DNA from: Bacteroidota bacterium
GTDB lineage: Bacteria > Bacteroidota > Bacteroidia > NS11-12g > UBA955
Length of the DNA: 64,000 nucleotides
Assembly: GCA_023957335.1 (NCBI GenBank)
Contig: JAMLHC010000001.1
Location: forward strand, 1-64,000
Direction: 5' to 3'
Positions 1 through 64,000 of the stretch are shown in pieces (positions within the stretch are counted from its first letter, which is position 1; each line of letters begins with the position of its first letter). The notes below the pieces were generated by a model. That model was not told the DNA's origin, made no database searches, and was given only the letters and a program-made list of their open reading frames with translations. The translations under genes were made by a program, and so were the position numbers.

Positions 1-10
1 CGGGGATCAT

Positions 11-103
11 CTTCTAAAATAAATCTCATTTTAAGTTCCTGAAAGTGGAGTTATTTGCATAGTATTGCGAAAGAATTAATGAGAAATTAGGTTATTAGAC
101 GGA
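11..103 (+). repeat. Imperfect direct repeat, copy 1
   Basis: This unit begins cttctaaaataaatctc and ends ttattagacgga. It matches 258-352 with scattered substitutions and a couple of small indels. Both copies lie in the same orientation, about 250 bases apart, and neither is coding. Confidence 0.75.
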
Positions 104-126
104 GAGAAATTAGGTTATTAGACGGA
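81..126 (+). repeat. Perfect 23-base tandem duplication
   Basis: Bases 81-103 and 104-126 are identical, with unit start gagaaattagg and unit end attagacgga. The duplication lies at the 3' end of direct-repeat copy 1 and is absent from copy 2, so it arose after the larger repeat. Confidence 0.85.
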
Positions 127-257
127 CTGCCGTGGTTGGTGTTGTCTCTAAGCACTCCAAAAAAGTTCCTCAAATAACTTGTCCTTTATTTTTTGGTTTT
201 GATAACTCATTTTAAAGCATTTTACGACACTTTCTTTTCCAAAAAATGTGATACTAA

Positions 258-352
258 CTTCTAAAATAAATCTCGTTTTAAGTGTCTTAAATGGGAGTTA
301 TATGCATTGTCTTGCGAATGAATCAATGAGAAAATTAAGTTATTAGACGGAG
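258..352 (+). repeat. Imperfect direct repeat, copy 2
   Basis: Second copy of the 11-103 unit in the same orientation, beginning cttctaaaataaatctc and ending ttattagacgga. It carries only one ttattagacgg terminus. Confidence 0.75.
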
Positions 353-539
353 TGACATTAGCAGCATGTTTCATGAAACTACAACGACTTGTAAGAAAAT
401 AAGTCTAATAAATTTATGATAGTTCATTAAAAAAAAAAATATCATTGCAAGTCAAATGGAGACCGGCTATCATTTAAAAAACGGGGCGTAACCGAAAAGC
501 CATACGAGTAGGACAACATAAAAATAAAAAAGGCAAAAA

Positions 540-878
540 ATGGATGCACAAAAAGTCGACATGTTTATCATGTCAAATGGAAAATTCTTTGAAGCTCATC
601 AAATGAACATTATTCGCGAGAAACTACTCGCACTTGATGACTCAAAATGGGCTGTGTTATCAACAGCTCAGTTCAAAGACCCAACAACAACTCTTATTGT
701 TTCACTCTTAGCAGGCAGCTTAGGCATTGACCGGTTTATGATTGGAGATACGGGTCTTGGAGTTGGTAAACTTTTAACTTGTGGCGGTATGGGTATTTGG
801 GCAATTATTGATTGGTTTATGATTCAAAAAGCTACAAGAGAAAAAAACCTACAACAAATTCAACAATTTTTGTATTAA
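540..878 (+). CDS. TM2 domain membrane protein
   Basis: A 112-residue protein. The C-terminal half is a TM2 domain: two hydrophobic helices joined by a short turn, containing the family hallmark of an acidic-basic turn (LGIDRFMIGDTGLG near residue 60) and a second helix ending in DWFMI. The N-terminal 45 residues are hydrophilic, as in bacterial TM2 proteins with a short leader. TM2 proteins are integral membrane proteins with no general assigned reaction. The gene heads a tightly coupled set: its TAA stop shares a base with the ATG of the DUF2752 gene at 878. The start at 540 follows an A-rich tract, the usual ribosome-binding context in Bacteroidota. The family call is firm, the function unknown. 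Confidence 0.85.
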   Translation: MDAQKVDMFIMSNGKFFEAHQMNIIREKLLALDDSKWAVLSTAQFKDPTTTLIVSLLAGSLGIDRFMIGDTGLGVGKLLTCGGMGIWAIIDWFMIQKATREKNLQQIQQFLY

Positions 879-1294
879 TGTCAATTGACAGGAACAGGCT
901 GTATTCTACATTGCTTATAGCATGTTTAGCAGGGTATATTTGGCTTTACTTTAACATCACAAAAAACTTAGCTGAAAGCAAATCAGTAGAAGTTTGTTTA
1001 ATAAAGCACACAACAAATTTACCCTGCCCTTCCTGCGGCTCAACTCGCTCAATCATTTCATTGACAAATGGCGACTTCATTGGAGCATTTACTTTAAATC
1101 CATTTGGCTATTTAATTGCTTTAATCATGCTAATTAGCCCAATTTGGATTATTGCGGACTTTACAATGAGAAGCAACACATTATTTAATTTCTATCAAAA
1201 AGTAGAAACTTACCTTAAAAGACCAAAGTATGCAGTTCCTTTAATCTTACTTATTGTTATCAATTGGGTTTGGAATATCTTAAAAGGATTATGA
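878..1294 (+). CDS. DUF2752 family membrane protein
   Basis: A 138-residue protein when started at the ATG at 878; an in-frame upstream start at 812 would add 22 hydrophilic residues overlapping the TM2 gene and is unlikely. The DUF2752 signature is the motif LPCPSCGSTRS near residues 44-54 between two hydrophobic segments, followed by two more membrane helices. The cysteine pair CPxC could bind metal or form a disulfide, but no function is established for the family. The start overlaps the preceding stop (TAATG) and the stop overlaps the next start (ATGA), so translation is probably coupled along the cluster. Confidence 0.82.
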   Translation: MSIDRNRLYSTLLIACLAGYIWLYFNITKNLAESKSVEVCLIKHTTNLPCPSCGSTRSIISLTNGDFIGAFTLNPFGYLIALIMLISPIWIIADFTMRSNTLFNFYQKVETYLKRPKYAVPLILLIVINWVWNILKGL

Positions 1295-1728
1295 TACACA
1301 TAAAAAAATTCAGCTATAAACCTGGGGAACATGAAGCAGAGACAGCTTCAAGTAGTTATTTGATGTCTTTAATTGCAATTATAGTCGGACTTCCTTTACC
1401 AATTGTAAATCTGATAGCCACACTGATATTTTATTTAGGCAATCGAAAATCTACATATTTTGTTCGTTGGCATTGCACACAGGCTTTATTATCGCAATTA
1501 TCAATGCTTTTCATAAATAGCTATGGATTCTGGTGGACTATTTCAATAATCTTCACAGAAGAAACGATTACAAGTAAGTATATTGCCTACATAATTGCAG
1601 TAATAATTTTCAATTTAACTGAATTTATTGCAACAATATATATAGCCATTCAAACACGAAAAGGAATTCATGTAGAGTGGTGGTTTTATGGTTCATTGAC
1701 AAACTTAATTTGCAAATCTAAATCATGA
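1291..1728 (+). CDS. DUF4870-like small membrane protein
   Basis: A 145-residue protein started at the ATG at 1291, four bases inside the preceding gene (ATGA overlap). The first 25 residues are polar, followed by three or four hydrophobic helices. The sequence YFVRWHCTQALLSQ near residue 60 resembles the H-x-x-Q-A-L motif of DUF4870/Tic20-like membrane proteins. The assignment rests on this motif and on topology only. Its TGA stop overlaps the ATG of the metalloprotease gene, placing it in the same coupled operon. Confidence 0.6.
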   Translation: MIHIKKFSYKPGEHEAETASSSYLMSLIAIIVGLPLPIVNLIATLIFYLGNRKSTYFVRWHCTQALLSQLSMLFINSYGFWWTISIIFTEETITSKYIAYIIAVIIFNLTEFIATIYIAIQTRKGIHVEWWFYGSLTNLICKSKS

Positions 1729-2522
1729 AAAAGACCATTATTCAAGGTATAATAACAGTTATTCTTTTTTTGGGAACATGGTTTGCCTTAACACAAATTG
1801 ATTGGGTAAAGGTTTTTAAAGTTCAGCAAGTTACAGACAAAACAGAACAAAAATTGGGCGAACTTTTTTGGGAGGTTTTTAAAAAGACCGAAAAGGAAAG
1901 CCAAAATCCTCTTGTAATAAATTCAGTTGATAGCATTGTAACACTTATTTGTAAGACAAATAAAATTGACAGAGAAAAAATTAAAATTCATATTCTCAAA
2001 AAAGATGACATCAATGCTTTTGCATTGCCAAATGGACACCTAATAGTTTATAGTGGGCTTATTTTAAATTCCGATAATCAAGAAGAATTGACTGGTGTTA
2101 TTTGCCATGAAATTGCACACATTGAACTTAATCATGTGATGAAAAAACTTGTCAAAGAAATCGGTCTTTCAGTGTTAATATCAATGACAACAGGCAATGG
2201 CGGAGGAGAAGTTATAAAGGAAACGGCAAAAATGCTTTCTTCATCAGCATTTGACAGAAGTTTAGAGAAAGAAGCAGACATAAAAGCAGTTGATTATCTG
2301 ATAAAAGCAAAGGTAAATCCAGAACCATTTGCAAACTTTCTTTACAAACTATCCGACAAGGAGCATGAAGCAACAAAATATTTGACATGGATTAGCACAC
2401 ATCCTGACTCAAAAGAACGAGCTGAATACATTATTGAGTATAGCAAAGTTAAATTGACTAAATATAAACCAATTCTATCTAACAAGACCTGGAACAGTCT
2501 GAAAGAAGAGTTGATGGAATGA
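1725..2522 (+). CDS. M48 family metalloprotease
   Basis: A 265-residue zinc metalloprotease. A single N-terminal hydrophobic segment (residues about 5-22) acts as a membrane anchor or signal. The zinc-binding HExxH motif is in VICHEIAHIELNH near residue 128, and the third ligand Glu is in LEKEADIKAVDYL near residue 186, the standard M48 arrangement. M48 enzymes such as HtpX, Oma1 and BepA degrade damaged or misassembled envelope proteins, so a quality-control role is plausible. It closes the four-gene cluster, with its ATG overlapping the previous TGA. An inverted-repeat element begins 10 bases after its stop codon. Confidence 0.88.
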   Translation: MKKTIIQGIITVILFLGTWFALTQIDWVKVFKVQQVTDKTEQKLGELFWEVFKKTEKESQNPLVINSVDSIVTLICKTNKIDREKIKIHILKKDDINAFALPNGHLIVYSGLILNSDNQEELTGVICHEIAHIELNHVMKKLVKEIGLSVLISMTTGNGGGEVIKETAKMLSSSAFDRSLEKEADIKAVDYLIKAKVNPEPFANFLYKLSDKEHEATKYLTWISTHPDSKERAEYIIEYSKVKLTKYKPILSNKTWNSLKEELME

Positions 2523-2532
2523 GACAAAACTT

Positions 2533-2601
2533 GCTACCAACGTGGCATTGTAGCAATGCGATGTGCCTGATATCAACTTTTACTAAATTTGGCGTTGGTG
2601 C
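2533..2601. repeat. Composite inverted repeat, attC-like
   Basis: The outer arms are GCTACCAACG (2533-2542) and CGTTGGTGC (2593-2601), complementary apart from one unpaired A. Inside lies a perfect 6-bp stem, gcattg (2545-2550) and caatgc (2554-2559), with a 3-base loop. The arms carry the AAC/GTT triplets of integron attC sites but do not match the full RYYYAAC/GTTRRRY consensus. It starts 10 bases after a stop codon. It may be a dispersed hairpin repeat, a terminator or a divergent attC. Confidence 0.45.
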
Positions 2602-2754
2602 TTCTTTTCAAAGTTAATTGCTTCTATTTTCCACTTCCTCTCAAAGTTGCTGAAAAACCCTTAGTTGAACTGAACCTAAGCAACGCTATATAAGTGGTTA
2701 TAAAACATTGCATAAATGCTGATAAATGTCATAGACATCTCTATAACTAAGCCA

Positions 2755-2762
2755 TAACTTTG
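2755..2762 (+). promoter_or_regulatory. -7 promoter box TAACTTTG
   Basis: Exact match to the Bacteroidota -7 consensus TAnnTTTG, 16 bases before the ATG at 2779. No TTG is seen at the expected -33 spacing, so only the -7 element is supported. Confidence 0.45.
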
Positions 2763-2778
2763 CTGTCGAATTCAAGTT

Positions 2779-3159
2779 ATGAAGAAGCATTTAGTCACAT
2801 ATCTATTGATTGCTTGTGTGGTCTTGCAAAGCACAGCCCAGCTTTGGATTATAGCTTCTTTTTATATCCAAAGAGATTTGATTGCTAAAACACTTTGTGA
2901 AAACAGAATGGTTAAAGACTCCCAATGCCAAGGAAAATGTTATCTCAACCATGAACTCAAAGAAAATGAAAAGCAACAAGAACAGCAGTTTCCTGATTTA
3001 AAAGTAAGAGAATTTCAATTATTTGCAAATAATAACAGCCTCGCAGACTTATTTATATGCAACAACAATAAAGACGCAAAAGACCTGTTAATACCAGATT
3101 GTATAGGTATTTGTTCTAATATCACATTTTCCATCTTTCATCCACCACAGATTTCTTAG
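2779..3159 (+). CDS. Small membrane protein with CQGKC motif
   Basis: A 126-residue protein not assignable to a named family. One N-terminal hydrophobic segment (residues about 5-30) is followed by a polar region with the cysteine pattern LCENR and then DSQCQGKCYLNHEL near residues 39-58. Two further cysteines sit near the C-terminus (PDCIGICSN), and the end is HPPQIS. The clustered cysteines would face the periplasm if the N-terminus acts as an anchor, and suggest metal binding or disulfides. It precedes a His/Met-rich lipoprotein and a TonB receptor in the same orientation, so a role in metal (possibly copper) handling is an inference from context. Confidence 0.65.
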   Translation: MKKHLVTYLLIACVVLQSTAQLWIIASFYIQRDLIAKTLCENRMVKDSQCQGKCYLNHELKENEKQQEQQFPDLKVREFQLFANNNSLADLFICNNNKDAKDLLIPDCIGICSNITFSIFHPPQIS

Positions 3160-3307
3160 TTTTTTAATTTCAAAACAACCTGAATACCTTTTTTGAAAAT
3201 GTGCAGGTATTGAGCGTTAAGAAGACATTGAATCCAACATGACTTTCATGTTTCGGACAATGTACAAGCGCATTTCAACAAAAATAAAAACTAATAAAAA
3301 ACAAAAA

Positions 3308-4177
3308 ATGAAATCAATCAAATCAATGATGCTAATTCCCATGATGTTATTCTTAGGAGCATCAATATTATTTACCTCATGTAAGAAAGAAACCAAAGAT
3401 GACCAACCCAAAAAACAAAACAACGAGGTCGAAGGTCTCAAACTAACAGCTACCATCGAGAATGACAATCATAAAATCAATCTCTATACACTTGCAGGAA
3501 AAATACAAACCGGATACAACGAAATATATTTTCAAATCAAAAATGCAGACGGGAGCCTTGTCAACAACGCAACAGCAACATGGATTCCCATGATGCACAT
3601 GACAGGTATGTCTCACAGTTGTCCTGCATCCGAAATAGTCAAAAAAGTCGGTGCAGAAAATACCTACGTGGGCAACATTGTTTTTCAGATGGCAAGCAAT
3701 GACATGGAATATTGGGAACTCACTTTGAATTACGCAATCAATGGCAAAGATTATACGGCAACCGGTAAAATAACGGTTGAAGCTGCACCTAAACAAGTCG
3801 TCAAATCTTTCAAAGGCAGCGATAGCAGTCAGTATGTGATTGCAATGGTAGAACCTTCTCAACCCAAGATTGGCGTGAACGACATGAAAGTTGTATTGTA
3901 CAAGAAAAAAAGTATGAACGAATTTCAACGTGTTGAAGGGTTCAAGATTAAAATCGACCCCAGAATGCCGGACATGGGAAATCATAGCTCTCCTAACAAT
4001 ATCGACCTTGTGGAAGATTGTTGCTCAGGAATATATGTTGGCAAGGTTAATTTCACAATGACAGGATATTGGACTATCAATCTCATTGTAGAGGACGGCT
4101 CCGATACGGTTATCAAAGGTGAAAAAATAGAAGGCGATGTTAAGAGCAGCAGTCTATTCTTTGAGGTAGAATTTTAA
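3308..4177 (+). CDS. His/Met-rich lipoprotein, possibly metal-binding
   Basis: A 289-residue lipoprotein when started at the ATG at 3308, which gives a proper lipoprotein signal ending LFTSC|KKE near residue 20. An upstream in-frame start at 3239 would put 23 charged residues before the signal and is rejected. Two beta-rich domains follow; each carries a Met/His cluster, WIPMMHMTGMSHSC near residue 93 and MPDMGNHSS near residue 220. Such motifs fit Cu(I)/Cu(II) binding, and the domains recall FixH/YtkA-like folds, though this is not certain. It lies between the CQGKC protein and a TonB receptor and probably works with them at the outer membrane or in the periplasm. Confidence 0.7.
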   Translation: MKSIKSMMLIPMMLFLGASILFTSCKKETKDDQPKKQNNEVEGLKLTATIENDNHKINLYTLAGKIQTGYNEIYFQIKNADGSLVNNATATWIPMMHMTGMSHSCPASEIVKKVGAENTYVGNIVFQMASNDMEYWELTLNYAINGKDYTATGKITVEAAPKQVVKSFKGSDSSQYVIAMVEPSQPKIGVNDMKVVLYKKKSMNEFQRVEGFKIKIDPRMPDMGNHSSPNNIDLVEDCCSGIYVGKVNFTMTGYWTINLIVEDGSDTVIKGEKIEGDVKSSSLFFEVEF

Positions 4178-4200
4178 TCCTATTCATTAACAATTCAATT

Positions 4201-4242
4201 ACAAGGTATCTGCCGTTTCTCACTCGAAAGTAGATACCTTGT
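4201..4242. terminator. 11-bp stem hairpin before the TonB receptor
   Basis: Perfect inverted repeat acaaggtatct (4201-4211) and agataccttgt (4232-4242) with a 20-base loop. It lies 23 bases after the lipoprotein stop and ends 5 bases before a TATATTTG -7 box. There is no proper U-tract, so it may be a weak terminator, an RNA-stability element or a regulator-binding palindrome. Confidence 0.5.
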
Positions 4243-4247
4243 TCTTG

Positions 4248-4255
4248 TATATTTG
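4248..4255 (+). promoter_or_regulatory. -7 promoter box TATATTTG
   Basis: Exact TAnnTTTG match, 14 bases before the ATG at 4270. No TTG at about 19 bases upstream; the hairpin 4201-4242 occupies the -33 region. Confidence 0.4.
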
Positions 4256-4269
4256 CAAGCACAACAGAC

Positions 4270-6258
4270 ATGAGATTTATCCTGAGTTTTTGTATTTTTT
4301 TATGTACTGCAAGCGCATTCGCACAAGAAAACACAGAAGACTCTATTCAAAATAAATTTCTTGATGCAGTACAGATAATCACTAAAAAGAACGCCAAAGA
4401 CAATAATCAAAAACCTCTGATGGGGATTGACGGCTATTTAGAAGCCAACAAATCCATCAATATGATTCGCAGAGGGGCGTATGCATGGGAGCCTTTTCTG
4501 AACGGCATGAGTTCTGAGCGAAGTGTAATAACGATTGACGGCATGCGCATATACGGTGCATGCACAGACAAAATGGACCCTGTTACTTCTTATGTTGAAG
4601 TTACAAACCTGTCACGCGCTTCTATTCACAGCGGACAATCAGGTTCATTTGGAGGCTCATCCATTGCCGGGAGCCTTGACCTTGTGAGGCGCAAAGGGAG
4701 TTTTGGAGAAAAAAAATTGGGCGGAACTGTATTTACGGGCTTTGAATCTGTCAACTATCATAAAATAGGCGGTGCGAGTTTCGCATTTTCAAGTCCTAAA
4801 TTTTTCTCGGATATAGACTTTACATTCAGGGATGCGGGCAATTATAAAGCCGGAGGAAACATAGAAGTTGCACATTCTCAATTTACCAAATATAACGCAT
4901 CTGCCATTATGGGCTACAGTATTAATGAGCATCAAGAAATAGAAGCATCAGTCATTTACGACCTTGCAACCAATATAGGTTATCCTGCGCTGCCAATGGA
5001 TGTTTCATCTGCGCGAGCATTTATTGGCTCATTGGAATATATCAGACACCATCTTTCACCCGACATTGGTTTATGGAAAACAAAGTTTTATTACAATAAT
5101 GTCAAACATATAATGGATGACTCCGAGCGTCCTGATGTGCCTATCCGAATGGACATGCCAGGTTGGAGTAATACAATGGGATTCTATTCTTTGATTCAAG
5201 GGAAAAGTAGAAAACACTTATGGAAAACCAACTTAAACGGGCATATCAACAATTCACTTGCCGAAATGACTATGTATCCTGCCAATCCGAACAATCCCCC
5301 TATGTTCATGCTTACTTGGCCCGATGTCAGCACATACTATGCAGACATCTCATTTGAAGATTATATTCTATTTGCTGAAAAAATAAAATTTACGCTGAAT
5401 ACCGGATTTGCTCTGCATAACAACATTGTTAACAGTGAATTTGGTCTCAATAGTTTAAAGATATTCTATCCTGAAATGTTGACATCCAAAACCAGATTGC
5501 TGAAAAGATTTGCCGGTTCATTCATATATGAGCCCGGTCAATGGAACTTTGTTGCAGGTGCGGAATACGGAGAACGCGCACCCAATGTTTCTGAAGGATA
5601 CGGGTTTTATTTATTTAACAGTTTTGATAAATATGACTATATCGGGAATCCATTAATGAAAAACGAGAAATCTGCTAATGTGAACACAAAAATATCATTC
5701 AAATCTCAAAGATTTACAAGCAAATTCAGTGCAGCTTGGTTCTATATTCAAGACTATATCATCGGTTTGCCTAACTCAAATTACTACCCTATGACTATTG
5801 CAGCCAACGGAATCAGGGTTTATGAGCAAATACCTCATGCAAACATATTCAACACTTCGCTGGAAGCCACTTGGACTATGCACAAGCATTGGGTTTGGGC
5901 TTCCGGTGTGAGCTATCGCAGGGGAATGGGTACACAAGTTGGCAAGCTTCCACTGATACAACCTTTTTCTTATACAAGTTCGCTCTTATACAGAAGCAAG
6001 GCTTTTGATGTAGAAGCCAAAATTACGGGTGCTGCACAAAACACCGCTTTCAATCCTAACTTTGGTGAAACTCCGGTTAAAGCCTACACACTCTTTGACT
6101 TGGCAGCTTCCAAAACATTTAAATGGAAAAATCAAGACCTAAGTGTTAAAGCCGGAATAGAAAATATTCTTGATACCTATTATACCACTTTCTCTGACTG
6201 GAATCGCATTCCACGTCCGGGAAGGAATTTTTATGTGAATTTGATTTGGGCTTGGTAA
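4270..6258 (+). CDS. TonB-dependent outer-membrane receptor, probably copper
   Basis: A 662-residue receptor. The signal peptide ends TASAFAQ near residue 19. There is no carboxypeptidase-like CarbopepD domain; a plug domain follows directly, with a TDSE-type strand at GTxIDGMRIYGAC. The plug has the string GACTDKMDPVTSYVEV near residue 96 and IHSGQSGSFGGSSIAGSLD near 119, resembling the OprC-type copper receptor family, in which Met/Cys residues of the plug contact copper. The rest is a 22-strand-type barrel ending in an aromatic residue (LIWAW), as expected for BAM recognition. Copper as substrate is inferred from the plug motif and the metal-like neighbours; TonB-receptor identity is firm. 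Confidence 0.82.
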   Translation: MRFILSFCIFLCTASAFAQENTEDSIQNKFLDAVQIITKKNAKDNNQKPLMGIDGYLEANKSINMIRRGAYAWEPFLNGMSSERSVITIDGMRIYGACTDKMDPVTSYVEVTNLSRASIHSGQSGSFGGSSIAGSLDLVRRKGSFGEKKLGGTVFTGFESVNYHKIGGASFAFSSPKFFSDIDFTFRDAGNYKAGGNIEVAHSQFTKYNASAIMGYSINEHQEIEASVIYDLATNIGYPALPMDVSSARAFIGSLEYIRHHLSPDIGLWKTKFYYNNVKHIMDDSERPDVPIRMDMPGWSNTMGFYSLIQGKSRKHLWKTNLNGHINNSLAEMTMYPANPNNPPMFMLTWPDVSTYYADISFEDYILFAEKIKFTLNTGFALHNNIVNSEFGLNSLKIFYPEMLTSKTRLLKRFAGSFIYEPGQWNFVAGAEYGERAPNVSEGYGFYLFNSFDKYDYIGNPLMKNEKSANVNTKISFKSQRFTSKFSAAWFYIQDYIIGLPNSNYYPMTIAANGIRVYEQIPHANIFNTSLEATWTMHKHWVWASGVSYRRGMGTQVGKLPLIQPFSYTSSLLYRSKAFDVEAKITGAAQNTAFNPNFGETPVKAYTLFDLAASKTFKWKNQDLSVKAGIENILDTYYTTFSDWNRIPRPGRNFYVNLIWAW

Positions 6259-6304
6259 GCCTCAGCACAATTTTATTTTCATCATTGCATAGATACAGAA
6301 TTCA

Positions 6305-6760
6305 TTATGCAACCTGCACAATATCAACTTCTATATTGTTGAACAAGAACCTCTCGCCTGCTTTTTTGCCTTTCACCGCCATAGCAATGGGTGCCATTCC
6401 GGAAATACACAACACTTCAATTCCTTCTACCGACACCTTCCCTACCGGAACTGAAATAAAAAATATTTTGTCATTAGTCTGAACAACAGACCCAAAGCCA
6501 ATTACATCATTTTGATTCACTGCCATTCTATCCATCGCATCCGCCATTTTGATAGTGTCAACGAGTTGTGCCCCCAGTTTTTCACCCTCCTGCTTCAACA
6601 TCTCAATTCCTGTTTCATATTTGTCTCCGCTGGAGTTCTTTTCTTCGCCCTCGCTTGCTTCATCAATATCGGCAAGCATCTTTTTTAACTCTTCAATCTT
6701 AACACTAAGGTTTTGTTTGACTTCCTTCATAAGAAGTCTTTTATAATTACTGTTTAACAT
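6305..6760 (-). CDS. GreA/GreB C-terminal-like protein
   Basis: A 151-residue protein. The N-terminal half is a charged coiled-coil-like region with SSGDKYETGIEMLKQE near residue 43. The C-terminal half carries ISGMAPIAMAVKGKKAGERF, matching the ISPxxPlGxALlGKkvGD motif of the GreA/GreB FKBP-like domain, which binds RNA polymerase. It could be a transcription-elongation modulator in the Gre/Rnk group, but the acidic tip residues that promote transcript cleavage are not evident. Translation may start at 6760 or at the ATG at 6730. It follows lptB by 6 bases and ends the recJ-lptB operon. Confidence 0.7.
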   Translation of the reverse strand: MLNSNYKRLLMKEVKQNLSVKIEELKKMLADIDEASEGEEKNSSGDKYETGIEMLKQEGEKLGAQLVDTIKMADAMDRMAVNQNDVIGFGSVVQTNDKIFFISVPVGKVSVEGIEVLCISGMAPIAMAVKGKKAGERFLFNNIEVDIVQVA

Positions 6761-6766
6761 AAATTT

Positions 6767-7528
6767 TTATGATTCTGAGTTTGTCCTGAAACCTGAAAAA
6801 TCTTTGCGTTTAAGTTCAAAGTTTTTCCCCAAATATACCTTTCGCACGAGTTCATCATGGGCTAATTCTTCGGCTGTTCCTTGTTTCAACAGTTTTCCTT
6901 CAAACAACAGATAGGCTCTGTCTGTGATACTCAATGTTTCTTGTACGTTGTGGTCAGTGATTAGGATTCCAATATTTTTGGTTTTTAAACTAGCTACAAT
7001 TCCTTGAATATCTTCAACCGCAATAGGGTCCACACCGGCAAAAGGCTCGTCTAACAGAATAAACTTGGGTTCGGATGCAAGCGCACGTGCAATCTCAGTT
7101 CTGCGTCTTTCTCCTCCCGACAACACCATTCCGGGGTTTTTACGTACTTTCTGCAAACTAAATTCATTTAACAAAGATTCAAGTTTTTCATTCTGTTCTT
7201 CCTTGCTCATCTTACGCATTTCAAGAATGGCTTTAATATTGTCTTCCACCGTAAGTTTGCGAAAAACGGAGGCTTCCTGCGGCAAATATCCTATCCCCAT
7301 TTGCGCCCGTTTGTACATGGGGAGTTTGGTAATATTCTTTTCGTCTAAAAACACATTGCCATCATCAGCTTTAACCAAGCCCACAACCATATAGAAGGTA
7401 GTAGTTTTCCCTGCACCGTTAGGACCTAACAAGCCCACTATTTCGCCTTGATTCACCTCAACCGACACATTGCTTACAACAGTACGCTTTTTATAGGTTT
7501 TTACTAAATTTTCTGCTCTTAATTGCAT
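6767..7528 (-). CDS. lptB: LPS export ABC transporter ATPase LptB
   Basis: A 253-residue ABC ATPase. It has Walker [10 protein letters not shown] near residue 36, the signature LSGGERRR near 137, Walker B FILLDEP near 157 and the switch His in ITDHNVQ. The [18 protein letters not shown] signature and the length match LptB, which powers extraction of lipopolysaccharide from the inner membrane together with LptF and LptG. A candidate LptF/G permease lies at 41101-42528, unlinked. The start codon overlaps the end of recJ by 10 bases, so the two are co-translated. The C-terminus is about 10 residues longer than E. coli LptB. Confidence 0.92.
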
Positions 7529-9225
7529 GGTTTGATGTCTTTGATTTTAAGCTGAACACTCACTCTATCATTGAATTTATTCCACTCCAAGGAATAACAA
7601 CTGTCAAAATAAGTTCGGTTACGAATGAAATCATAACGGTCTGCCATTCCGAATCCTATTCCGTCTAAGACTAGTCCATCTTGTTTGCCCACCATTCTTA
7701 AATGTTTTTCTTTCAGCACCTTAGAACCACCGGTGTCTATAATTTTATTTGTTCTGAATACAGGCGACATGTTGCCGGGTCCAAATGGTTTAAACCTGTC
7801 TAACAGACGCATAAATTTGTCATTAATATCAGAAAAATTAAGCTCTACATCATAATCTATTGAAGGATAGCGGGCACTTTCGGGCATGGTAGTTTGTACG
7901 ACTTCTTCAAATTTGAGCGCAAAGGCTTCAAAATCACTTCTTTTCACACTCAGCCCTGCAGCATATTTATGTCCTCCAAACTGCACCACATATTCGCTAC
8001 ATGCACCGATGGCTTCATGGATGTCAAATTCCTTGACCGAACGAGCAGAACCGGTAAGCATGCCGTCATTTTCACTAAAAATAATAGTGGGTTTGTAATA
8101 ATGTTCAATCAACCGGCTTGCTACTATGCCTATAACGCCTTTGTGCCATTGCTCTCCAAAGAGAACGGTTGAACGTTTGGACAAACAAGCTTCATTTTGT
8201 TGAATCCGTTCCAATGCTTCTTGAGTAATCTCTGTATCTTTATCTTTTCGCTCTGAATTGTGTTCATTCAATACTTTGGCGGCTTTAATGGCTTGATGAA
8301 AATCTCTTTCAATTAATAATTTTACAGAATCTTTGGCATCAGAAATCCTACCGGCAGCATTGATACGAGGACCAATTCCAAATACTATATCACTTACATC
8401 ATATTTATCTTTGATAGCATAACTCTGCATCAGTGCTTGAATACCTACACAAGGGTTCGCATTGATTTTTTCCAAGCCGAGATACATCAGCACTCGGTTC
8501 TCTCCCATCATATCAACTATATCACTCGCAATACTTACAGACACCAAGTCAATGTATTGCAACACTATAGACTCATCTAACTTATATTGGTGCGCCAAGG
8601 CTTGCATAAGCTTAAACCCGATGCCGCAACCTGATAATTCTTTGTAGGGATAGGTACAACCTTGTTGTTTAGGGTTGAGTAGAGCCACCGTATTCGGCAG
8701 AGTATCACCCGGCAAATGGTGGTCGCATACAATAAAGTCAATGCTTAAGGTTTTTGCATAAGCAATCAACTCAATGCTTCTGGTGCCACAATCCAGTGCA
8801 ATGATGAGCGAAAAATCATTGGCTTTTGCCCAATCAATTCCGGCTCTTGAAACGCCATAGCCTTCCTTGTATCGGTCAGGAATGTAATAGTCAATTTTGT
8901 CAGCATCCCAAAGCTCTCTCAAAAACGAGAACATCATTGCCACAGAGGTTGTTCCGTCCACATCATAGTCGCCATATACCAATATTTTTTCGCCATTGTG
9001 TAAAGCTTTGACAATTCTATCCACAGCTGCTTGCATATCTTTCATCAAAAAAGGGTCGTGCAACTGTGTGAACTTGGGAACAAAAAATGCTTCGGCTTGA
9101 TCAAAAGTTTCAATCCCGCGCTGAACAAGTAGTGCAGCAATTTTTTCAGGGATATTTAACAAGTTGGAAAGGTGTTCTATCTTACGTCTGTCGGGTTGAT
9201 CTTGCGCTTTCCAAATATATTCCAT
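7519..9225 (-). CDS. recJ: Single-stranded-DNA exonuclease RecJ
   Basis: A 568-residue DHH/DHHA1 phosphoesterase. Motif I is [11 protein letters not shown] near residue 84, motif II is ALDCGTRS near 144, and the DHH motif is VCDHHLPGD near 163. The DHHA1 domain follows with [13 protein letters not shown] near 415, and an OB-like C-terminal region ends the protein. RecJ degrades single-stranded DNA 5' to 3' in recombination and mismatch repair. The length fits the family. It is the first gene of recJ-lptB-gre-like; an exact TAGATTTG -7 box lies 20 bases upstream. Confidence 0.95.
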
Positions 9226-9244
9226 GAGTGCTTGTTACTGACTG

Positions 9245-9252
9245 CAAATCTA
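9245..9252 (-). promoter_or_regulatory. -7 promoter box TAGATTTG for recJ
   Basis: On the minus strand the bases read TAGATTTG, an exact TAnnTTTG match, 20 bases before the recJ start. No well-placed -33 TTG is seen. Confidence 0.4.
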
Positions 9253-9482
9253 AGGTATTAAGAGGATAAAATGGAGATATTAAAAAAGTTGCAAGCAGTA
9301 TGATTTACGCAAATCAATGAATCAGCCAAGCGCGCTGCAACAGGCGTTGTTCAACAAACTCCCTTTAATCTCCCTAATATAGGCAAAATGGATTGGAAAT
9401 AACATAAACGGAACTAGAATAGAGTTTTTTTGAGGAATTATTTTAAATCTTTGTTCAAGTAAACAAACCTAAGACCATTATA

Positions 9483-10526
9483 TTATTTAGCCTTGTTTGC
9501 CAACTGTCCGCAGGCTGCATCAATGTCTTTTCCTCTGCTCCGTCTAATAACAGTCAGCACCCCGTTATCTTTTAAAATACCTGCAAAACGCTCCATTTTA
9601 GCAATATCCGAAGCCTTAAAATCAGCATTGTCTATGGGATTGTATTCAATCAGGTTAACCTTTACCTTAGGAATCTTGCTTGCAAATTTGACCACATTGC
9701 GGGCATCTTCCACAGAATCGTTGGTATTGTTGATGACTACATACTCCAACGTAATCTGATTTTTAGTTTTTTCGTAAAAATACCTTAGGGCTTCCTGTAA
9801 ATCCTCTAATGGGTTGGAATCGTTGATGGGCATAATAGCCGAGCGTTTGGCATTATCTGCTTCGTGCAACGACAAGGCAAGATTGAATTTCACCCCGTCA
9901 TCTCCCAATTTTTTAATCATTTTGGCAACACCCGAAGTAGAAACTGTAATTCTCTTCGAAGCCATTCCCAAGCCTTGTTCGGAAGTAATATGTTCCACAC
10001 TTTTGAGCACATTATGATAATTGAGCATCGGCTCCCCCATTCCCATATAGACTATGTTAGACAAGGGAATACCGTAGTTATGTACAGCGGCTCTATTGAG
10101 CTCCACAACTTGGTCATAAATCTCCCCCGCATCTAAATTACGTTCGCGTTTCAAATAGCCTGTCGCACAGAATTTACAATTCAGGCTACAGCCCACTTGG
10201 GATGAAACACAAGCTGTCATACGGGTTGCTGTGGGTATCAACACTCCTTCTACAATATTTCCGTCAAACAATTTGAAAGCGCATTTAATGGTAGTATCGG
10301 CACTCTTTTGTGAAGTGAGGGTGGTAAGCCCATGAATCACAAAATGCTCTTTGAGTTTTTGACGTAATCCCAAAGACAAGTTGGTCATTTCGTCAAAACT
10401 ATGAGCAGAGAATTTCCATAGCCATTCATAGATTTGCTTGGCTCTGAACGGTTTTTCATCCATGCCTTGAAGCTTCTCTCCAATCTCACTAACAGAGAGT
10501 AATCTGATATCAATCTTAGATTCCAA
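9483..10526 (-). CDS. rlmN: 23S rRNA/tRNA adenine-C2 methyltransferase RlmN
   Basis: A 347-residue radical-SAM enzyme. The 4Fe-4S cluster motif CSLNCKFC spans residues 113-120. Cys339 in DAACGQL is the methyl-carrying cysteine that forms the mixed intermediate, and GMGEPMLN lies near 163. It methylates A2503 of 23S rRNA and A37 of some tRNAs. The only start that keeps the conserved N-terminus is a TTG at 10526; an in-frame TAA lies two codons upstream. It follows ald by 13 bases and is probably co-transcribed with it. Confidence 0.95.
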   Translation of the reverse strand: MESKIDIRLLSVSEIGEKLQGMDEKPFRAKQIYEWLWKFSAHSFDEMTNLSLGLRQKLKEHFVIHGLTTLTSQKSADTTIKCAFKLFDGNIVEGVLIPTATRMTACVSSQVGCSLNCKFCATGYLKRERNLDAGEIYDQVVELNRAAVHNYGIPLSNIVYMGMGEPMLNYHNVLKSVEHITSEQGLGMASKRITVSTSGVAKMIKKLGDDGVKFNLALSLHEADNAKRSAIMPINDSNPLEDLQEALRYFYEKTKNQITLEYVVINNTNDSVEDARNVVKFASKIPKVKVNLIEYNPIDNADFKASDIAKMERFAGILKDNGVLTVIRRSRGKDIDAACGQLANKAK

Positions 10527-10539
10527 TTCTTAACTCAAA

Positions 10540-11757
10540 TTACAATATCAAATCTAACTCTTTATATTTCATACCAAACATTTCACCCAATATCTGATTG
10601 GTAAGTTGACCATAATATATATAAACACCTCTTCGAGTTCCAATCATGAGTTTAAGATAATCATCAAAACGTCCATATTCAGACATTTCCATCAATAAAG
10701 GAGTAAAGATATTGCTGAGCGCATAACTTGCTGTACGACTCACTCTGGAAGTAATATTCGGCACGCAATAATGGATTACATTATGTTTTCTGAAGATGGG
10801 TTTTTCATGGGTAGTAATTTCTGAAGTTTCAAAAACACCACCGTGGTCAATTGCAATGTCAATAATAACAGAAAGCGGCTTCATATTCTCCACCATGCTT
10901 TCAGGAATAATCACAGGTGCAAGTCCTGTTTTTCCACGGAGTGCACCAATAGCTATATCGCAAGTTCTAAGTGCTTCTTGCAAAATTTTAGGGTGCAGAG
11001 TTGAAGTATAAACTTGTTGTCCTATATTCTCTTGCATACGTCTGAGTCTGTACAATTCGTTGTCAAACACTTTTACCGATGCACCTAATCCCAAGGCGGC
11101 TCTGGTGGCATACTCTCCTACCGACCCTGCTCCCAAAATCACAACCTGAGTGGGAGGAATACCTGTAAATCCACCCAGTAGCTTCCCTTTGCCAATGTGC
11201 GAACTTCCGAGATATTCAGCCCCGATTAACACACTTGCATGTCCTGCAATTTCACTCATGGCTCTCACAATAGGATAGCTGCCCACCTCATCTTCCAAGA
11301 ACTCATACGCAATCGCAAGAATCCTTTTTTGCATCATCTTTTTAAGAAGTATTGGGTTAATATTTTTTACTTGCAGCGCAGAGATAAGAATCTGTTTGGG
11401 TTGCATCAACTCTACCTCGTTTTCGGTTGGAGGGGCAATTTTGAGAATAATATCTGCTTTGTAAATCTCCTCTTTGGAATAAACAATGTTTGCACCTGCT
11501 TCAGCATATTGTATATCGGGGAAATTTGAGGCATCACCCGTACCGGTTTCAATCAATATTTGATGACCATTTTGAGTCAAGAAATGAACAGCAGAAGGTG
11601 TTAGCGGGGTTCTGTTTTCTTGATAGGTTATTTCTTTGGGTATCCCTATAAAGAGTTTATTTCGTTTCTCTTTTAGGGGGGCTGCCATTTCCTGAGGCTG
11701 CATGGCAGCTTCTTCGGCAAGTTGTTGTAGTGAGTTGAGGTTGGTAATTTTTGCCAT
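10540..11757 (-). CDS. ald: Alanine dehydrogenase
   Basis: A 405-residue member of the alanine dehydrogenase/PNT family. The N-terminal domain has GIPKEITYQENRTPLTP near residue 38, and the Rossmann domain has VVILGAGSVGEYA near 207. It interconverts L-alanine and pyruvate plus ammonia with NAD. A hydrophilic extension of about 35 residues precedes the catalytic domain, relative to the 370-residue Bacillus type. A well-formed promoter (11793-11822) drives the gene, and rlmN follows 13 bases downstream. Confidence 0.9.
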   Translation of the reverse strand: MAKITNLNSLQQLAEEAAMQPQEMAAPLKEKRNKLFIGIPKEITYQENRTPLTPSAVHFLTQNGHQILIETGTGDASNFPDIQYAEAGANIVYSKEEIYKADIILKIAPPTENEVELMQPKQILISALQVKNINPILLKKMMQKRILAIAYEFLEDEVGSYPIVRAMSEIAGHASVLIGAEYLGSSHIGKGKLLGGFTGIPPTQVVILGAGSVGEYATRAALGLGASVKVFDNELYRLRRMQENIGQQVYTSTLHPKILQEALRTCDIAIGALRGKTGLAPVIIPESMVENMKPLSVIIDIAIDHGGVFETSEITTHEKPIFRKHNVIHYCVPNITSRVSRTASYALSNIFTPLLMEMSEYGRFDDYLKLMIGTRRGVYIYYGQLTNQILGEMFGMKYKELDLIL

Positions 11758-11792
11758 AAGCGGTTTGTGTTTCTAAGTTCAGAACAGTATTA

Positions 11793-11822
11793 CAAAGATA
11801 CTTGAAGATAAATTATGAACAA
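11793..11822 (-). promoter_or_regulatory. Full -33/-7 promoter of ald
   Basis: On the minus strand, TTG (11820-11822), a 19-base spacer and TATCTTTG (11793-11800) form a complete Bacteroidota sigma-A-type promoter. The -7 box lies 35 bases before the ald ATG. The -33 element abuts the terminator of rplT. Confidence 0.75.
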
Positions 11823-11823
11823 C

Positions 11824-11854
11824 AAAAAAAGCCTTCATTTTCATGAAGGCTTTT
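11824..11854 (-). terminator. Rho-independent terminator after rplT
   Basis: An 11-bp perfect stem, aaaagccttca (11827-11837) with tgaaggctttt (11844-11854), has a 6-base loop and an oligo-T run on the minus strand. It lies 24 bases after the rplT stop and ends the thrS-infC-rpmI-rplT transcript. Confidence 0.85.
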
Positions 11855-11877
11855 GAGTTCAAATAAATCCTATGTAA

Positions 11878-12222
11878 TTAGGAAACTTGTTTTAAGATAG
11901 CATCAAACGCTTCGGGATGGTTCATCGCCAAATCTGCAAGCACTTTACGATTGATATCAACGTTACTCTCTTTCAGCTTGTGCATGAATTGAGAATAAGA
12001 AATACCACGTTCTCTTGCAGCAGCATTGATACGGATAATCCACAATGATCTGAAATTGCGTTTTTTGGTTTTTCTGTCGCGGTAAGAATATTGCAATCCT
12101 TTTTCAACCGCATTTTTAGCTACTGTCCAGACATTTTTTCTACGTCCGAAATACCCTTTGGCTCTTTTAAGAACCTTTTTTCTTCTGGCTCTTGAAGCCA
12201 CATGATTAACTGACCTTGGCAT
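11878..12222 (-). CDS. rplT: 50S ribosomal protein L20
   Basis: A 114-residue basic protein matching L20 from start to end: [32 protein letters not shown] and the C-terminal globular part [17 protein letters not shown]20 binds 23S rRNA early in 50S assembly and in many bacteria represses its own operon. It is the last gene of thrS-infC-rpmI-rplT, separated from rpmI by 84 bases, and is followed by a strong terminator. Confidence 0.97.
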
Positions 12223-12306
12223 AAATTATATTTTATTTTTTGCTCCCAAAGCGTTTGTTTATGAACAAAACTTACAGCTCGGGCGCGGGTTTAATTTTCA
12301 AATGAT

Positions 12307-12507
12307 TTACTTTCCAATCGCCAATAAGAATTTCACATTAGAAACATCGGTTTTGTCAACAAGTGTTGATTTTCCTAAGTCTCTTTTTCTCTTAGTTGTC
12401 TTCTTGGTTAGAATATGGCTTTTAAAAGCCTTATTTCTTTTAATTTTACCTGTTCCGGTAAGGCTGAACCTTTTTTTAGCACCGGAATTTGTTTTCATCT
12501 TTGGCAT
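12307..12507 (-). CDS. rpmI: 50S ribosomal protein L35
   Basis: A 66-residue basic protein with the L35 pattern [20 protein letters not shown] at the N-terminus and a KRK-rich middle. It is a late-assembling 50S component. It sits in the universal infC-rpmI-rplT order, 24 bases after infC. Confidence 0.96.
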
Positions 12508-12531
12508 ATTACAGCTATTTTTAATTATTAA

Positions 12532-13086
12532 TTATTTACTTTTTATTTTACCGGGCGAAAGCATAATCACCATCTTTTTACCTTCTAACACCGGCATTTG
12601 ATCCACTTTTGCAAAACCATCTTCAGTTATTTCTTGTATAAAACGCAACAATAACGCTTCCCCTCTTTCCTTAAACACAATGGTTCTACCTCTAAAGAAA
12701 ACAAAAACTTTTACTTTGGCTCCATCTTCAATGAACGATCTTGCATTTTTAAGTTTAAATGCATAATCGTGGTCATCTGTATTGGGTCCGAAACGAATTT
12801 CTTTTACTACCGAAGGCGTTGCATTGGCTTTTATTTCCTTTTGTTTCTTTTTTTGCTCGTATAAGAACTTCTTGTAGTCCATAATTTTGGCTACGGGCGG
12901 GTCAGTCGCAGGAGAAATAACTACAAGGTCTAAACCTTGTTCGTAAGCCATTTTCAGGGCTTCCGATGTTTCTACAATCGAGTTCTTTGTATTATCACCT
13001 ACTAATCTTAAATGAGATGCATCAATAAACTCGTTAATTTTGTGTGGGTTCTCCTTAATAACCCTTCCAATAAACTTTTTTGCCAA
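12532..13086 (-). CDS. infC: Translation initiation factor IF-3
   Basis: A 184-residue IF-3 with the N-domain string LRLVGDN near residue 27, the linker VAKIMDYKKFLYEQKKKQKE near 70-90, and the C-domain RFGPNTDDHDYAFKLKNA and FFRGR. IF-3 binds the 30S subunit and rejects non-standard start codons. No ATG exists in frame before residue 46: the thrS TAA is in frame four codons upstream, so the start must be TTG at 13086 or an internal ATT (codon 6 or 10). A non-AUG start is the classic device for IF-3 autoregulation. It lies 9 bases after thrS. Confidence 0.95.
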   Translation of the reverse strand: MAKKFIGRVIKENPHKINEFIDASHLRLVGDNTKNSIVETSEALKMAYEQGLDLVVISPATDPPVAKIMDYKKFLYEQKKKQKEIKANATPSVVKEIRFGPNTDDHDYAFKLKNARSFIEDGAKVKVFVFFRGRTIVFKERGEALLLRFIQEITEDGFAKVDQMPVLEGKKMVIMLSPGKIKSK

Positions 13087-13095
13087 ATTATGTAC

Positions 13096-15039
13096 TTAGT
13101 TTTGTAATTCTTCTTTTACTATTTTTTGTATCAATTGAGCGAACTCTTCCACCTTCATACTCCCCAAGTCAGAACCTCCGTGTTGCCTTACGGAAACAGT
13201 ACCTTCAGCCATTTCTTTCTCCCCCGCAATCAGCATAAATGGAACCTTCTGAACCTCTGCATCACGTATCTTCCTACCCGTCTTTTCCGACCTCGCGTCA
13301 ATCGAGCCGCGAATATCGTATTTTTTTAGTATGTTAAAAACTTTTTCTGAATATTCTTGAAATTTGTCACTTATGGGAAGTAAAATATACTGCTCAGGCG
13401 TTAGCCACAAAGGGAATTTGCCCGCTGTATGTTCCAATAAAACAGCCACAAATCTTTCCATAGAACCAAAAGGAGCTCGATGCAGCATCACAGGACGATG
13501 TGCTTTATTATCACTTCCTATATACTCCAGCTCAAATCTTTCCGGTAAATTATAGTCAACCTGAATCGTTCCTAGCTGCCAAGAGCGACCCAAAGCATCT
13601 TTTACCATAAAATCAAGTTTGGGACCATAGAATGCGGCTTCTCCATATTCTATCACAGTCGGCAAGCCTTTTTCTTTGGTTGCCTCCAGAATATCATTTT
13701 CTGCACGCTCCCAATTTTCTTCACTACCTATGTATTTGCTACGGTCTTCTTTGGAACGCAATGAGACTTGCGCAGTATAATTATCAAATTTTAAAGTTTT
13801 GAAAATATACAACACAATGTCAATCACATTATTGAACTCTTCTTTTACCTGATCGGGGCGACAGAAAATATGTGCATCATCCTGTGTAAATCCCCGTACT
13901 CTTGTTAATCCATGCAATTCTCCGCTTTGTTCATACCTATATACTGTTCCAAATTCGGCATAGCGAATAGGAAGTTCTTTATAAGAATGCGGTTTGGCTT
14001 TATATATCTCACAATGGTGAGGACAATTCATAGGCTTGAGTAAAAACTCTTCTCCTTCTGCCGGAGTATGAATAGGCTGAAACGAATCTGCTCCATATTT
14101 TTCATAATGTCCTGAAGTAATATAGAGTTGTTTGTGTCCTATATGCGGTGAAATCACTTGTTCATATCCAAATTCTTTTTGTTTTTGCATCAAAAAATTC
14201 TGAAGTCTGCCTCTCAAATCCGCGCCTTTAGGCAACCACAAAGGCAATCCCTGTCCAACTCTATTGGAGAACGTGAACAGATCCAATTCTTTTCCTAGTT
14301 TTCGATGATCTCTCTTCTTGGCTTCTTCTAAAAGTACTAAATACTCCGTCAGTTCTGAACTCTTAGGAAAAGTTATAGCATAAACACGCGTTAACTGCTT
14401 TTGTTTTTCATCTCCACGCCAATACGCCCCTGCAGTAGCAGTGAGTTTCACCGCTTTTACATGTCCGGTATGAGGAATGTGAGGACCTTTACACAAATCA
14501 GTAAAATTGCCTTGTGTGTAGAAGGTAATTTTACCATCTTCCAAATCTTTGAGTAAATCAATTTTGTAGGGGTCTTGTTTCGTTGTAAAGTAATCTATCG
14601 CTTCTTTTTTACTAATTGGTTTACGTATGAATGCTGAATTGGTTTTAGCCAATTCTATCATCTTTTTTTCAACTTGTTCAAAATCATCAGAAGAAAAATT
14701 GTAAAGTCCAAAATCTATATCATAATAAAAACCATTCTCAACAGGCGGACCTATACCCAGTTTGATTCCGGGATACAATGCCTCCAATGCTTCCGCCATC
14801 AAGTGAGCTGAAGAATGCCAGAACGTGCTTTTGCCTTCCTTATCATCCCATTTTAAAAGTTGGAAAGTGGCATCTTGATCAATGACACGCGACAAATCCC
14901 AAACTTCGCCATTGACTTTTGCAGCCAACACCACACGTGCTAGACCTTCGCTAATGCTTTGTGCAATCTGCATACCGGTAGTACCTTGCGGGTAGTTCCT
15001 GATACTGCCGTCTGGAAGAGTGATTTTAATTTCAGACAT
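13096..15039 (-). CDS. thrS: Threonyl-tRNA synthetase
   Basis: A 647-residue class II synthetase started at the ATG at 15039; an upstream in-frame TTG at 15051 is less likely. Domains in order: an N-terminal TGS domain ([12 protein letters not shown]); an editing domain with [11 protein letters not shown] near residue 75 and a second metal-binding patch, CKGPHIPHT; a catalytic core with [11 protein letters not shown] near 335, [16 protein letters not shown] (motif 2) and [11 protein letters not shown] (motif 3); and the anticodon-binding domain. It charges tRNA-Thr and heads the thrS-infC-rpmI-rplT operon. Confidence 0.97.
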
Positions 15040-15125
15040 AATGTAACTCAAATTTCAACAAAAAATAAGGCTGCGAATTTAATGGAAAACTCAGGCTTGT
15101 GGAAACTCATTTTTAATGATTGAAA

Positions 15126-15458
15126 TTAATCTTCAAACTCTAATTCATTCAAAGCACTTCTTAGTTCGGCAAGTGCGTGCGTATCTCTCACTTTTTGTGT
15201 AATTTCAATCCCTTGACGATAAATGACCTTAGCTTGCCCAATATTCTCTTGGGTTTCATAGAGTTTAGCCAAATGATAATAAGTTGCAGTATATTCAGGA
15301 TTGTCTTTCAAGAGGGATAAAAACATGTGTTCAGCAGTAGCCAATTCACCTGCATTTACCATTTCTAATGCCAATGCGTAACGCAAAAAAGCATCGTGAG
15401 GAGTAAGCTCTAAAAGCTTGTTCAATTGGGCAATTCTTAGCTCTCTTTGATTGTTCAT
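15126..15458 (-). CDS. Small TPR protein
   Basis: A 110-residue, mostly helical protein with two to three tetratricopeptide-like helix pairs: DAFLRYALALEMVNAGE near residue 18, AEHMFLSLLKDNPEYTATYY and LAKLYETQENIGQAKVIYR. TPR units mediate protein-protein contacts; no partner is evident. It lies divergently upstream of etfB (72 bases between starts) and convergently with nothing, since thrS lies further along the same strand. No signal peptide, so cytoplasmic. Confidence 0.75.
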   Translation of the reverse strand: MNNQRELRIAQLNKLLELTPHDAFLRYALALEMVNAGELATAEHMFLSLLKDNPEYTATYYHLAKLYETQENIGQAKVIYRQGIEITQKVRDTHALAELRSALNELEFED

Positions 15459-15474
15459 TATTTGTTATGATAAA

Positions 15475-15506
15475 TTTTGTGTTGCGGTCTGTCAATACTA
15501 ACTTTG
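15475..15506 (+). promoter_or_regulatory. Full -33/-7 promoter of etfB
   Basis: TTTTG (15475-15479), a 19-base spacer and TAACTTTG (15499-15506) make a textbook Bacteroidota promoter. The -7 box ends 24 bases before the etfB ATG. Confidence 0.8.
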
Positions 15507-15530
15507 CAAACTTAAACAGAAATCCATAAT

Positions 15531-16268
15531 ATGAAGATATTAGTGTGCATGAGTGTGGTTCCTGATACAACCACCAAAATAACATTCGTTGAAAACAACA
15601 CCAAATTTAATACGCAAGGCGTTCAGTTTATTATCAATCCTTATGACGAAGTTTCGATTACCAAGTCCTTAGAACTTACTGAAAAACTTGGCGGCACTGT
15701 CAGTCTTGTCCATGTAGGGCTTACAGAGAATGACGCTGTCATACGCAAAGGTCTTGCCATAGGTGCGCACGATGCATTTAGAATCAATGCAGAGGCAACT
15801 GACGGTCAGTTTGTGGCAGAGCAAATCGCTGCTTTTGCCAAAGACAAAGGGTATGATATTATTTTTACAGGCAGAGAATCCATTGATTACAACGGAGGTC
15901 AAGTGTGTGGCCTGGTAGCGGAATTATTGGGACTACCTTCGGTAAATATAATCACATCGATTGAAGTAGATGGTAACACAGCCACAATGACACGCGACAT
16001 TGACGGAGGCAGTGAAAAACTAAGCTGTTCACTTCCAATGGTAGTGAGTGCTCAAAAAGACTTGTGTGAACCAAGAATTCCTAACATGAGAGGCATAATG
16101 TCTGCTCGTACAAAACCTTTGACCGTAATAGAACCAATTTCAGTAGAATCTTTTGGCAAGTTTCAAAGCTTTGAAAGTCCAAAACCCAAGGCTTCTGTCA
16201 AATTGATAGACCCCGAACATCCCGAAGAGCTTATACAATTATTGAGAAACGAAGCAAAAGTTATTTAA
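15531..16268 (+). CDS. etfB: Electron transfer flavoprotein beta subunit
   Basis: A 245-residue EtfB with the N-terminal CMSVVPDTTTKITF, NPYDEVSITKSLEL near residue 37 and IDYNGGQVCGLVAELL near 120. With EtfA it carries electrons from acyl-CoA and other dehydrogenases to the quinone pool through ETF-QO. The AMP-site segment around TGRESIDYNG is intact. It is followed by etfA after 21 bases and by a DUF151 gene, the usual order in Bacteroidota, and has its own strong promoter. Confidence 0.95.
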   Translation: MKILVCMSVVPDTTTKITFVENNTKFNTQGVQFIINPYDEVSITKSLELTEKLGGTVSLVHVGLTENDAVIRKGLAIGAHDAFRINAEATDGQFVAEQIAAFAKDKGYDIIFTGRESIDYNGGQVCGLVAELLGLPSVNIITSIEVDGNTATMTRDIDGGSEKLSCSLPMVVSAQKDLCEPRIPNMRGIMSARTKPLTVIEPISVESFGKFQSFESPKPKASVKLIDPEHPEELIQLLRNEAKVI

Positions 16269-16289
16269 TCCTTAAAAAAGTAAATCATT

Positions 16290-17252
16290 ATGTCAGTAGT
16301 AATATTCGCAGAAAATTCAGAAGGCAAATTCAAAAAAGGAGTTTTTGAGGCAGCCACTTATGCATACAAAACAGCCAACAAACTTGGCACAGAAGCCAAA
16401 GCCATAGTCATTGGCGATGTGAATCAAGAAGATTTGAACAAGTTGGGTAATTATGGCATTTCAACAGTATTAAAATTAAATACGCCATCCAATGAGTTCC
16501 ATACCCAATCATGGAGTGAGCTTGTCAGCCAAGGGTTTAAGACAATGCAGGGTTCTGTACTCATTATTTCAAACACCTACACAGGTAAATCAATTGCTCC
16601 GAGAATCGCTATTAAATTAGGTGCAAGTCTTGCAACCAACGTGATTGACTTGCCCGATACCACAAATGGTTTTGTTGTCAAAAGAGGTTCCTTTTCAGGA
16701 AAAGGATTTGCTTTTGTCAACCTTAGTCGTGCAACTAAAGTAATCGCACTTACCCCTAACTCAATAGATCTTGAAGAACAAGTAACTACTCTAACTGTCA
16801 ATTCTGAAACCATAGGTACTCAAGCTCCGGCAACCCAAATCATCGGTACAAGTAAAACCCAAGGTAAAATTCCGCTCACAGAAGCTGAAATAGTTGTTTC
16901 TGCGGGCAGGGGGATGAAAGGTCCTGAAAATTGGGGTATGATTGAGGAGCTTGCTAACGTTTTAGGTGCGGCAACGGCTTGTTCCAAACCCGTGAGTGAT
17001 GTGGGTTGGAGACCACATTCCGAGCACGTAGGACAAACGGGTATCACTATTAAACCGAACTTAAACATTGCCATCGGGATTTCCGGTGCTATTCAACATT
17101 TAGCGGGGGTCAGCTCCAGCAAAGTTATTGTAGTGATTAATACAGACCCGGAAGCTCCTTTTTTCAAAATTGCCGACTATGGTATTGTAGGAGATGCTTT
17201 TCAAGTATTACCCAAACTAATTGCCGCAGCTAAGGCAAGCATGAGTAGTTAA
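16290..17252 (+). CDS. etfA: Electron transfer flavoprotein alpha subunit
   Basis: A 320-residue EtfA. The C-terminal FAD-binding domain is intact: VSAGRGMKGPENWGM near residue 205, GAATACSKPVSDVGWRPH near 231, GQTGITIKPNLNIAIGISG and NTDPEAPFFKIADYGIVGD near 285. It pairs with EtfB encoded 21 bases upstream. The N-terminal domain has lower conservation, as usual. There is nothing odd in length or motif. Confidence 0.95.
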   Translation: MSVVIFAENSEGKFKKGVFEAATYAYKTANKLGTEAKAIVIGDVNQEDLNKLGNYGISTVLKLNTPSNEFHTQSWSELVSQGFKTMQGSVLIISNTYTGKSIAPRIAIKLGASLATNVIDLPDTTNGFVVKRGSFSGKGFAFVNLSRATKVIALTPNSIDLEEQVTTLTVNSETIGTQAPATQIIGTSKTQGKIPLTEAEIVVSAGRGMKGPENWGMIEELANVLGAATACSKPVSDVGWRPHSEHVGQTGITIKPNLNIAIGISGAIQHLAGVSSSKVIVVINTDPEAPFFKIADYGIVGDAFQVLPKLIAAAKASMSS

Positions 17253-17269
17253 TTAAAATCACATTAATT

Positions 17270-17860
17270 ATGGGTAAAATTCTGGTTGAAGTGGATGAGA
17301 TTATTTTGGGAGCCATCCACTCCACATACCAACTTGTTTTGAAGGAGGTAAACGGCAACCGAAGGTTACCCATTATCATAGGTGTACCCGAAGCACAATC
17401 CATTGCCTTGGCTATCGAAGGTAAAACACTTAAAAGACCTAATACCCACGACTTATTTCTCAGTATGAGCTCTAAACTCGCGTTTACAATGAAAGAAACA
17501 TTCATTAACCGATTTGAAGATGGTGTTTTCTATGCTGAAATTATTTTAGAACACAACGGCACATTTCACACACTTGATTCACGCACCTCAGATGGTGTTG
17601 CACTTGCTATTCGTTTCAATGCACCCATATTCGTTGAAGATAGAGTGTTGGCTGAAACCGGTGTGGACATTCAGAAAAAAGACTTTGATACCCCTGAACG
17701 AGCTGAAGAAACTTTTGAACCGCCACGCATTCAGACATTTAAAGAAGAACTCACATTTCTATCGCTTAATGAATTAGAAAAACTCTTACAGGAAGCACTT
17801 GACATGGAAGATTATTTCCGCGCTGCCACAATCAGGGATGAAATTGCAAAAAGAAAGTAA
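17270..17860 (+). CDS. DUF151 bifunctional nuclease-family protein with UVR motif
   Basis: A 196-residue protein. Residues 1-130 are a bifunctional nuclease (DUF151) domain: LPIIIGVPEAQSIALAIEG near residue 35, RPNTHDL near 55 and SRTSDGVALAIRFNAPIFV near 103. The C-terminus is a UvrB/UvrC-type helix hairpin, LQEALDMEDYFRAATIRDEI. Members have reported DNase/RNase activity, but the biological role is unclear. It lies 17 bases after etfA in the same orientation and is probably co-transcribed. Confidence 0.85.
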   Translation: MGKILVEVDEIILGAIHSTYQLVLKEVNGNRRLPIIIGVPEAQSIALAIEGKTLKRPNTHDLFLSMSSKLAFTMKETFINRFEDGVFYAEIILEHNGTFHTLDSRTSDGVALAIRFNAPIFVEDRVLAETGVDIQKKDFDTPERAEETFEPPRIQTFKEELTFLSLNELEKLLQEALDMEDYFRAATIRDEIAKRK

Positions 17861-17873
17861 TGAAGGTTGTAAT

Positions 17874-18785
17874 CTATTTAGCTTCACTAAGTAAATTATC
17901 TAAAGCCGGTTTTAAATTAGGATAGGCAAACTCAAAGCCGGCATTTATTATCTTTTGAGGCGAAACTCTTGTTCCTTCCAACAAAGCTGATGCTGATTCT
18001 TTTAATATACTCTTTAATACGAATGAAGGAATATTGGGCATAATCAACGGTTTTTTCAATACTTCTGCCAGCACCTTCATAAATTCTGCATTTGTAAGTT
18101 GATGTGGGGCTACCGCATTAAACACCCCATTTGCCATAGTATTCCTTAACACAAATTCGTATATGGCACAAATATCATCAACATGAATCCAAGGCATATA
18201 TTGCTTTCCACTTCCAAAAGCAGCGCCTATATAGCGCTTAACAAAGCCTCCCATCTTTGGCAGCGCGCCACCTTGTGCTGACAGAACAATACCGGTCCTA
18301 AGCTTCACAACTCTTTGAGCTATACCTTCATCTGCAAAAGCGTCTGCAGCTTGTTCCCATCTGAGCACCACATCGCTCAAAAATCCCGTCCCTTTAACAT
18401 CATCTTCCACAAAAATCCTTTCGCTGGTTTCGTTGCCATAAAATCCGATTGCTGAAGCTGTGACAAATGTTTTGATATGTTGATTCTGATTTTGAAGTAA
18501 TCTCAACAACATGTCGGCTGATTTTACCCTACTTGAAACGATTTCAGACCTTCTTGCTTCTGTCCACTTTTTTTCGAGCACATTTGCTCCTGCAAGGTGT
18601 ACAATATGACTAATATCCTTAAGCGCATTATCATCAATAAAATGCTTATCAATATTCCATTTAAATTCATTCTTCTGTTCGGGAAAACGCGACAATAAGC
18701 GGACTTCAAACGCATTACTCAAACGCTGAGAAAGTTCTTGAGCAATCACACCATGAGCACCGGTTATTAATACAATTTCCTTCAT
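17874..18785 (-). CDS. TIGR01777 family epimerase/reductase
   Basis: A 303-residue atypical SDR protein. The nucleotide-binding loop is ITGAHGVIAQEL near residue 6, a variant of GGTGFIG. It has HLAGANVLEKKW near 65, the active-site-like TASAIGFYG near 108, and a C-terminal DUF1731 segment, EGTRVSPQKIINAGFEF. The substrate is unknown for the family (E. coli YfcH). It converges on the DUF151 gene with a 13-base gap and has its own transcription unit. Confidence 0.85.
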   Translation of the reverse strand: MKEIVLITGAHGVIAQELSQRLSNAFEVRLLSRFPEQKNEFKWNIDKHFIDDNALKDISHIVHLAGANVLEKKWTEARRSEIVSSRVKSADMLLRLLQNQNQHIKTFVTASAIGFYGNETSERIFVEDDVKGTGFLSDVVLRWEQAADAFADEGIAQRVVKLRTGIVLSAQGGALPKMGGFVKRYIGAAFGSGKQYMPWIHVDDICAIYEFVLRNTMANGVFNAVAPHQLTNAEFMKVLAEVLKKPLIMPNIPSFVLKSILKESASALLEGTRVSPQKIINAGFEFAYPNLKPALDNLLSEAK

Positions 18786-18870
18786 AGCAATGAGATTACA
18801 AAATTATACAATAAAAACTCCTTAATCAGTGAATTTCCTTTAAAAAGTAGTTTAAAGGAAGAACAAGTAT

Positions 18871-20076
18871 TTAAAACTCCATGATTAAACTACCTGAAAG
18901 TAGTTTTGGTTCAACAAATGTTGATTTGGGTGGCATGATGAGATTTAAATCTGAAACCTCAAAGATATCTTGTGCCAACAGCGGAGCCAGCGCAAAAGCG
19001 ACAGTAACATCCCCCGCCTCTATCTTAGTTCTTACTTTTGCAATACTCTCTTTGCCGGATAGAAAACTCAAACGGCTGTCTGTCTTACTGTCTTGAACAT
19101 TAAAAATCGGTTTTAGAATCAGATTCTCTAATAAGGCAACATTGAGCCTGTCTGCTATACTAAGATTCAGCAAATTGAAATCTGATTTCAAACTTGCCTT
19201 AATGGTTTTATCTTTAAATAATACAAGAAAATCATGTGCTCCCAGTGGCTCATTTCCGGAAGCCTCGACAATATCAAAATGAATATTCAGTTTCTCAATT
19301 ATTTCTTGATATTCAATAGTGGAAGAGCTTTTGAACAATCTGTAAAAAGGATAAATACGCAGTTGCTCGTCCGATACCAAAAAGGCAAGCATGCTGCAAG
19401 AAGGAAGTCCTTTCTCTTTTATATATTGAGAGACAGAAGCAGTCCGATGATGCCCGTCTGCGATATAGAAAGCATTGACTTTGCCAAATTCAATTTGAAG
19501 TTTAGAAATTGTATCAGGGTTTTGAACCTTCCAATATTTATGGCGATTTTCATTATACTCAAAAGCAATATCAGGACGGGTTTCTAAATAACTATGCAAG
19601 ATTTTATTAATATCACTTTGTGCAGGGTAAGTCAATAAAACCGGCTCACCAATAAAACCCGTTATTTCAATATGCTTAAACAGTTTTGCCTGTTTTTCGG
19701 TTAATGTATTTTCATGTTTTTTAATCACCCCCGACTCGTAATCATGAATATCAACAGTAGAAATCAGCCCCAAGAAAGAAGTATGGTCGGTATTGATGAT
19801 TTGATAAACATAAAGTGCCGGCTCCTTTTCTTTTACAAGCACTTGCATTTCTTTCAGATGTTTAAAATAATGTTTGCCAAAACCATAGGATGTCTCTAAT
19901 GTATTTTCTCCTGCAAAATGAGCTTGAGGTTTAAAAATATGGTAATACGAAAAAGGATTCTCTTGTATTTTCAAAGAGATTTCATCTTTTGTCAAACTCA
20001 CATTCGAATCAATAGCAACTTGGTTTTCAAGTCCTTCTGCCGGGAAAGTGGCACGAAATGGGGCTATCTTAGGCAA
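18871..20076 (-). CDS. DUF1015 family protein
   Basis: A 401-residue protein. The family hallmark YIADGHHRTASVSQYIK lies near residue 209, resembling ParB/SerK-like ADGHHR. The N-terminus PKIAPFRATFP is typical. DUF1015 proteins sit next to serC/serA in Bacteroidota and some are related to SerK, an ADP/ATP-dependent serine kinase, so a role linked to serine is plausible. The start is a TTG at 20076, the only option because an in-frame TAA lies three codons upstream. It follows serA by 6 bases and ends the operon. Confidence 0.85.
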   Translation of the reverse strand: MPKIAPFRATFPAEGLENQVAIDSNVSLTKDEISLKIQENPFSYYHIFKPQAHFAGENTLETSYGFGKHYFKHLKEMQVLVKEKEPALYVYQIINTDHTSFLGLISTVDIHDYESGVIKKHENTLTEKQAKLFKHIEITGFIGEPVLLTYPAQSDINKILHSYLETRPDIAFEYNENRHKYWKVQNPDTISKLQIEFGKVNAFYIADGHHRTASVSQYIKEKGLPSCSMLAFLVSDEQLRIYPFYRLFKSSSTIEYQEIIEKLNIHFDIVEASGNEPLGAHDFLVLFKDKTIKASLKSDFNLLNLSIADRLNVALLENLILKPIFNVQDSKTDSRLSFLSGKESIAKVRTKIEAGDVTVAFALAPLLAQDIFEVSDLNLIMPPKSTFVEPKLLSGSLIMEF

Positions 20077-20082
20077 AACGGA

Positions 20083-21033
20083 TTATTTTAAAAAATGAAT
20101 GATTTTTTCGGCAAGTTCAATTCCTATACGTTCTTGTGCTTCATTGGTTGAAGCACCACAATGAGGCGTAAGAGAGGCATTATCTTGTTTGAGCAGGATG
20201 TCGTTCACGGGAGGTTCATTTTCGAATACATCAATACCGGCAAACGCAATTTTTCCATTCTCTAAGGCTTTAGCGAGGGATTTTTCATCAACCACTCCGC
20301 CTCTTGCACAATTCACAATACCGGCTCCGGTCTTCATCATCGCTATCTCTGCTTCTCCAATGGCAGGTTTGTCAAGTTTGGGGACGTGCAATGAAATAAA
20401 ATCAGATTCTTTCAACAATGTTTCAATAGACACTGTTTCGATAGGCACTGTAATTTTGGGAAGGTTCATTCCGGAATGGAAAGTGAAGTCTAAATTAATA
20501 TTTTTTACAAAAGGGTCATAAGCCAATACTTTCATTCCAACGCCAAGAGCAATCTTGGCGGTTTCTTGTCCAATTCTTCCAAAACCGACAATACCCATTG
20601 TTTTGCCCTTGAGTTCACTTCCGGTGGAATACTCTTTTTTGAGTTCTTTGAACTTAGTCATACCCATATTGGGCATTTTTCTGTTTGATTTTTGAAGAAA
20701 ACGCACCAAGCCAAAAAGATGAGCAAATACAAGCTCTGCAACAGAAATTGAAGATGCAGCCGGTGTATTAATCACTTCAACATTTTTTTCTTTGGCGGCA
20801 ACTTTATCAATATTGTCAGTTCCCACTCCGGCTCTGCCTATCACTTTGAGTTTGCCTGATTCAATAATTTCACGCGTTACAGTGGTTGCACTGCGCACAA
20901 TGATAACATCATAATCAGCAATTTTGGAAGCTAATTCCTCTTGTGGTATTTTGTTTGTATCAACGGTATGCCCTGCTTTCTCTAAAAGGTTCTTGCCCGC
21001 AGCATCAATTCCGTCATTGGCTAATATCTTCAT
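20083..21033 (-). CDS. serA: D-3-phosphoglycerate dehydrogenase
   Basis: A 316-residue D-2-hydroxyacid dehydrogenase, short form without the C-terminal ACT domain. The nucleotide-binding motif is GIVGFGRIGQETAKIAL near residue 148; the catalytic Arg is in NCARGGVVDEKSL, Glu in VFENEPPV and His in TPHCGAST. It oxidises 3-phosphoglycerate in the first step of serine synthesis; that substrate is inferred from the adjacent serC, 8 bases upstream. Lack of ACT suggests no direct serine feedback through that domain. Confidence 0.9.
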   Translation of the reverse strand: MKILANDGIDAAGKNLLEKAGHTVDTNKIPQEELASKIADYDVIIVRSATTVTREIIESGKLKVIGRAGVGTDNIDKVAAKEKNVEVINTPAASSISVAELVFAHLFGLVRFLQKSNRKMPNMGMTKFKELKKEYSTGSELKGKTMGIVGFGRIGQETAKIALGVGMKVLAYDPFVKNINLDFTFHSGMNLPKITVPIETVSIETLLKESDFISLHVPKLDKPAIGEAEIAMMKTGAGIVNCARGGVVDEKSLAKALENGKIAFAGIDVFENEPPVNDILLKQDNASLTPHCGASTNEAQERIGIELAEKIIHFLK

Positions 21034-21041
21034 TTTTCTTG

Positions 21042-22124
21042 TTATTTAAAAGTCTGCATAACGTTTATCAATGCCTGAACACTTTCAATAGGAAGTGCAT
21101 TATATAAAGAAGCGCGGAATCCGCCTAAATCTCTATACCCTTTGATTCCCATAATCTTAGCTTCTTTACAAGCTGCGAGGAATTCTTCTGTTAAAGATTC
21201 ATCTTCAAGGAAAAAAGAAACATTCATTTGAGAACGGTCGTGTTGCTCGGGAACAAATGCTCTAAAAAGAGGGTTTCGGTCAATTTCAGCATAAAGCATA
21301 TCTGCGCGTTCTTTGGCTCTGCGCTGCATTTCATCAACCCCTCCAATCTTTTTAACATATTCAAGATTCTTAAGTATGGCAAAAACCGGAAATACAGGCG
21401 GGGTATTATACATGCTGTCCTTTTTGATATGAGTCGAATAATTTAATATAGTAGGGATTTTTCTGCTCACCTTGCCTAAGATATCTTCTCTAACAATTAC
21501 AACAGTAGCTCCCGAAGGTCCCATATTTTTTTGTGCTCCTGCATAAATCAAGGCATATTTAGAAACATCAACTCTTCTGCTCATAATATCTGAAGACATA
21601 TCACAAACCATAGGAATCGGGCTATGGAGAGTTTCCCTTATTTGAGTTCCATAAATCGTATTATTGGAAGTATAGTGAAAATAGTCAGCATCCTCAGGGA
21701 TATGAATATTCTTGGGAATATAATTATAGTTCTTATCTGCCGAGCTGCCTGCGAGCACAACTTCGCCAAATACTTTTGCTTCCTTGATGGCATTCGCTGC
21801 CCACTTTCCGGTTTCCAAATAAGCTGCCTTTTTTTCAAGCAAATTGTATGCAGTCATCATAAACTGAGTGCTTGCCCCTCCTCCCAAATATAGGACATGA
21901 TATCCTTGCGGAACACCGAGTAAATCTTTCACAATTTGTCGGGCATTTTCCATTACTTCCACAAACTCTTTACTTCTGTGTGATATTTCAAGTATAGAAA
22001 GTCCTGTGCCTGCAAAGTTGTTTATTGCATTGATTGATTCTTCATAGGTTTGAGGAAACAAAATCGAAGGTCCTGCATAGAAATTATGTACCTTCTTAGC
22101 TGAATTTTGTGTTGCGTTTGTCAT
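21042..22124 (-). CDS. serC: Phosphoserine aminotransferase
   Basis: A 360-residue class V PLP enzyme. The start HNFYAGPSILFPQ, the glycine-rich LGGGASTQFMM near residue 80 and the PLP lysine in YAGAQKNMGPSGATVV near residue 200 match SerC. It makes phosphoserine (and the pyridoxal pathway intermediate) from glutamate. It is the first gene of serC-serA-DUF1015. A near-consensus -7 box (TAACTTCG, 22138-22145) lies 13 bases upstream. Confidence 0.94.
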   Translation of the reverse strand: MTNATQNSAKKVHNFYAGPSILFPQTYEESINAINNFAGTGLSILEISHRSKEFVEVMENARQIVKDLLGVPQGYHVLYLGGGASTQFMMTAYNLLEKKAAYLETGKWAANAIKEAKVFGEVVLAGSSADKNYNYIPKNIHIPEDADYFHYTSNNTIYGTQIRETLHSPIPMVCDMSSDIMSRRVDVSKYALIYAGAQKNMGPSGATVVIVREDILGKVSRKIPTILNYSTHIKKDSMYNTPPVFPVFAILKNLEYVKKIGGVDEMQRRAKERADMLYAEIDRNPLFRAFVPEQHDRSQMNVSFFLEDESLTEEFLAACKEAKIMGIKGYRDLGGFRASLYNALPIESVQALINVMQTFK

Positions 22125-22239
22125 ATATGTATGGGCGCGAAGTTAAAACTATAAATCACATTTGCCACAGCAGATTGATGAATTTATACGAACAATCTTC
22201 CGGCATAAATTACAAGCGGTCTAAGACTAATCAGACAAT

Positions 22240-23655
22240 TTACTTACCCCTACCTTGCAACATAATCAAGGCAGTATAAATAAGGATTTTCAGGTCAAGC
22301 GCAAATGAATAATTCTCTATGTAAAGCAAATCATAAAAAGAGCGTTGCACCATTTGTTCCACATTCTCGGCATAACCAAACTTCACTTGTCCCCATGATG
22401 TAATACCCGGTTTGACCATATATAAACGGTCATAATGAGGGGCATAATTTTTAATTTGCTTTGCATAAAAATCCCTTTCGGGGCGCGGACCTACAATGGA
22501 CATTTCGCCTGTGATTACATTAAAAAACTGCGGGAATTCATCCAAGCGGGATTTGCGCAAAAATTTTCCAAATTTCGTAATGCGCGGATCGTGATCACTG
22601 CTGAGTTGTGGTCCGTTTTTTTCGGCATCAACAACCATCGTTCTAAATTTAATAATATTGAATGGTTTGCCTTTGTATCCCAACCTTTCTTGTATAAAAA
22701 AAACGGAACCCTTAGAACCTATTTTAACCACCAAAGCAATACATAATAGAAAGGGTAAAGCAAGAGCCAAAGCAATAGAAGCCAGTATGATATCAAATAT
22801 CCTTTTGAAATTTTGCTCCCAAGGTTTCATTACCGCGAAATTCAACTCGATAAGGACCGTACCTAATATATTGTTCATCTTTACCATACCCGAAAGTATA
22901 TGATAATCATCGGGAGGAATTTTCAGAAAAACATTTTCTTGGTCAATAGAAGAAATGACCTTATTGATTTTAGAAATTTCAGAACTTTCAAACGCAAGGA
23001 TTACCTCTTCAATCTTATGGTCTTTAATGATTTGATGAATATTTTCATAGGAACCCAGAAACGGCACATTTAATTGTTTCATTTCTTCAATGAAAACCCC
23101 ATTGGTACAAACCCCTACAAACTTATACCCTTCGGACTTTTTGGATTGAACAAGTTGTTTATATAATCGCAAAGCCTTTTCGCCCCCTCCTACCAGTAAG
23201 GTATTGAACCCCCAACGTCCCTTATTTAATTGGGAATTGGTATAGCTTGACAAAAGAAATCTAAACAAATAGGTCAACACAAACTGTGAAATAAACAATA
23301 CAGAATAACTAAAGTAATAACTCTTATAGTTGACAATTGTATCATCCAACATCAAAGAAAAGAAAATAATAAGCGTACCAATAATTGTGGTGAGGAGAGT
23401 TTGTCCAAGTTCTTTTAATCTTGAACGTCTGAAAATATGACGATAATAACCAAAAAACCAATACATAAAAAGCCATAGCACCGGAATGATGATAAGCCCC
23501 AATATCAGGTTTTTATCATTTCCAATCGGAATGTGATATCCGTGTCTGGCGGGCTCTATAAGTTCTTTTCGAACCAAGAATACAGCTATCCATGAAATGC
23601 TCGCAGCAAGCCAGTCAAAAAAGACATACAAAAATATTCTTAGTAACTTATTCAA
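22240..23655 (-). CDS. Polyprenyl glycosylphosphotransferase (exopolysaccharide initiation)
   Basis: A 471-residue membrane enzyme. Four or five helices occupy the first 150 residues, then comes a CoA-binding-3-like cytosolic domain (TLLVGGGEKALRLYKQL near residue 160), then the bacterial sugar transferase domain with KRIFDIILASIALAL near 280, FIQERLGYKGKPFNIIKFRT, LRKSRLDEFPQFFNV and IVGPRPERD. It transfers a sugar phosphate to undecaprenyl phosphate to start polysaccharide assembly. The TTG start at 23655 overlaps the TGA of the preceding lipoprotein gene; no in-frame ATG is available. Confidence 0.9.
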   Translation of the reverse strand: MNKLLRIFLYVFFDWLAASISWIAVFLVRKELIEPARHGYHIPIGNDKNLILGLIIIPVLWLFMYWFFGYYRHIFRRSRLKELGQTLLTTIIGTLIIFFSLMLDDTIVNYKSYYFSYSVLFISQFVLTYLFRFLLSSYTNSQLNKGRWGFNTLLVGGGEKALRLYKQLVQSKKSEGYKFVGVCTNGVFIEEMKQLNVPFLGSYENIHQIIKDHKIEEVILAFESSEISKINKVISSIDQENVFLKIPPDDYHILSGMVKMNNILGTVLIELNFAVMKPWEQNFKRIFDIILASIALALALPFLLCIALVVKIGSKGSVFFIQERLGYKGKPFNIIKFRTMVVDAEKNGPQLSSDHDPRITKFGKFLRKSRLDEFPQFFNVITGEMSIVGPRPERDFYAKQIKNYAPHYDRLYMVKPGITSWGQVKFGYAENVEQMVQRSFYDLLYIENYSFALDLKILIYTALIMLQGRGK

Positions 23656-24602
23656 TTCAGGTAGCTCAGCTTAATGTTATCAATATATACTTGAGGAGAA
23701 AAACTTGCATTACCCTCTGATTTCAGAAATCCATAAAAAATCTGAATGGGCGTATTCGCTTCTAATACAGAAGTTTCTATGGAAAGATTTAAATAAACCT
23801 TTTTCCACTCTTTGCTTGGTGGAAGAATTATAAAAGGAATCTGTTCATACATTGATGGTTTATCTGCGTAAAAACCAATCTGTAGTTCGATATTTGTCTT
23901 ATAATCTAATTCCAAATAAACATCAGCACCCTTGTTTGGGACAATAAATTTTTCCTTACTAAATTGCTCAAAAAGGACAGATTGATCAGACGCAGGCATA
24001 CTAATCCCTGCAGAATATTTTGAGAATGGGCTCTTAAATGCATTTGCATCAGCACTATCAATAATTTGAATTGAATCCTGCGTGGTATTTTTCGATGAAG
24101 ATTCCGTAGAAATTGCACCCGTTTCAAAATCCTCAATCCATGCAAAAAAAACATTAGAACGATAGTGAGTTGCGGGCTTAATGGTATCAATAATTTCGGG
24201 TTTAAGAGTTACCTTAGTTTCGTATCCTTGCAAAATCTTGATAGACTTTCGATTGACAGAAGACGTATTTTCTTTAATTCCCGGAAAAATAGTAATTGTA
24301 CACTCCCCTTCTGCTAAAACCGGTATGGTTACAGGTAACTCAAAAGCTCCCAAATATTTGCTATTGACATAAACATGCCCATCTGTAATATTTTGGGAAG
24401 GGTTGCCTTCGGTTGGCAGATTCGTAGAAAAAGTAAATTTATCAATATGTAAATATGAAGGAATTTCCGCGTCTCTCTTTTTACACGCAGAAAACAATAA
24501 GCAAATATTGAATAAGACGAATAAAAAACCGTCAGCAGGTTTGATATTTATCAGCTTCAGGGAAAACCTTTTCACACAATTCCGATACTTCAACAAGTTC
24601 AT
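23652..24602 (-). CDS. Lipoprotein of unknown function
   Basis: A protein of up to 316 residues. A lipoprotein signal ends LLFSAC|KKRD near residue 41, so the cysteine would be lipidated. After it come PEGA-like beta segments (GHVYVNSKYLGAFELPV near 77) and a C-terminal jelly-roll-like region (VYIDNIKLSYLN) as in carbohydrate-binding folds. The only ATG (24602) lies 71 bases inside the upstream gene and gives a long n-region; a GTG at codon 10 is an alternative. It is coupled to the glycosylphosphotransferase by a TTGA overlap, suggesting a polysaccharide export or surface role. Confidence 0.65.
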   Translation of the reverse strand: MNLLKYRNCVKRFSLKLINIKPADGFLFVLFNICLLFSACKKRDAEIPSYLHIDKFTFSTNLPTEGNPSQNITDGHVYVNSKYLGAFELPVTIPVLAEGECTITIFPGIKENTSSVNRKSIKILQGYETKVTLKPEIIDTIKPATHYRSNVFFAWIEDFETGAISTESSSKNTTQDSIQIIDSADANAFKSPFSKYSAGISMPASDQSVLFEQFSKEKFIVPNKGADVYLELDYKTNIELQIGFYADKPSMYEQIPFIILPPSKEWKKVYLNLSIETSVLEANTPIQIFYGFLKSEGNASFSPQVYIDNIKLSYLN

Positions 24603-25488
24603 TAATTCCTGTCAATGGGCTAAGATGATGGGTTATATTATCCCAGAAATTAAGCAGTTCTTTGGTCAAAGAATCAAAATAGATAACTTGTTTTTGAACT
24701 CTTTTTATCTCGGGCAATAGCTGCTGCAATTCTAATTCATTTTCATTGTTAAACAAACTAACTGTAGCATTATTATCTAAGTTCTTTTGCAACTCCCAAA
24801 TTTTTTGTTCAAAAAAGTCTAATTCAAAAAGACGTTCCGAAGTTCCAAAAACTGCTTTCAACTCCTTTTCATCCCTACTATATCTGATATTAACCTTACA
24901 ATTGGTTCCACCATGACTATCCATCCACAAAGAGAAATGTTCAGGAAATTCTAACCCGAACAGATAGGATTCATTCTTATGAAATTTCTCCACTCCACCT
25001 CTTATAGACTTATTTGTAAGTTCAAGGGATTGACTCAAAATAGCACGAAAGTGCTCCCTATCTTTAAATGGCATCTTGATATCAATCTCAATCCAATTGC
25101 AATTCTTCAAATATTGCCATACCGATAAAAACAAGGGCGTAACCGAAAACTGATTGCCGGCATGAAACGTAATACCTGCTTCATGTACAAGACTAGACCA
25201 CTCCTTTAATCTTTTATAATTTTCTGTGTTTACCTCATGAGAAAAAATGTGTTTTAAATTATAAATGGCTTTTTCAACCAAAGGAGAATACCACTCCAAA
25301 CCTTCACAAAAGAAAATTGAGTCTGTATTTTTCAAAAAAACTTCATACTCAGAATTAAAATAAGCATCTTCCCATGTGTTTGCTGTGGGGACATAAGACC
25401 CGACAACCATAAATTTACCGGTCTTTTCCGCAACCTCTGTAACAGTTTGAATTTGTTTACTGTTTCCTACAATACCAAGTTTTATCAT
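24532..25488 (-). CDS. Divergent Gfo/Idh/MocA-like protein
   Basis: A 318-residue protein. The N-terminal IKLGIVGNSKQIQTV resembles a Rossmann start, GxxGxG degenerated to GIVGNS. The segment FSHEVNTENYKRLKEWSSLV followed by FHAGNQFSVTP recalls the Gfo/Idh/MocA substrate region (EKP-type Lys not visible, replaced by HEVN). It may be an oxidoreductase that has lost nucleotide binding, or a distant relative. Sugar-nucleotide oxidoreductases of this fold are common in polysaccharide clusters, matching its place before the lipoprotein and glycosylphosphotransferase genes. Confidence 0.55.
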   Translation of the reverse strand: MIKLGIVGNSKQIQTVTEVAEKTGKFMVVGSYVPTANTWEDAYFNSEYEVFLKNTDSIFFCEGLEWYSPLVEKAIYNLKHIFSHEVNTENYKRLKEWSSLVHEAGITFHAGNQFSVTPLFLSVWQYLKNCNWIEIDIKMPFKDREHFRAILSQSLELTNKSIRGGVEKFHKNESYLFGLEFPEHFSLWMDSHGGTNCKVNIRYSRDEKELKAVFGTSERLFELDFFEQKIWELQKNLDNNATVSLFNNENELELQQLLPEIKRVQKQVIYFDSLTKELLNFWDNITHHLSPLTGINELVEVSELCEKVFPEADKYQTC

Positions 25489-25573
25489 CTTATTGTTTTA
25501 CGGGTACAAATAATTTTATTAATTTGCAATCTGTAAAGTCATTATTTTCAACCAATTATATTTAGTGTAAATT

Positions 25574-26221
25574 TTGCAAGACACCCCACGACATAAAGGT
25601 TTAAGGAACAATCTTATAGCAACACTGCGCGAGAAAGGAATTACCAATGAATATGTATTACGAGCAATGGGATTGCTTCCTCGACATTTCTTTATTCCTC
25701 CTGAATTCGAACATTTTGCTTACCAAGACAAACCTTTCGCCATAGATGCGGGACAAACAATTTCACAACCTTATACAGTGGCTTACCAGACACAATTAAT
25801 ATCTCCGGCAAAAGGAGATAAAATCCTTGAAATCGGAACAGGGAGCGGGTATCAAGCAGCTATACTGAAACTCTGCGATGCAGACATATACAGTATTGAG
25901 CGTATAGAAATTTTACATCACAAGTCAACAAAGTTATTTCAAACGCTCGGCTTAGATATCCACACAAAACTTGGAGACGGAACTTTGGGGTGGAGCGAAG
26001 AAGCCCCATTTGATAAAATCTTGGTTACAGCCGGTGCACCCAAAGTACCACCTGCACTCTTTAAACAGTTAAAAAAAGGTGGGATGCTTGTTATCCCTGT
26101 TGGAAAATCAGGTGAAACCCAAAAAATGGTACGCATCATTAAACAAGATGCAAGTAAGCACAAAACTGATATTTTTGATAATTTTAGTTTTGTGCCTTTG
26201 ATAGGCAAAGAAGGTTGGTAA
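25574..26221 (+). CDS. pcm: Protein-L-isoaspartate O-methyltransferase
   Basis: A 215-residue PCMT. The family start QDTPRHKGLRNNLI is followed by PRHFFIPPEF, the substrate loop GQTISQPYTVAYQ near residue 60 and the SAM motif ILEIGTGSGYQAAIL near 83. It methylates isoaspartyl residues to start repair of aged proteins. The start is a TTG; an in-frame TAA only two codons upstream excludes others. It is transcribed alone, divergent from the polysaccharide genes. Confidence 0.93.
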   Translation: MQDTPRHKGLRNNLIATLREKGITNEYVLRAMGLLPRHFFIPPEFEHFAYQDKPFAIDAGQTISQPYTVAYQTQLISPAKGDKILEIGTGSGYQAAILKLCDADIYSIERIEILHHKSTKLFQTLGLDIHTKLGDGTLGWSEEAPFDKILVTAGAPKVPPALFKQLKKGGMLVIPVGKSGETQKMVRIIKQDASKHKTDIFDNFSFVPLIGKEGW

Positions 26222-26368
26222 ACTCAATCAGCTATAATTATCTGCAATGTCAAAACCAAAGGCAATTATATATTTGATTAGACAATTGGTAGAAAAATAT
26301 TTAAGAAAATTCTTGTTTTATTCCTTTTCTTATTTCAAATTCGAGGGCTGAAATTAAATTCAACTATT

Positions 26369-29300
26369 ATGACAAAACATTACGAATTATTAAAACGTCT
26401 CACTTCTCTCCATTTTAAGTACCCCACTTTATTAAGAACAACATTTGCAATGGCTGTGCTCATGAGTGGAACACTACTCAATGGACAATTAGTGTACAAG
26501 TTTACAAATTGTGGAGCTACAGGGTTTAAAGGACCTTCTCAAGCACAAATTAATACAGCCTATGCTTTAACCCCTCTAAACGGATTAGTAACTTCATCAA
26601 ACGGGATTCAGCTTTTTACAGTTCCCGCATCCGGTTACTACAAAATCAATGCGGTTGGAGCGCAAGGATTTAATGCTCAAAGTGGATATAACGGAGGTAA
26701 AGGAGCGTCAATGACTGGTGAATTCTACCTTATAGGAGGCTCCACTTTAAAGATTGTTGTTGGACAGCAAGGACAAGGCACCTCAGGCAGCAATGGTGGC
26801 GGTGGCGGTGGTTCTTTTGTAACTTATAGTGACAACACTCCCTTGGTAATTGCAGGTGGAGGAGCCGGTTCAAGAGCTGCAGTAAGCCAGAACAGTTGTG
26901 ATGGAAGAACAAGTAAAGAAGGAGGTGCCATGGCAATTTCTTCAACTTCTTCTTGCGGACCACGCTCGGGCGGCTTGGAGACAGGTGGCGCAATTTCTGC
27001 CTCTTGGGGAAGTGGTGGCGGAGGATTAGTGGGCAACGGAGCTAATGACTACGGGAACGGAGGTAAATCATTTATCAATGGAGCTAATGGTGGCGATGGA
27101 GGTTCTTGTGGGGCAGCAGATGGCGGTTTTGGTGGTGGAGGTTCCGGTAGCGGTTGCAACGGTGGCGGTGGCGGTGGAGGCTATTCCGGTGGCGATGGCG
27201 GCTATATGGCAGGCGGTGGCGGTTCTATTAACAATGGAACCAACCAAGTTAATATAGCAGGTGCAAATACCGGAATGGGAAGAGTAGATATTACTGTTAT
27301 TAGCGTGGGACTCGCTGATATAGAACCAATTTTTATTAAACCTATTACTCCTGTTGTTAATACAATGTGCGTGAGAACAAAATATGAATATGAGGTTACA
27401 TTTAAAAATAATGGACCTGATGATGCATCATTTATAGATTTTGAAGTTACAGCTCCTGGAATGACTAAATTGGAATACAGTTTCTTTGATATTCGTGACT
27501 TAGCTAGTGGTGCATCAAAAACATATAAATTGCCAGCTTCAGACAAAGTAAGTTTTGGCTCTACCGGTACACAAGGACTGACCCTGAATATTACTAGGGT
27601 TTGGAGTGACGGTGATGACACAACTAACAATATAATAACTACAAATTACAATGTAGTGTCGCTTCCATATGGTACAAACTTTACACCTGCTGCCGGTTTC
27701 CCAGGCTTTATTAAAGTAGATGCTCCCACCTTGGTAACTCACGACAAAACATACCGATACGATTTTACCCCTCCTACCGGGTATTCCAACTCCGGCTATG
27801 GTACAACATGGAGTGCAGGCTTCTATGGCATAATGGACAATGATCCTCTCCCTTCAAGTAGATATAACCTTGTGCCTCCTGTAGGTGGAAACAATGGCTA
27901 TCTTACACTTAAACTTAGTAAGGAAGATATTGACAAAAACATTACTTTCTACTTTACCATTAAAGAATTTGTCAGCGGAAAGTGTGATTCAATCATTTCC
28001 AGAGACCTGCATGTTGCACCAATGCCCGATGTAAGCTATGAAGATGTGGGTGGATGCTTAGGCTCTGAGTTGCAGTTTGTAAATAATTCGTCCATTCCAT
28101 CCGGCACCATCCTTTCTACAAAGTGGGATTTTGGAGACGGAACAACCTCGGATTTATTCTCTCCACAAAAAACCTTTAACACCAAAGGCATCTATTTTGT
28201 CAAAATGGTGGCAACCTCAGATTTGGGATTTGCTGATTCTGTTATCAAACAAATCAATGTGATTGAAACCCCGGTTGCTGACTTCTCATTTGACAATCAG
28301 TGTGGACTAACACCATATCAGTTTATCAACAAGAGTACTTTGGCATCCGGAACGCTTTCTTATGTTTGGAGCTTTGGTGACGAAAACAGTAGTACAGATA
28401 AAGACCCTACACATATATATAATAATCCGGGACCTTATGAAGTTACACTTTCCGCAATCTCAGATAATGGATGTCATTCTGAAATTACCAAATCCATTTA
28501 CAATTATCCTAATCCCATTGTAAACTTTACTATCCCAGCCCAAGCATGTCTTAATAGTTCTGTTTTATTAAATAATCAGACAACTATCAAATTCTCATCT
28601 TGGGGAAGCCAATGGAATTACGAACAAGGAGTAAAAAGTACTTTTGAGAAAAACCCTTCTGTTAAATTCTCTTCAGTTGGAACTCAATCTGTCACATTAA
28701 AGGTAACTACTCAATTCGGATGTGTGGATTCTATGACCAAGACAATTAGTGTGATTGACGCTCCAGCCATCAATCTCTCCACTTCTGATGTGTGTAGCAA
28801 CAGCCCTATTGTGTTCCATAGCGGAATTAACAACCCTGATACTTCAATTGGTTTTATCTGGAATATTGACGGAATCCTTTATCCTGACAGAACTCCAAGT
28901 GTTCAGTTCGATAGTGCCGGTGAATATAATATGAGCCTAACTGTAAACTACGCCAATGGTTGTTCGGATTATAAGTCTTCTACTGTCAAAACCGGATACA
29001 GACCTAACACTCAGTTTGATATTGCTTCTACTACATGCGCAGGTAACCCTATTGGATTGTCAAACAACACTTCGGTTCAATTCGGCAAGTATCATAGTTA
29101 TTGGGATATGGGGGACGGCACTACTTATAGTGATATCAATACGCCAAACCACACCTATACCAATACAACCCCTGGTTCTTATCAAATAACCTTGATTGCA
29201 ACATCTAAAAATGGAATATGCCCAGACACTTTCACTAAAACTGTAAATGTTGGAATTGTACCTAGTTGTGCTTTCAACATCAACCACGATTGGACTTATG

Positions 29301-29767
29301 GTCAAAGAGGATATACCTTTGACGTGCCTATTGCTGATGCGGACTATAAATGGTATTTTGGTGACGGGAAAGTGTCTAATGACAAACAACCTAATCACCA
29401 ATATCAAAATGACGGCAAATTCACTGTTAAATTGATTATTACCACCACAGAAGGTTGCCAATGCGAAAAAACAATAGAAAATATTGTTCAGAATCTTGAT
29501 GTGAAATCAGACTTCACGCTCAGTGGCTTTGCAGTTTATCCTAACCCAAGCACAGGAGTGATTACAATTGCTAACAGCAATAACACTGCAATAGCTAACA
29601 TCTCTATCTCCAACATATTGGGAGCTACTGTGATGAGCAATATTGAAAACAACGCCAACAGCGAATATAGTTTTGACCTTTCCGGTTTGGCTAACGGAGT
29701 ATATATGGTTAAAATAGTTACTGCCGACAACCAAGTGCTAACTCACAAGGTTGTGATTAGCAAGTAA
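26369..29767 (+). CDS. Giant secreted ALK-type glycine-rich/PKD protein 1 (T9SS)
   Basis: A 1132-residue protein. A long signal peptide ends near residue 40 (TLLNGQ). Residues about 43-315 form a glycine-rich domain: it opens FTNCGATGFKGPSQAQINTAY, has VPASGYYKINAVGAQG, and then many GGGGGG runs. This pattern matches the bacterial form of the ALK/LTK glycine-rich domain. A CARDB-like domain follows (YEYEVTFKNNGPDD near 345), then at least four PKD units marked by WDFGDGTTS, WSFGDENSS, WDMGDGTTY and WYFGDGKVS, and a T9SS type A tail from YPNPSTG near 1056. It is expected on or outside the cell surface. First of three tandem paralogs. Confidence 0.88.
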   Translation: MTKHYELLKRLTSLHFKYPTLLRTTFAMAVLMSGTLLNGQLVYKFTNCGATGFKGPSQAQINTAYALTPLNGLVTSSNGIQLFTVPASGYYKINAVGAQGFNAQSGYNGGKGASMTGEFYLIGGSTLKIVVGQQGQGTSGSNGGGGGGSFVTYSDNTPLVIAGGGAGSRAAVSQNSCDGRTSKEGGAMAISSTSSCGPRSGGLETGGAISASWGSGGGGLVGNGANDYGNGGKSFINGANGGDGGSCGAADGGFGGGGSGSGCNGGGGGGGYSGGDGGYMAGGGGSINNGTNQVNIAGANTGMGRVDITVISVGLADIEPIFIKPITPVVNTMCVRTKYEYEVTFKNNGPDDASFIDFEVTAPGMTKLEYSFFDIRDLASGASKTYKLPASDKVSFGSTGTQGLTLNITRVWSDGDDTTNNIITTNYNVVSLPYGTNFTPAAGFPGFIKVDAPTLVTHDKTYRYDFTPPTGYSNSGYGTTWSAGFYGIMDNDPLPSSRYNLVPPVGGNNGYLTLKLSKEDIDKNITFYFTIKEFVSGKCDSIISRDLHVAPMPDVSYEDVGGCLGSELQFVNNSSIPSGTILSTKWDFGDGTTSDLFSPQKTFNTKGIYFVKMVATSDLGFADSVIKQINVIETPVADFSFDNQCGLTPYQFINKSTLASGTLSYVWSFGDENSSTDKDPTHIYNNPGPYEVTLSAISDNGCHSEITKSIYNYPNPIVNFTIPAQACLNSSVLLNNQTTIKFSSWGSQWNYEQGVKSTFEKNPSVKFSSVGTQSVTLKVTTQFGCVDSMTKTISVIDAPAINLSTSDVCSNSPIVFHSGINNPDTSIGFIWNIDGILYPDRTPSVQFDSAGEYNMSLTVNYANGCSDYKSSTVKTGYRPNTQFDIASTTCAGNPIGLSNNTSVQFGKYHSYWDMGDGTTYSDINTPNHTYTNTTPGSYQITLIATSKNGICPDTFTKTVNVGIVPSCAFNINHDWTYGQRGYTFDVPIADADYKWYFGDGKVSNDKQPNHQYQNDGKFTVKLIITTTEGCQCEKTIENIVQNLDVKSDFTLSGFAVYPNPSTGVITIANSNNTAIANISISNILGATVMSNIENNANSEYSFDLSGLANGVYMVKIVTADNQVLTHKVVISK
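28109..28344 (+). repeat. Conversion tract shared by PKD genes 1 and 2 (copy 1)
   Basis: 236 bases identical to 31818-32053 except for one silent-looking T/A difference. It encodes the PKD unit around WDFGDGTTS. Identity continues more loosely for 150 bases downstream. Confidence 0.85.
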
Positions 29768-29790
29768 AACCTCGTATAGAATTATATTGC

Positions 29791-29823
29791 AAAAAAGCCT
29801 TCCCACATAGGGGAGGCTTTTTT
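29791..29823 (+). terminator. Terminator after PKD gene 1
   Basis: Stem aaaaaagccttccc with ggggaggctttttt around a short loop, followed by T residues. It begins 23 bases after the stop. The same 3' segment occurs after the two paralogs. Confidence 0.85.
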
Positions 29824-29984
29824 GTTGATATGATTTAAGAATTATAATCCGATACCGAGAAGTCTATACTTTGAAGCCGTTTATCCTTTTAAAATGTACA
29901 AATGCAAAAAAAAGTGATTTCAATTAAAAAAAGACCTATATTAGCGCACTTAAAATTAACAATGAAATATCAAATATATCAAAC

Positions 29985-32900
29985 ATGAATCACTATTACA
30001 ATTCACGAGGAAAGTTCTCCTCTATCAGTAGGATTACACGCAAGCAAATTTTGTGTTTTTCCATTAAAAAAAGTGCTTTTGTCATTGCGGTACTGTTAAG
30101 TAGTAGCGCATTATTTGGACAACAAGTTTTTAAATTTACCAATGCCGGTGCAGTCGGACAAACAGGACCATCACAGGCACAAATTAACACAGCCTATACA
30201 TCAACAAATTTAGATGGCAAAGTAACTTGTCTTAATGGTTATCAATATTGGACAGTGCCTGCATCTGGAATGTACCGAATAAAAGCTGCCGGTGCTGCCG
30301 GTGGAATTATTAGCAGCAGCAATGCAGGCCAAGGTGCAATTATGGAGGCTGATTTAATGTTAATTGGAGGACAAGTACTTAAAATACTTGTAGGACAAAA
30401 AGGCAACTCTAGCGCAAGCGGTTCGGGATCTGGCGGTGGCGGTACATTTGTCGCCACAAGTGATGATGTTCCTCTTGTCGTTGCAGGTGGCGGTGGGGGA
30501 CGATATGACCAAAGTTCATCATTATACAATGCAAATGCAGTAACCAATAATGATGCACAAAAATCCGGGTGTAACAGTGGTGGCAGTGCGGGGACCAATG
30601 GCAACGGAGGCCAAGGTTGCAGCAATAATGGTGCGGCCGGTGGCGGTGGTTTTTTTACAAATGGAACAACAACCTCTTGGGGAACATTTGGCTACTCATT
30701 TATTAATGGAGGAAAAGGTGGCAATACCAGTTATGACCCCAATTGCATAGGTGGATTTGGCGGTGGTGGTGGCACACACGGTAACACCGGTGGCGGTGGC
30801 GGTGGTGGCGGATATTCAGGTGGTGGTGGCGGCTACCACAGCACTTCTGATGGCAGTGGCGGTGGCGGTGGCTCTTTTGTTCTCACTACTGCACTTAAAC
30901 TTAATACTTCCAATGGAAAATACAATAATTCTTCTACTTTCAATGGTGATGTTGTGGGTAATTTGAACGAAATGAATAAAGATCATGGTTATGTTGACAT
31001 TACAATCATTAGTGTAGGAAATTCTGACATAGAAGCAGTTTCTATTAAACCCATCACGCCTATAGCAAACACTATGTGTGTTAGAACAAAATACGAATAC
31101 GAAGTTACTTTTAAAAACAACGGACCCGATGATGCGTCTTATATCAACTTTGAGGTTACTGCTCCGGGTATGACAAAATTAGAATATAATTTCTTTGACA
31201 TCAGAGACCTTGCAAATGGAGCTACTAAAACATACAAAATTGCTGCTCCCGATAAAATTTCTTGTAATGCAACCGGTAGTCAAGGTTTAACATTGAATAT
31301 TACTAAGGTATTGAGTGATGGAGATAACGCTTCAAACAATTTAGTTACCACGTATTACAATGTGGTTTCATTACCTTACGGAACTGATTTCACACCGGCT
31401 GCCGGATTCCCCGGATTCATAAAAGTGGATCAGCCAACATTAGTAACTCATGACAAAACCTACCGATATGATTTTACTCCTCCTACAGGGTATGCCAACT
31501 CAGGATATGGGACAACATGGAGTACAAGTTTCTATGGCATTATTGACAATGAGCCTCTCCCTTCAGACAGATATAATATTATTCCCCCAGCCGGTAGTAT
31601 CAATGGTTATCTTACACTTAAACTTAAGAAGGAAGATATTGACAAAAACATTACTTTCTTCTTTACTGTTAAAGAATTTGTTTTGGGCAAATGCGATTCT
31701 ATCATTTCCAGAGACTTGCATGTTGCACCAATGCCCGATGTAAGCTATGAAGATGTGGGTGGATGCTTAGGCTCTGAACTTCAGTTTATCAACAACTCTT
31801 CTATTGCTTCCGGAACAATCCTTTCTACAAAGTGGGATTTTGGAGACGGAACAACCTCGGATTTATTCTCTCCACAAAAAACCTTTAACACCAAAGGCAT
31901 CTATTTTGTCAAAATGGTGGCAACCTCAGATTTGGGATTTGCTGATTCTGTTATCAAACAAATCAATGTGATTGAAACCCCGGTTGCAGACTTCTCATTT
32001 GACAATCAGTGTGGACTAACACCATATCAGTTTATCAACAAGAGTACTTTGGCTGCTGGCACCCTTACTTATGTTTGGAACTTTGGTGACGAAAACAGTA
32101 GTACAGATAAAGACCCTACACATATATATAATAATCCGGGACCTTATGAAGTTACACTTTCTGCAATCTCGGATAATGGATGTCATTCTGAAATTACCAA
32201 GGCTATTTACAGCTATCCAAATTCAGTTCCTAACTTTGACTTACCGGTTAGCATTTGTGCTAACCAAACTGTTAATATTCTCAATAAGACTACTATCCCA
32301 TTCTCATCTTGGGGTAGCGAATGGTCTTCTGAAAATATTGCAAACAGAACTTTTGACAAGAACCCTACACTAACATTCTCTCAAGCAGGACAACAATGGG
32401 TTAAACTTAAAGTTACTACTCAATTCGGATGTGTGGATTCTATCGTAAAAATGGCTAATGTTATTCCGGGTCCCGGCATTGACATCTCATACTCTGATGT
32501 ATGTTCTAACACTCCGGTTACGTTCCACAGCGGTATTCAAAAACCGAATAACATACAAGTGGACTATTTCTGGAACGTGGGTGGAAGTCTATCTGCTAAG
32601 TCTGACCCTACTTTCAACATCGGTAAAGCCGGAAAATACAATGTTAACTTGACTGTTACTTATGATAATGCTTGTGTTGCTTCCCAATCTATGGTTGTTG
32701 AAACCGGATATAGACCTCAAGCTGATTTCTCTCTTCCTGATGTGAACTGTGCCGGCAGTCCTATCAGCGTTTCTAACAACACTACTATCAGTTTTGGCAA
32801 AGCGGTATATTATTGGGATATGGGCGATGGTGCTACATACAACCAGATGATTACGCCTAATCACACATACACCAACGCAACTCCTACGCAATATACGATT

Positions 32901-33479
32901 ACATTAGTTGCCACTTCTGAAAATGGCGTTTGTCCTGACACTGTTTCTAAAAACATCATGATTGGCGTGGTTCCTTCTTGTAATTTCAATATCACACATG
33001 ATTGGACTTATGGACAGAGAGGTTATACTTTTGAACCTGAACAAGCAGGTGCTGAATATAAATGGTACTTCGGGGACGGACTGCTTTCTACACAAGAATC
33101 TCCGGTTCACCAATTTCCACGTGATGGCAAATTCCCTGTTAAATTGATTGTTACCTCCCCTGAAGGATGTCAGTGTGAACAAACGCTTGACCATGTAGTA
33201 GAGAATCTTGATGTGAAATCAGACTTCGCACTCAGTGGTTTTGCGGTTTACCCTAACCCTAGCACAGGAATGATTACAATTACCAATCACAATAATACTG
33301 CAATAGCTAACATCTCCATTTCCAACATGCTTGGAGCTACTGTAATGAGCAAAGTTGAAAGCAACTCCAACAGCGAATACAGTTTTGACCTTTCCGATAT
33401 GTCTAACGGAGTATATATGGTTAAAATAGTTACTGCCGACAACCAAGTGCTAACTCACAAGGTTGTGATTAGCAAGTAA
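29985..33479 (+). CDS. Giant secreted ALK-type glycine-rich/PKD protein 2 (T9SS)
   Basis: A 1164-residue paralog with the same order of domains: signal peptide ending ALFGQ near residue 45, ALK/LTK-like glycine-rich domain (FTNAGAVGQTGPSQAQINTA onward, about residues 48-340, the longest Gly region of the three), CARDB-like domain, PKD units (WDFGDGTTS, WNFGDENSS, WDMGDGATY, WYFGDGLLS) and a T9SS tail from YPNPSTG. It is a mosaic: the middle matches gene 1 at nearly every base, and the last 1.27 kb matches gene 3. It has its own leader and terminator, so it is likely a separate transcript. Confidence 0.88.
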   Translation: MNHYYNSRGKFSSISRITRKQILCFSIKKSAFVIAVLLSSSALFGQQVFKFTNAGAVGQTGPSQAQINTAYTSTNLDGKVTCLNGYQYWTVPASGMYRIKAAGAAGGIISSSNAGQGAIMEADLMLIGGQVLKILVGQKGNSSASGSGSGGGGTFVATSDDVPLVVAGGGGGRYDQSSSLYNANAVTNNDAQKSGCNSGGSAGTNGNGGQGCSNNGAAGGGGFFTNGTTTSWGTFGYSFINGGKGGNTSYDPNCIGGFGGGGGTHGNTGGGGGGGGYSGGGGGYHSTSDGSGGGGGSFVLTTALKLNTSNGKYNNSSTFNGDVVGNLNEMNKDHGYVDITIISVGNSDIEAVSIKPITPIANTMCVRTKYEYEVTFKNNGPDDASYINFEVTAPGMTKLEYNFFDIRDLANGATKTYKIAAPDKISCNATGSQGLTLNITKVLSDGDNASNNLVTTYYNVVSLPYGTDFTPAAGFPGFIKVDQPTLVTHDKTYRYDFTPPTGYANSGYGTTWSTSFYGIIDNEPLPSDRYNIIPPAGSINGYLTLKLKKEDIDKNITFFFTVKEFVLGKCDSIISRDLHVAPMPDVSYEDVGGCLGSELQFINNSSIASGTILSTKWDFGDGTTSDLFSPQKTFNTKGIYFVKMVATSDLGFADSVIKQINVIETPVADFSFDNQCGLTPYQFINKSTLAAGTLTYVWNFGDENSSTDKDPTHIYNNPGPYEVTLSAISDNGCHSEITKAIYSYPNSVPNFDLPVSICANQTVNILNKTTIPFSSWGSEWSSENIANRTFDKNPTLTFSQAGQQWVKLKVTTQFGCVDSIVKMANVIPGPGIDISYSDVCSNTPVTFHSGIQKPNNIQVDYFWNVGGSLSAKSDPTFNIGKAGKYNVNLTVTYDNACVASQSMVVETGYRPQADFSLPDVNCAGSPISVSNNTTISFGKAVYYWDMGDGATYNQMITPNHTYTNATPTQYTITLVATSENGVCPDTVSKNIMIGVVPSCNFNITHDWTYGQRGYTFEPEQAGAEYKWYFGDGLLSTQESPVHQFPRDGKFPVKLIVTSPEGCQCEQTLDHVVENLDVKSDFALSGFAVYPNPSTGMITITNHNNTAIANISISNMLGATVMSKVESNSNSEYSFDLSDMSNGVYMVKIVTADNQVLTHKVVISK
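31818..32053 (+). repeat. Conversion tract shared by PKD genes 1 and 2 (copy 2)
   Basis: Counterpart of 28109-28344, with one mismatch in 236 bases. The flanks diverge at synonymous positions, which marks the tract edges. Confidence 0.85.
32213..33479 (+). repeat. Conversion tract shared by PKD genes 2 and 3 (copy 1)
   Basis: Nearly identical to 35817-37080, with a 3-base length difference near 32335. A patch around 32670-32760 is clearly more divergent, so the identity is patchwork. It encodes the last PKD units and the sorting tail. Confidence 0.85.
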
Positions 33480-33502
33480 AACCTCGTATAGAATTATATT
33501 AC

Positions 33503-33535
33503 AAAAAAGCCTCCCAAGATTTGGGAGGCTTTTTT
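33503..33535 (+). terminator. Terminator after PKD gene 2
   Basis: Stem aaaaaagcctccca with tgggaggctttttt and a short loop, followed by T residues, 23 bases after the stop. The preceding sequence acctcgtatagaattatatt is shared with gene 1. Confidence 0.87.
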
Positions 33536-33687
33536 GTTTCTATGGCTTGATATCCATGCACAGTAATTTATATATCTATATTTTAAGGGGGCTTTTCCTT
33601 TAAATAAAAAAATGGTGGAAATTGCAATTGAATTAGAATAATTACTAATTTAGCAAACTTAAAATTACAATTAACAATAATACTATT

Positions 33688-36600
33688 ATGACACACAACT
33701 ACAACACAAGTCTAAATTCCTCTTTCGAGGAAAATAGATTACCCTTAAAAAGACCATTTGAAATGGTCAAAAGAGTATTGGGTTTTAAAGCGACACTACT
33801 TGCTCTTGTATTGAGTTGCAGCAATATAGCAATTGCTCAAACTTATACTTTTACCAATTGCGGGGCGACCGGCAGATTGGGACCTACTCAGGGACAAGTC
33901 AACACCACTTATGGCTCAACTACATTGAACGGACAAGTTACATCCTATGCTGGTATTCAGAGTTGGCACGTGCCTGATGACGGCACTTATCAAATTACTG
34001 TTGCCGGAGCCAAAGGAGGAGACAAAAACTCAGGCTCGTTGGTAGGTGGTAAAGGAGCCATAATGGAAGGGGTTTTTGATTTAAATGCCGGAGAAGAAAT
34101 CTGGATTTTGGTTGGACAATCAGGTAATACGGGATCCGGTGGTGGTGGTGGTGGTGCAACTTATGTTGTAAATAAAACCACAGGAACAATATTAATTGTT
34201 GCCGGAGGTGGCGGAGGTGCTATGAATCAAGATGGCAAACCCGGATTAAAAACCAACAATGGCACGCAAAATGGCGGTGCGGCACAAGGCGTTATTGCTA
34301 CCTCAGGAGGGGGATATAAACTCGATGGTAATTTAGGTGGTAGCGCGAGCAGTTATGGCATTACTCCCGGTAAGTCATTTTTAAATGGTGGTGAAGGCGG
34401 AAAAGGCAGTTCATCCCCTAGCTCTGACGGAGGATTTGGAGGGGGCGGTGGCTGCCACGCAAGTTGCGGTGGCTCATGTGGTGCAGGCGGTGGAGGCGGT
34501 TATAATGGTGGCGACCAAGTATATGATTACGGATTAGGAGGTGGATCTTATAATAGCGGACTCATGCAAAATAATGTAGAAGGTGGTAACAATGGTCAAG
34601 GATATGCAGAATTCATTACCTTAGCTACTAAGAACTCCGATATTGAAGTAGTGAATGTTCAGCCGGTGATTGTAAACGCTCCCGGTATTTTATGCCATAA
34701 TAATGAGTATGATATTGACGTAACCCTTACCAGTAATGGACCCGGAAAACGCTCTTTTGTAGATGTAAGTGTTGCGATGCCGGGTGCAGCAGGAATTACC
34801 ATTAAATTTTTTGATATTAGCACTCTCGAAGTTGGAACAACTAAAACATTTAGAATTCCAAATTACAAACTCAAACCAACCCTTTTGGGCAATCAACCAC
34901 TTACATTTACTGTATTGAGCTCCGATCAGGATAATACCAACAATACCAAAGTGGTAAATTTTGATGTAACAACCCTACCTTCGGGTTCTGATTTTATCCC
35001 TGACGTTTCTTTCCCCGGATTCCCTAAGAGTGGTTCTCCTGACCTTGTAACACATGACAAAACCTTTATTTATCACTTCTCTCCTCCAACCGGATACAGT
35101 AATACTGGTTACGGAACAACATGGTCTGCAAAATTTGCAGCTACTATTGACAACGAACCATTACCTACTAACCGATACACATTCAACCCTCCTTCAGGTT
35201 CAAATAATGCTTATGTTTCTGTCAAGTTCAAAGAAGAGGATGTTGATAAAGCAGTTAACTTAATATTTACAGTTTCCGATAAGACTTATGGTAAATGTGA
35301 CTCCACTATAATTCGCGACCTTCATGTAGCTCCGATGCCCAAAGTTGCCACACAAGATGCGGGAGGATGTTTGGGCACAGTTTTACAATTTGTTAATCTA
35401 ACAGAAATAGCTTCGGGTACTATTATATCTACAAAATGGGATTTTGGAGACGGAACTACTTCTACTGATTTTGCACCTCAAAAGACATACTCTTCAAAAG
35501 GATTCTATACTGTTAAAATGGTAGCAACCTCAGACTTGGGATTTGCAGATTCTGTTATTAAAGTTGTTGAGGTGATTGAGAGCCCCGTTGCCGGTTTTAC
35601 TTTTGAAAATCAATGCGGGTCAACTCCAATGCAGTTTAATAATACAAGTACTATTGCTGTAGGCGTATTGTCATATACTTGGGATTTTGGAGATGAGACT
35701 ACAAGCACTGATAACAGTCCGACACACATTTACAATGTTCCGGGACCTTATGAAGTTACTTTAACTACCACTTCTGATAAAGGATGTGCTAATTCGGTTA
35801 CCAAATCTGTTTACAACTATCCAAATTCAGTTCCTAACTTTGACTTACCGGTCAGCATTTGCGCTAACCAAACTGTTAATATTCTCAATAAGACTACTAT
35901 CCCATTCTCATCTTGGGGAAGCGAATGGTCTTCTGAACATTCAAACAGAACTTTTGACAAGAACCCTACACTAACATTCTCTCAAGCAGGACAACAATGG
36001 GTTAAACTTAAAGTTACTACTCAATTCGGATGTGTGGATTCTATTGTAAAAATGGCTAATGTTATTCCGGGTCCCGGCATTGACATCTCATACTCTGATG
36101 TATGTTCTAACACTCCGGTTACTTTCCACAGCGGTATTCAAAAACCGAATAACATACAAGTGGACTATTTCTGGAACGTGGGTGGAAGTCTATCTGCTAA
36201 GTCTGACCCTACTTTCAACATCGGCAAAGCCGGAAAATACAATGTTAACTTGACTGTTACTTATGATAATGCTTGTGCTGCTTCAAAATCTATTGTGGTG
36301 GAAACAGGGTACAGACCTCTTGCTGATTTCTCTTTGGCTGACGTGAATTGCGCAGGCAGTCCTATCAGCGTTTCTAACAACACTACTATCAGTTTTGGCA
36401 AAGCGGTATATTATTGGGATATGGGCGATGGTGCTACATACAACCAGATGATTACGCCTAATCACACATACACCAACGCAACTCCTACGCAATATACGAT
36501 TACATTAGTTGCCACTTCTGAAAATGGCGTTTGTCCTGACACTGTTTCTAAAAACATCATGATTGGCGTGGTTCCTTCTTGTAATTTCAATATCACACAT

Positions 36601-37080
36601 GATTGGACTTATGGACAGAGAGGTTATACTTTTGAACCTGAACAAGCAGGTGCTGAATATAAATGGTACTTCGGTGACGGACTGCTTTCTACACAAAAAT
36701 CTCCGGTTCACCAATTCCCGCGTGATAGTAAATTCCCTGTCAAATTGATTGTTACCTCCCCTGAAGGATGTCAGTGTGAAAAAACACTTGACTTAGTAGT
36801 AGAGAATCTTGATGTGAAATCAGACTTCGCACTCAGTGGTTTTGCGGTTTATCCTAACCCTAGCACAGGAGTGATTACAATTACCAATCACAATAACACT
36901 GCAATTGCTAACATCTCTATTTCCAACATGCTCGGAGCTACTATGATGAGCAAAGTTGAAAGCAACTCCAACAGCGAATACAGTTTCGACCTTTCGGGCT
37001 TGGCTAACGGAGTGTATATGGTAAAAATCGTTACGGCTGACAAGCAAGTGCTAACTCACAAAGTGGTGATTAGCAAGTAA
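33688..37080 (+). CDS. Giant secreted ALK-type glycine-rich/PKD protein 3 (T9SS)
   Basis: A 1130-residue paralog. The signal peptide ends NIAIAQ near residue 50 after an unusually long polar n-region. The glycine-rich domain opens FTNCGATGRLGPTQGQVNTTY and includes VPDDGTYQITVAGAKGG; the CARDB-like and PKD units follow (WDFGDGTTS, WDFGDETTS, WDMGDGATY, WYFGDGLLS), then the T9SS tail. Its first 60 percent is the most diverged of the trio, its last 40 percent almost identical to gene 2. A weak promoter with TAATTTAG near 33649 and TTG about 21 bases before it may drive it. Confidence 0.88.
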   Translation: MTHNYNTSLNSSFEENRLPLKRPFEMVKRVLGFKATLLALVLSCSNIAIAQTYTFTNCGATGRLGPTQGQVNTTYGSTTLNGQVTSYAGIQSWHVPDDGTYQITVAGAKGGDKNSGSLVGGKGAIMEGVFDLNAGEEIWILVGQSGNTGSGGGGGGATYVVNKTTGTILIVAGGGGGAMNQDGKPGLKTNNGTQNGGAAQGVIATSGGGYKLDGNLGGSASSYGITPGKSFLNGGEGGKGSSSPSSDGGFGGGGGCHASCGGSCGAGGGGGYNGGDQVYDYGLGGGSYNSGLMQNNVEGGNNGQGYAEFITLATKNSDIEVVNVQPVIVNAPGILCHNNEYDIDVTLTSNGPGKRSFVDVSVAMPGAAGITIKFFDISTLEVGTTKTFRIPNYKLKPTLLGNQPLTFTVLSSDQDNTNNTKVVNFDVTTLPSGSDFIPDVSFPGFPKSGSPDLVTHDKTFIYHFSPPTGYSNTGYGTTWSAKFAATIDNEPLPTNRYTFNPPSGSNNAYVSVKFKEEDVDKAVNLIFTVSDKTYGKCDSTIIRDLHVAPMPKVATQDAGGCLGTVLQFVNLTEIASGTIISTKWDFGDGTTSTDFAPQKTYSSKGFYTVKMVATSDLGFADSVIKVVEVIESPVAGFTFENQCGSTPMQFNNTSTIAVGVLSYTWDFGDETTSTDNSPTHIYNVPGPYEVTLTTTSDKGCANSVTKSVYNYPNSVPNFDLPVSICANQTVNILNKTTIPFSSWGSEWSSEHSNRTFDKNPTLTFSQAGQQWVKLKVTTQFGCVDSIVKMANVIPGPGIDISYSDVCSNTPVTFHSGIQKPNNIQVDYFWNVGGSLSAKSDPTFNIGKAGKYNVNLTVTYDNACAASKSIVVETGYRPLADFSLADVNCAGSPISVSNNTTISFGKAVYYWDMGDGATYNQMITPNHTYTNATPTQYTITLVATSENGVCPDTVSKNIMIGVVPSCNFNITHDWTYGQRGYTFEPEQAGAEYKWYFGDGLLSTQKSPVHQFPRDSKFPVKLIVTSPEGCQCEKTLDLVVENLDVKSDFALSGFAVYPNPSTGVITITNHNNTAIANISISNMLGATMMSKVESNSNSEYSFDLSGLANGVYMVKIVTADKQVLTHKVVISK
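35817..37080 (+). repeat. Conversion tract shared by PKD genes 2 and 3 (copy 2)
   Basis: Counterpart of 32213-33479. Identity continues past the stop codon into aacctcgaatagaatta, with only a few changes. Confidence 0.85.
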
Positions 37081-37103
37081 AACCTCGAATAGAATTACAT
37101 TGA

Positions 37104-37136
37104 GAAAAGCCTTCCCACACAGGGAAGGCTTTTTTG
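37104..37136 (+). terminator. Terminator after PKD gene 3
   Basis: Stem aaaagccttccc with gggaaggctttt and a short loop, followed by T residues, 23 bases after the stop. Confidence 0.87.
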
Positions 37137-37228
37137 TGATATAATAAAAATCCATCTAGCTGTTGTTAAATAATTTATCAATTCATTTTTTGTCCGCTAA
37201 TGTTTACGTTATTTTGTTCCGTAAATTT

Positions 37229-38566
37229 ATGGAGCAATCAATTCTCATCTTGGGTGCCGGCAGATCATCCGGTAGTTTAATTACTTACTTGGGACAATGG
37301 ACATCTTCCAATAATATCAAATTGACTGTTGCAGATTTGGATGAATTAGAAGCAAAAAGAAAATCTGCCGCATATCCCCATATTAAAACCGTTCAATTAG
37401 ACATACACGATAGTGAGCAATTTGAGGCTCTTATCGTTGATTCAACTGTTGTAGTTTCCATGCTTCCTCACGCCCTGCACCCAAAGGTTGCCAAACTTTG
37501 CATCAAACATTCCAAACACTTGGCTACAGCAAGTTATGCCAAAAGAGAAATCATGGCTTTTGACAAAAAAGCGAAGGAAAATGGGCTAAGCTTCCTATTT
37601 GAACTTGGTGCCGACCCGGGTATCGACCATTTATCTGCGTGCAAGATTATCAATGATATCAAGGAGAAAGGAGGAACCATTACGAGTTTCAAGAGTTTTA
37701 CAGGTGCATTGATGTCTCCAAAAAATGAAAATGATAATCCTTGGAACTACAAGTTTACATGGAATCCTAAAAATGTAGTAACCGCTGGTCAAGGTGAAAT
37801 GGCACGCTATCGAGTGTCCGAACTCACTTATTATGTCCCCTATACACGTTTATTTAACAAACTTTGGCATATTAATTTTCCTAAACTTGGCGCCTATGAA
37901 GCATATGCAAATAGGAATTCATTAGATTACACCAAACATTACCGTATTGAAGGTGTGCCAACAATCATTAGAGGCACACTACGCAGAACCGGCTTTTGTG
38001 AAGCATGGAATGCTTTAATTTTGTTGGGTATTACAGAGAACACAACTAAAATTACTATTCCAAAGAATTATTCTTATAAAGACTTTTTTTTGAAGTTTAC
38101 TGATTCACATAATACATTCTCGAATAGAAAAGCTTTTGAAGGATTGATTGGCACGCCTATATCTAAACCAACTTGGGAGAAAATTAAATATCTCAAACTC
38201 AATTCCAATAAAATCATTGGCGCAGGCACCTATACTCCGGCAGATGTTCTAGAAAAGCTTTTACTTGAGCGATGGCAATTAAACCCGAAGGATCAGGACT
38301 TATTGGTGATGTATCATCAGATAGATTATACGCTCAATGAATCGACTCACACAATCACCAGCTGCATGTCACTCAAAGGCAAAGATGCTGCGCACACCGC
38401 CATAAGCGATACCGTTGGGCTACCACTTGCTATGGGTGTAAAATTGTTGTTGAACGGACAGATTCCCAAAAAAGGTGTGATTTTGCCCGTGATTCCTGAA
38501 ATATATATACCCATTCTAAATGAACTAAAAGAATACGGTATTGTTTTTAAAGAAACAGTAGAATAA
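37229..38566 (+). CDS. Saccharopine dehydrogenase family protein
   Basis: A 445-residue protein started at the ATG at 37229; the longer frame from 37163 adds an improbable hydrophobic leader. The Rossmann start is SILILGAGRSSGSLITYLG, then VSMLPHALHPKVAKLCI near residue 80, ELGADPGIDHLSACKII near 130 and the C-terminal segment YKFTWNPKNVV. It resembles saccharopine dehydrogenase (glutamate-forming, LYS9 type), acting on lysine. Lysine degradation or biosynthesis is an inference. It is followed after two bases by an LD-carboxypeptidase gene. Confidence 0.85.
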   Translation: MEQSILILGAGRSSGSLITYLGQWTSSNNIKLTVADLDELEAKRKSAAYPHIKTVQLDIHDSEQFEALIVDSTVVVSMLPHALHPKVAKLCIKHSKHLATASYAKREIMAFDKKAKENGLSFLFELGADPGIDHLSACKIINDIKEKGGTITSFKSFTGALMSPKNENDNPWNYKFTWNPKNVVTAGQGEMARYRVSELTYYVPYTRLFNKLWHINFPKLGAYEAYANRNSLDYTKHYRIEGVPTIIRGTLRRTGFCEAWNALILLGITENTTKITIPKNYSYKDFFLKFTDSHNTFSNRKAFEGLIGTPISKPTWEKIKYLKLNSNKIIGAGTYTPADVLEKLLLERWQLNPKDQDLLVMYHQIDYTLNESTHTITSCMSLKGKDAAHTAISDTVGLPLAMGVKLLLNGQIPKKGVILPVIPEIYIPILNELKEYGIVFKETVE

Positions 38567-38568
38567 TC

Positions 38569-39471
38569 ATGTTGCCATTACCTAAATTAAAACCTGGAGA
38601 TAAAATAGCCATTGCAGCCCCGGCACGCAAAGTATCCGTTGACGAGATGCAAGGATTTATAAAATGGTGCGAACAAAACAAATGGGAAGTTATTATTTCA
38701 TCTAATTTATTTGCAAGCAATCATCAATTTTCCGGCACAGACGAGCAAAGAATCAACGACTTCAATACGCTGCTTTCAAACCCTGACATTAAAGCTATTT
38801 TTTGCGCCAGAGGTGGTTATGGTTCTGCAAAAATTATTGACCAAATCAAATGGGGATTGCTTATTGACAACCCAAAATGGATCTGTGGTTACAGTGATAT
38901 CACCGCAATACATCAGCATTTACTTAACAAGTTCAATATTCCTTCCTTGCATTGTTTGATGCCAATCTCGTTTACACAATATGACAATGCAGATTTTCAT
39001 AAGTCATCAGAATTGACCGCATACTTATTAAAAACCGGAGACCTCTCCTACTCTCTACCTGAAACTTTTACATTAGTTGATTGCAATAAGCTCCCCATAA
39101 CAGGCGGAAATCTTTCTGTACTCTACAGTCTGATGGGTTCTGTTAGTCTCTCTCAAAACATCAATCGAATTGTATTTATTGAAGACTTGGATGAATACTT
39201 ATATCACATAGACCGCATGTTCAATTCCCTTAGTAGAAGTAATTTTTTTGAGGGTGTACGGTTAATTATCTCGGGAGGCTTAACAAATATGCATGACAAT
39301 ATAACACCTTTTGGACAATCAGCTGAAGAAATTATAGCATCATACGCTCAGAAGCTTGATATTCCTTATGCGAGCAACTTCCCTGTAGGACATATTGCAA
39401 AGAATTTTCCTATTCCGATTGGCTGGAACGCAACAATTAAAGATAATAAAATTACATTTGTGCAGCCGTGA
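38569..39471 (+). CDS. LD-carboxypeptidase (S66 family)
   Basis: A 300-residue S66 serine peptidase. It has AIAAPARKVSVDEM near residue 15, CARGGYGSAKII near 80, the nucleophile region WICGYSDITAIH near 105 and NFPVGHIAKNFPIPIG near 275 with the catalytic His. Such enzymes remove the terminal D-Ala from murein tetrapeptides during peptidoglycan recycling. There is no signal peptide, so it is cytoplasmic. Its TGA overlaps the GTG start of gtrA-like. Confidence 0.9.
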   Translation: MLPLPKLKPGDKIAIAAPARKVSVDEMQGFIKWCEQNKWEVIISSNLFASNHQFSGTDEQRINDFNTLLSNPDIKAIFCARGGYGSAKIIDQIKWGLLIDNPKWICGYSDITAIHQHLLNKFNIPSLHCLMPISFTQYDNADFHKSSELTAYLLKTGDLSYSLPETFTLVDCNKLPITGGNLSVLYSLMGSVSLSQNINRIVFIEDLDEYLYHIDRMFNSLSRSNFFEGVRLIISGGLTNMHDNITPFGQSAEEIIASYAQKLDIPYASNFPVGHIAKNFPIPIGWNATIKDNKITFVQP

Positions 39472-39914
39472 GGGACTCTCAAAAGCAAGTCATTAAATAT
39501 TTCATTATCGGTATCTCTGCGGTACTGGTTGACTTGGTGGTATATTATGGTAGTTCATTTTTGATCGAATCGCTGAGCATTGCCAAAGCACTTGGATTTA
39601 TTGTTGGATCATTTTATACTTTTTTTCTAAATAAATTTTGGACATGGAAAGATAAACGCAAAACCGGCATTACCCAACTATCCAAATTCTTTACTATCTA
39701 CGGAGTGTCTTTGTTCATCAACGTAGCTGTCAATGAATTGTTTTTGCAAATCGTTCCTAACTTTGAATTATTTACACAAATCAACAACCCTCTAAAAGAA
39801 TCCATTTTTGAAATCACATTTCAATTGGACAAACTATTTGCGTTTGTGTGTGCAACAATTGCATCTGCCATCTGGAATTTTTTCGGTCAGAAATACTGGG
39901 TTTTTAGAAAATAG
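39468..39914 (+). CDS. GtrA family membrane protein
   Basis: A 148-residue protein with four hydrophobic helices: YFIIGISAVLVDLVVYYG at the start, the FIVGSFYTFFLNKFWTWKD motif near residue 45 (N-x-x-W-T-F/W) and a C-terminal IASAIWNFFGQKYWVFRK. GtrA proteins are thought to flip polyprenyl-phosphate-linked sugars. The GTG start overlaps the previous TGA (GTGA), indicating coupling. It converges with a glycosyltransferase gene, 5 bases apart. Confidence 0.88.
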   Translation: MRDSQKQVIKYFIIGISAVLVDLVVYYGSSFLIESLSIAKALGFIVGSFYTFFLNKFWTWKDKRKTGITQLSKFFTIYGVSLFINVAVNELFLQIVPNFELFTQINNPLKESIFEITFQLDKLFAFVCATIASAIWNFFGQKYWVFRK

Positions 39915-39919
39915 TTTTT

Positions 39920-41104
39920 TCAAAGTTTACTCAACAAATCTATCGCTGATGCTTCATTGTGATGCTTTTGGACATAGGCTTTTCCATTAGTGGAGATAGT
40001 ATTGCGTAAAGATTCCTCTTGCAGCAGTTCAATTACAGCTTTTGCAAAAGCCTTGGCTGTATCCGCGATCAAAATATCATCCCTATTTGTCACGGAAAGC
40101 CCTTGTGCACCAATAGAAGTGCTAATTACAGGCACTCCGTTTGACATAGCTTCAATAGTTTTAATTCTTATGCCACTTCCTGAAAATAATGGCACAATCA
40201 ATCCTTGATGTTGCTTCATAAAGGCAGTGGAAAATGGCACCTCTCCCACTACCTCAATACCTTTGGCAGAATTAGATTGAATCTTATTTCCAATCCCTTT
40301 GCCGGCTATGCGTAGCACAGCTTGTGGAATTGCAACTCTCACATTGTTCCAGACTTTATCCAAAAACCACTGTATTCCTTGCAAATTGGGCAACCATTCC
40401 ATAGACCCAATAAAACATACAGAATGAGTAATCTGATTTAGTGCATCACCATCCTCTATACTATTCACTATATAGGGCAGATAAAAATGTTGCACTGCGG
40501 GTAGTTGTTTCCGGTAGTATTCCATATCTATATGGGAAATGTATAGTAGTCCATGGCTAAGAGCATACAAAGACAACTCTTCTCTCTTTAATCTGTTAGC
40601 CATTATTTTGAGATAAATTCTCTTAACAATACTATCAGCACTCTCAGCCATTCTTTTCCATATCTGGTGCTCAATATTATGCACCCTAACATACACAGAT
40701 GCAGAAGTCTGTTTTTTAATCATCGGCAATACGGTGCACGAAAACAAACTTTCTAAATGAATAAAGGCATAATTATTATCCTTAATTTGTCTTAATACAG
40801 CTTGTTCAAATGCGTATGAATAGAATCGTTCAAGATTGTATGATTGACGTGTAAAGCACAGATTCTTTAATAACCCTGTAACACTCAGGTCTGTATTAAT
40901 ATCAACCGTCTGAACAGAGGATAAAAAGTTCAACTCACTTTGAATAATTTCAGTTGCAACATAATGTTTATTCGTATTGAGGCTCACAAAATCAACTTCA
41001 AAACCTGCTTTAACGTATAGTTTCAGAATTTGCAAAGTTGCTAATGCACCTCCATCACGGGCAGGGAATGGAATTCTGTTTCCTATGACCAATACTTTCT
41101 TCAA
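39920..41104 (-). CDS. Glycosyltransferase family 4-like protein
   Basis: A 394-residue GT-B glycosyltransferase. The N-terminal domain opens VLVIGNRIPFPARDGGALAT; the C-terminal donor-binding domain has VCFIGSMEWLPNLQGI near residue 229, IVPLFSGSGIRIKTIEAM near 305 and GVPVISTSIGAQGL near 325. Donor and acceptor are unknown; an envelope glycan is likely from context. The TTG start at 41104 overlaps the TGA of the LptF/G permease gene, so the two are coupled. Confidence 0.88.
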   Translation of the reverse strand: MKKVLVIGNRIPFPARDGGALATLQILKLYVKAGFEVDFVSLNTNKHYVATEIIQSELNFLSSVQTVDINTDLSVTGLLKNLCFTRQSYNLERFYSYAFEQAVLRQIKDNNYAFIHLESLFSCTVLPMIKKQTSASVYVRVHNIEHQIWKRMAESADSIVKRIYLKIMANRLKREELSLYALSHGLLYISHIDMEYYRKQLPAVQHFYLPYIVNSIEDGDALNQITHSVCFIGSMEWLPNLQGIQWFLDKVWNNVRVAIPQAVLRIAGKGIGNKIQSNSAKGIEVVGEVPFSTAFMKQHQGLIVPLFSGSGIRIKTIEAMSNGVPVISTSIGAQGLSVTNRDDILIADTAKAFAKAVIELLQEESLRNTISTNGKAYVQKHHNEASAIDLLSKL

Positions 41105-42528
41105 GTTGTATGAGTTTTTTTTCTAAAACGCAGTTTATTGGCTAAATTATTGAAGAAACCACCCTCAAAAAGTGCTGCATCTTGTGCAGCTTTATAATAA
41201 ATCCAAGCTGCAATCGGAAATAATGCCAACGTAGAGAGCCATGTTCCAAACCATACATTCACAATACCCTCCCTCGCCATTTTTTCACCAATCATATTAA
41301 TCACATAATAAAGTATAAAAAACAGAATAGAAACCACCATGGGCATACCCAGCCCTCCCCTTCTGATTATTGCCCCTAAAGGTGCGGCAAGAAAAAACAA
41401 CACGAGTATAACAGCTGCCAAAGTGTACTTCTTTTGTCGCTCTACCTCATATTTCAGCACTTCGGTATTTTGTTCGGACAAACTGCTCTGATTAGATTCA
41501 ACCATACTTTTGATATTGCGAACATTCTCCATGGCGGTATTAATAAGATTACTCTGTTTGCCTTTTGGAAAATTTTCGATGATTGTGGCTTCACTTAGTC
41601 CGGTAGATGAGTCCCTGCCTGTGTAATTGACGTTATACAATCCAAAATATGGTTTCACATATTTAGCATATAGTTGTCGGCTTAGCAAAATATCTTTGTT
41701 TAATGAATCAATCTCATTTTTGAGTTCAACAATGTTTAAAAATCTGTAATTACCCTTGTAAAGGTCTTTTTCGGTCTTTTTGAGATCTAATTGAGACAGG
41801 TCAAACGCCATCACTTGCTTTGCGAATTTCATAATGTTGTGTGGGCGGGTTCTATAATAGTCTTGTGAACCGGTCATTTCTTCATATCTAACACCATTAT
41901 AAAGCGTGAACAACAGCGCGCGTTCATTATCCGCTAACTTCATCACACCCCATTCTGCACGTATTACATTTAACATGGGGTTATCCGGTTGTTTTTCATA
42001 AATAATGATATTTCGAACAGTTTGATTGTCACTCTCTTTTTTTGAGACCTTTATTGAAAAATTTTCAATCTCGCTATAGAACACCCCTTCCTTAATATTA
42101 AATGCAGGTTTTTTTTCGCGTACATCCCAAAGCAATGTTTTGAACTCTAGATTAGCCTTGGGGATAATAATATTGGAAGAATAAAAGGTAAGTAAGGAAA
42201 GAAAAATCATCACAACGAAACTGGGTGTAAGTGCTTTTCTGAGCGAAATTCCGGCAGCTTTGATGGCAACTAATTCCGAAGTTTCAGCCAGGTTTCCATA
42301 AGTCATAATAGAAGACAGTAACACCGCCAAAGGCAGCGCAAACGGAATCAAATCTGCCATTGCAAAAAACAGAAGTCTTGCAAACACATGCCATTCAAGA
42401 CCTTTCCCCACAAATTCATCAATATACTTCCACAGAAATTGCATGAGAAAAAGGAACATCGAAATACAAAAGGTAGCCACAAAGGGACCTATAAACGATT
42501 TGAGAATCAGTGTATTTAACTTTTTCAA
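41101..42528 (-). CDS. LptF/LptG-type permease
   Basis: A 475-residue YjgP/YjgQ permease. It starts KLNTLILKSFIGPFVATF with helices in the first 110 residues, has a beta-jellyroll-like periplasmic domain in the middle, and three helices near the C-terminus (YTLAAVILVLFFLAAPLGAI). LptF/G forms the membrane part of the LPS export transporter driven by LptB (encoded at 6767). The length is above the usual 360 because of a larger periplasmic domain with a coiled segment near 260-300. The start is a TTG. It follows the START-like gene by 9 bases. Confidence 0.88.
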   Translation of the reverse strand: MKKLNTLILKSFIGPFVATFCISMFLFLMQFLWKYIDEFVGKGLEWHVFARLLFFAMADLIPFALPLAVLLSSIMTYGNLAETSELVAIKAAGISLRKALTPSFVVMIFLSLLTFYSSNIIIPKANLEFKTLLWDVREKKPAFNIKEGVFYSEIENFSIKVSKKESDNQTVRNIIIYEKQPDNPMLNVIRAEWGVMKLADNERALLFTLYNGVRYEEMTGSQDYYRTRPHNIMKFAKQVMAFDLSQLDLKKTEKDLYKGNYRFLNIVELKNEIDSLNKDILLSRQLYAKYVKPYFGLYNVNYTGRDSSTGLSEATIIENFPKGKQSNLINTAMENVRNIKSMVESNQSSLSEQNTEVLKYEVERQKKYTLAAVILVLFFLAAPLGAIIRRGGLGMPMVVSILFFILYYVINMIGEKMAREGIVNVWFGTWLSTLALFPIAAWIYYKAAQDAALFEGGFFNNLANKLRFRKKTHTT

Positions 42529-42537
42529 GAAATATAA

Positions 42538-42927
42538 CTAATTAACTCCCAGCAATTCTTTTAAATCATCAATTTGACTAGACCACAGCTCTCTGATTTC
42601 ATCCTCTTCACCGGAATCTACAAACTCAGTAACGTACAGCAGAATATCTTCGGTTAACTCCCCTTTGCGGATTTCCATTTCCCAATACTCCGATTTATTA
42701 TCATCTAACCAAGTCAATCTTATCAACTTATTGAGAACTTTTTTCAATATTCTAGCCTCTCTTTCGCCTTCATCATTCCACAAAAAAAACATAGAATCTG
42801 AGCCTTTGACTGTTACTTTGTCTGCAAACCATTCGGACAAACCGGAAGCAGTACTGATGTAATTATACAATACTGCCGGAGCTGAATTAATCAAAAATTC
42901 CATTTCTAGTTTTACTCTTTCGCTCAT
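42538..42927 (-). CDS. START-like domain protein
   Basis: A 129-residue SRPBCC/START-like protein as started at 42927: SERVKLEMEFLINSAPAVLY, SGLSEWFADKVTV near residue 30, the aromatic core WDEGEREARIL, and a C-terminal helix. It is common in Bacteroidota; it may bind a hydrophobic ligand but no substrate is known. An in-frame extension to 43014 has no support, since a Shine-Dalgarno-like AAGGAGGAAGG lies directly before the ATG at 42927. It heads the transcript START-LptF/G-glycosyltransferase. Confidence 0.88.
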   Translation of the reverse strand: MSERVKLEMEFLINSAPAVLYNYISTASGLSEWFADKVTVKGSDSMFFLWNDEGEREARILKKVLNKLIRLTWLDDNKSEYWEMEIRKGELTEDILLYVTEFVDSGEEDEIRELWSSQIDDLKELLGVN

Positions 42928-42938
42928 CCTTCCTCCTT
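42928..42938 (-). promoter_or_regulatory. Strong Shine-Dalgarno-like site
   Basis: On the minus strand AAGGAGGAAGG immediately precedes the ATG at 42927. Most genes here lack any such site, so it is unusual and settles the start codon. Confidence 0.65.
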
Positions 42939-42986
42939 TTGGGTGCAATTTAAAGGAAATATGATGACTTGACAAAATTAAAACTC

Positions 42987-42994
42987 TATTTTTG
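42987..42994 (+). promoter_or_regulatory. -7 promoter box TATTTTTG
   Basis: Exact TAnnTTTG, 13 bases before the PAP2 start. TTG at 42969-42971 is 15 bases upstream of it, shorter than the usual spacer of about 19. Confidence 0.5.
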
Positions 42995-43007
42995 CTCACG
43001 ATACTGA

Positions 43008-43652
43008 ATGACACCTACGCTCAAAAGCTCTGTACGCAATCCTTTTTTTTTCTTTTTCATTGTTTGTCAGCTCATTGGATGGACATGGTATTGGGTTGTG
43101 GGCAAAGAACAAACATTTTATACAATCAATGGATTTGGTGGACAAGTAACAGATTTATTTTTCTTCTCTATGACTCAATTGGGCGAATGGCCTATGATTG
43201 TATTTGTTATCGCCTCTGTTTGGTTAAAATTTCGCCCACAAACACTAAATATTATGCTCGTTTTTGCCTCGAATGCCCTTACCTCTTTTATACTAAAAAA
43301 TTTTGTGTTTACCAACACTCCACGTCCTGCACAGTATTTTATTGACAAAATTGCAACAGTACACTTTTCTCCCTACCAGACTATGAACTATTGGCAGTCA
43401 TTCCCGTCCGGTCACACTTACACAGCATTTGCAGGATTGTTCTTTTTGGCTTTATTGGTTAATAAATCAAGCGTTTATGTACTTTGTTTTGTGTTAGCAC
43501 TATTAGCAGGAATTTCGAGAATATATAATGGAATGCACTTTACAGAAGATGTATTGACCGGTGCTTTGTTAGGCGTAATCAATACTTTATTAGTAGTATT
43601 ATTAGTTCCGCCCATTAAATCATGGAGCAATAATAGAGGAATGCAATCTTGA
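43008..43652 (+). CDS. PAP2 family phosphatase
   Basis: A 214-residue membrane phosphatase with about six helices. Motifs: KNFVFTNTPRPAQY near residue 94 (KxxxxxxRP), SFPSGHTYTAF near 130 (PSGH), and GISRIYNGMHFTEDVLTGA near 170 (SRxxxxxHxxxD). It probably dephosphorylates lipid phosphates such as undecaprenyl pyrophosphate or phosphatidylglycerophosphate. The coding start lies 80 bases from the divergent START-like gene start. Confidence 0.92.
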   Translation: MTPTLKSSVRNPFFFFFIVCQLIGWTWYWVVGKEQTFYTINGFGGQVTDLFFFSMTQLGEWPMIVFVIASVWLKFRPQTLNIMLVFASNALTSFILKNFVFTNTPRPAQYFIDKIATVHFSPYQTMNYWQSFPSGHTYTAFAGLFFLALLVNKSSVYVLCFVLALLAGISRIYNGMHFTEDVLTGALLGVINTLLVVLLVPPIKSWSNNRGMQS

Positions 43653-43776
43653 CTATAAGTGCAATTCGGCAAGGTTGATTGCATTCATGTTTTACAATTA
43701 TACATTGAACACAATTATCTAAATTACAATATTGAATTTGTAAGCTGTTTGAACATAACAAATCCTTAATACTTTC

Positions 43777-43784
43777 TACATTTG
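43777..43784 (+). promoter_or_regulatory. -7 promoter box TACATTTG
   Basis: Exact TAnnTTTG, 17 bases before the GTG start of the glycosyltransferase. TTTG at 43748-43751 is 25 bases upstream, longer than usual. Confidence 0.45.
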
Positions 43785-43801
43785 CAACCCAGATTCGCAC
43801 G

Positions 43802-44875
43802 GTGAAAATCCTCATTCTCTATACCGAAATTGCACAGTACGTTACAGCATCATTACGCTTTTTTCTTCAACAGCAAAAGCAAGCAGAGATTCATCTGATT
43901 AAATATCCTGTGAATGTAGAAGCCCCTTTTGAGTTTGAAAATGAGCAACAACTGCATTTTTACAACAGAAAGGATTTTAATAAAACCACTTTGGCATCGT
44001 TTGTCCAAGAACTTTCGCCCGATGCAATCCTATGTTCCGGATGGATAGACAAAGACTACCTTGCAGTTTGCCGTCTATTTTACAAAAAAATCCCGGTTGT
44101 GTTGGTGATGGACAATCATTGGAAAGGAATTTTCAAACAACGTATTTTGAGTCTTGTCGCACCCTTAACTATCCACCGAACATTTAACAAAACATGGGTA
44201 CCGGGTTTACCCCAAAAAGACTATGCCTTGCAAATCGGCTTCAAAGAGAATCAAATCAAGACCGGTTATTATTGTGGCGATACAGTACTTTTTGGCAAAT
44301 TTAATCAGGAATCTAAGGAGGCTAAGTCGCTTGGTTTTCCCAAAAGATTTATTTGTGTGGCACGTTATATTCCTGCAAAAGGTTTAGAAAACTTATGGGC
44401 AGCATTTGCACAACTGAAAGAAGCAGGCGAATTAAAAGAATGGGAATTATGGTGCTTGGGCACAGGCGAAGGTTTTGATAACAGAATAAAACATCCAAGC
44501 ATTCAACACATCGGTTTTGTACAACCAGCAGACATGGGAAAATATCTGAAAGATTGTAGCTTTTTTATTTTGCCGAGCTTATTTGAGCCTTGGGCTGTGG
44601 TGGCACATGAATTTGCAGCCGCAGGATTCCCATTATTGCTAAGTTCAGCCGTTGGCGCAGCCTCTGCATTTTTGGAAGAAGGGAAAAACGGATACACATT
44701 TCTACCCGGAAACATTGATATGCTAAAAGAAAAGTTGTTACAAATGGCTGCCATGAGCCAAGAACAATACAATACTATGTCAGCACACAGTGTTTATTTG
44801 TCACAAAAAATCAATCCCGAGGGCTGGAGTCAAACCTTATTACAACTCATAACACAAGCGCCATGTGCGGAATAA
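43802..44875 (+). CDS. Glycosyltransferase family 4-like protein
   Basis: A 357-residue GT-B protein. The N-domain starts KILILYTEIAQYV; the C-domain has CVARYIPAKGLENLWAAF near residue 183, LWCLGTGEGFDNRI and FILPSLFEPWAVVAHEFAAA near 260 (E-x7-E donor motif), then FLEEGKNGYTF. The sugar is unknown. The start is a GTG. It overlaps the asnB gene by 13 bases, so the two amidotransferase genes downstream probably act on the same glycan or are at least co-expressed. Confidence 0.9.
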   Translation: MKILILYTEIAQYVTASLRFFLQQQKQAEIHLIKYPVNVEAPFEFENEQQLHFYNRKDFNKTTLASFVQELSPDAILCSGWIDKDYLAVCRLFYKKIPVVLVMDNHWKGIFKQRILSLVAPLTIHRTFNKTWVPGLPQKDYALQIGFKENQIKTGYYCGDTVLFGKFNQESKEAKSLGFPKRFICVARYIPAKGLENLWAAFAQLKEAGELKEWELWCLGTGEGFDNRIKHPSIQHIGFVQPADMGKYLKDCSFFILPSLFEPWAVVAHEFAAAGFPLLLSSAVGAASAFLEEGKNGYTFLPGNIDMLKEKLLQMAAMSQEQYNTMSAHSVYLSQKINPEGWSQTLLQLITQAPCAE

Positions 44876-46698
44876 ACGGAATATATTACTTCACTTCAGG
44901 TACTGTCGAAGAGCAGGTCATAAAAGAAATGAACAATGCGATTGTTCACAGAGGACCGGACAATAGTGGCGTATTTGTAAAAGACCAAGTTGGATTTGGA
45001 CATGTCCGGCTTTCCATCATCGATTTGAGCGAATCCGGCAATCAACCTATGTTCAGCGCTGACAATAGGTTTGTTTTAATATTTAATGGTGAAATCTACA
45101 ATTACCAAAAAATCAAATCTCTTCTTGCGGACTACCCTTTCAAAACATCGACCGACTCTGAAGTATTGTTAGCAGCATACGCCAAATGGGGAAAACAAAT
45201 GTTGGAACACCTTGAAGGAATGTTTGCATTTGCCATTTTTGACAAAGCCGACAACAGTCTCTTCATTGCTCGCGATAGACTGGGAATCAAACCTATATAC
45301 TACTACCGAACCAATAACTACATCATTTTCTCATCTGAAATCAGAGGCTTGATTGCGAGCAAGCTTTTTACACCACAGTTAGACAAAAATATGTTGAGTA
45401 CCTTTTTCCGTTCAGGCACCATTGCCGGAGACGATACTTTACTCAAAGAAGTAAAGATGCTCAGCCCCGCCTCTTTCGCTCAAATTTCCGGTAATGCAAT
45501 GACCATCCAAAACTATTGGGCTCCAGCATTGGAAACCAATACTGAAATCAGCTATGCACACGCCAAGAAAGAAGTGCGCGAACTTTTTTTGCAAGCAGTA
45601 GAGAAACGCTTGGTGGCAGATGTTCCCTTCGGGGCATTCCTTTCGGGTGGCATTGACTCAACAGCTGTTACTGCAGCTATGAGCACTTGTTTGTCGGGAG
45701 CATCTAACACATTCAATATCTGTTTTGCAGAAGCCGCTTTTTCCGAATCCTATTACGCCAAACAAGTAGCCAAAAGATTTGGCACACATCACACTGAAAT
45801 CAAATTAAGTCCAAATCTGTTTCTGGAAGAAATTGATCATATTCTGCAATCATACGACCATCCGAGTGTTGACGGTGCTAACACCTATATAGTCTCGCAA
45901 GCAACACGCAAAGCGGGAATTACCATGGCACTTTCAGGTTTAGGAGGAGATGAGTTATTTGGAGGATATCCGGTTTTCAAACAATTACAACCCACATTGC
46001 AAAAACTGCATAAGCTCCCTACCCCATTGCGCAAAGTCGGAAGTCTGCTGCTCAAAGCCAATCCTAAAGTAAGAAATAAAAAAATGGGAGACTTGCTCGC
46101 TCTTAACAACCCTGACGAAGCGCAAGTCTATGAGACATTTAGAAGTATAATGAGCAAACGCGATTGTATGCGACTTACCGGAAATATTCAGGCAATTGTC
46201 AACCCTAAATTTTTTACTCAAAAATGTGGCACTATTGACAAGATTACACTTGCTGAATATTACCATTATTTACAACCGGTTTTGTTGCGCGACACCGACC
46301 AAATGAGTATGAAACATGCGCTGGAAGTAAGAGTACCTTTCCTTGACCATAAATTAGTGGAATTTGTGCTTACATTACCGGATGCTTATAAGACAAAAAC
46401 GGCTGTCCAAAAATCTTTGCTGGTAGAATCTCTGCATGACCTACTGCCCTCTGAAATCATCCACAGAAAGAAAATGGGCTTTGTACTCCCTTGGGAACAA
46501 TGGCTCAAGAATGAACTTGCAACGTATGTCCAAGATGCGATTCAAACGCTGCAATCAACCCATTTGCTGAATGCAAAGGAATGGCAATCAGCCTTTGATG
46601 ATTTTAAAAGAGGAAGACAAAGCTATAATTGGAATATTTTCTGGGGGCTGATAGTGCTTACAAAGTGGCTGAAAAACAACAAAATAAGCTCGAATTAA
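44863..46698 (+). CDS. asnB: Asparagine synthase-type glutamine amidotransferase
   Basis: A 611-residue enzyme. The N-terminal class II glutaminase is intact: Cys2 nucleophile in MCGINGIYYF, VHRGPDNSG near residue 29, FNGEIYNY near 74 and STDSEVLLAAY. The synthetase half has the ATP pyrophosphatase motif FLSGGIDST near 258 and SGLGGDELFGGYP near 360. The segment PSVDGANTYIVSQATRKAG replaces the usual AsnB sequence and resembles asparagine-synthase relatives in polysaccharide clusters, so the acceptor may be a glycan carboxylate, not aspartate. It overlaps the glycosyltransferase upstream; a paralog follows 57 bases after. Confidence 0.88.
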   Translation: MCGINGIYYFTSGTVEEQVIKEMNNAIVHRGPDNSGVFVKDQVGFGHVRLSIIDLSESGNQPMFSADNRFVLIFNGEIYNYQKIKSLLADYPFKTSTDSEVLLAAYAKWGKQMLEHLEGMFAFAIFDKADNSLFIARDRLGIKPIYYYRTNNYIIFSSEIRGLIASKLFTPQLDKNMLSTFFRSGTIAGDDTLLKEVKMLSPASFAQISGNAMTIQNYWAPALETNTEISYAHAKKEVRELFLQAVEKRLVADVPFGAFLSGGIDSTAVTAAMSTCLSGASNTFNICFAEAAFSESYYAKQVAKRFGTHHTEIKLSPNLFLEEIDHILQSYDHPSVDGANTYIVSQATRKAGITMALSGLGGDELFGGYPVFKQLQPTLQKLHKLPTPLRKVGSLLLKANPKVRNKKMGDLLALNNPDEAQVYETFRSIMSKRDCMRLTGNIQAIVNPKFFTQKCGTIDKITLAEYYHYLQPVLLRDTDQMSMKHALEVRVPFLDHKLVEFVLTLPDAYKTKTAVQKSLLVESLHDLLPSEIIHRKKMGFVLPWEQWLKNELATYVQDAIQTLQSTHLLNAKEWQSAFDDFKRGRQSYNWNIFWGLIVLTKWLKNNKISSN

Positions 46699-46755
46699 CA
46701 CCCTAGATCCATTTCTGTTTGTGAATATTTGCGTAGTTTTAAAACAAAATCAATT

Positions 46756-48561
46756 GTGAGCGGAATTAACGGTATATACAAATTTGGACTTGAAAGTATC
46801 TCCGAAGATATACTCTTCAAAATGAATCAAGCCATTGGAAACGGTGAAAGAGACAAGTACAATTCATGGATTTTTCAGAATATGGGTATTTCGCAAATTG
46901 GCAAGCACCCAATGGAATCGGCAATCGCAGACGGTAGATATACTGTGGTGACTGATGGTCATCTTTTGAATGGTAAGTCACTTAGAAAACAACTCACGGA
47001 TTATGAATTTCAATCGGATTCTGACGCTGAAACCTTAATTGCAGCATACAACCATTGGGGTGCAAGCATGACAGAGCACCTTGAGGGTAAGGTTGCTTTT
47101 GCAATTGCTGACAAAAAGGAGTACGAACTTTTTATTGCTCGTGACAGGTTTGGCATGGCTCCATTATATTACTTTCTGAATGAAAACATTTTTGCTTTTT
47201 CTTCCACAATCAAAGGATTATTAGCATCCGGACTTTTTCAACCGGTATTTGCCAAAGATAGACTTCCTGAATATTTCAGGTTTGGAACCATAATGGATGA
47301 AAACACGTTTGTACGCAATGTCAAAAACTTTCCTCCTGCAAATAGTGCATTATTCTCCAATTTTATTTTTGATTTCACCCCTTACTGGCAGCCCCTTTCC
47401 ACTCAGACAACAGAGGACAACTATGAAACAAGCAAAATCAAAATCAAAAATCTGTTTATTGATTCGGTTAGCAAAAATTTTGAAACTGACGCAAAGACCG
47501 GAATCTTCTTATCGGGCGGCATTGACTCCACCGCCATTACCGCTGCAGCAAGAGAGTGCACACAAGGGCAAATCAGAACTGTGAATATCGGGTTTGATGA
47601 AAGTAATTTTTCAGAAGCGCATTACGCAAAAATTGTTGCGCAAAAATTCAATACAAAACACGAAGAAATCAGACTAAAACCTGACATTTTTTTGGAAGAA
47701 ATTGACAACATACTGAATGCTTATGCTTTTCCAAGTATGGACGGTGCAAACACCTACATGGTTGCACAAGCAGCCAAGAGAGCCGGCATTGATATCGGAT
47801 TATCGGGTTTGGGAGGTGATGAACTTTTCTGCGGATATCCCATTTTTAGCAAAATCAAACCAACACAGAGATATCTCTACTGCATGCCCACTTTTATCAA
47901 AAAAATGCTCATGAGTCAATTGGGACATAATTCCACTATGCGAAAGAAGAAAACAATAGAGTTACTTTCATTGTCCAAACCTGATTTAGCAAGTATTTAT
48001 GGTGTATTTAGAAGTTTAATGAGTAAGGATGATTGCAAAAACATGGCAAATGGTTATCGTACTGTCATCAATGCACAAAAGTTTTTCAAAAACAAACAAA
48101 ATATACTCAGTGATATATCGCTGGCAGAGTTCAATTACTACATGACTCCAATTCTATTGCGGGATACCGCGCAGATGAGTGTCGCGCACTCATTGGACAC
48201 GCGTGCTCCGTTTCTGGATACCCAACTTGCCGAATATATCCTTAGCCTCCCTGAGTCATACAAAACAAAGACAAAACAACCTAAGTCACTATTAGTAGCA
48301 TCTCTGTCCGATTTATTACCAATGGAAATTGTAAATAGAAAAAAGATGGGATTTGTTTTACCTTGGAATCATTGGCTTCGAAACGAGCTTAGTCCTTACG
48401 TGCAAGACGCTATTTACATGCTCAAAGAAACGGATATTTTGGATGCTAAAAAGTGGCAAACAGCTTTTGATGAATTTAAATCAGGAAAAACAAACTACAA
48501 TTGGAATATCTTCTGGGGTGTAGTTGTACTAACCCATTGGCTAAAAAGACACGGACTATGA
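46756..48561 (+). CDS. Asparagine-synthase paralog with degenerate glutaminase
   Basis: A 601-residue protein started at GTG 46756, which lines up exactly with Met1 of the upstream gene: M-S-G-I-N-G-I-Y, so the nucleophile Cys2 is Ser. The other glutaminase motifs are also lost: HRGPD is replaced by GERDKY and NGEIYN by DGHLLN. The synthetase half is well preserved, with FLSGGIDST near residue 250 and SGLGGDELFCGYP near 350. It therefore should bind ATP and an acceptor but not hydrolyse glutamine; it might use free ammonia, pair with the intact paralog, or be regulatory. An upstream TTG at 46729 is an alternative start. Confidence 0.87.
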   Translation: MSGINGIYKFGLESISEDILFKMNQAIGNGERDKYNSWIFQNMGISQIGKHPMESAIADGRYTVVTDGHLLNGKSLRKQLTDYEFQSDSDAETLIAAYNHWGASMTEHLEGKVAFAIADKKEYELFIARDRFGMAPLYYFLNENIFAFSSTIKGLLASGLFQPVFAKDRLPEYFRFGTIMDENTFVRNVKNFPPANSALFSNFIFDFTPYWQPLSTQTTEDNYETSKIKIKNLFIDSVSKNFETDAKTGIFLSGGIDSTAITAAARECTQGQIRTVNIGFDESNFSEAHYAKIVAQKFNTKHEEIRLKPDIFLEEIDNILNAYAFPSMDGANTYMVAQAAKRAGIDIGLSGLGGDELFCGYPIFSKIKPTQRYLYCMPTFIKKMLMSQLGHNSTMRKKKTIELLSLSKPDLASIYGVFRSLMSKDDCKNMANGYRTVINAQKFFKNKQNILSDISLAEFNYYMTPILLRDTAQMSVAHSLDTRAPFLDTQLAEYILSLPESYKTKTKQPKSLLVASLSDLLPMEIVNRKKMGFVLPWNHWLRNELSPYVQDAIYMLKETDILDAKKWQTAFDEFKSGKTNYNWNIFWGVVVLTHWLKRHGL

Positions 48562-48584
48562 ACATAAGTACGTGTAAAAACACA

Positions 48585-48612
48585 AAAGGCTGTCAAAACT
48601 GACAGCCCTTTA
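48585..48612 (+). terminator. Terminator after the amidotransferase paralog
   Basis: Stem aaaggctgtca with tgacagccctt around an aaac-type loop, 23 bases after the stop. It sits between convergent genes and may serve both. Confidence 0.75.
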
Positions 48613-48631
48613 ACTTTGGCGTATTTTGTTA

Positions 48632-51600
48632 TTATTCCTTCACAATTTTGACAACTTGTCCGTCTATCTTCAAGAAATAGATTCCATTGGAGAAAGAAGT
48701 TATATCAATATTTGTCTTTGCATTTTGCGTAACGCCATTTAATAAAATTCTTCCTTGAATATCTGTAATCGTGTATTGGCTTTCGGCTTGGGTTTCTATT
48801 GTAAATAATCCACTTACCGGATTAGGATAGACATTAAAAATTTGACCGGGTATTTGTTTAAAATTCACAAAACGAATTGGACTACGTGTAGTATTTCCAT
48901 CCAAATCCACTTGAACAAGTCGGTAGTAGTTTATCACATTTGGAGTATTATCTATAAATGAATAGTCGGTTTGAGAATAGCTGTTACCATGACCTTGTAC
49001 CACTCCAATTTGTTCCCAAAATACTCCATCTTCACTTCTCATTACTCTAAACTCTTGGTTGTTTTCTTCTTGAGCAGTTTGCCACATAAGATTTACTTTG
49101 TTATGTTGATAGTCCGGAACAGCATCAAAGGAAATGAGTTCAATAGGCAAAGGAATTGCATTTTCACCGATTGCAAAAGGTGAAAACGAGCCCGTATATC
49201 CGGTGTGCGTAAGTGTTTTTCCCGAAGGCGAACCGGAGCCTGAAGTTGCAATCTCCCATTGCATGGTAACTGAGTTAAAATGGTTCAAAGTAGGAGTAGT
49301 AATTGCTACAGACTCCTCACCTACATTCCAATACAATTTAAAATCTACCCCACTTCCTCCATTCGCACTCGCTTTTCCTATATTCCATGTACGTTTTACG
49401 TGTGGCTCGGTCACAATCGTATTACCAGCACCATCATAATAAACCTCATCAATAATGTTAGCAGTAAAATCATCTCCTGAACCTGTATTATTGGTAATTT
49501 CAAGGGGATTATAAGCAGACTTGCCGATAGGGAAAAAGGCAGTTGCTGTATTTGCAACCGTCATTTTAACTATACCTGTACCGCTTGTCTTTACATAATT
49601 GTTTGCATCCGACCCTACAAAAGAACCTGCTGTCAGGTCATGATTGCCCAACACAATTAACTTGTCAGCTCCGTTGAAGTCCACCTTACCCACAGTTTTG
49701 TTATTGTCTAAGACTACGTTGGAGTGTGCTGTATCGCTGAATTTAACATCTTCTCCTGTGCCGGGAACTGTTTTAAAAATCCAATTTGAGGCTGTCGCCC
49801 AGTCAGAATTGGTAACCCCCACCCATTCATTAACACAAGCGGGGTCTGCACCGCCATCAGTGATAGACCAAGACTTACCTGTTACCAAAGCGGTGTGCGC
49901 GGCAGTTCCATACACAGTAGAATAGGTAATACTTGTAGCCTCCAATGTTATATTGCTTGGGGCAGTCCCCCCCGCTACCCAACCCCTCAAGGTAAGGGTA
50001 TAATTGACACAACCCATACCGGAAAAATTAAAATAGGGTGCATAAGGAGTGCCGGGTGCAATTCCGCTTAAATCCCAGTTTCCTAAATTTTGGTCAAAAC
50101 CACTAGCACCAGTAAACATATTCTGAAAGTTAGTCACTTTAGAAACATCCCATGCACCTATGTTTTGGTTAAAAGCAGTGGCAGAATTAAACATTGCATA
50201 CATATCAGTCACATTAGACACATCCCATGCACCTATGTTTTGGTTAAAAGCAGCGGCAGAATTAAACATGCTATACATATTAGTCACTTTAGAAACATCC
50301 CATGCACTTATGTTTTGGTTAAAGAAATTGGCATAACTAAACATTGCAGCCATATCTGTCACATTAGATACATCCCATGAACCAATATTTTGGTTAAAGT
50401 TAGGTGCACTTTCAAACATTGCAAACATATTAGTCACATTCGTAGTATGCCATGCCCAATTCGCTCCTACACCAAATAGTGAAGTACATCCACTAAACAT
50501 AAATTCAACATTAGAAACATTTTTCAATAATGGTGTATCTGTTGCCGTAACATCTAAATTTGAACAACCACGGAAAGCACCATCAAAACTCTTCCAATCT
50601 ATTTTACCCCATTGGGCAACTTTGGTAATTTTGTCTTTATCTCCCGTGCTATTAAAATAGATACTAGGAAAATCACCCATGATATATACTTTATACGTAT
50701 CTCCGTTCTGCAAACCTGTCATGGTGTAGCTACCTGTCTGATTAAGAGCCATTCCATCGCCTACACCGGCATTGGTCATATTCATCCAATAAACATCATA
50801 ATTATAACCGGCTCCCGTAGTGGGTATGGTCAAATTACCGGAAGCCGGGGCTGTCCATTCTGTAATGAAATCACCGATAGAACAAGCCGAACTCGCGCCT
50901 CCATCAGTGATTGACCATGATTTTGTGCCAGATAAATAATCCCTGTAAGTCTGAGCAGCCGGGTGATATTTAACAGAAGCCGCGCCTAATGAAATGGTAC
51001 TTGGGGCATATCCACCGTTTGCCCAACCGTAAAGAGTCTGTGCATAATTATTACAATCTAATCCTGAAGATGACAACATACTTGTCATGTTTGCAACAGA
51101 CGAAATATTCCAAGAACCCAAATTTTGATTGAAAGCACCGGCAAATGCAAACATGGATTGCATGGTCGTTACCTTAGATACATCCCATGAAGCAAGATTC
51201 TGATTAAATGAAGTTGCAGAGTTAAACATGTTTGACATATTAGTAACCTTTGACACATTCCATGAACCTATATTTTGATTAAAAGTACTAGCTACCCGAA
51301 ACATATCTCCCATATTAGCAACATTTGATACATTCCATGAACCTAAATTTTGGTTAAAGGAGGTGGCATTGTAGAACATAGCTGCCATTGAAGTTGCCTT
51401 TGACACAACCCAAGAACCAATATTTTGATTGAAGGAACTTGCACCGGCAAACATCCACATAAAATTTACAACATTTGACACATCCCAAGAACCAATATTT
51501 TGATTGAAGGAACTTGCACTGTTAAACATAAACATCATAGAGGTAATCGTTTTGGTATGCCATGCCCAGTTAGCGCCTATACCTTTGAGTGTTGTACAAC

Positions 51601-53476
51601 CACTAAACATATAAGAAGTATTAATAACATTTTTCAATAATGGCGTATCTATAGCTGTAACATCCATCTTTGAACAACCATAGAATGACTTTTCAAAACT
51701 CTTCCAATCTATTTTACCCCATTGGGTTACTTTCGTAATTTTAGATGTATCTCCGGTATTATTAAAATAAATTCTTGGGAACAAACCCGTGATTTCTATT
51801 CTATAAGTATGTCCAGACACTAAATTACTTATTTGAAAATTTCCGGTTTGATGCATGGTAAAATTCTGACTAATCTCCATATCGCTCATGTCCGAAATCA
51901 CATAATGATAATCGTACCCGGAGCCGTTGGTCGGTATTGTAATTTTACCATCAGCGGTTGCTTTCCACTCAGTAATAAACGGATCTGGCAATGCGTGAGG
52001 TTCATACTTGGCAAGGAAAATATCCATCGGTTTATTAGAGTTAACAAGCACATTAATTCCACGTTTGTCAATATCCGCATTCATATCAATCTTACCTGAG
52101 AATCCACCGGTGATAAATACATTGCCGTCTGCATCGGATGTTATCCCATTAGCGTGATTATATTTTTCATCCCCAAAATCGTATGCCCATTTTATATATC
52201 CTTTCGAATCATATTTAGCCATAAATATATTGTCACTACCCCTGCCTTTCAATGTTCTCTTGTTGGTGCCATCCGGATCAAAGTCAACATAACCCATAAA
52301 AAATCCGGCAACCAAAATATTGTCTTTAGGGTCAAATTTAACGGAACGACCTTCATCGTACTTGGCATCTCCAAAGCCAAACACCCAATATAACTTAGCT
52401 AATTCATCATATTTAGCAAGGAAAATATCCTGCTCACCATTACTGCTAATATAGCCACCGGAACCATAAGGGTCAAAGTTTACCTTTTCTCTAAAAAAAC
52501 CGGTTAATGCAATATTGTTTTTTGAATCAATAGCAACAGACGTCCCTGCTTCAGGTCCTTTATCCCCAAAACCAAAAGACCAGACATGTTTACTATTATC
52601 TTCATACTTAGCCATGAATATATCTTTGTCATCCACTGCTTTTAACCAGTTTCCTGAACCCAAGGGATCAAAATCTGCTTTGTCCATAAAGTAGCCGGTG
52701 ATTATAATATTATCTTTTGAATCAATAGCTACTCCGTGTCCTTCATCATCATATGTTGAACCTATATTAAATGCCCAAATATATGTACCTGCATCATCAT
52801 ATTTGGCTATAAAAATATCTCTTTCTCCATTGGATGCAAGATAGTTGCCATTGGAAGGATCAAAATCAGGTTTCTCCTTAAAATATCCGGTTACAATGAT
52901 TGAATTTTTAGAATCAATTGCCACAGAATGACCCTCATCATCTTCTATATCACCAATTCCTTTTGCCCAAATAAAAGAACCGTCCGGTTTATACTTTGCA
53001 ATAAAAATATCTCTTTTTCCATTAGATGTAAGATTACTTCCATTGGAAGGGTCAAAATCCACAGTTGCCATAAAATATCCCGTGATAATTACATTCTGAT
53101 CTCCATCCAGTGCCACAGACAAGCCTTCATCTGTTTTCGTATCTCCAAAACTACGTGCCCAAATGAGATTGCCAAGCTTATCATACTTTGCAAGAAATAT
53201 ATCTTTATCCCCATTCGAAGAAAGTGTAAGTAGTGAAGGCGGGTTATTAGGGTCTATCCCGAAATCAACTTTGCTTTCGAAACTGCCGGTGATATAGACA
53301 TTGCCATCTTTGTCTGTTGCAACGGCATTACCTCTGTCCTCATAATCACCTGAAGCGTCACCCATTCCTAATGAGAATTTATGTTCGGCAACTTGGGTTT
53401 GTGCATTAACATTAGGAAATGTCAACAGTGTGCAAAATCCGAAGACAAATACGATTTGTAAAAATGATTTTTTCAT
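48632..53476 (-). CDS. 1614-residue T9SS protein, SBBP propeller and BspA-type repeats
   Basis: Signal peptide ending PNVNAQ near residue 26. Residues about 30-510 are seven SBBP-type beta-propeller units, each about 65 residues with a marker such as IFIAKYDDAG. Next come two similar blocks: each starts FITEWxAxxxGxxxIPTxGxGYxY and then has 25-residue DUF285/BspA-type leucine-rich units with FNQNIGSWDVSNVTNM, six in block 1 and five in block 2. A later section is typical of Bacteroidota surface proteins (GNHDLTAGSF, NPLEITNNTGSGDDF), a fibronectin-like region follows, and a T9SS type A tail starts at YPNPVSG. The protein is predicted to be outside the cell; adhesion is the best guess. Confidence 0.9.
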   Translation of the reverse strand: MKKSFLQIVFVFGFCTLLTFPNVNAQTQVAEHKFSLGMGDASGDYEDRGNAVATDKDGNVYITGSFESKVDFGIDPNNPPSLLTLSSNGDKDIFLAKYDKLGNLIWARSFGDTKTDEGLSVALDGDQNVIITGYFMATVDFDPSNGSNLTSNGKRDIFIAKYKPDGSFIWAKGIGDIEDDEGHSVAIDSKNSIIVTGYFKEKPDFDPSNGNYLASNGERDIFIAKYDDAGTYIWAFNIGSTYDDEGHGVAIDSKDNIIITGYFMDKADFDPLGSGNWLKAVDDKDIFMAKYEDNSKHVWSFGFGDKGPEAGTSVAIDSKNNIALTGFFREKVNFDPYGSGGYISSNGEQDIFLAKYDELAKLYWVFGFGDAKYDEGRSVKFDPKDNILVAGFFMGYVDFDPDGTNKRTLKGRGSDNIFMAKYDSKGYIKWAYDFGDEKYNHANGITSDADGNVFITGGFSGKIDMNADIDKRGINVLVNSNKPMDIFLAKYEPHALPDPFITEWKATADGKITIPTNGSGYDYHYVISDMSDMEISQNFTMHQTGNFQISNLVSGHTYRIEITGLFPRIYFNNTGDTSKITKVTQWGKIDWKSFEKSFYGCSKMDVTAIDTPLLKNVINTSYMFSGCTTLKGIGANWAWHTKTITSMMFMFNSASSFNQNIGSWDVSNVVNFMWMFAGASSFNQNIGSWVVSKATSMAAMFYNATSFNQNLGSWNVSNVANMGDMFRVASTFNQNIGSWNVSKVTNMSNMFNSATSFNQNLASWDVSKVTTMQSMFAFAGAFNQNLGSWNISSVANMTSMLSSSGLDCNNYAQTLYGWANGGYAPSTISLGAASVKYHPAAQTYRDYLSGTKSWSITDGGASSACSIGDFITEWTAPASGNLTIPTTGAGYNYDVYWMNMTNAGVGDGMALNQTGSYTMTGLQNGDTYKVYIMGDFPSIYFNSTGDKDKITKVAQWGKIDWKSFDGAFRGCSNLDVTATDTPLLKNVSNVEFMFSGCTSLFGVGANWAWHTTNVTNMFAMFESAPNFNQNIGSWDVSNVTDMAAMFSYANFFNQNISAWDVSKVTNMYSMFNSAAAFNQNIGAWDVSNVTDMYAMFNSATAFNQNIGAWDVSKVTNFQNMFTGASGFDQNLGNWDLSGIAPGTPYAPYFNFSGMGCVNYTLTLRGWVAGGTAPSNITLEATSITYSTVYGTAAHTALVTGKSWSITDGGADPACVNEWVGVTNSDWATASNWIFKTVPGTGEDVKFSDTAHSNVVLDNNKTVGKVDFNGADKLIVLGNHDLTAGSFVGSDANNYVKTSGTGIVKMTVANTATAFFPIGKSAYNPLEITNNTGSGDDFTANIIDEVYYDGAGNTIVTEPHVKRTWNIGKASANGGSGVDFKLYWNVGEESVAITTPTLNHFNSVTMQWEIATSGSGSPSGKTLTHTGYTGSFSPFAIGENAIPLPIELISFDAVPDYQHNKVNLMWQTAQEENNQEFRVMRSEDGVFWEQIGVVQGHGNSYSQTDYSFIDNTPNVINYYRLVQVDLDGNTTRSPIRFVNFKQIPGQIFNVYPNPVSGLFTIETQAESQYTITDIQGRILLNGVTQNAKTNIDITSFSNGIYFLKIDGQVVKIVKE
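50090..50420 (-). repeat. 75-base unit array encoding BspA-type repeats, block 2
   Basis: Five tandem units of about 75 bases, recognisable by plus-strand catcccatgcacctatgtt and attttggttaaa at regular spacing. The first three are nearly identical, a sign of recent unit duplication. Confidence 0.8.
51080..51540 (-). repeat. 75-base unit array encoding BspA-type repeats, block 1
   Basis: Six tandem units of about 75 bases with the core ccaatattttgattgaa on the plus strand. They are more diverged from each other than those of the 50.1-50.4 kb array. Confidence 0.8.
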
Positions 53477-53788
53477 ATTTAATATTTATAATCAATACGG
53501 TATATTCAGCAAAAGTAATTAAATCTATAACACAAACATATTGCCCTAACAATATTGCTTAAATCACTCTAAAAACAAATCATATTGAACAGAATCCCTG
53601 AAAATACTTGCATTTTCAAACATCAATCCTAAATAACACAATAAACACAAGCAACTCAAGCGACCAAAGCCACAAGAACGAAGTGGCACAATGGAAAAAG
53701 AAAAAAATAATTACAGCAAGTAAAAGTTATTTAATAAAAATAAATATTACAACTTTACTAAAAGCAAGCGAATTGAAGTAGCAAAAAT
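53477..53788. other. 312-base intergenic region
   Basis: No gene seen. It holds the promoter of the 1614-residue gene (box at 53510), an AT-rich middle, and a weak hairpin gccac/gtggc (53669-53687) that could mark the end of the upstream heme operon on the minus strand. Confidence 0.5.
53510..53517 (-). promoter_or_regulatory. -7 promoter box TACTTTTG for the 1614-residue gene
   Basis: On the minus strand TACTTTTG, an exact TAnnTTTG, 33 bases before the ATG. TTTG at 53533-53536 lies 15 bases upstream, shorter than the usual spacer. Confidence 0.5.
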
Positions 53789-54808
53789 TTATTTTACCAC
53801 CCTTTCAACTTCAAACTTAGGATATCCGGTTTGCTTGTTTTCGTTATAAAAATCGAGGAAGCGCAGTTTGTAATAATCCCCTTTAGTATTTTTAACAATA
53901 TAGACTGTGTTTGGATTCATGGTATAATCAAAAGAGACAGTATAATCAAAGGTCTTCCAAGCATATCCAATAATATCTTGTCGAGTTGTGTAATCTTTGT
54001 GTTGACAAACAGCTAAGTTAATTTTGTCATAACCAATGACAGTATCTATAGAAACTGAAACATTGTGAGGGTTAAGCAAACAACCGGTAACAAGATAAGG
54101 GAATGGTTCTGTGGGGTTGGGGTCTATATAAAAAATAAAGCGATAGCGTGTAAACACAAAGTCCCATTCATTGTTATCCGGTTCATAATCGGTAGCAATC
54201 TGTCCGTTCCGTATATTGAGATAAGTAAAATTTCGGTCTTTGTTTCTCGCAAAATCAATGGTTTGAGCAGAATCAGGACTTGACAATTTTCCTAATTCAA
54301 CTTTGTAATGAGTTTCATCGGCTTCAAGTACTTTGATAAAATAATAACGTTGTGCCGCACTGAGATTGCGCCCCATATCAAGGATATGATAAGGCATATT
54401 ATTTCCGTACAATTTAGTCCAATCGCCAAAGGCATTGCTATCAATGCTTCCATTAGGAAAATCATATAACCACTGTTTGAGCGGAATCTGAGCCGGCTTG
54501 ATTGTATTCAGTTCATTTCGGTTATGAATATTGGTGCGTGCTACAAAAATATTACGACCATAGTTGGAAACAACCTTAAACTGATTGGTAATATTATCAA
54601 AAGCTAAATCCCAGTCATTAAGGTCTTTTTTGGAATAGGTTAAATCTTCTAATTTGAAAAACAATTGATTTTGATATGCATCACCCATATAAACCGACAT
54701 TACCTCTGACTCAGTTTGTGGCAGGGTAAGGGGTTTATCTTCTTTGAAACAAGAGCTAAGCAGCAATAACAAAGGGCTTAATATCAGTATGCGGCAATGA
54801 ATTTTCAT
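53789..54808 (-). CDS. HmuY family lipoprotein
   Basis: A 339-residue lipoprotein: signal ending LLLSSC|FKED near residue 20. Two HmuY-type beta domains are visible through repeats of the kind NDWDLAFDN near residue 65 and NEWDFVFTRYRF near 218, and GYAWKTFDY near 283. HmuY proteins of Bacteroidota bind heme at the surface and hand it to a TonB receptor. The coordinating histidines cannot be identified with confidence. The gene ends an operon with a TonB receptor immediately upstream and a T9SS HmuY-like gene before that. Confidence 0.83.
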   Translation of the reverse strand: MKIHCRILILSPLLLLLSSCFKEDKPLTLPQTESEVMSVYMGDAYQNQLFFKLEDLTYSKKDLNDWDLAFDNITNQFKVVSNYGRNIFVARTNIHNRNELNTIKPAQIPLKQWLYDFPNGSIDSNAFGDWTKLYGNNMPYHILDMGRNLSAAQRYYFIKVLEADETHYKVELGKLSSPDSAQTIDFARNKDRNFTYLNIRNGQIATDYEPDNNEWDFVFTRYRFIFYIDPNPTEPFPYLVTGCLLNPHNVSVSIDTVIGYDKINLAVCQHKDYTTRQDIIGYAWKTFDYTVSFDYTMNPNTVYIVKNTKGDYYKLRFLDFYNENKQTGYPKFEVERVVK

Positions 54809-56836
54809 TTAAAGTGTGTAAGAAATTTTGATAAAAAACGAACGTCCCGGAGAAAGCATCATACTGCTACCATTGCCGTGAAAACTATTAAAAGGATTGA
54901 TATTGGTAATATTGCGTACATTGAATATATTTTTAACACCGCTCACAACTTGTAGCTTATCTTTAAAAAATCCTTTAGAAAGTGTGAAGTCCATAAAAGT
55001 CATTGCACCTGAAAAATATTCGCTCACAGCACCTTGTTCATTCATAATATAGTTTACAAACTTGCCATTATGCTTGAGAAACAATGCGGCTTTGACACCG
55101 GTTTTCTTAATATCATAGCTTGCAGACACGGTGATATCAGGTGTAAGATAATAATCTTTTCCGGTTTGACTACTGAATTGGTTTCGCACAATCATTCCTC
55201 CTGCAGCCATTTCTAAATAAAGTTTTTTGTAAAATAATTTATGTTCAAACATCATCCCGCCACCTTGGAAGCGCCCGTAATTTTCATAAGAGTAAAGGTT
55301 TTGGGCTTTGTCAATCAATACCAAACCTATCATATCACGTACATCATTGTAGTAAGAACTTGCTCCGAAAGAGTAGGCAACTTTATTATGTGAGTTTTTA
55401 AAACTTGCGCCTAATTGAATGTTGTGAGAAAACTCCGGTGTCAAATTAGGATTCCCTTTGATATTATGGTTGATATCCACAAAGAGAAGCTTCTGTTCTT
55501 TGAGAGAGGGCGCTCTAAATCCGTTGCCATAAGAGCCTCGCACCTGCCATTTTTTATTTGGCTCCCACATTATATTGAGAGACGGTGTTAAAGGGGATGT
55601 AAAAATCGTATTATAGGCAACGCGCAATCCCGGCCGTACTCTAAGATATCTATTAAAATTATAATCCACCATAGCAAAAACCGCAAAATCACCCATGCTG
55701 AGTTTGTCTCCGTCTATTCTGTCTGCAATTGCCAAATCATAGTTAAAATCATAACCTGCAAGATAGTTTACTCTGCCTTTATTCCTATTGCTAAAAACAG
55801 CCCTTGCCATCACATTCACAAAGAGATTATTGGTGTTCTCATCAACATTATCAATGAGGTTTTGTTCCAGACTAACCATGTCTTTTCTGTAAACTCTTTT
55901 TTCCCTTTTGTAATGTGAAACTCCGTTAATCATATCAACCCTGATTTTGGGACTGATATTGAAGATTGTATTTACACTGTGAACCCCTCTGGTGGTAATA
56001 AAATAATCATCAAAAGCATAGGCAGATATGGGAGTAAGCACAAGATTCCCTTTGTTTTGTAAGGTTTCATGCAAGTAATCAGAGCGAAAATTCCACGTTG
56101 CTTTTTTGGATTCTCTAAAATAGCCGATGTTACCAAACCATTGTTCTCGGGGCTTCCACAAATAGGTTCTTTCTCCATTGTCGGTAGGAATTCCTGCAAA
56201 GAAATTTCGGGCAAGCCCGCCCAGAATGACAGCTTTCTCACCCAAAGGTTGTGCAGCCGAGGCACCAATGTTAATATTACCAATACTTTCGTTATAGCTG
56301 TATGCAGTAGCAGAAGTCTTCTTGAGAACCGGCTTTTTTGTAATAACATTAATTACTCCGCCAAGTGCGTCAGTACCATAGATAACAGACATTGGACCTT
56401 CAACAATTTCAATTCTATCTACATCTTCTAAGTTAATCTGGTCGAGATTGATATTGCCGTTCTCGCGTCCGGTGATGGGCATTCCGTTCACCAAAAATTT
56501 GATTTGCTGACCTGACAGATTTTGTAATGATACTGAACTGCCAAGCATATTGTCATTGGAAATCCTGATGTTGGATTGTCTGCCAAGCAAATCTCCCAAA
56601 TTTACAGCAGCCATTTGTTTGAAAGTCTCACCCGTAAGCACTCTGAATTTGACAATACTTTGGTTGGCTCGCACACTATTCCCTTGCCCGGTAATGACAA
56701 TTGGGTTTAGAATGGTATCTTGTGCAGGAGTAAGCGAGTCTTTGTCCACAACTGATTTAGCAGTGGCTGTATGGTTGAAAAATATAAATAAAGCAACAAA
56801 GCCGCACAATTTCTGTACGGCTCGCATTGCATTCAT
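54809..56836 (-). CDS. TonB-dependent receptor, HmuR-like
   Basis: A 675-residue receptor as started at the ATG at 56836 (a further ATG at 56827 is possible, and a TTG at 56866 would overlap the previous stop). A signal peptide ends HTATAKS near residue 28. The plug is standard: VRANQSIVKFRVLTGE near 60, INLDQINLEDVDRIEIVEGP, YGTDALGGVINVITKK near 150. The barrel ends SFFIKISYTL. There is no CarboxypepD domain. The gene sits between two HmuY-type genes, so heme or another HmuY ligand is the expected substrate; the next gene starts one base after its stop. Confidence 0.87.
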   Translation of the reverse strand: MNAMRAVQKLCGFVALFIFFNHTATAKSVVDKDSLTPAQDTILNPIVITGQGNSVRANQSIVKFRVLTGETFKQMAAVNLGDLLGRQSNIRISNDNMLGSSVSLQNLSGQQIKFLVNGMPITGRENGNINLDQINLEDVDRIEIVEGPMSVIYGTDALGGVINVITKKPVLKKTSATAYSYNESIGNINIGASAAQPLGEKAVILGGLARNFFAGIPTDNGERTYLWKPREQWFGNIGYFRESKKATWNFRSDYLHETLQNKGNLVLTPISAYAFDDYFITTRGVHSVNTIFNISPKIRVDMINGVSHYKREKRVYRKDMVSLEQNLIDNVDENTNNLFVNVMARAVFSNRNKGRVNYLAGYDFNYDLAIADRIDGDKLSMGDFAVFAMVDYNFNRYLRVRPGLRVAYNTIFTSPLTPSLNIMWEPNKKWQVRGSYGNGFRAPSLKEQKLLFVDINHNIKGNPNLTPEFSHNIQLGASFKNSHNKVAYSFGASSYYNDVRDMIGLVLIDKAQNLYSYENYGRFQGGGMMFEHKLFYKKLYLEMAAGGMIVRNQFSSQTGKDYYLTPDITVSASYDIKKTGVKAALFLKHNGKFVNYIMNEQGAVSEYFSGAMTFMDFTLSKGFFKDKLQVVSGVKNIFNVRNITNINPFNSFHGNGSSMMLSPGRSFFIKISYTL

Positions 56837-56862
56837 CTTATTAATTATTAACCAATCAGTTG

Positions 56863-58167
56863 TCAATTCGTTTTTATAATTTTTGAAGTAAATACTTCAT
56901 TTTGTTGGATGACTCTGAGTATGTACAAACCATTGTTCAGAGCAGACATATCAATTTTGTTGTTAGCCGGGCTAATAACTGAGTTTAAAAGCACTCTGCC
57001 GTTCATGTCTAACACCTCAACCTGAGCATTTTGTTCAGTTTGTACAAACAATGTTGAAGTTACAGGATTTGGATAAGTTCTAACATTTGACAATGAGATA
57101 CTTGCCACTCCATCAACAGGACCTGACGGTTTTGCTTGTTTTTGGAATTGAAAATTCATTCTCACATTAGCAGAACCACCGTATTTGTTGAAATGCAATA
57201 AATAAAGCGTATCACCACCGTTGTCAATCACAAAAGACAGTGAGTCTTCATAAACATAAGTGTTTTTAAATAATTTCCAGTCATATCCGATATTATCAAT
57301 ATTCTCGGAAAAATTTCTTACGGCAGACCAAGCAGAGTCAGGGTGTACATCAGTTATTCTTGCTACTTTTACTCCCTTCTTTTGAAGTGAACCAGAAACT
57401 GACATATACTGCCATTGCATTTGGTTTAATATAGGATTGTAACCCGCTGCATAAGTATAGTAGTTAGTAAAGACAACATCCCAATCTGCCTTAGAAGGCT
57501 CCAAATTCTTCACACTGTTACTTGCTAAATCATAGTACACAAAGTATCTGTCGGGATAATCGCTCTTTTTAATGGAGTCAGAATGTTGATTATTGTTGTC
57601 CAAATCAGCATAAGTAAAGTGATATACATTATCACCTTCTAAATCTCCAAAATATAGTTTTCTATAAACATTGCCTCTCACAATAAGATAAACTTTGCCT
57701 ACTGACTTAATAGCATGGGTACCCTCTTCGTAATTACCCCATCCGTAATATGGACCTCCCATACTAGGGGGTACTGTTAAATCTAAACCTGTATTAAAAG
57801 CACCCATATCCCATGATGTGTCTGAGTCAAGCAGTTCAGTCCATGATGTTTTGAAATTGGTTGTATCCAAGGTTGCAAACCCTGAAACATCAACTGAATC
57901 GGGAGCTACATATACCTTAACAGTTTTTCCGTTGTTAACACGGATTGTGGTTGCTTGCACGGTAGAATTAGGAATTACAATGTTTTGAACAGAGAATGCT
58001 AAATCCCAATTAACAGCATCTGAAATATGCTGATTTTGTGTCTTGAATGAATAATAAATTTGCTTGGCGGATTTGTTTTCCAATGTAACAGAATCTTCAA
58101 TCCAGCCCTGTGCATTAGCCGAGAAGCTAAATGCAACAGTCATTACTATTAATAAATTTCTTCTCAT
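56863..58167 (-). CDS. HmuY-like protein with T9SS sorting tail
   Basis: A 434-residue secreted protein: signal peptide ending FSANAQ near residue 20, then two HmuY-like beta domains with NWDLAFSVQN near 54 and DWDVVFTNYYTYA near 230, and a T9SS type A tail from YPNPVTS near residue 365. HmuY proteins are normally lipoproteins; here a C-terminal sorting signal replaces the lipid anchor, so it would be released or attached at the surface by another route. It leads the operon, with an exact -7 box upstream at 58190. Confidence 0.83.
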   Translation of the reverse strand: MRRNLLIVMTVAFSFSANAQGWIEDSVTLENKSAKQIYYSFKTQNQHISDAVNWDLAFSVQNIVIPNSTVQATTIRVNNGKTVKVYVAPDSVDVSGFATLDTTNFKTSWTELLDSDTSWDMGAFNTGLDLTVPPSMGGPYYGWGNYEEGTHAIKSVGKVYLIVRGNVYRKLYFGDLEGDNVYHFTYADLDNNNQHSDSIKKSDYPDRYFVYYDLASNSVKNLEPSKADWDVVFTNYYTYAAGYNPILNQMQWQYMSVSGSLQKKGVKVARITDVHPDSAWSAVRNFSENIDNIGYDWKLFKNTYVYEDSLSFVIDNGGDTLYLLHFNKYGGSANVRMNFQFQKQAKPSGPVDGVASISLSNVRTYPNPVTSTLFVQTEQNAQVEVLDMNGRVLLNSVISPANNKIDMSALNNGLYILRVIQQNEVFTSKIIKTN

Positions 58168-58189
58168 AATTATTACTTTTTAAGTGGGG

Positions 58190-58197
58190 CAAAAGTA
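58190..58197 (-). promoter_or_regulatory. -7 promoter box TACTTTTG for the HmuY/TonB operon
   Basis: On the minus strand TACTTTTG, an exact TAnnTTTG, 22 bases before the ATG. A TTG lies 16 bases upstream of it, somewhat closer than usual. Confidence 0.5.
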
Positions 58198-58319
58198 AGA
58201 ACGCGATTGAGAGCAACATCATGTTTGAGTGTCAAGACACTAAAAATGACAATTCCATGACAAAACACATTTTTCACTCATCCTCACATAAAAGCTAAAA
58301 AAGGATATTTCGCACAAAC

Positions 58320-58354
58320 AGAAAGCCCTGACAATCTAATTATCAGGGCTTTCT
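58320..58354 (-). terminator. Terminator after the tail-specific protease gene
   Basis: 12-bp perfect stem agaaagccctga (58320-58331) with tcagggctttct (58343-58354), 11-base loop. On the minus strand a T-rich run follows. It lies 29 bases after the protease stop. Confidence 0.8.
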
Positions 58355-58383
58355 GCTTATTTCTAAAAGATTTAAATATACTT

Positions 58384-60495
58384 TTACAGGTCTTCGATGA
58401 CATTCACAGCCTCATACAGATAAACGTCTTTTTTGTAGGTATTTAACCAATCATTTTTAATTTTCAGTTTAACTGAATCACTGCCTATCTGTTCTAAATC
58501 GCTTTTGAGTGCAAGCATATTATTTTCTGTCAGATGAGATTTAAACTGTTCATCATACGACTTGTTCTGCTTTTCCCAATTTTCTTGGTCGGCTTTATAA
58601 TCCTTGAAACGAAGTGAATAAATAGTTCTTTTATTATTGGCTTCTATTCTTTTGCTGTCCTCAGCTATCAATTTGAAAATCGGGCTTTCTTCAATCCTTT
58701 TCTTTGATTTTAGCGTAGCAGAAGTAATTTTCTTTGCTTGCGAACCCATGTCCATTTTGAGTGGCAATGGGTCTATTTCGCTCCACTGCAATGGGAAATC
58801 CTCAGTCTCCTCTCCCACTTTTACTGAAGCATATCTGTTGGGCATCACCACATCGGGAATCACACCTGTAAATTGGGTAGTTCCACCATTTACTCGATAG
58901 AATTTCTGAATGGTTACTTTCAATGAACCTAATCCGTATTTAGTGCCGGGAGGTGCATATCTGTCCAAATCAAGGAATCTTTGTACAGTTCCTTTTCCAA
59001 AAGTTCTGTTGTCTGTTCCCAAAATCAAAGCTCTTTGATAATCTTGCAAAGACGCAGCCATAATCTCAGAAGCGCTTGCACTATACTTGTTGACCATCAC
59101 AACTAAAGGACCTTTATAAATAATCTTACGTTCACCACTTGTTAGAACAGTAGCACTTCTGTCGCGATATTTCACTTGAACAACAGGGTTATGACCAACA
59201 AAAATCCCAGTCATATCCACCACATCTTGTAGCGAGCCACCTCCGTTGTTTCTCAAATCAAATACGATTCCCTTTACGTCCTCTTTCATCAATTTGAGCA
59301 CTTCATTTTTGACATCATCTGAACATGTTTTTCCACCTCTATTGTTCAAATCAGTATAGAATTGAGGAAGGTAAATAAATCCATATTTATCTCTCCCTTT
59401 TTGAATGATGGCAGATTTTACATATCCTTCTTCCATAATAACCACATCGCGTACAATGGGAATGTCTTTAATAGTACCATCAGGTTTGCGAACAGTCAAA
59501 ATTACCGTAGTACCTTTCTTCCCTCTAATCAGTTGCACTGCTTCATCAATTTCCATATTGGTTACATTCACGGGCATGCTGTCTTTTTGAGTAACTTTAA
59601 TAATCACATCACCTGCTTGCAGTTCTCCTTGCAAATAGCTTGGGCTGCCGGGCACAATCATTTCTACCTTCAAATTTCCATCCTTTAAACTCAACTGAGC
59701 TCCAATTCCTTCTAATCTGCCGGACATACGGATATCGAAATCCTCTTTTTCTTTGGGGGGGAAATAATTTGTATGAGGGTCATAAACCGAAGTCATGCAG
59801 TTGATATACATATCTATTTGTTCATCTCTGCCAAATTTCTGCAATCTCTTAAACCAAGTTCGCTGACTGTTTAACACGTCCAATCGCGCTTCGTGTTCCA
59901 AAGAATCTAATGATTTCTCAACAAAGTCTTTTTGCTTGTCTGCCAAGGCTTTTTCTTGAGCGGTTACTTTTGTATAGTACTTTTCCAGAACACTCAGCTT
60001 GACATATTTACGCCAATCCTCTGCCAATTCTTCCATAGTGTTGAGATACTGACGGTTATCCTCATCAAACTCATATTTTTCATCCGATTCAAACTCAAAT
60101 TTCTGAGCCAATATTTTCTCAAAAATGGTTTCCAATTGGTCCACTCTTTCTTCAAAGGTTGTGTTAACAAGATTGAGGAATTCATAAGTTCCTGCTTTGG
60201 CTTCATCGTCAATCGAATAGCGGTATTGAGCAAATTTATCATAATCCGAAGCGAGAAAAAATCGCTTACTCCCGTCTAATCGTTTCAGATACAATTCAAA
60301 AACTTTATTGGAAAAAGAATCATCAATTTCTACCGGTTGATAATGTGTAGAATTTAAGGTTTGTAGAACAAGTCTTGGAAGAATTGTTTCACCTTCTTTT
60401 TGCTTTTTGAAACAAAAAGCAAGAAAAATAAGTGAAGCGGGAATGACTACCCACATCCACCGATATTTTTTTATCATATTAAGAATGAATTTCAT
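58384..60495 (-). CDS. prc: Carboxy-terminal processing protease (S41, Prc type)
   Basis: A 703-residue protease started at the ATG at 60495; the TTG at 60504 is less likely. A single hydrophobic segment near residue 15-30 anchors it to the membrane. Domains in order: N-terminal helical region (about 40-230), PDZ domain (LEGIGAQLSLKDGNLKV near 240), S41 catalytic core with the Ser in NKYSASASEIMAASLQ near 460 and the Lys in GTDNRTFGKGTVQ near 485, and a Prc-type C-terminal helical region. It degrades or trims periplasmic proteins. No operon partner is evident. Confidence 0.93.
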   Translation of the reverse strand: MKFILNMIKKYRWMWVVIPASLIFLAFCFKKQKEGETILPRLVLQTLNSTHYQPVEIDDSFSNKVFELYLKRLDGSKRFFLASDYDKFAQYRYSIDDEAKAGTYEFLNLVNTTFEERVDQLETIFEKILAQKFEFESDEKYEFDEDNRQYLNTMEELAEDWRKYVKLSVLEKYYTKVTAQEKALADKQKDFVEKSLDSLEHEARLDVLNSQRTWFKRLQKFGRDEQIDMYINCMTSVYDPHTNYFPPKEKEDFDIRMSGRLEGIGAQLSLKDGNLKVEMIVPGSPSYLQGELQAGDVIIKVTQKDSMPVNVTNMEIDEAVQLIRGKKGTTVILTVRKPDGTIKDIPIVRDVVIMEEGYVKSAIIQKGRDKYGFIYLPQFYTDLNNRGGKTCSDDVKNEVLKLMKEDVKGIVFDLRNNGGGSLQDVVDMTGIFVGHNPVVQVKYRDRSATVLTSGERKIIYKGPLVVMVNKYSASASEIMAASLQDYQRALILGTDNRTFGKGTVQRFLDLDRYAPPGTKYGLGSLKVTIQKFYRVNGGTTQFTGVIPDVVMPNRYASVKVGEETEDFPLQWSEIDPLPLKMDMGSQAKKITSATLKSKKRIEESPIFKLIAEDSKRIEANNKRTIYSLRFKDYKADQENWEKQNKSYDEQFKSHLTENNMLALKSDLEQIGSDSVKLKIKNDWLNTYKKDVYLYEAVNVIEDL

Positions 60496-60596
60496 GCGCT
60501 GCAAGTATAAATTAAGTGATTAAATAATTTTAAAAGCTGAAGCAACTTTTCTCAAAACTTGTACCAAAAGCTCTATTTATCAGTACCAACGTATTA

Positions 60597-62114
60597 TTAA
60601 TGCTCGGAGAGCAATTTGAGCATTTCGTCCACGATACTTCTGTCATTCCACAGGCGCGGAACTTTATTTTGACCTCCTAATTTATTTTTACTCCCCAACC
60701 AACGATGAAAAGAATTGCGTGGCAACACCTCTATTTTAGGCATTTTTAGTGCGAGATCTTTATGTCTTTTGGCTTCATAATCAGAATTTAGTTCCTTAAG
60801 TTTACTATCTAACTCTATGGTAAATTTCTCCATGTCATCCGGTTTTTGCTCAAATTCAATTAGCCACTGATGTCCTGCATTGTCTGCATCATCAAGATAG
60901 ATAGGGGCTGCGGTATAATCTTTCAGCGTGGCGTCACAGACTTTACATGCGTGCTCAATCGCTCTGTCTGCATTGTCAATCATTAATTCTTCTCCAAACG
61001 CATTGATAAACAGGCGCGTTCTGCCGGTAATCATGAACTTAAAAGGGTAAACAGAAGTAAAACGGATAGTATCCCCCAGTTGATAGCGCCAAAGCCCTGA
61101 ATTAGTTGTAATGACTACTGCATAATTCACATCTTTTTCAACTTCCCATAATGGCAACACCTTAGAGTCAGAGTTTCCAAACTCATCCATAGGAATAAAC
61201 TCGAAGAAAATTCCATAATTTACCATCAGCGACATAGTCTGCTGAGACAAATCAGTCTGAATACCAAAAAAACCCTCCGATGCGTTGTAAGTTTCCAAAT
61301 AGCTGACTTGTTCAGAAGGAAAATATTTTTTAAACTGCTCTCTATAAGGCTTAAATCCAACACCACCATGAATATATAGCTCCATATTGGTCCATACTTC
61401 CAACATATTGGATTTACCTGTGTTCTTGAGGAGTTTATCCATCAAAACCAAAGTCCATGTAGGCACACCGGAGATACTCGTCACATTTTCATTTATGGTG
61501 TATGCTGCAATTTTCTCTGACTTTTCCTCCCAATCTGCCATCAAAGCAATACTAGAATTTGGGGTCTTAAAAAGATATACCCAGACAGGCAAATGTTTCA
61601 TCATAACAGCTGATAAATCTCCGTAGTTAGAATATTCATTGAGTGGATTTATATTTTGACTACCTCCAATCAATAAGCCTTTTCCTGAAAAAAGGTTACT
61701 TTCAGGCTTATGTTTCAAATAAATGGAAATTACGTCCCTCCCCCCTTCCAAATGACATGTTTCGATGGTTTCCTTACTCACGGGAATAAACTTACTCTTA
61801 TCGTTTGTAGTACCCGATGATTTGGCAAACCATGTAATGTCAGTACACCACAGAATATTTTGCTCGCCCTTCATCATTCTTTCGATATAAGGATGTAAAT
61901 CTTCATAGCTCGAAACCGGCACTTGGCTTGCAAAATCATTATAATCTCGCATAGAATCAAAATTATATTTCCGACCAAACTCTGTATCTTTGGCTCGCTC
62001 AAGCAGTTCTGTCAAAGTTCTTTTTTGGATTGCCACTGCATTATTCAGTGAATCATCAATTGCTTGCAATCTGTTTTTGAAATACCAGTTTATGAGTGAA
62101 TTAATAATTGCCAT
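60597..62114 (-). CDS. GH3 family acyl-acid adenylating enzyme
   Basis: A 505-residue GH3-type member of the adenylate-forming superfamily: ATP loop AKSSGTTNDKSKFIPVS near residue 95, SYLETYNASEGFFGIQ near 270 and SGLWRYQLGDTIRF near 340. Plant homologs conjugate amino acids to hormones; bacterial substrates are unknown. There is no signal peptide, so it is cytoplasmic. It is probably transcribed alone; neighbours do not hint at the substrate. Confidence 0.9.
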   Translation of the reverse strand: MAIINSLINWYFKNRLQAIDDSLNNAVAIQKRTLTELLERAKDTEFGRKYNFDSMRDYNDFASQVPVSSYEDLHPYIERMMKGEQNILWCTDITWFAKSSGTTNDKSKFIPVSKETIETCHLEGGRDVISIYLKHKPESNLFSGKGLLIGGSQNINPLNEYSNYGDLSAVMMKHLPVWVYLFKTPNSSIALMADWEEKSEKIAAYTINENVTSISGVPTWTLVLMDKLLKNTGKSNMLEVWTNMELYIHGGVGFKPYREQFKKYFPSEQVSYLETYNASEGFFGIQTDLSQQTMSLMVNYGIFFEFIPMDEFGNSDSKVLPLWEVEKDVNYAVVITTNSGLWRYQLGDTIRFTSVYPFKFMITGRTRLFINAFGEELMIDNADRAIEHACKVCDATLKDYTAAPIYLDDADNAGHQWLIEFEQKPDDMEKFTIELDSKLKELNSDYEAKRHKDLALKMPKIEVLPRNSFHRWLGSKNKLGGQNKVPRLWNDRSIVDEMLKLLSEH

Positions 62115-62272
62115 CTATGTCTGCCTTATTAAGGGTGCAAGTTAAGGGATTTTAAATATTGTTATTATGTATTGCTTGTATTTTTTAATCACAAGAAATT
62201 GACAAGTGATTAGAAAACATTGCGCCCACAGCGACATGCTGATAATTAATTATTAAAAGTTAAAGATTTGCT

Positions 62273-63202
62273 TCAGGAAAACAACCCTGATACTAATTCA
62301 AAAGTTTCATTGTCCGCATCAAGCGAGGGATTGAACTCGGTGATATCCAAAGCTTTGAAAGTTTCATTAGACAAAATAAATTCTATGATGTATTTTGCTT
62401 GTTGAGGTGTCATACCATTCTTAGCCGGAGTTCCTGTGCCTTTTACAAATGACGCATCCATAGAGTCCACATCAAATGAGCAACAGAGACGGTTACAATG
62501 TTGTAAATAATCACAAGCTTGCTGTATCACAATTTCTATCCCATCAGATTTGATTTGTTGAGGTGTGAAAAATTTTATTTTTTCCCGTTGAATCAACTCC
62601 ATCTCTTGCTTTTCATAATCGCGTAAGCCAATAATGACAAGATTTTGCGACAAAAGTTTTGGTCGTTTCCCAACCAAGCCTATATTTTTCAATCTATCCC
62701 ACCATGCTGCTGTTTCAACACTGACTGCATTTTGCATAGATTCTTTATTATCCTTGCCAAGCAAAGCAGCAAGGGGCATACCGTGAATATTGCCGGAGGG
62801 TGTTGTATAGGGCGAATGCAGGTCTGCATGGGCATCAATCCAAATTAAGCCGGTATTTTCAATTCCATATATATCTGAAAAAACAGATACCGAGGCAATG
62901 GCATTGCTGTGATCACCGAGAATATTCAAACAAAACCTCCCCTCTCGCATTTCATCCCGAATGGTATGATAGGCAGCGGCTAAATTGTTGTGAATTTGTT
63001 CAATATGCTTAGCATTCGGATAGGATTTGCCGAAAGTAATCTTATTCTGAACCGGGGAAAACGCAAAATGAGACTTGGAAAAGTGCGTACTATTTTGAAA
63101 AAACTCAATCAATTGTTTGACTCCCTGAGCATTTCCATTTTTACCTGCTGCCAGTTCGGACGGGCAGGAAATTATACTTAGTACCTTTTCATTATTTATC
63201 AT
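62273..63202 (-). CDS. rocF: Arginase family enzyme
   Basis: A 309-residue ureohydrolase. The manganese-binding motifs are intact: LGDHSNAIASVSVF near residue 108, WIDAHADLHSP near 133, NIHGMPLAALLG near 148, and CSFDVDSMDASFV near 240. These resemble arginase more than agmatinase, but the substrate could differ. Most likely it makes urea and ornithine from arginine. The start is the ATG at 63202; the upstream in-frame TTG at 63226 lies inside the -7 box, so it is not a start. Confidence 0.86.
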   Translation of the reverse strand: MINNEKVLSIISCPSELAAGKNGNAQGVKQLIEFFQNSTHFSKSHFAFSPVQNKITFGKSYPNAKHIEQIHNNLAAAYHTIRDEMREGRFCLNILGDHSNAIASVSVFSDIYGIENTGLIWIDAHADLHSPYTTPSGNIHGMPLAALLGKDNKESMQNAVSVETAAWWDRLKNIGLVGKRPKLLSQNLVIIGLRDYEKQEMELIQREKIKFFTPQQIKSDGIEIVIQQACDYLQHCNRLCCSFDVDSMDASFVKGTGTPAKNGMTPQQAKYIIEFILSNETFKALDITEFNPSLDADNETFELVSGLFS

Positions 63203-63223
63203 AAAGTAATCAATGTCACCCCG

Positions 63224-63231
63224 CAAAAGTA
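63224..63231 (-). promoter_or_regulatory. -7 promoter box TACTTTTG for the arginase gene
   Basis: On the minus strand TACTTTTG, an exact TAnnTTTG, 21 bases before the ATG at 63202. No -33 TTG is seen; instead a palindrome (63239-63251) lies there. Confidence 0.5.
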
Positions 63232-63238
63232 GCTAAAA

Positions 63239-63251
63239 TACGGTCACCGTA
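63239..63251. promoter_or_regulatory. Palindrome in the arginase-transaldolase divergent promoter region
   Basis: tacggt (63239-63244), one central base, accgta (63246-63251). A perfect 6-base palindrome placed at the -33 position of the arginase promoter and upstream of the transaldolase promoter suggests an operator. No regulator gene is nearby. Confidence 0.4.
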
Positions 63252-63301
63252 AATGATTTGAATTGTTTACAAGTTGTTAAGTCCGTCTAATGGTCTGAAA
63301 A

Positions 63302-63309
63302 TAGCTTTG
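63302..63309 (+). promoter_or_regulatory. -7 promoter box TAGCTTTG for the transaldolase gene
   Basis: Exact TAnnTTTG, 21 bases before the ATG at 63331. The nearest TTG (63274-63276) is 25 bases upstream, longer than usual. Confidence 0.5.
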
Positions 63310-63330
63310 CACACACAAATTTTGACACTT

Positions 63331-63990
63331 ATGAAATTCTTTTTAGACACTGCAAACCTTGAGCAAATCAGAGAAGCAAACGAACTCGGCATACTTGATG
63401 GCGTAACCACCAATCCTTCTCTTATGGCAAAAGAAGGAATCAAAGGCAATGCTAATGTAAAAAAACACTACAAAACCATTTGCGAAATTGTGAATGGCGA
63501 CATTAGTGCAGAAGTTATTTCCACCGATTTTGCAGGAATGGTAAAAGAAGGGCTTGAACTCGCAAAGATTCACAAGAATATTGTAGTGAAAGTTCCCATG
63601 ATCAAAGATGGTGTTAAAGCGATGAGTTATTTTACAAAACACGGTATCAGAACCAACTGCACACTTGTTTTCAGCGCAGGGCAAGCCATTTTAGCAGCAA
63701 AAGCAGGAGCAACTTATGTTTCTCCTTTCATTGGAAGACTTGATGACATTAGCTTTGACGGTATCCAATTGATTCAACAAATCGCTGAAATATATGCAAT
63801 ACAAGGCTTTCACACACAAATATTGGCTGCATCTATTCGCAACCCATTGCATATCATCAAATCTGCTGAAGCAGGTGCCAATGTTGTAACCTGTCCTTTA
63901 AGTTCCATTTTGGGACTATTGAACCACCCCTTGACAGATATAGGTCTTGCCAAATTTATGGAAGACCACAACAAGGTAAATGCTAAGTAG
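63331..63990 (+). CDS. tal: Transaldolase, small (FSA/TalC) type
   Basis: A 219-residue single-domain TIM barrel started at the ATG at 63331, which gives the family start MKFFLDTANLEQIREA. The Schiff-base Lys is in NIVVKVPMIKDG near residue 84; TNCTLVFSAGQAILAAKAGA near 110 and YVSPFIGRLDD near 131 follow. It belongs to the pentose-phosphate transaldolase or fructose-6-phosphate aldolase group, which cannot be told apart by eye. It is divergent from the arginase gene; the window ends 10 bases after its stop. Confidence 0.92.
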   Translation: MKFFLDTANLEQIREANELGILDGVTTNPSLMAKEGIKGNANVKKHYKTICEIVNGDISAEVISTDFAGMVKEGLELAKIHKNIVVKVPMIKDGVKAMSYFTKHGIRTNCTLVFSAGQAILAAKAGATYVSPFIGRLDDISFDGIQLIQQIAEIYAIQGFHTQILAASIRNPLHIIKSAEAGANVVTCPLSSILGLLNHPLTDIGLAKFMEDHNKVNAK

Positions 63991-64000
63991 TCATGTTGCG

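Follow-up and report, generated by a model that had tools for sequence, protein, structure and literature searches.

AsnB enzymes are dimers, and a number of their relatives (beta-lactam synthetase, CarA and the lasso cyclases) have dispensed with the glutaminase while adenylation remains; these relatives use an amine internal to the substrate, closing rings. To our knowledge, the superfamily has repeatedly left glutamine-fed amidation for other chemistry, with the known cases being old and isolated. In L. casei AsnH, the equivalents of Cys2, Arg49, Asn75, Glu77 and Asp98 are essential for the glutaminase, with C2S alone abolishing glutamate release, and seven residues are required in the synthetase, namely the Ser, Asp and Ser of the PP-loop, the Gly and Asp of SGxGGDE and two Lys (PMC3885529). 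Free ammonia is also believed to enter AS enzymes straight at the synthetase site (PMC11615228). In the mammalian CPS1, the glutaminase Cys has become Ser and the ancestral tunnel is blocked, with the domain being kept and ammonia used (PMC4655335). The nearest known model in Bacteroidota is WbpS (PGN_1234) of P. gingivalis, an AsnB-like amidotransferase that forms a uronamide on a glycan acid and makes the glucuronamide linking sugar for T9SS cargo (PMC7468200).

Gene organization

The window, a 64,000-nucleotide stretch of a Bacteroidota bacterium contig (JAMLHC010000001.1), had been said in an earlier sequence-only reading to carry two adjacent asparagine-synthase-type genes with aligned starts, the second opening with GTG at 46756, and both open reading frames are present at these positions (Table 1). 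Gene A comprises 611 aa with an ATG start and the N-terminus MCGINGIY; gene B, its paralog with 49% identity, comprises 601 aa with a GTG start and the N-terminus MSGINGIY. We refer to the window copies as A0 and B0 and to those of the genus-mate G001 as A1 and B1. An in-frame TTG nine codons 5' of the GTG (46729) is also a possible start for B, but we set the start at 46756 based on the alignment and the ATG-started ortholog. The 3' end of the upstream GT4 gene runs 13 bases into A, and A and B are separated by 57 bases in which no terminator was called. The 9-mer AATATTTGC recurs in the A-B gaps of both species (window 46699-46755; L036 5952-6000), some 25 bases ahead of B; as it resembles a Bacteroidota -7 element with one mismatch, B may have a weak promoter of its own.

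Table 1. Positions in the window of the GT4-A-B unit and of the segments of B discussed in the text.
Feature	Coordinates	Strand	Evidence
GT4-type glycosyltransferase, first gene of unit	43802..44875	+	Pfam Glycos_transf_1 6e-19
Gene A, intact AsnB-type glutamine-dependent amidotransferase (GATase + Asn_synthase)	44863..46698	+	Pfam PF13522/PF13537/PF00733; NCBIfam TIGR01536
Gene B, tandem paralog of A, pseudo-glutaminase domain + kept synthetase domain	46756..48561	+	
Codon 2 of B, AGC (Ser) replacing the Cys nucleophile	46759..46761	+	sequence; Ser also in G001 ortholog
Deletion site in B, R49-L-S-I-I-D-L loop gone, flanking Gln-Ile-Gly-Lys now joined	46894..46905	+	A0/A1/B0/B1/G003 alignment
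DGHLLN of B replacing NGEIYN (oxyanion Asn + Glu lost)	46954..46971	+	
GATase-domain end + linker of B (about A residues 151-210)	47203..47382	+	
PP-loop SGGIDST of B, kept	47512..47532	+	
Acceptor-side segment of B around AYAFPSMDGANTY; A equivalent SYDHPS	47719..47760	+	
Hairpin/terminator 3' of B, bidirectional, 8-13 pairs, end of the GT4-A-B unit	48583..48612	.	

With respect to domains, A matches GATase_6/7 and Asn_synthase at full strength (PF00733 6e-83; TIGR01536 461 bits). B harbors the same domains, but its GATase match begins only at residue 43-47, reflecting degradation of the first part of the domain. Both Bs nevertheless pass the TIGR01536 cut-off (311 and 306 bits vs. 267), thus constituting an annotation trap in that this model still names B 'glutamine-hydrolyzing'. 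The source genome encodes four AsnB-like genes as well as GatB; AsnA was not found there.

Distribution and origin

A search for the pair in other genomes, as the sequence-only reading had advised, recovered it in G001 (JAGFIU010000015.1, locus L036) in the same PAP2 - GT4 - A - B order, with 66% identity for A and 62% for B between the two species; G001 being the only other species of the genus examined, B is known from two sequences. In G001, B starts with ATG and displays Ser2 as well as the identical loop deletion, and no homolog of B with Cys2 was found; this ATG-Ser ortholog in another genome rules out a sequencing error at codon 2 of B, the possibility that had been raised against the earlier reading.

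Homologs of A were searched for in 70 family genomes (35 matched) and those of B in 396 class genomes (99 matched), and among the close homologs in these genomes no tandem copy was found outside the genus. Elsewhere, A is single-copy and has Cys2 in 34 of the 35 relatives sampled. The lone exception is a single-copy A homolog (L029 of G031) with Ser2 encoded by TCT (TGT in the relatives) and the rest of the glutamine pocket intact, which reflects a fault in the assembly or else an independent loss at a very early stage. A GT4 homolog adjoins the A homolog in G001, in many other relatives and in the nearest other genus (G003), where the GT4-A unit is present and B is absent. In trees, A0, A1, B0 and B1 group together with G003 next (94-100 support for the five), leaving B as sister to either both A or A1 alone. 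Given this grouping, the restriction of the pair to the genus and the lack of B in G003, the duplication of A is placed at about the base of the genus. As for conversion of one gene by the other, we rejected it on the basis of only 3 quartet sites for A0B0|A1B1 vs. 61 for AA|BB; A0-B0 sites are slightly over-represented at 551-600.

When 247 genomes of the phylum were scanned with PF00733, the matches listed included one close tandem pair, in G295 (L070, 1731-5427), comprising AsnB-like genes with overlapping ends, each with Cys and intact glutaminase motifs. Two additional AsnB-like pairs among the matches listed, about 5 kb apart in G562 and G515, are also intact. A widespread pairing with a pseudo-glutaminase was therefore dismissed, since the other pairs of the phylum among the matches listed are all intact. 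In the asparagine-synthetase literature, we found no tandem pair of this kind.

Residues lost and retained in B

The changes in B0 that had been read from the sequence are all present, including Cys2 to Ser, the loss of RGPD (HRGPD is now NGERD) and NGEIYN to DGHLLN. The largest lesion, however, had been missed: a deletion of 8-10 residues in both species which removes the invariant RLSIIDL loop with Arg49, with R49, L50 and I52 being invariant in 35/35 relatives. Of the five glutaminase residues, all present in A0 and A1, B has lost Cys2, Arg49, Asn75 and Glu77 in both species, with Asn75 replaced by Asp and Glu77 by His or Tyr depending on the species; Asp98 is kept in B0 and lost in B1. Met120 and Lys143 at the tunnel mouth, near-invariant in the family, are also lost in both Bs; their equivalents in human ASNS are V119 and the gate residue R142 (PMC11615228). 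B consequently has neither the Cys nucleophile nor the glutamine pocket required of a glutamine-hydrolysing asparagine synthase. In principle, Ser2 might act as a new N-terminal nucleophile, with the domain now being another amidohydrolase, as N-terminal serine hydrolases exist in the Ntn fold and the Ser is found in both species inside the conserved MSGINGI stretch. We regard this as most improbable, since Arg49, Asn75 and Glu77 are gone with differing replacements (H/Y), Asp98 is also lost in B1 and no part of the domain is less conserved than the pocket segment (residues 31-90).

The synthetase half presents a different picture. The motifs SGGIDST and SGLGGDELF, said earlier to have survived in B, are still there, and both Bs keep the PP-loop SGGIDS, the Gly and Asp of SGLGGDE and two catalytic-type Lys (in KSLL and RKKMGF), so that all seven synthetase residues required in AsnH (PMC3885529) are present in both Bs. 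The residues kept in B are S253, G254, G255, D257, S258, G351, D355, K510 and K530, while A has S261, D265 and K537. For the residue comparison, we relied on what we take to be the E. coli AsnB sequence, stretches of which agree with the alignment to PDB 1ct9; the R387 row was left out as misaligned, the family having LLRDTD at that place. With near-invariant columns defined on 35 single-copy relatives (44 in the glutaminase domain and 60 in the synthetase domain), A0 and A1 kept 43 and 41 of the 44 N-domain columns and 59 and 58 of the 60 synthetase columns; B0 and B1, by comparison, each kept 22 of 44 but 53 and 52 of 60, respectively. Seventeen of the N-domain losses are common to both Bs, and the bias of losses in B towards one domain is far beyond chance (Fisher p = 2e-5 for B0 and 6e-5 for B1).

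The synthetase side of B is not without changes. The invariant D332, D479 and M483 (the latter to V) are lost in both Bs, together with E488D in B0 and R490H and F493M in B1; the homology of D479 to Asp405, the gate partner in ASNS, is ambiguous owing to an indel, and we draw nothing from it. On the acceptor side, D332-H333 has become A/S-F in both Bs, turning SYDHPS into A-Y-A-F-P-S or S-Y-S-F-P-S. These shared acceptor-side changes, together with M483V, speak somewhat for an acceptor that differs from that of A or for closure of the tunnel, but the drift of some synthetase invariants also leaves room for B being a paralog that binds and does not catalyse.

Rates of evolution in the two halves

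As dS is saturated between the species, we used dN of A as an internal control. In examining the two halves separately, as had been proposed earlier, B was found to evolve fast in the N-domain and like A in the C-domain, as evidenced by: 1) dN values in B vs. A of 0.37 vs. 0.20 for the N-domain and 0.285 vs. 0.249 for the C-domain; 2) branch lengths after the species split on a fixed tree of 0.41/0.41 for B vs. 0.14/0.16 for A in the N-domain and 0.28/0.27 vs. 0.25/0.28 in the C-domain; 3) since the split, a glutaminase domain that is 2.8x faster in B than in A and a synthetase domain with an equal rate. Relaxation over the whole protein, which would have spoken against the earlier reading, is accordingly absent. 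The whole N-terminal half of B is itself under purifying selection (pN 0.29 vs. a saturated pS of 0.80); hence the N-domain of B is relaxed, though not free of constraint.

Relaxation is found in residues 31-120, spanning the glutamine pocket, and identity between the two Bs in residues 31-90 is 35-43% vs. 73-83% between the As. The reverse applies to residues 151-210, which are 80-87% identical between the Bs vs. 53-60% between the As, with the linker (166-230) differing in conservation between B and A (Fisher p 0.007) and from the C-domain by permutation (p 0.0004). As a lead from two sequences per gene, B seems to have gained constraint in this segment. The notion of a decaying glutaminase half next to a selected synthetase half, as put forward in the sequence-only reading, therefore holds for the dismantled pocket and the constrained synthetase but not for the N-half at large, which is not simply decaying since 151-210 is tighter than in A. 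These data also contradict the idea of B as a duplicate in the course of pseudogenization. The many losses and the raised N-domain rate would fit such a fate, but the frames are open at full length in two species at saturated synonymous divergence, pN is well below pS in all parts, the C-domain rate equals that of A and 151-210 evolves slower than in A, making it highly improbable. Judged from the two orthologs, B is a real, conserved pseudo-glutaminase paralog, with the unusual aspects being its tandem setting and recent origin.

Proposed function of B

We surmise, at a rough probability of one half, that B still works as an amide synthetase, ATP-dependent and acyl-adenylating, which carries a pseudo-glutaminase domain, is fed by ammonia and has a modified acceptor site. 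In this scheme, A would have been duplicated in tandem in the stem of the genus, with B then being stripped of its nucleophilic Cys, the pocket for glutamine and the ammonia-tunnel mouth, such that nitrogen could no longer be drawn from glutamine; the N-terminal domain would persist as a structural pseudo-domain. B would adenylate a carboxylate like that of A in an altered acceptor pocket; this would probably be an acid, on a sugar or glycolipid, from the GT4-A pathway, and the amide nitrogen would derive from ammonia that enters directly, either cytoplasmic or released by the neighbouring A. Ammonia from A could help B but is not required by our data. B shares with AsnB and ASNS (TIGR01536; PDB 1ct9, 6gq3) the domain order, PP-loop, SGxGGDE and catalytic Lys, but differs from them in the absence of the glutaminase residues and the tunnel mouth. 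CPS1 is a functional analogue that provides a precedent for a Cys to Ser change with ammonia use (PMC4655335); in contrast to B, however, its class I glutaminase and its synthetase are unrelated, and no tandem glutamine-using copy lies beside it.

Ammonia use by itself does not explain the conserved 151-210 segment of B. One possible reading, to which we give about half the weight of the one above, is that B is a non-catalytic or weakly catalytic partner which scaffolds or regulates A within an A-B heterodimer, with 151-210 as a new contact surface. A and B are adjacent in one operon and similar in size, the N-domain fold and 151-210 remain under selection despite the dead glutaminase, and some synthetase-side invariants of B are gone. 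A pure scaffold, on the other hand, would need neither the ATP and catalytic residues, which B keeps in full, nor a synthetase that evolves no faster than that of A. AlphaFold models of A and B with four-sequence input reached pLDDT values of 38 and 37, respectively, too low to be of use.

The lost tunnel mouth and altered acceptor side might also signify that B is an amide ligase in which an organic amine (an amino acid, aminosugar or lipid amine) takes the place of ammonia, for which AsnB relatives without a working glutaminase are a precedent and to which weak similarity in sequence to structures of CarA and beta-lactam synthetase would lend some credence. Nevertheless, we deem this unlikely because A, at 49% identity, resembles B far more than any such enzyme does, B being a recent duplicate of an amidotransferase, the lasso and macrolactam cyclase models of NCBIfam fall far short of their cut-offs (187 bits vs. 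525; 61 vs. 300), and the ORFs and Pfam matches around the pair disclosed no precursor peptide or lactam pathway. Quite unlikely, too, is a bolder version in which B would represent a novel sort of glycan-acid amide ligase, joining an amine other than ammonia and using the newly constrained 151-210 segment as the amine or partner site, and would act in tandem with A in one genus-specific step of envelope-glycan synthesis.

As for the acceptor, the position of Glu348 in AsnB, part of its SGEGxDE motif, is occupied by Leu360 in A and Leu352 in B (SGLGGDE), with L, I, V or M across the family, and both A and B carry DGANT in place of the Asp-binding region; neither thus looks like a canonical asparagine maker. 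The lack of Glu348 and of the aspartate-binding segment, along with the GT4 gene that accompanies many A homologs, points to a sugar or glycolipid acid as the probable acceptor. By analogy, WbpS is a plausible model for A, even though the surroundings of A are a GT4 unit rather than a wbp cluster; the part of PMC7468200 drawn on here describes no dead-glutaminase partner for WbpS. T9SS sorting domains are also encoded in the window.

With the ancestor-like and altered copies side by side, the A-B pair represents a natural case of losing a nitrogen-supply module, and since the loss is recent and confined to one genus, the order and consequences of glutaminase and tunnel loss should be directly testable.

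Neighbouring genes

Downstream of B, the minus strand (48632-53476) encodes a secreted protein of 1614 aa that combines four DUF285 (BspA-like) stretches with beta-propeller repeats and bears a T9SS sorting tail; its gene stands between B and an HmuY-like gene and is missing there in the genus-mate (L036). Adjoining this T9SS-tailed protein, also on the minus strand, are a TonB-dependent receptor (54809-56866) and the HmuY-like lipoprotein (53789-54808), a probable haem-uptake unit.

Follow-up and report, generated by a model that had tools for sequence, protein, structure and literature searches.

A putative two-tier heme importer in apparently heme-auxotrophic Bacteroidota: two HmuY-like proteins around one TonB-dependent receptor

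HmuY proteins are usually lipoproteins, a point on which the original prediction for this locus was right. The locus raises the question of what two HmuY-like proteins do around a single TonB-dependent receptor when one of them ends in a T9SS tail and the other begins with a lipobox. It lies in a window of 64,000 nucleotides (the whole stretch of Bacteroidota DNA that was analysed), in which the list of open reading frames places three genes on the minus strand, in the order P1, receptor and P3:

56863..58167, minus strand: P1, a predicted secreted protein of 434 aa (open reading frame), with a Sec signal at about residues 1-19, two HmuY-like repeats at about 20-345 and a T9SS type A tail at about 361-434
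56866..57087, minus strand: T9SS C-terminal sorting domain of P1 (PF18962 / TIGR04183)
54809..56866, minus strand: TonB-dependent receptor (open reading frame and domain models), 685 aa from a TTG start, with the first in-frame ATG at 56836
53789..54808, minus strand: P3, a predicted lipoprotein of 339 aa (open reading frame) with Cys20 and HmuY-like repeats at about 27-177 and 179-339

The junction between P1 and the receptor is a 4-base overlap if the TTG start is used or 26 bases if the ATG start is used, and that between the receptor and P3 is 0 bases. Open reading frames and domain matches thus agree with the order and the 0-26 base junctions first proposed, as well as with a T9SS tail on the first gene and a lipobox on the third. 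The genes next to the operon in the window encode a tail-specific protease and a DUF285/T9SS protein. No heme genes flanking the operon, and no adjacent hmuS, T, U or V, were found within the window, so that the arrangement hmuYRSTUV is not seen here.

The reading favoured here, with a probability of roughly two in three, is a two-tier heme importer in which a catcher exported by the T9SS and a hand-over protein anchored by its lipid feed one receptor. P1 would be sent outside through Sec and the T9SS, where it would capture heme or strip hemoproteins of it. P3, held by its lipid on the outer membrane, would hand the heme to the TonB-dependent receptor, which would import it. The taxonomic order to which the host belongs would have lost heme synthesis and kept heme-using respiration, with the operon probably its main route for heme as a cofactor. 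We infer both a relay from P1 through P3 to the receptor and a dependence of growth on the operon.

Family, fold and repeats of P1 and P3

P3 belongs to the Pfam HmuY family (PF14064; 46.2 bits against a cut-off of 27, E 7.1e-12). The body of P1 scores 16.6 bits (E 0.0104), under the curated cut-off, and is therefore called HmuY-like rather than a Pfam member; its HmuY nature is argued from profile and fold comparison, not from the Pfam score. A Pfam HmuY search of the host's own genome gave matches at this locus only, with P3 above the cut-off and P1 under it. At E <= 0.01 the model matches 44 of 45 P3 relatives versus 17 of 49 P1 relatives, and P1 is, by sequence, more divergent from HmuY than P3 is. 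Profiles built from these relatives align with each other over 285 columns (E 3.8e-44). Against solved structures, the P3 profile matches 8b6a (2.2e-10) and 3h8t (6.8e-6), and the P1 profile matches the same two weakly (0.0023 and 0.045).

The original prediction proposed comparing the structures of both proteins with HmuY, and hinged on P1 having the HmuY fold. AlphaFold2 models were obtained for P3 (320 residues, mean pLDDT 93.2) and P1 (415 residues, mean pLDDT 92.7). All ten Foldseek matches of the P3 model to the PDB at E <= 0.001 are HmuY relatives, and a second aligner gave Z 15.5 to PinO (159 residues) and 15.4 to HmuY (138 residues). Foldseek alone found no HmuY match below E 0.001 for the P1 model, the best being PinO at 8.3e-3; the second aligner aligns 157 residues of P1 with PinO (Z 13.9, rmsd 4.8) and 132 with HmuY (Z 12.1, rmsd 3.0). 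A HmuY fold is thus predicted for both proteins, and the original prediction is supported on the point that could have refuted it.

Each protein consists of two repeats of about 150 residues with a common WDxxF core, and the first repeat matches the second at E 7.5e-7 in P3 and 3.1e-6 in P1. Neither protein is the single domain of about 180-200 aa typical of a classical HmuY; both are longer because each holds two repeats. As to whether each core is two separate HmuY folds side by side, matches to a single HmuY chain span both cores from first to last residue. Since the structural matches cover the whole core and the sequence repeats align end to end, the repeats may share strands, as judged from the match ranges alone.

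Export signals, gene order and origin of the pair

The tail of P1 matches PF18962 (E 4.2e-13) and TIGR04183 (56.3 bits against a cut-off of 23, E 2.4e-15), its residues in the predicted model match T9SS substrate tails (8glj, Z 11.8), and PF18962 is present in 49 of 49 P1 relatives. P1 has the features expected of a T9SS type A cargo, namely a Sec-type signal peptide (judged by eye), a type A tail and a T9SS in the genome. SprA, the T9SS channel protein, was found through SprA_N in the host's own genome and in all 57 genomes from its genus, family and order. The N-terminus of P3 (...LLLLLSSC) is a lipobox, as expected of a lipoprotein, and its Cys is present in 74 of 74 aligned P3 sequences. 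These signals point to export of P1 via the T9SS and to lipid anchoring of P3. Tails of the same kind occur elsewhere in the window: a protein of 1614 aa that combines beta-propeller-type and DUF285 repeats with a T9SS tail lies directly downstream of P3 (48632-53476, minus strand), and three similar consecutive genes of 1130-1164 aa encode PKD domains and T9SS tails (26369-37080, plus strand).

Regions upstream of P1 were compared in 35 of the 55 loci introduced below, window included. Two features were identified in the window:

58190..58197, minus strand: TAnnTTTG element (TACTTTTG), 22 bases upstream of the P1 start
58228..58241, no strand assigned: AGTGTC-AA-GACACT, a perfect inverted repeat a little upstream of the TAnnTTTG element and a possible operator

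TAnnTTTG, which we take to be the Bacteroidota-type -7 promoter element, is found in the 150 bases preceding P1 at 22 of the 35 loci, against 3.2 expected from shuffles, and this is consistent with one transcript from P1 onwards. An operator shared among the loci was rejected: the dyad is found in the window only (1/35 regions), and its arms were not found in the 34 others. The sole Rfam match in the window is a DUF805 cis-regulatory RNA at 451-518 on the plus strand (73 bits against 51.1).

A search for the same three-gene order, also proposed originally, found it repeatedly. The near-relative set comprised 57 genomes drawn from the host's genus, family and order (two families), with matches to the tail only not counted as loci. 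Loci were taken from 54 of them, 55 loci in all with the window included; G022, G029 and G051 gave tail matches only and no locus. P1, receptor and P3 stand in this order at 49 loci and also at 2 more where P1 is broken or could not be read; the remaining 4 run into the end of a contig. As one genome has two loci, the 51 full-order loci correspond to 50 of 57 genomes, with 4 further genomes cut by contig ends and 3 in which the order was not found. The genome with two triads is G007 (L031 and L032), and P1 of one of them is interrupted by an in-frame stop.

Beyond the near relatives, 84,980 species genomes were scanned with the P3 profile, and the best 80 of 300 confirmed places, partly the same records as the near relatives, were analysed. 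A tailed protein, a receptor and an untailed protein lie on one strand in 60 of these 80 loci (56 without complication, one whose first gene is broken, one whose start is set too far upstream for the lipobox to be seen, and two whose tailed gene runs off the end of the locus). Among the other loci of the best 80, 13 are without a tailed gene, several of these being cut by contig ends and 7/80 consisting of receptor and lipoprotein only; the lipoprotein alone was found in 6/80, and both HmuY-like genes without a receptor in 1/80. Matches in the scan include Flavobacteriales, Chitinophagaceae, Bacteroidales and one Kapaibacterium MAG, and a cultured strain among them is Brumimicrobium salinarum (L124). 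A phylum-wide draw gave matches in 28 of 198 genomes, several of them weak and single-domain. Across the class, at least 54 of the 84 genomes with the proteins have a second copy on the same strand, 1.8-8 kb upstream, a lower bound that leaves out the host's own genome. In three genomes of one family (f23; G077, G118 and G247) the HmuY-like genes are adjacent, and in G077 and the like the weaker, tailed-type match lies downstream of the lipoprotein-type one.

The 103 complete triads found (94 distinct) gave 188 cores, 94 tailed and 94 lipidated, for a tree in which all 188 split into P1 versus P3 with a support of 0.999. The distance matrices of P1, receptor and P3 correlate at r 0.82-0.85, a level reached by 0 of 500 permutations. 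A chance neighbourhood is ruled out by this co-inheritance and by the recurrence of the order near and far. On these sequence comparisons, P1 and P3 are ancient paralogs and the three-gene unit is very old; a single early duplication, after which each copy kept its role and the genes were inherited together, would explain both the clade split and the correlated distances.

Co-inheritance also bears on whether P1 binds a ligand at all. P1 could be a surface protein delivered by the T9SS that retains the HmuY-like scaffold, no longer binds, and serves in adhesion or receptor capping. This would fit the small share of P1 relatives recognised by the Pfam model and the frequency of T9SS-tailed proteins in the host's own genome, such as that at 48632-53476. 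The reading is nevertheless improbable, given that P1 cores are co-inherited with the receptor (r 0.83) and keep their invariant core residues, and that their place and order in the operon are constant.

A rather unlikely but weightier alternative is that the two proteins work in parallel, each binding heme and each passing it to the receptor, with P1 perhaps fixed to the surface by the T9SS sortase and differences between them that may lie in reach or ligand preference. P1 and P3 keep the same two-repeat core, T9SS cargo is reported to be anchored as well as released (PMC10202324), and the loci with receptor and lipoprotein only suggest that the lipoprotein may serve without P1. Against this, P1 and P3 form fully separate clades and are co-inherited, which suggests fixed, different roles, and in Riemerella the secreted RhuH is reported to take heme from hemoglobin, which the membrane protein RhuA cannot (PMC11967795). 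The relay from catcher to hand-over protein remains the preferred reading.

Precedents among known systems

Several features of the operon recall HmuY/HmuR of P. gingivalis (hmuYRSTUV), including the HmuY fold, a lipoprotein (P3), an adjacent TonB receptor and a heme-auxotrophic Bacteroidota host. Here, however, two HmuY-type proteins of two repeats each surround the receptor, one of them T9SS-tailed; hmuSTUV are not adjacent, and the ligands His134 and His166 are not recognisable. A T9SS tail on a HmuY protein has already been published for F. columnare, where C6N29_01035 combines Pfam HmuY with Por_Secre_tail, is stated to be T9SS-secreted and could be deleted without a growth defect (PMC9618737). 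It shares the HmuY part and the tail with P1; the portion of that report available describes no partner lipoprotein or flanking receptor (PMC9618737).

T9SS type A proteins are also reported to be co-transcribed or co-regulated with HmuY in two further species. For example, a T9SS-tail gene (POREN0001_0445) lies upstream within the hmu operon of P. endodontalis (PMC11208336), and in P. intermedia a T9SS-tail gene comes directly after that of HmuY, the two being more than 100-fold up under iron limitation (PMC10434189). Unlike P1, neither T9SS protein is reported as HmuY-like in the available parts of these sources, a distinction drawn from their descriptions (PMC11208336, PMC10434189). In F. 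psychrophilum, HfpR/HfpY likewise pairs a TonB receptor with a HmuY-related protein that binds heme; only one HmuY-like protein is described there, with an unknown gene between the two and no T9SS-tailed partner in the available text (PMC9331221).

The two-tier idea has a precedent as well. Riemerella anatipestifer is reported to encode the secreted hemophore RhuH, the membrane heme-binding protein RhuA and the TonB receptor RhuR at one locus, an example of secreted and membrane heme proteins working with one receptor (PMC11967795). RhuH (8XJC) is described as structurally distinct from HmuY, as sharing a bidirectional promoter with rhuR-rhuA and as present in OMVs (PMC11967795). In the operon described here, in contrast, both tiers are paralogs and lie on one strand. 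RhuH (8XJC) is absent among the solved-structure matches of P1 and P3, which is no proof of unrelatedness. Within the open-licence literature, no description was found of two HmuY-like proteins around one receptor with one of them T9SS-tailed, or of such an operon serving environmental heme auxotrophs as their route to heme. New here are two-repeat paralogs divided between T9SS and lipid anchoring around one receptor, and the link to heme auxotrophy. This makes the operon a clean case of one protein family, two export routes and one task.

Heme need of the hosts and candidate cargo

Of the 57 near-relative genomes, G021 alone gave matches to ferrochelatase, to ALAD and to porphobilinogen deaminase, and none of the three was found in the other 56; control genomes gave matches. 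Incomplete assembly was rejected as the cause, the host's own genome being 99.95% complete and all three enzymes being absent in 47 of 48 good genomes. Heme-copper oxidases (COX1 family) are present in 54/57 genomes, with five matches in the host's own. Seemingly, then, these bacteria use heme and cannot make it, and because the synthesis enzymes were not found in 56/57 genomes where oxidases are present in 54/57, heme is probably imported of necessity.

A draw of 217 genomes from the class, in which matches to the two-repeat profile were compared with the presence of ALAD, extends this picture. The proteins were found in 56 of 81 ALAD-negative versus 28 of 136 ALAD-positive genomes, leaving 25 of the 81 without them; the Fisher p of 1.4e-12 at species level is inflated by kinship, and the 32 families with the proteins divide into 13 wholly ALAD-negative, 14 wholly ALAD-positive and 5 mixed ones. 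The three-gene unit appears to occur mostly in bacteria that apparently cannot make heme.

Neighbouring genes, with Pfam names confirmed on representative proteins, add some evidence on the cargo. Of the best 80 of 300 loci, 7 encode a HemS/ChuX homolog close by and in the same orientation; other neighbours are an ABC ATPase with a FecCD permease in 6/80, a CbiX-like protein in 6/80 and a PepSY-type membrane protein in 5/80. At 54 near-relative loci such neighbours are all but absent, with one DUF6607 and one ABC ATPase, and HemS was not found in the host's own genome. That absence would fit hosts that take up heme to serve as a cofactor and not for its iron.

The ligand would be heme, although the residues do not resemble those of known HmuYs, which ligate iron by two His or two Met, a ligation not visible in P1 or P3. 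A conserved His/His or Met/Met pair was looked for in both and not found, and alignments of relatives contain no invariant His or Met in either body from which such a pair, or a His/Met one, could be read; H151 of P1 is kept in 47/57 and 33/49 sequences and M41 of P3 in 51/74. Tyrosines of P3 are conserved, Tyr45 and Tyr321 in 74/74 sequences and Tyr238 in 72/74. Among PDB entries, the closest to P3 by sequence is BfrB (8b6a), which is reported to bind heme most likely without iron coordination, to prefer protoporphyrin IX and to use conserved tyrosines, residues that matter for porphyrin binding in the HmuY family (PMC12106395).

These observations, together with the receptor, leave some room for another cargo, such as a porphyrin, cobalamin or an iron chelate, with the fold and gene order of HmuY retained. 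The receptor scores alike with hemin and B12 models and under every cut-off (TIGR01785, 100.5 vs 316.85 bits; TIGR01786, 96.9 vs 323.75; TonB-B12, 103.2 vs 599.7), and so is not placed among heme receptors by the NCBIfam models. The lack of conserved axial His or Met and the reported preference of BfrB for protoporphyrin IX (PMC12106395) point the same way. The HemS/ChuX neighbours point instead to heme, and metal-free protoporphyrin would supply none, because ferrochelatase was not found in 56/57 genomes. A cargo other than heme is therefore considered unlikely.

Unknown heme receptors have been postulated for environmental heme auxotrophs (PMC11139205). For these the heme importer proposed here is a concrete and easily recognised candidate, being near-universal in an order without detected heme-synthesis genes. 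Tentatively, it could be the missing outer-membrane heme system of environmental heme-auxotrophic Bacteroidota. An ancestral two-repeat HmuY would have duplicated around a receptor into a T9SS catcher and a lipid-anchored hand-over protein, a split kept since before the carrier orders diverged, perhaps with two porphyrin sites per protein that rely on tyrosine rather than His/Met ligation. The operon predicts that cultivation would be helped by added hemin or by the hemoprotein of neighbours.

Two kinds of neighbour deserve separate mention. At L107, L117, L131, L132, L148 and L149, CbiX-like proteins, several with a lipoprotein-like start, are encoded close to the tailed HmuY-like gene and the receptor or in the gap between them, and five of these loci also have the PepSY-type membrane protein; a chelatase step in heme handling is one possible role for them. 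Of the best 80 of 300 loci, 7 (L105, L120, L124, L133, L145, L154 and L159) encode a DUF6607 protein close by, which makes this family a candidate new partner of the operon.
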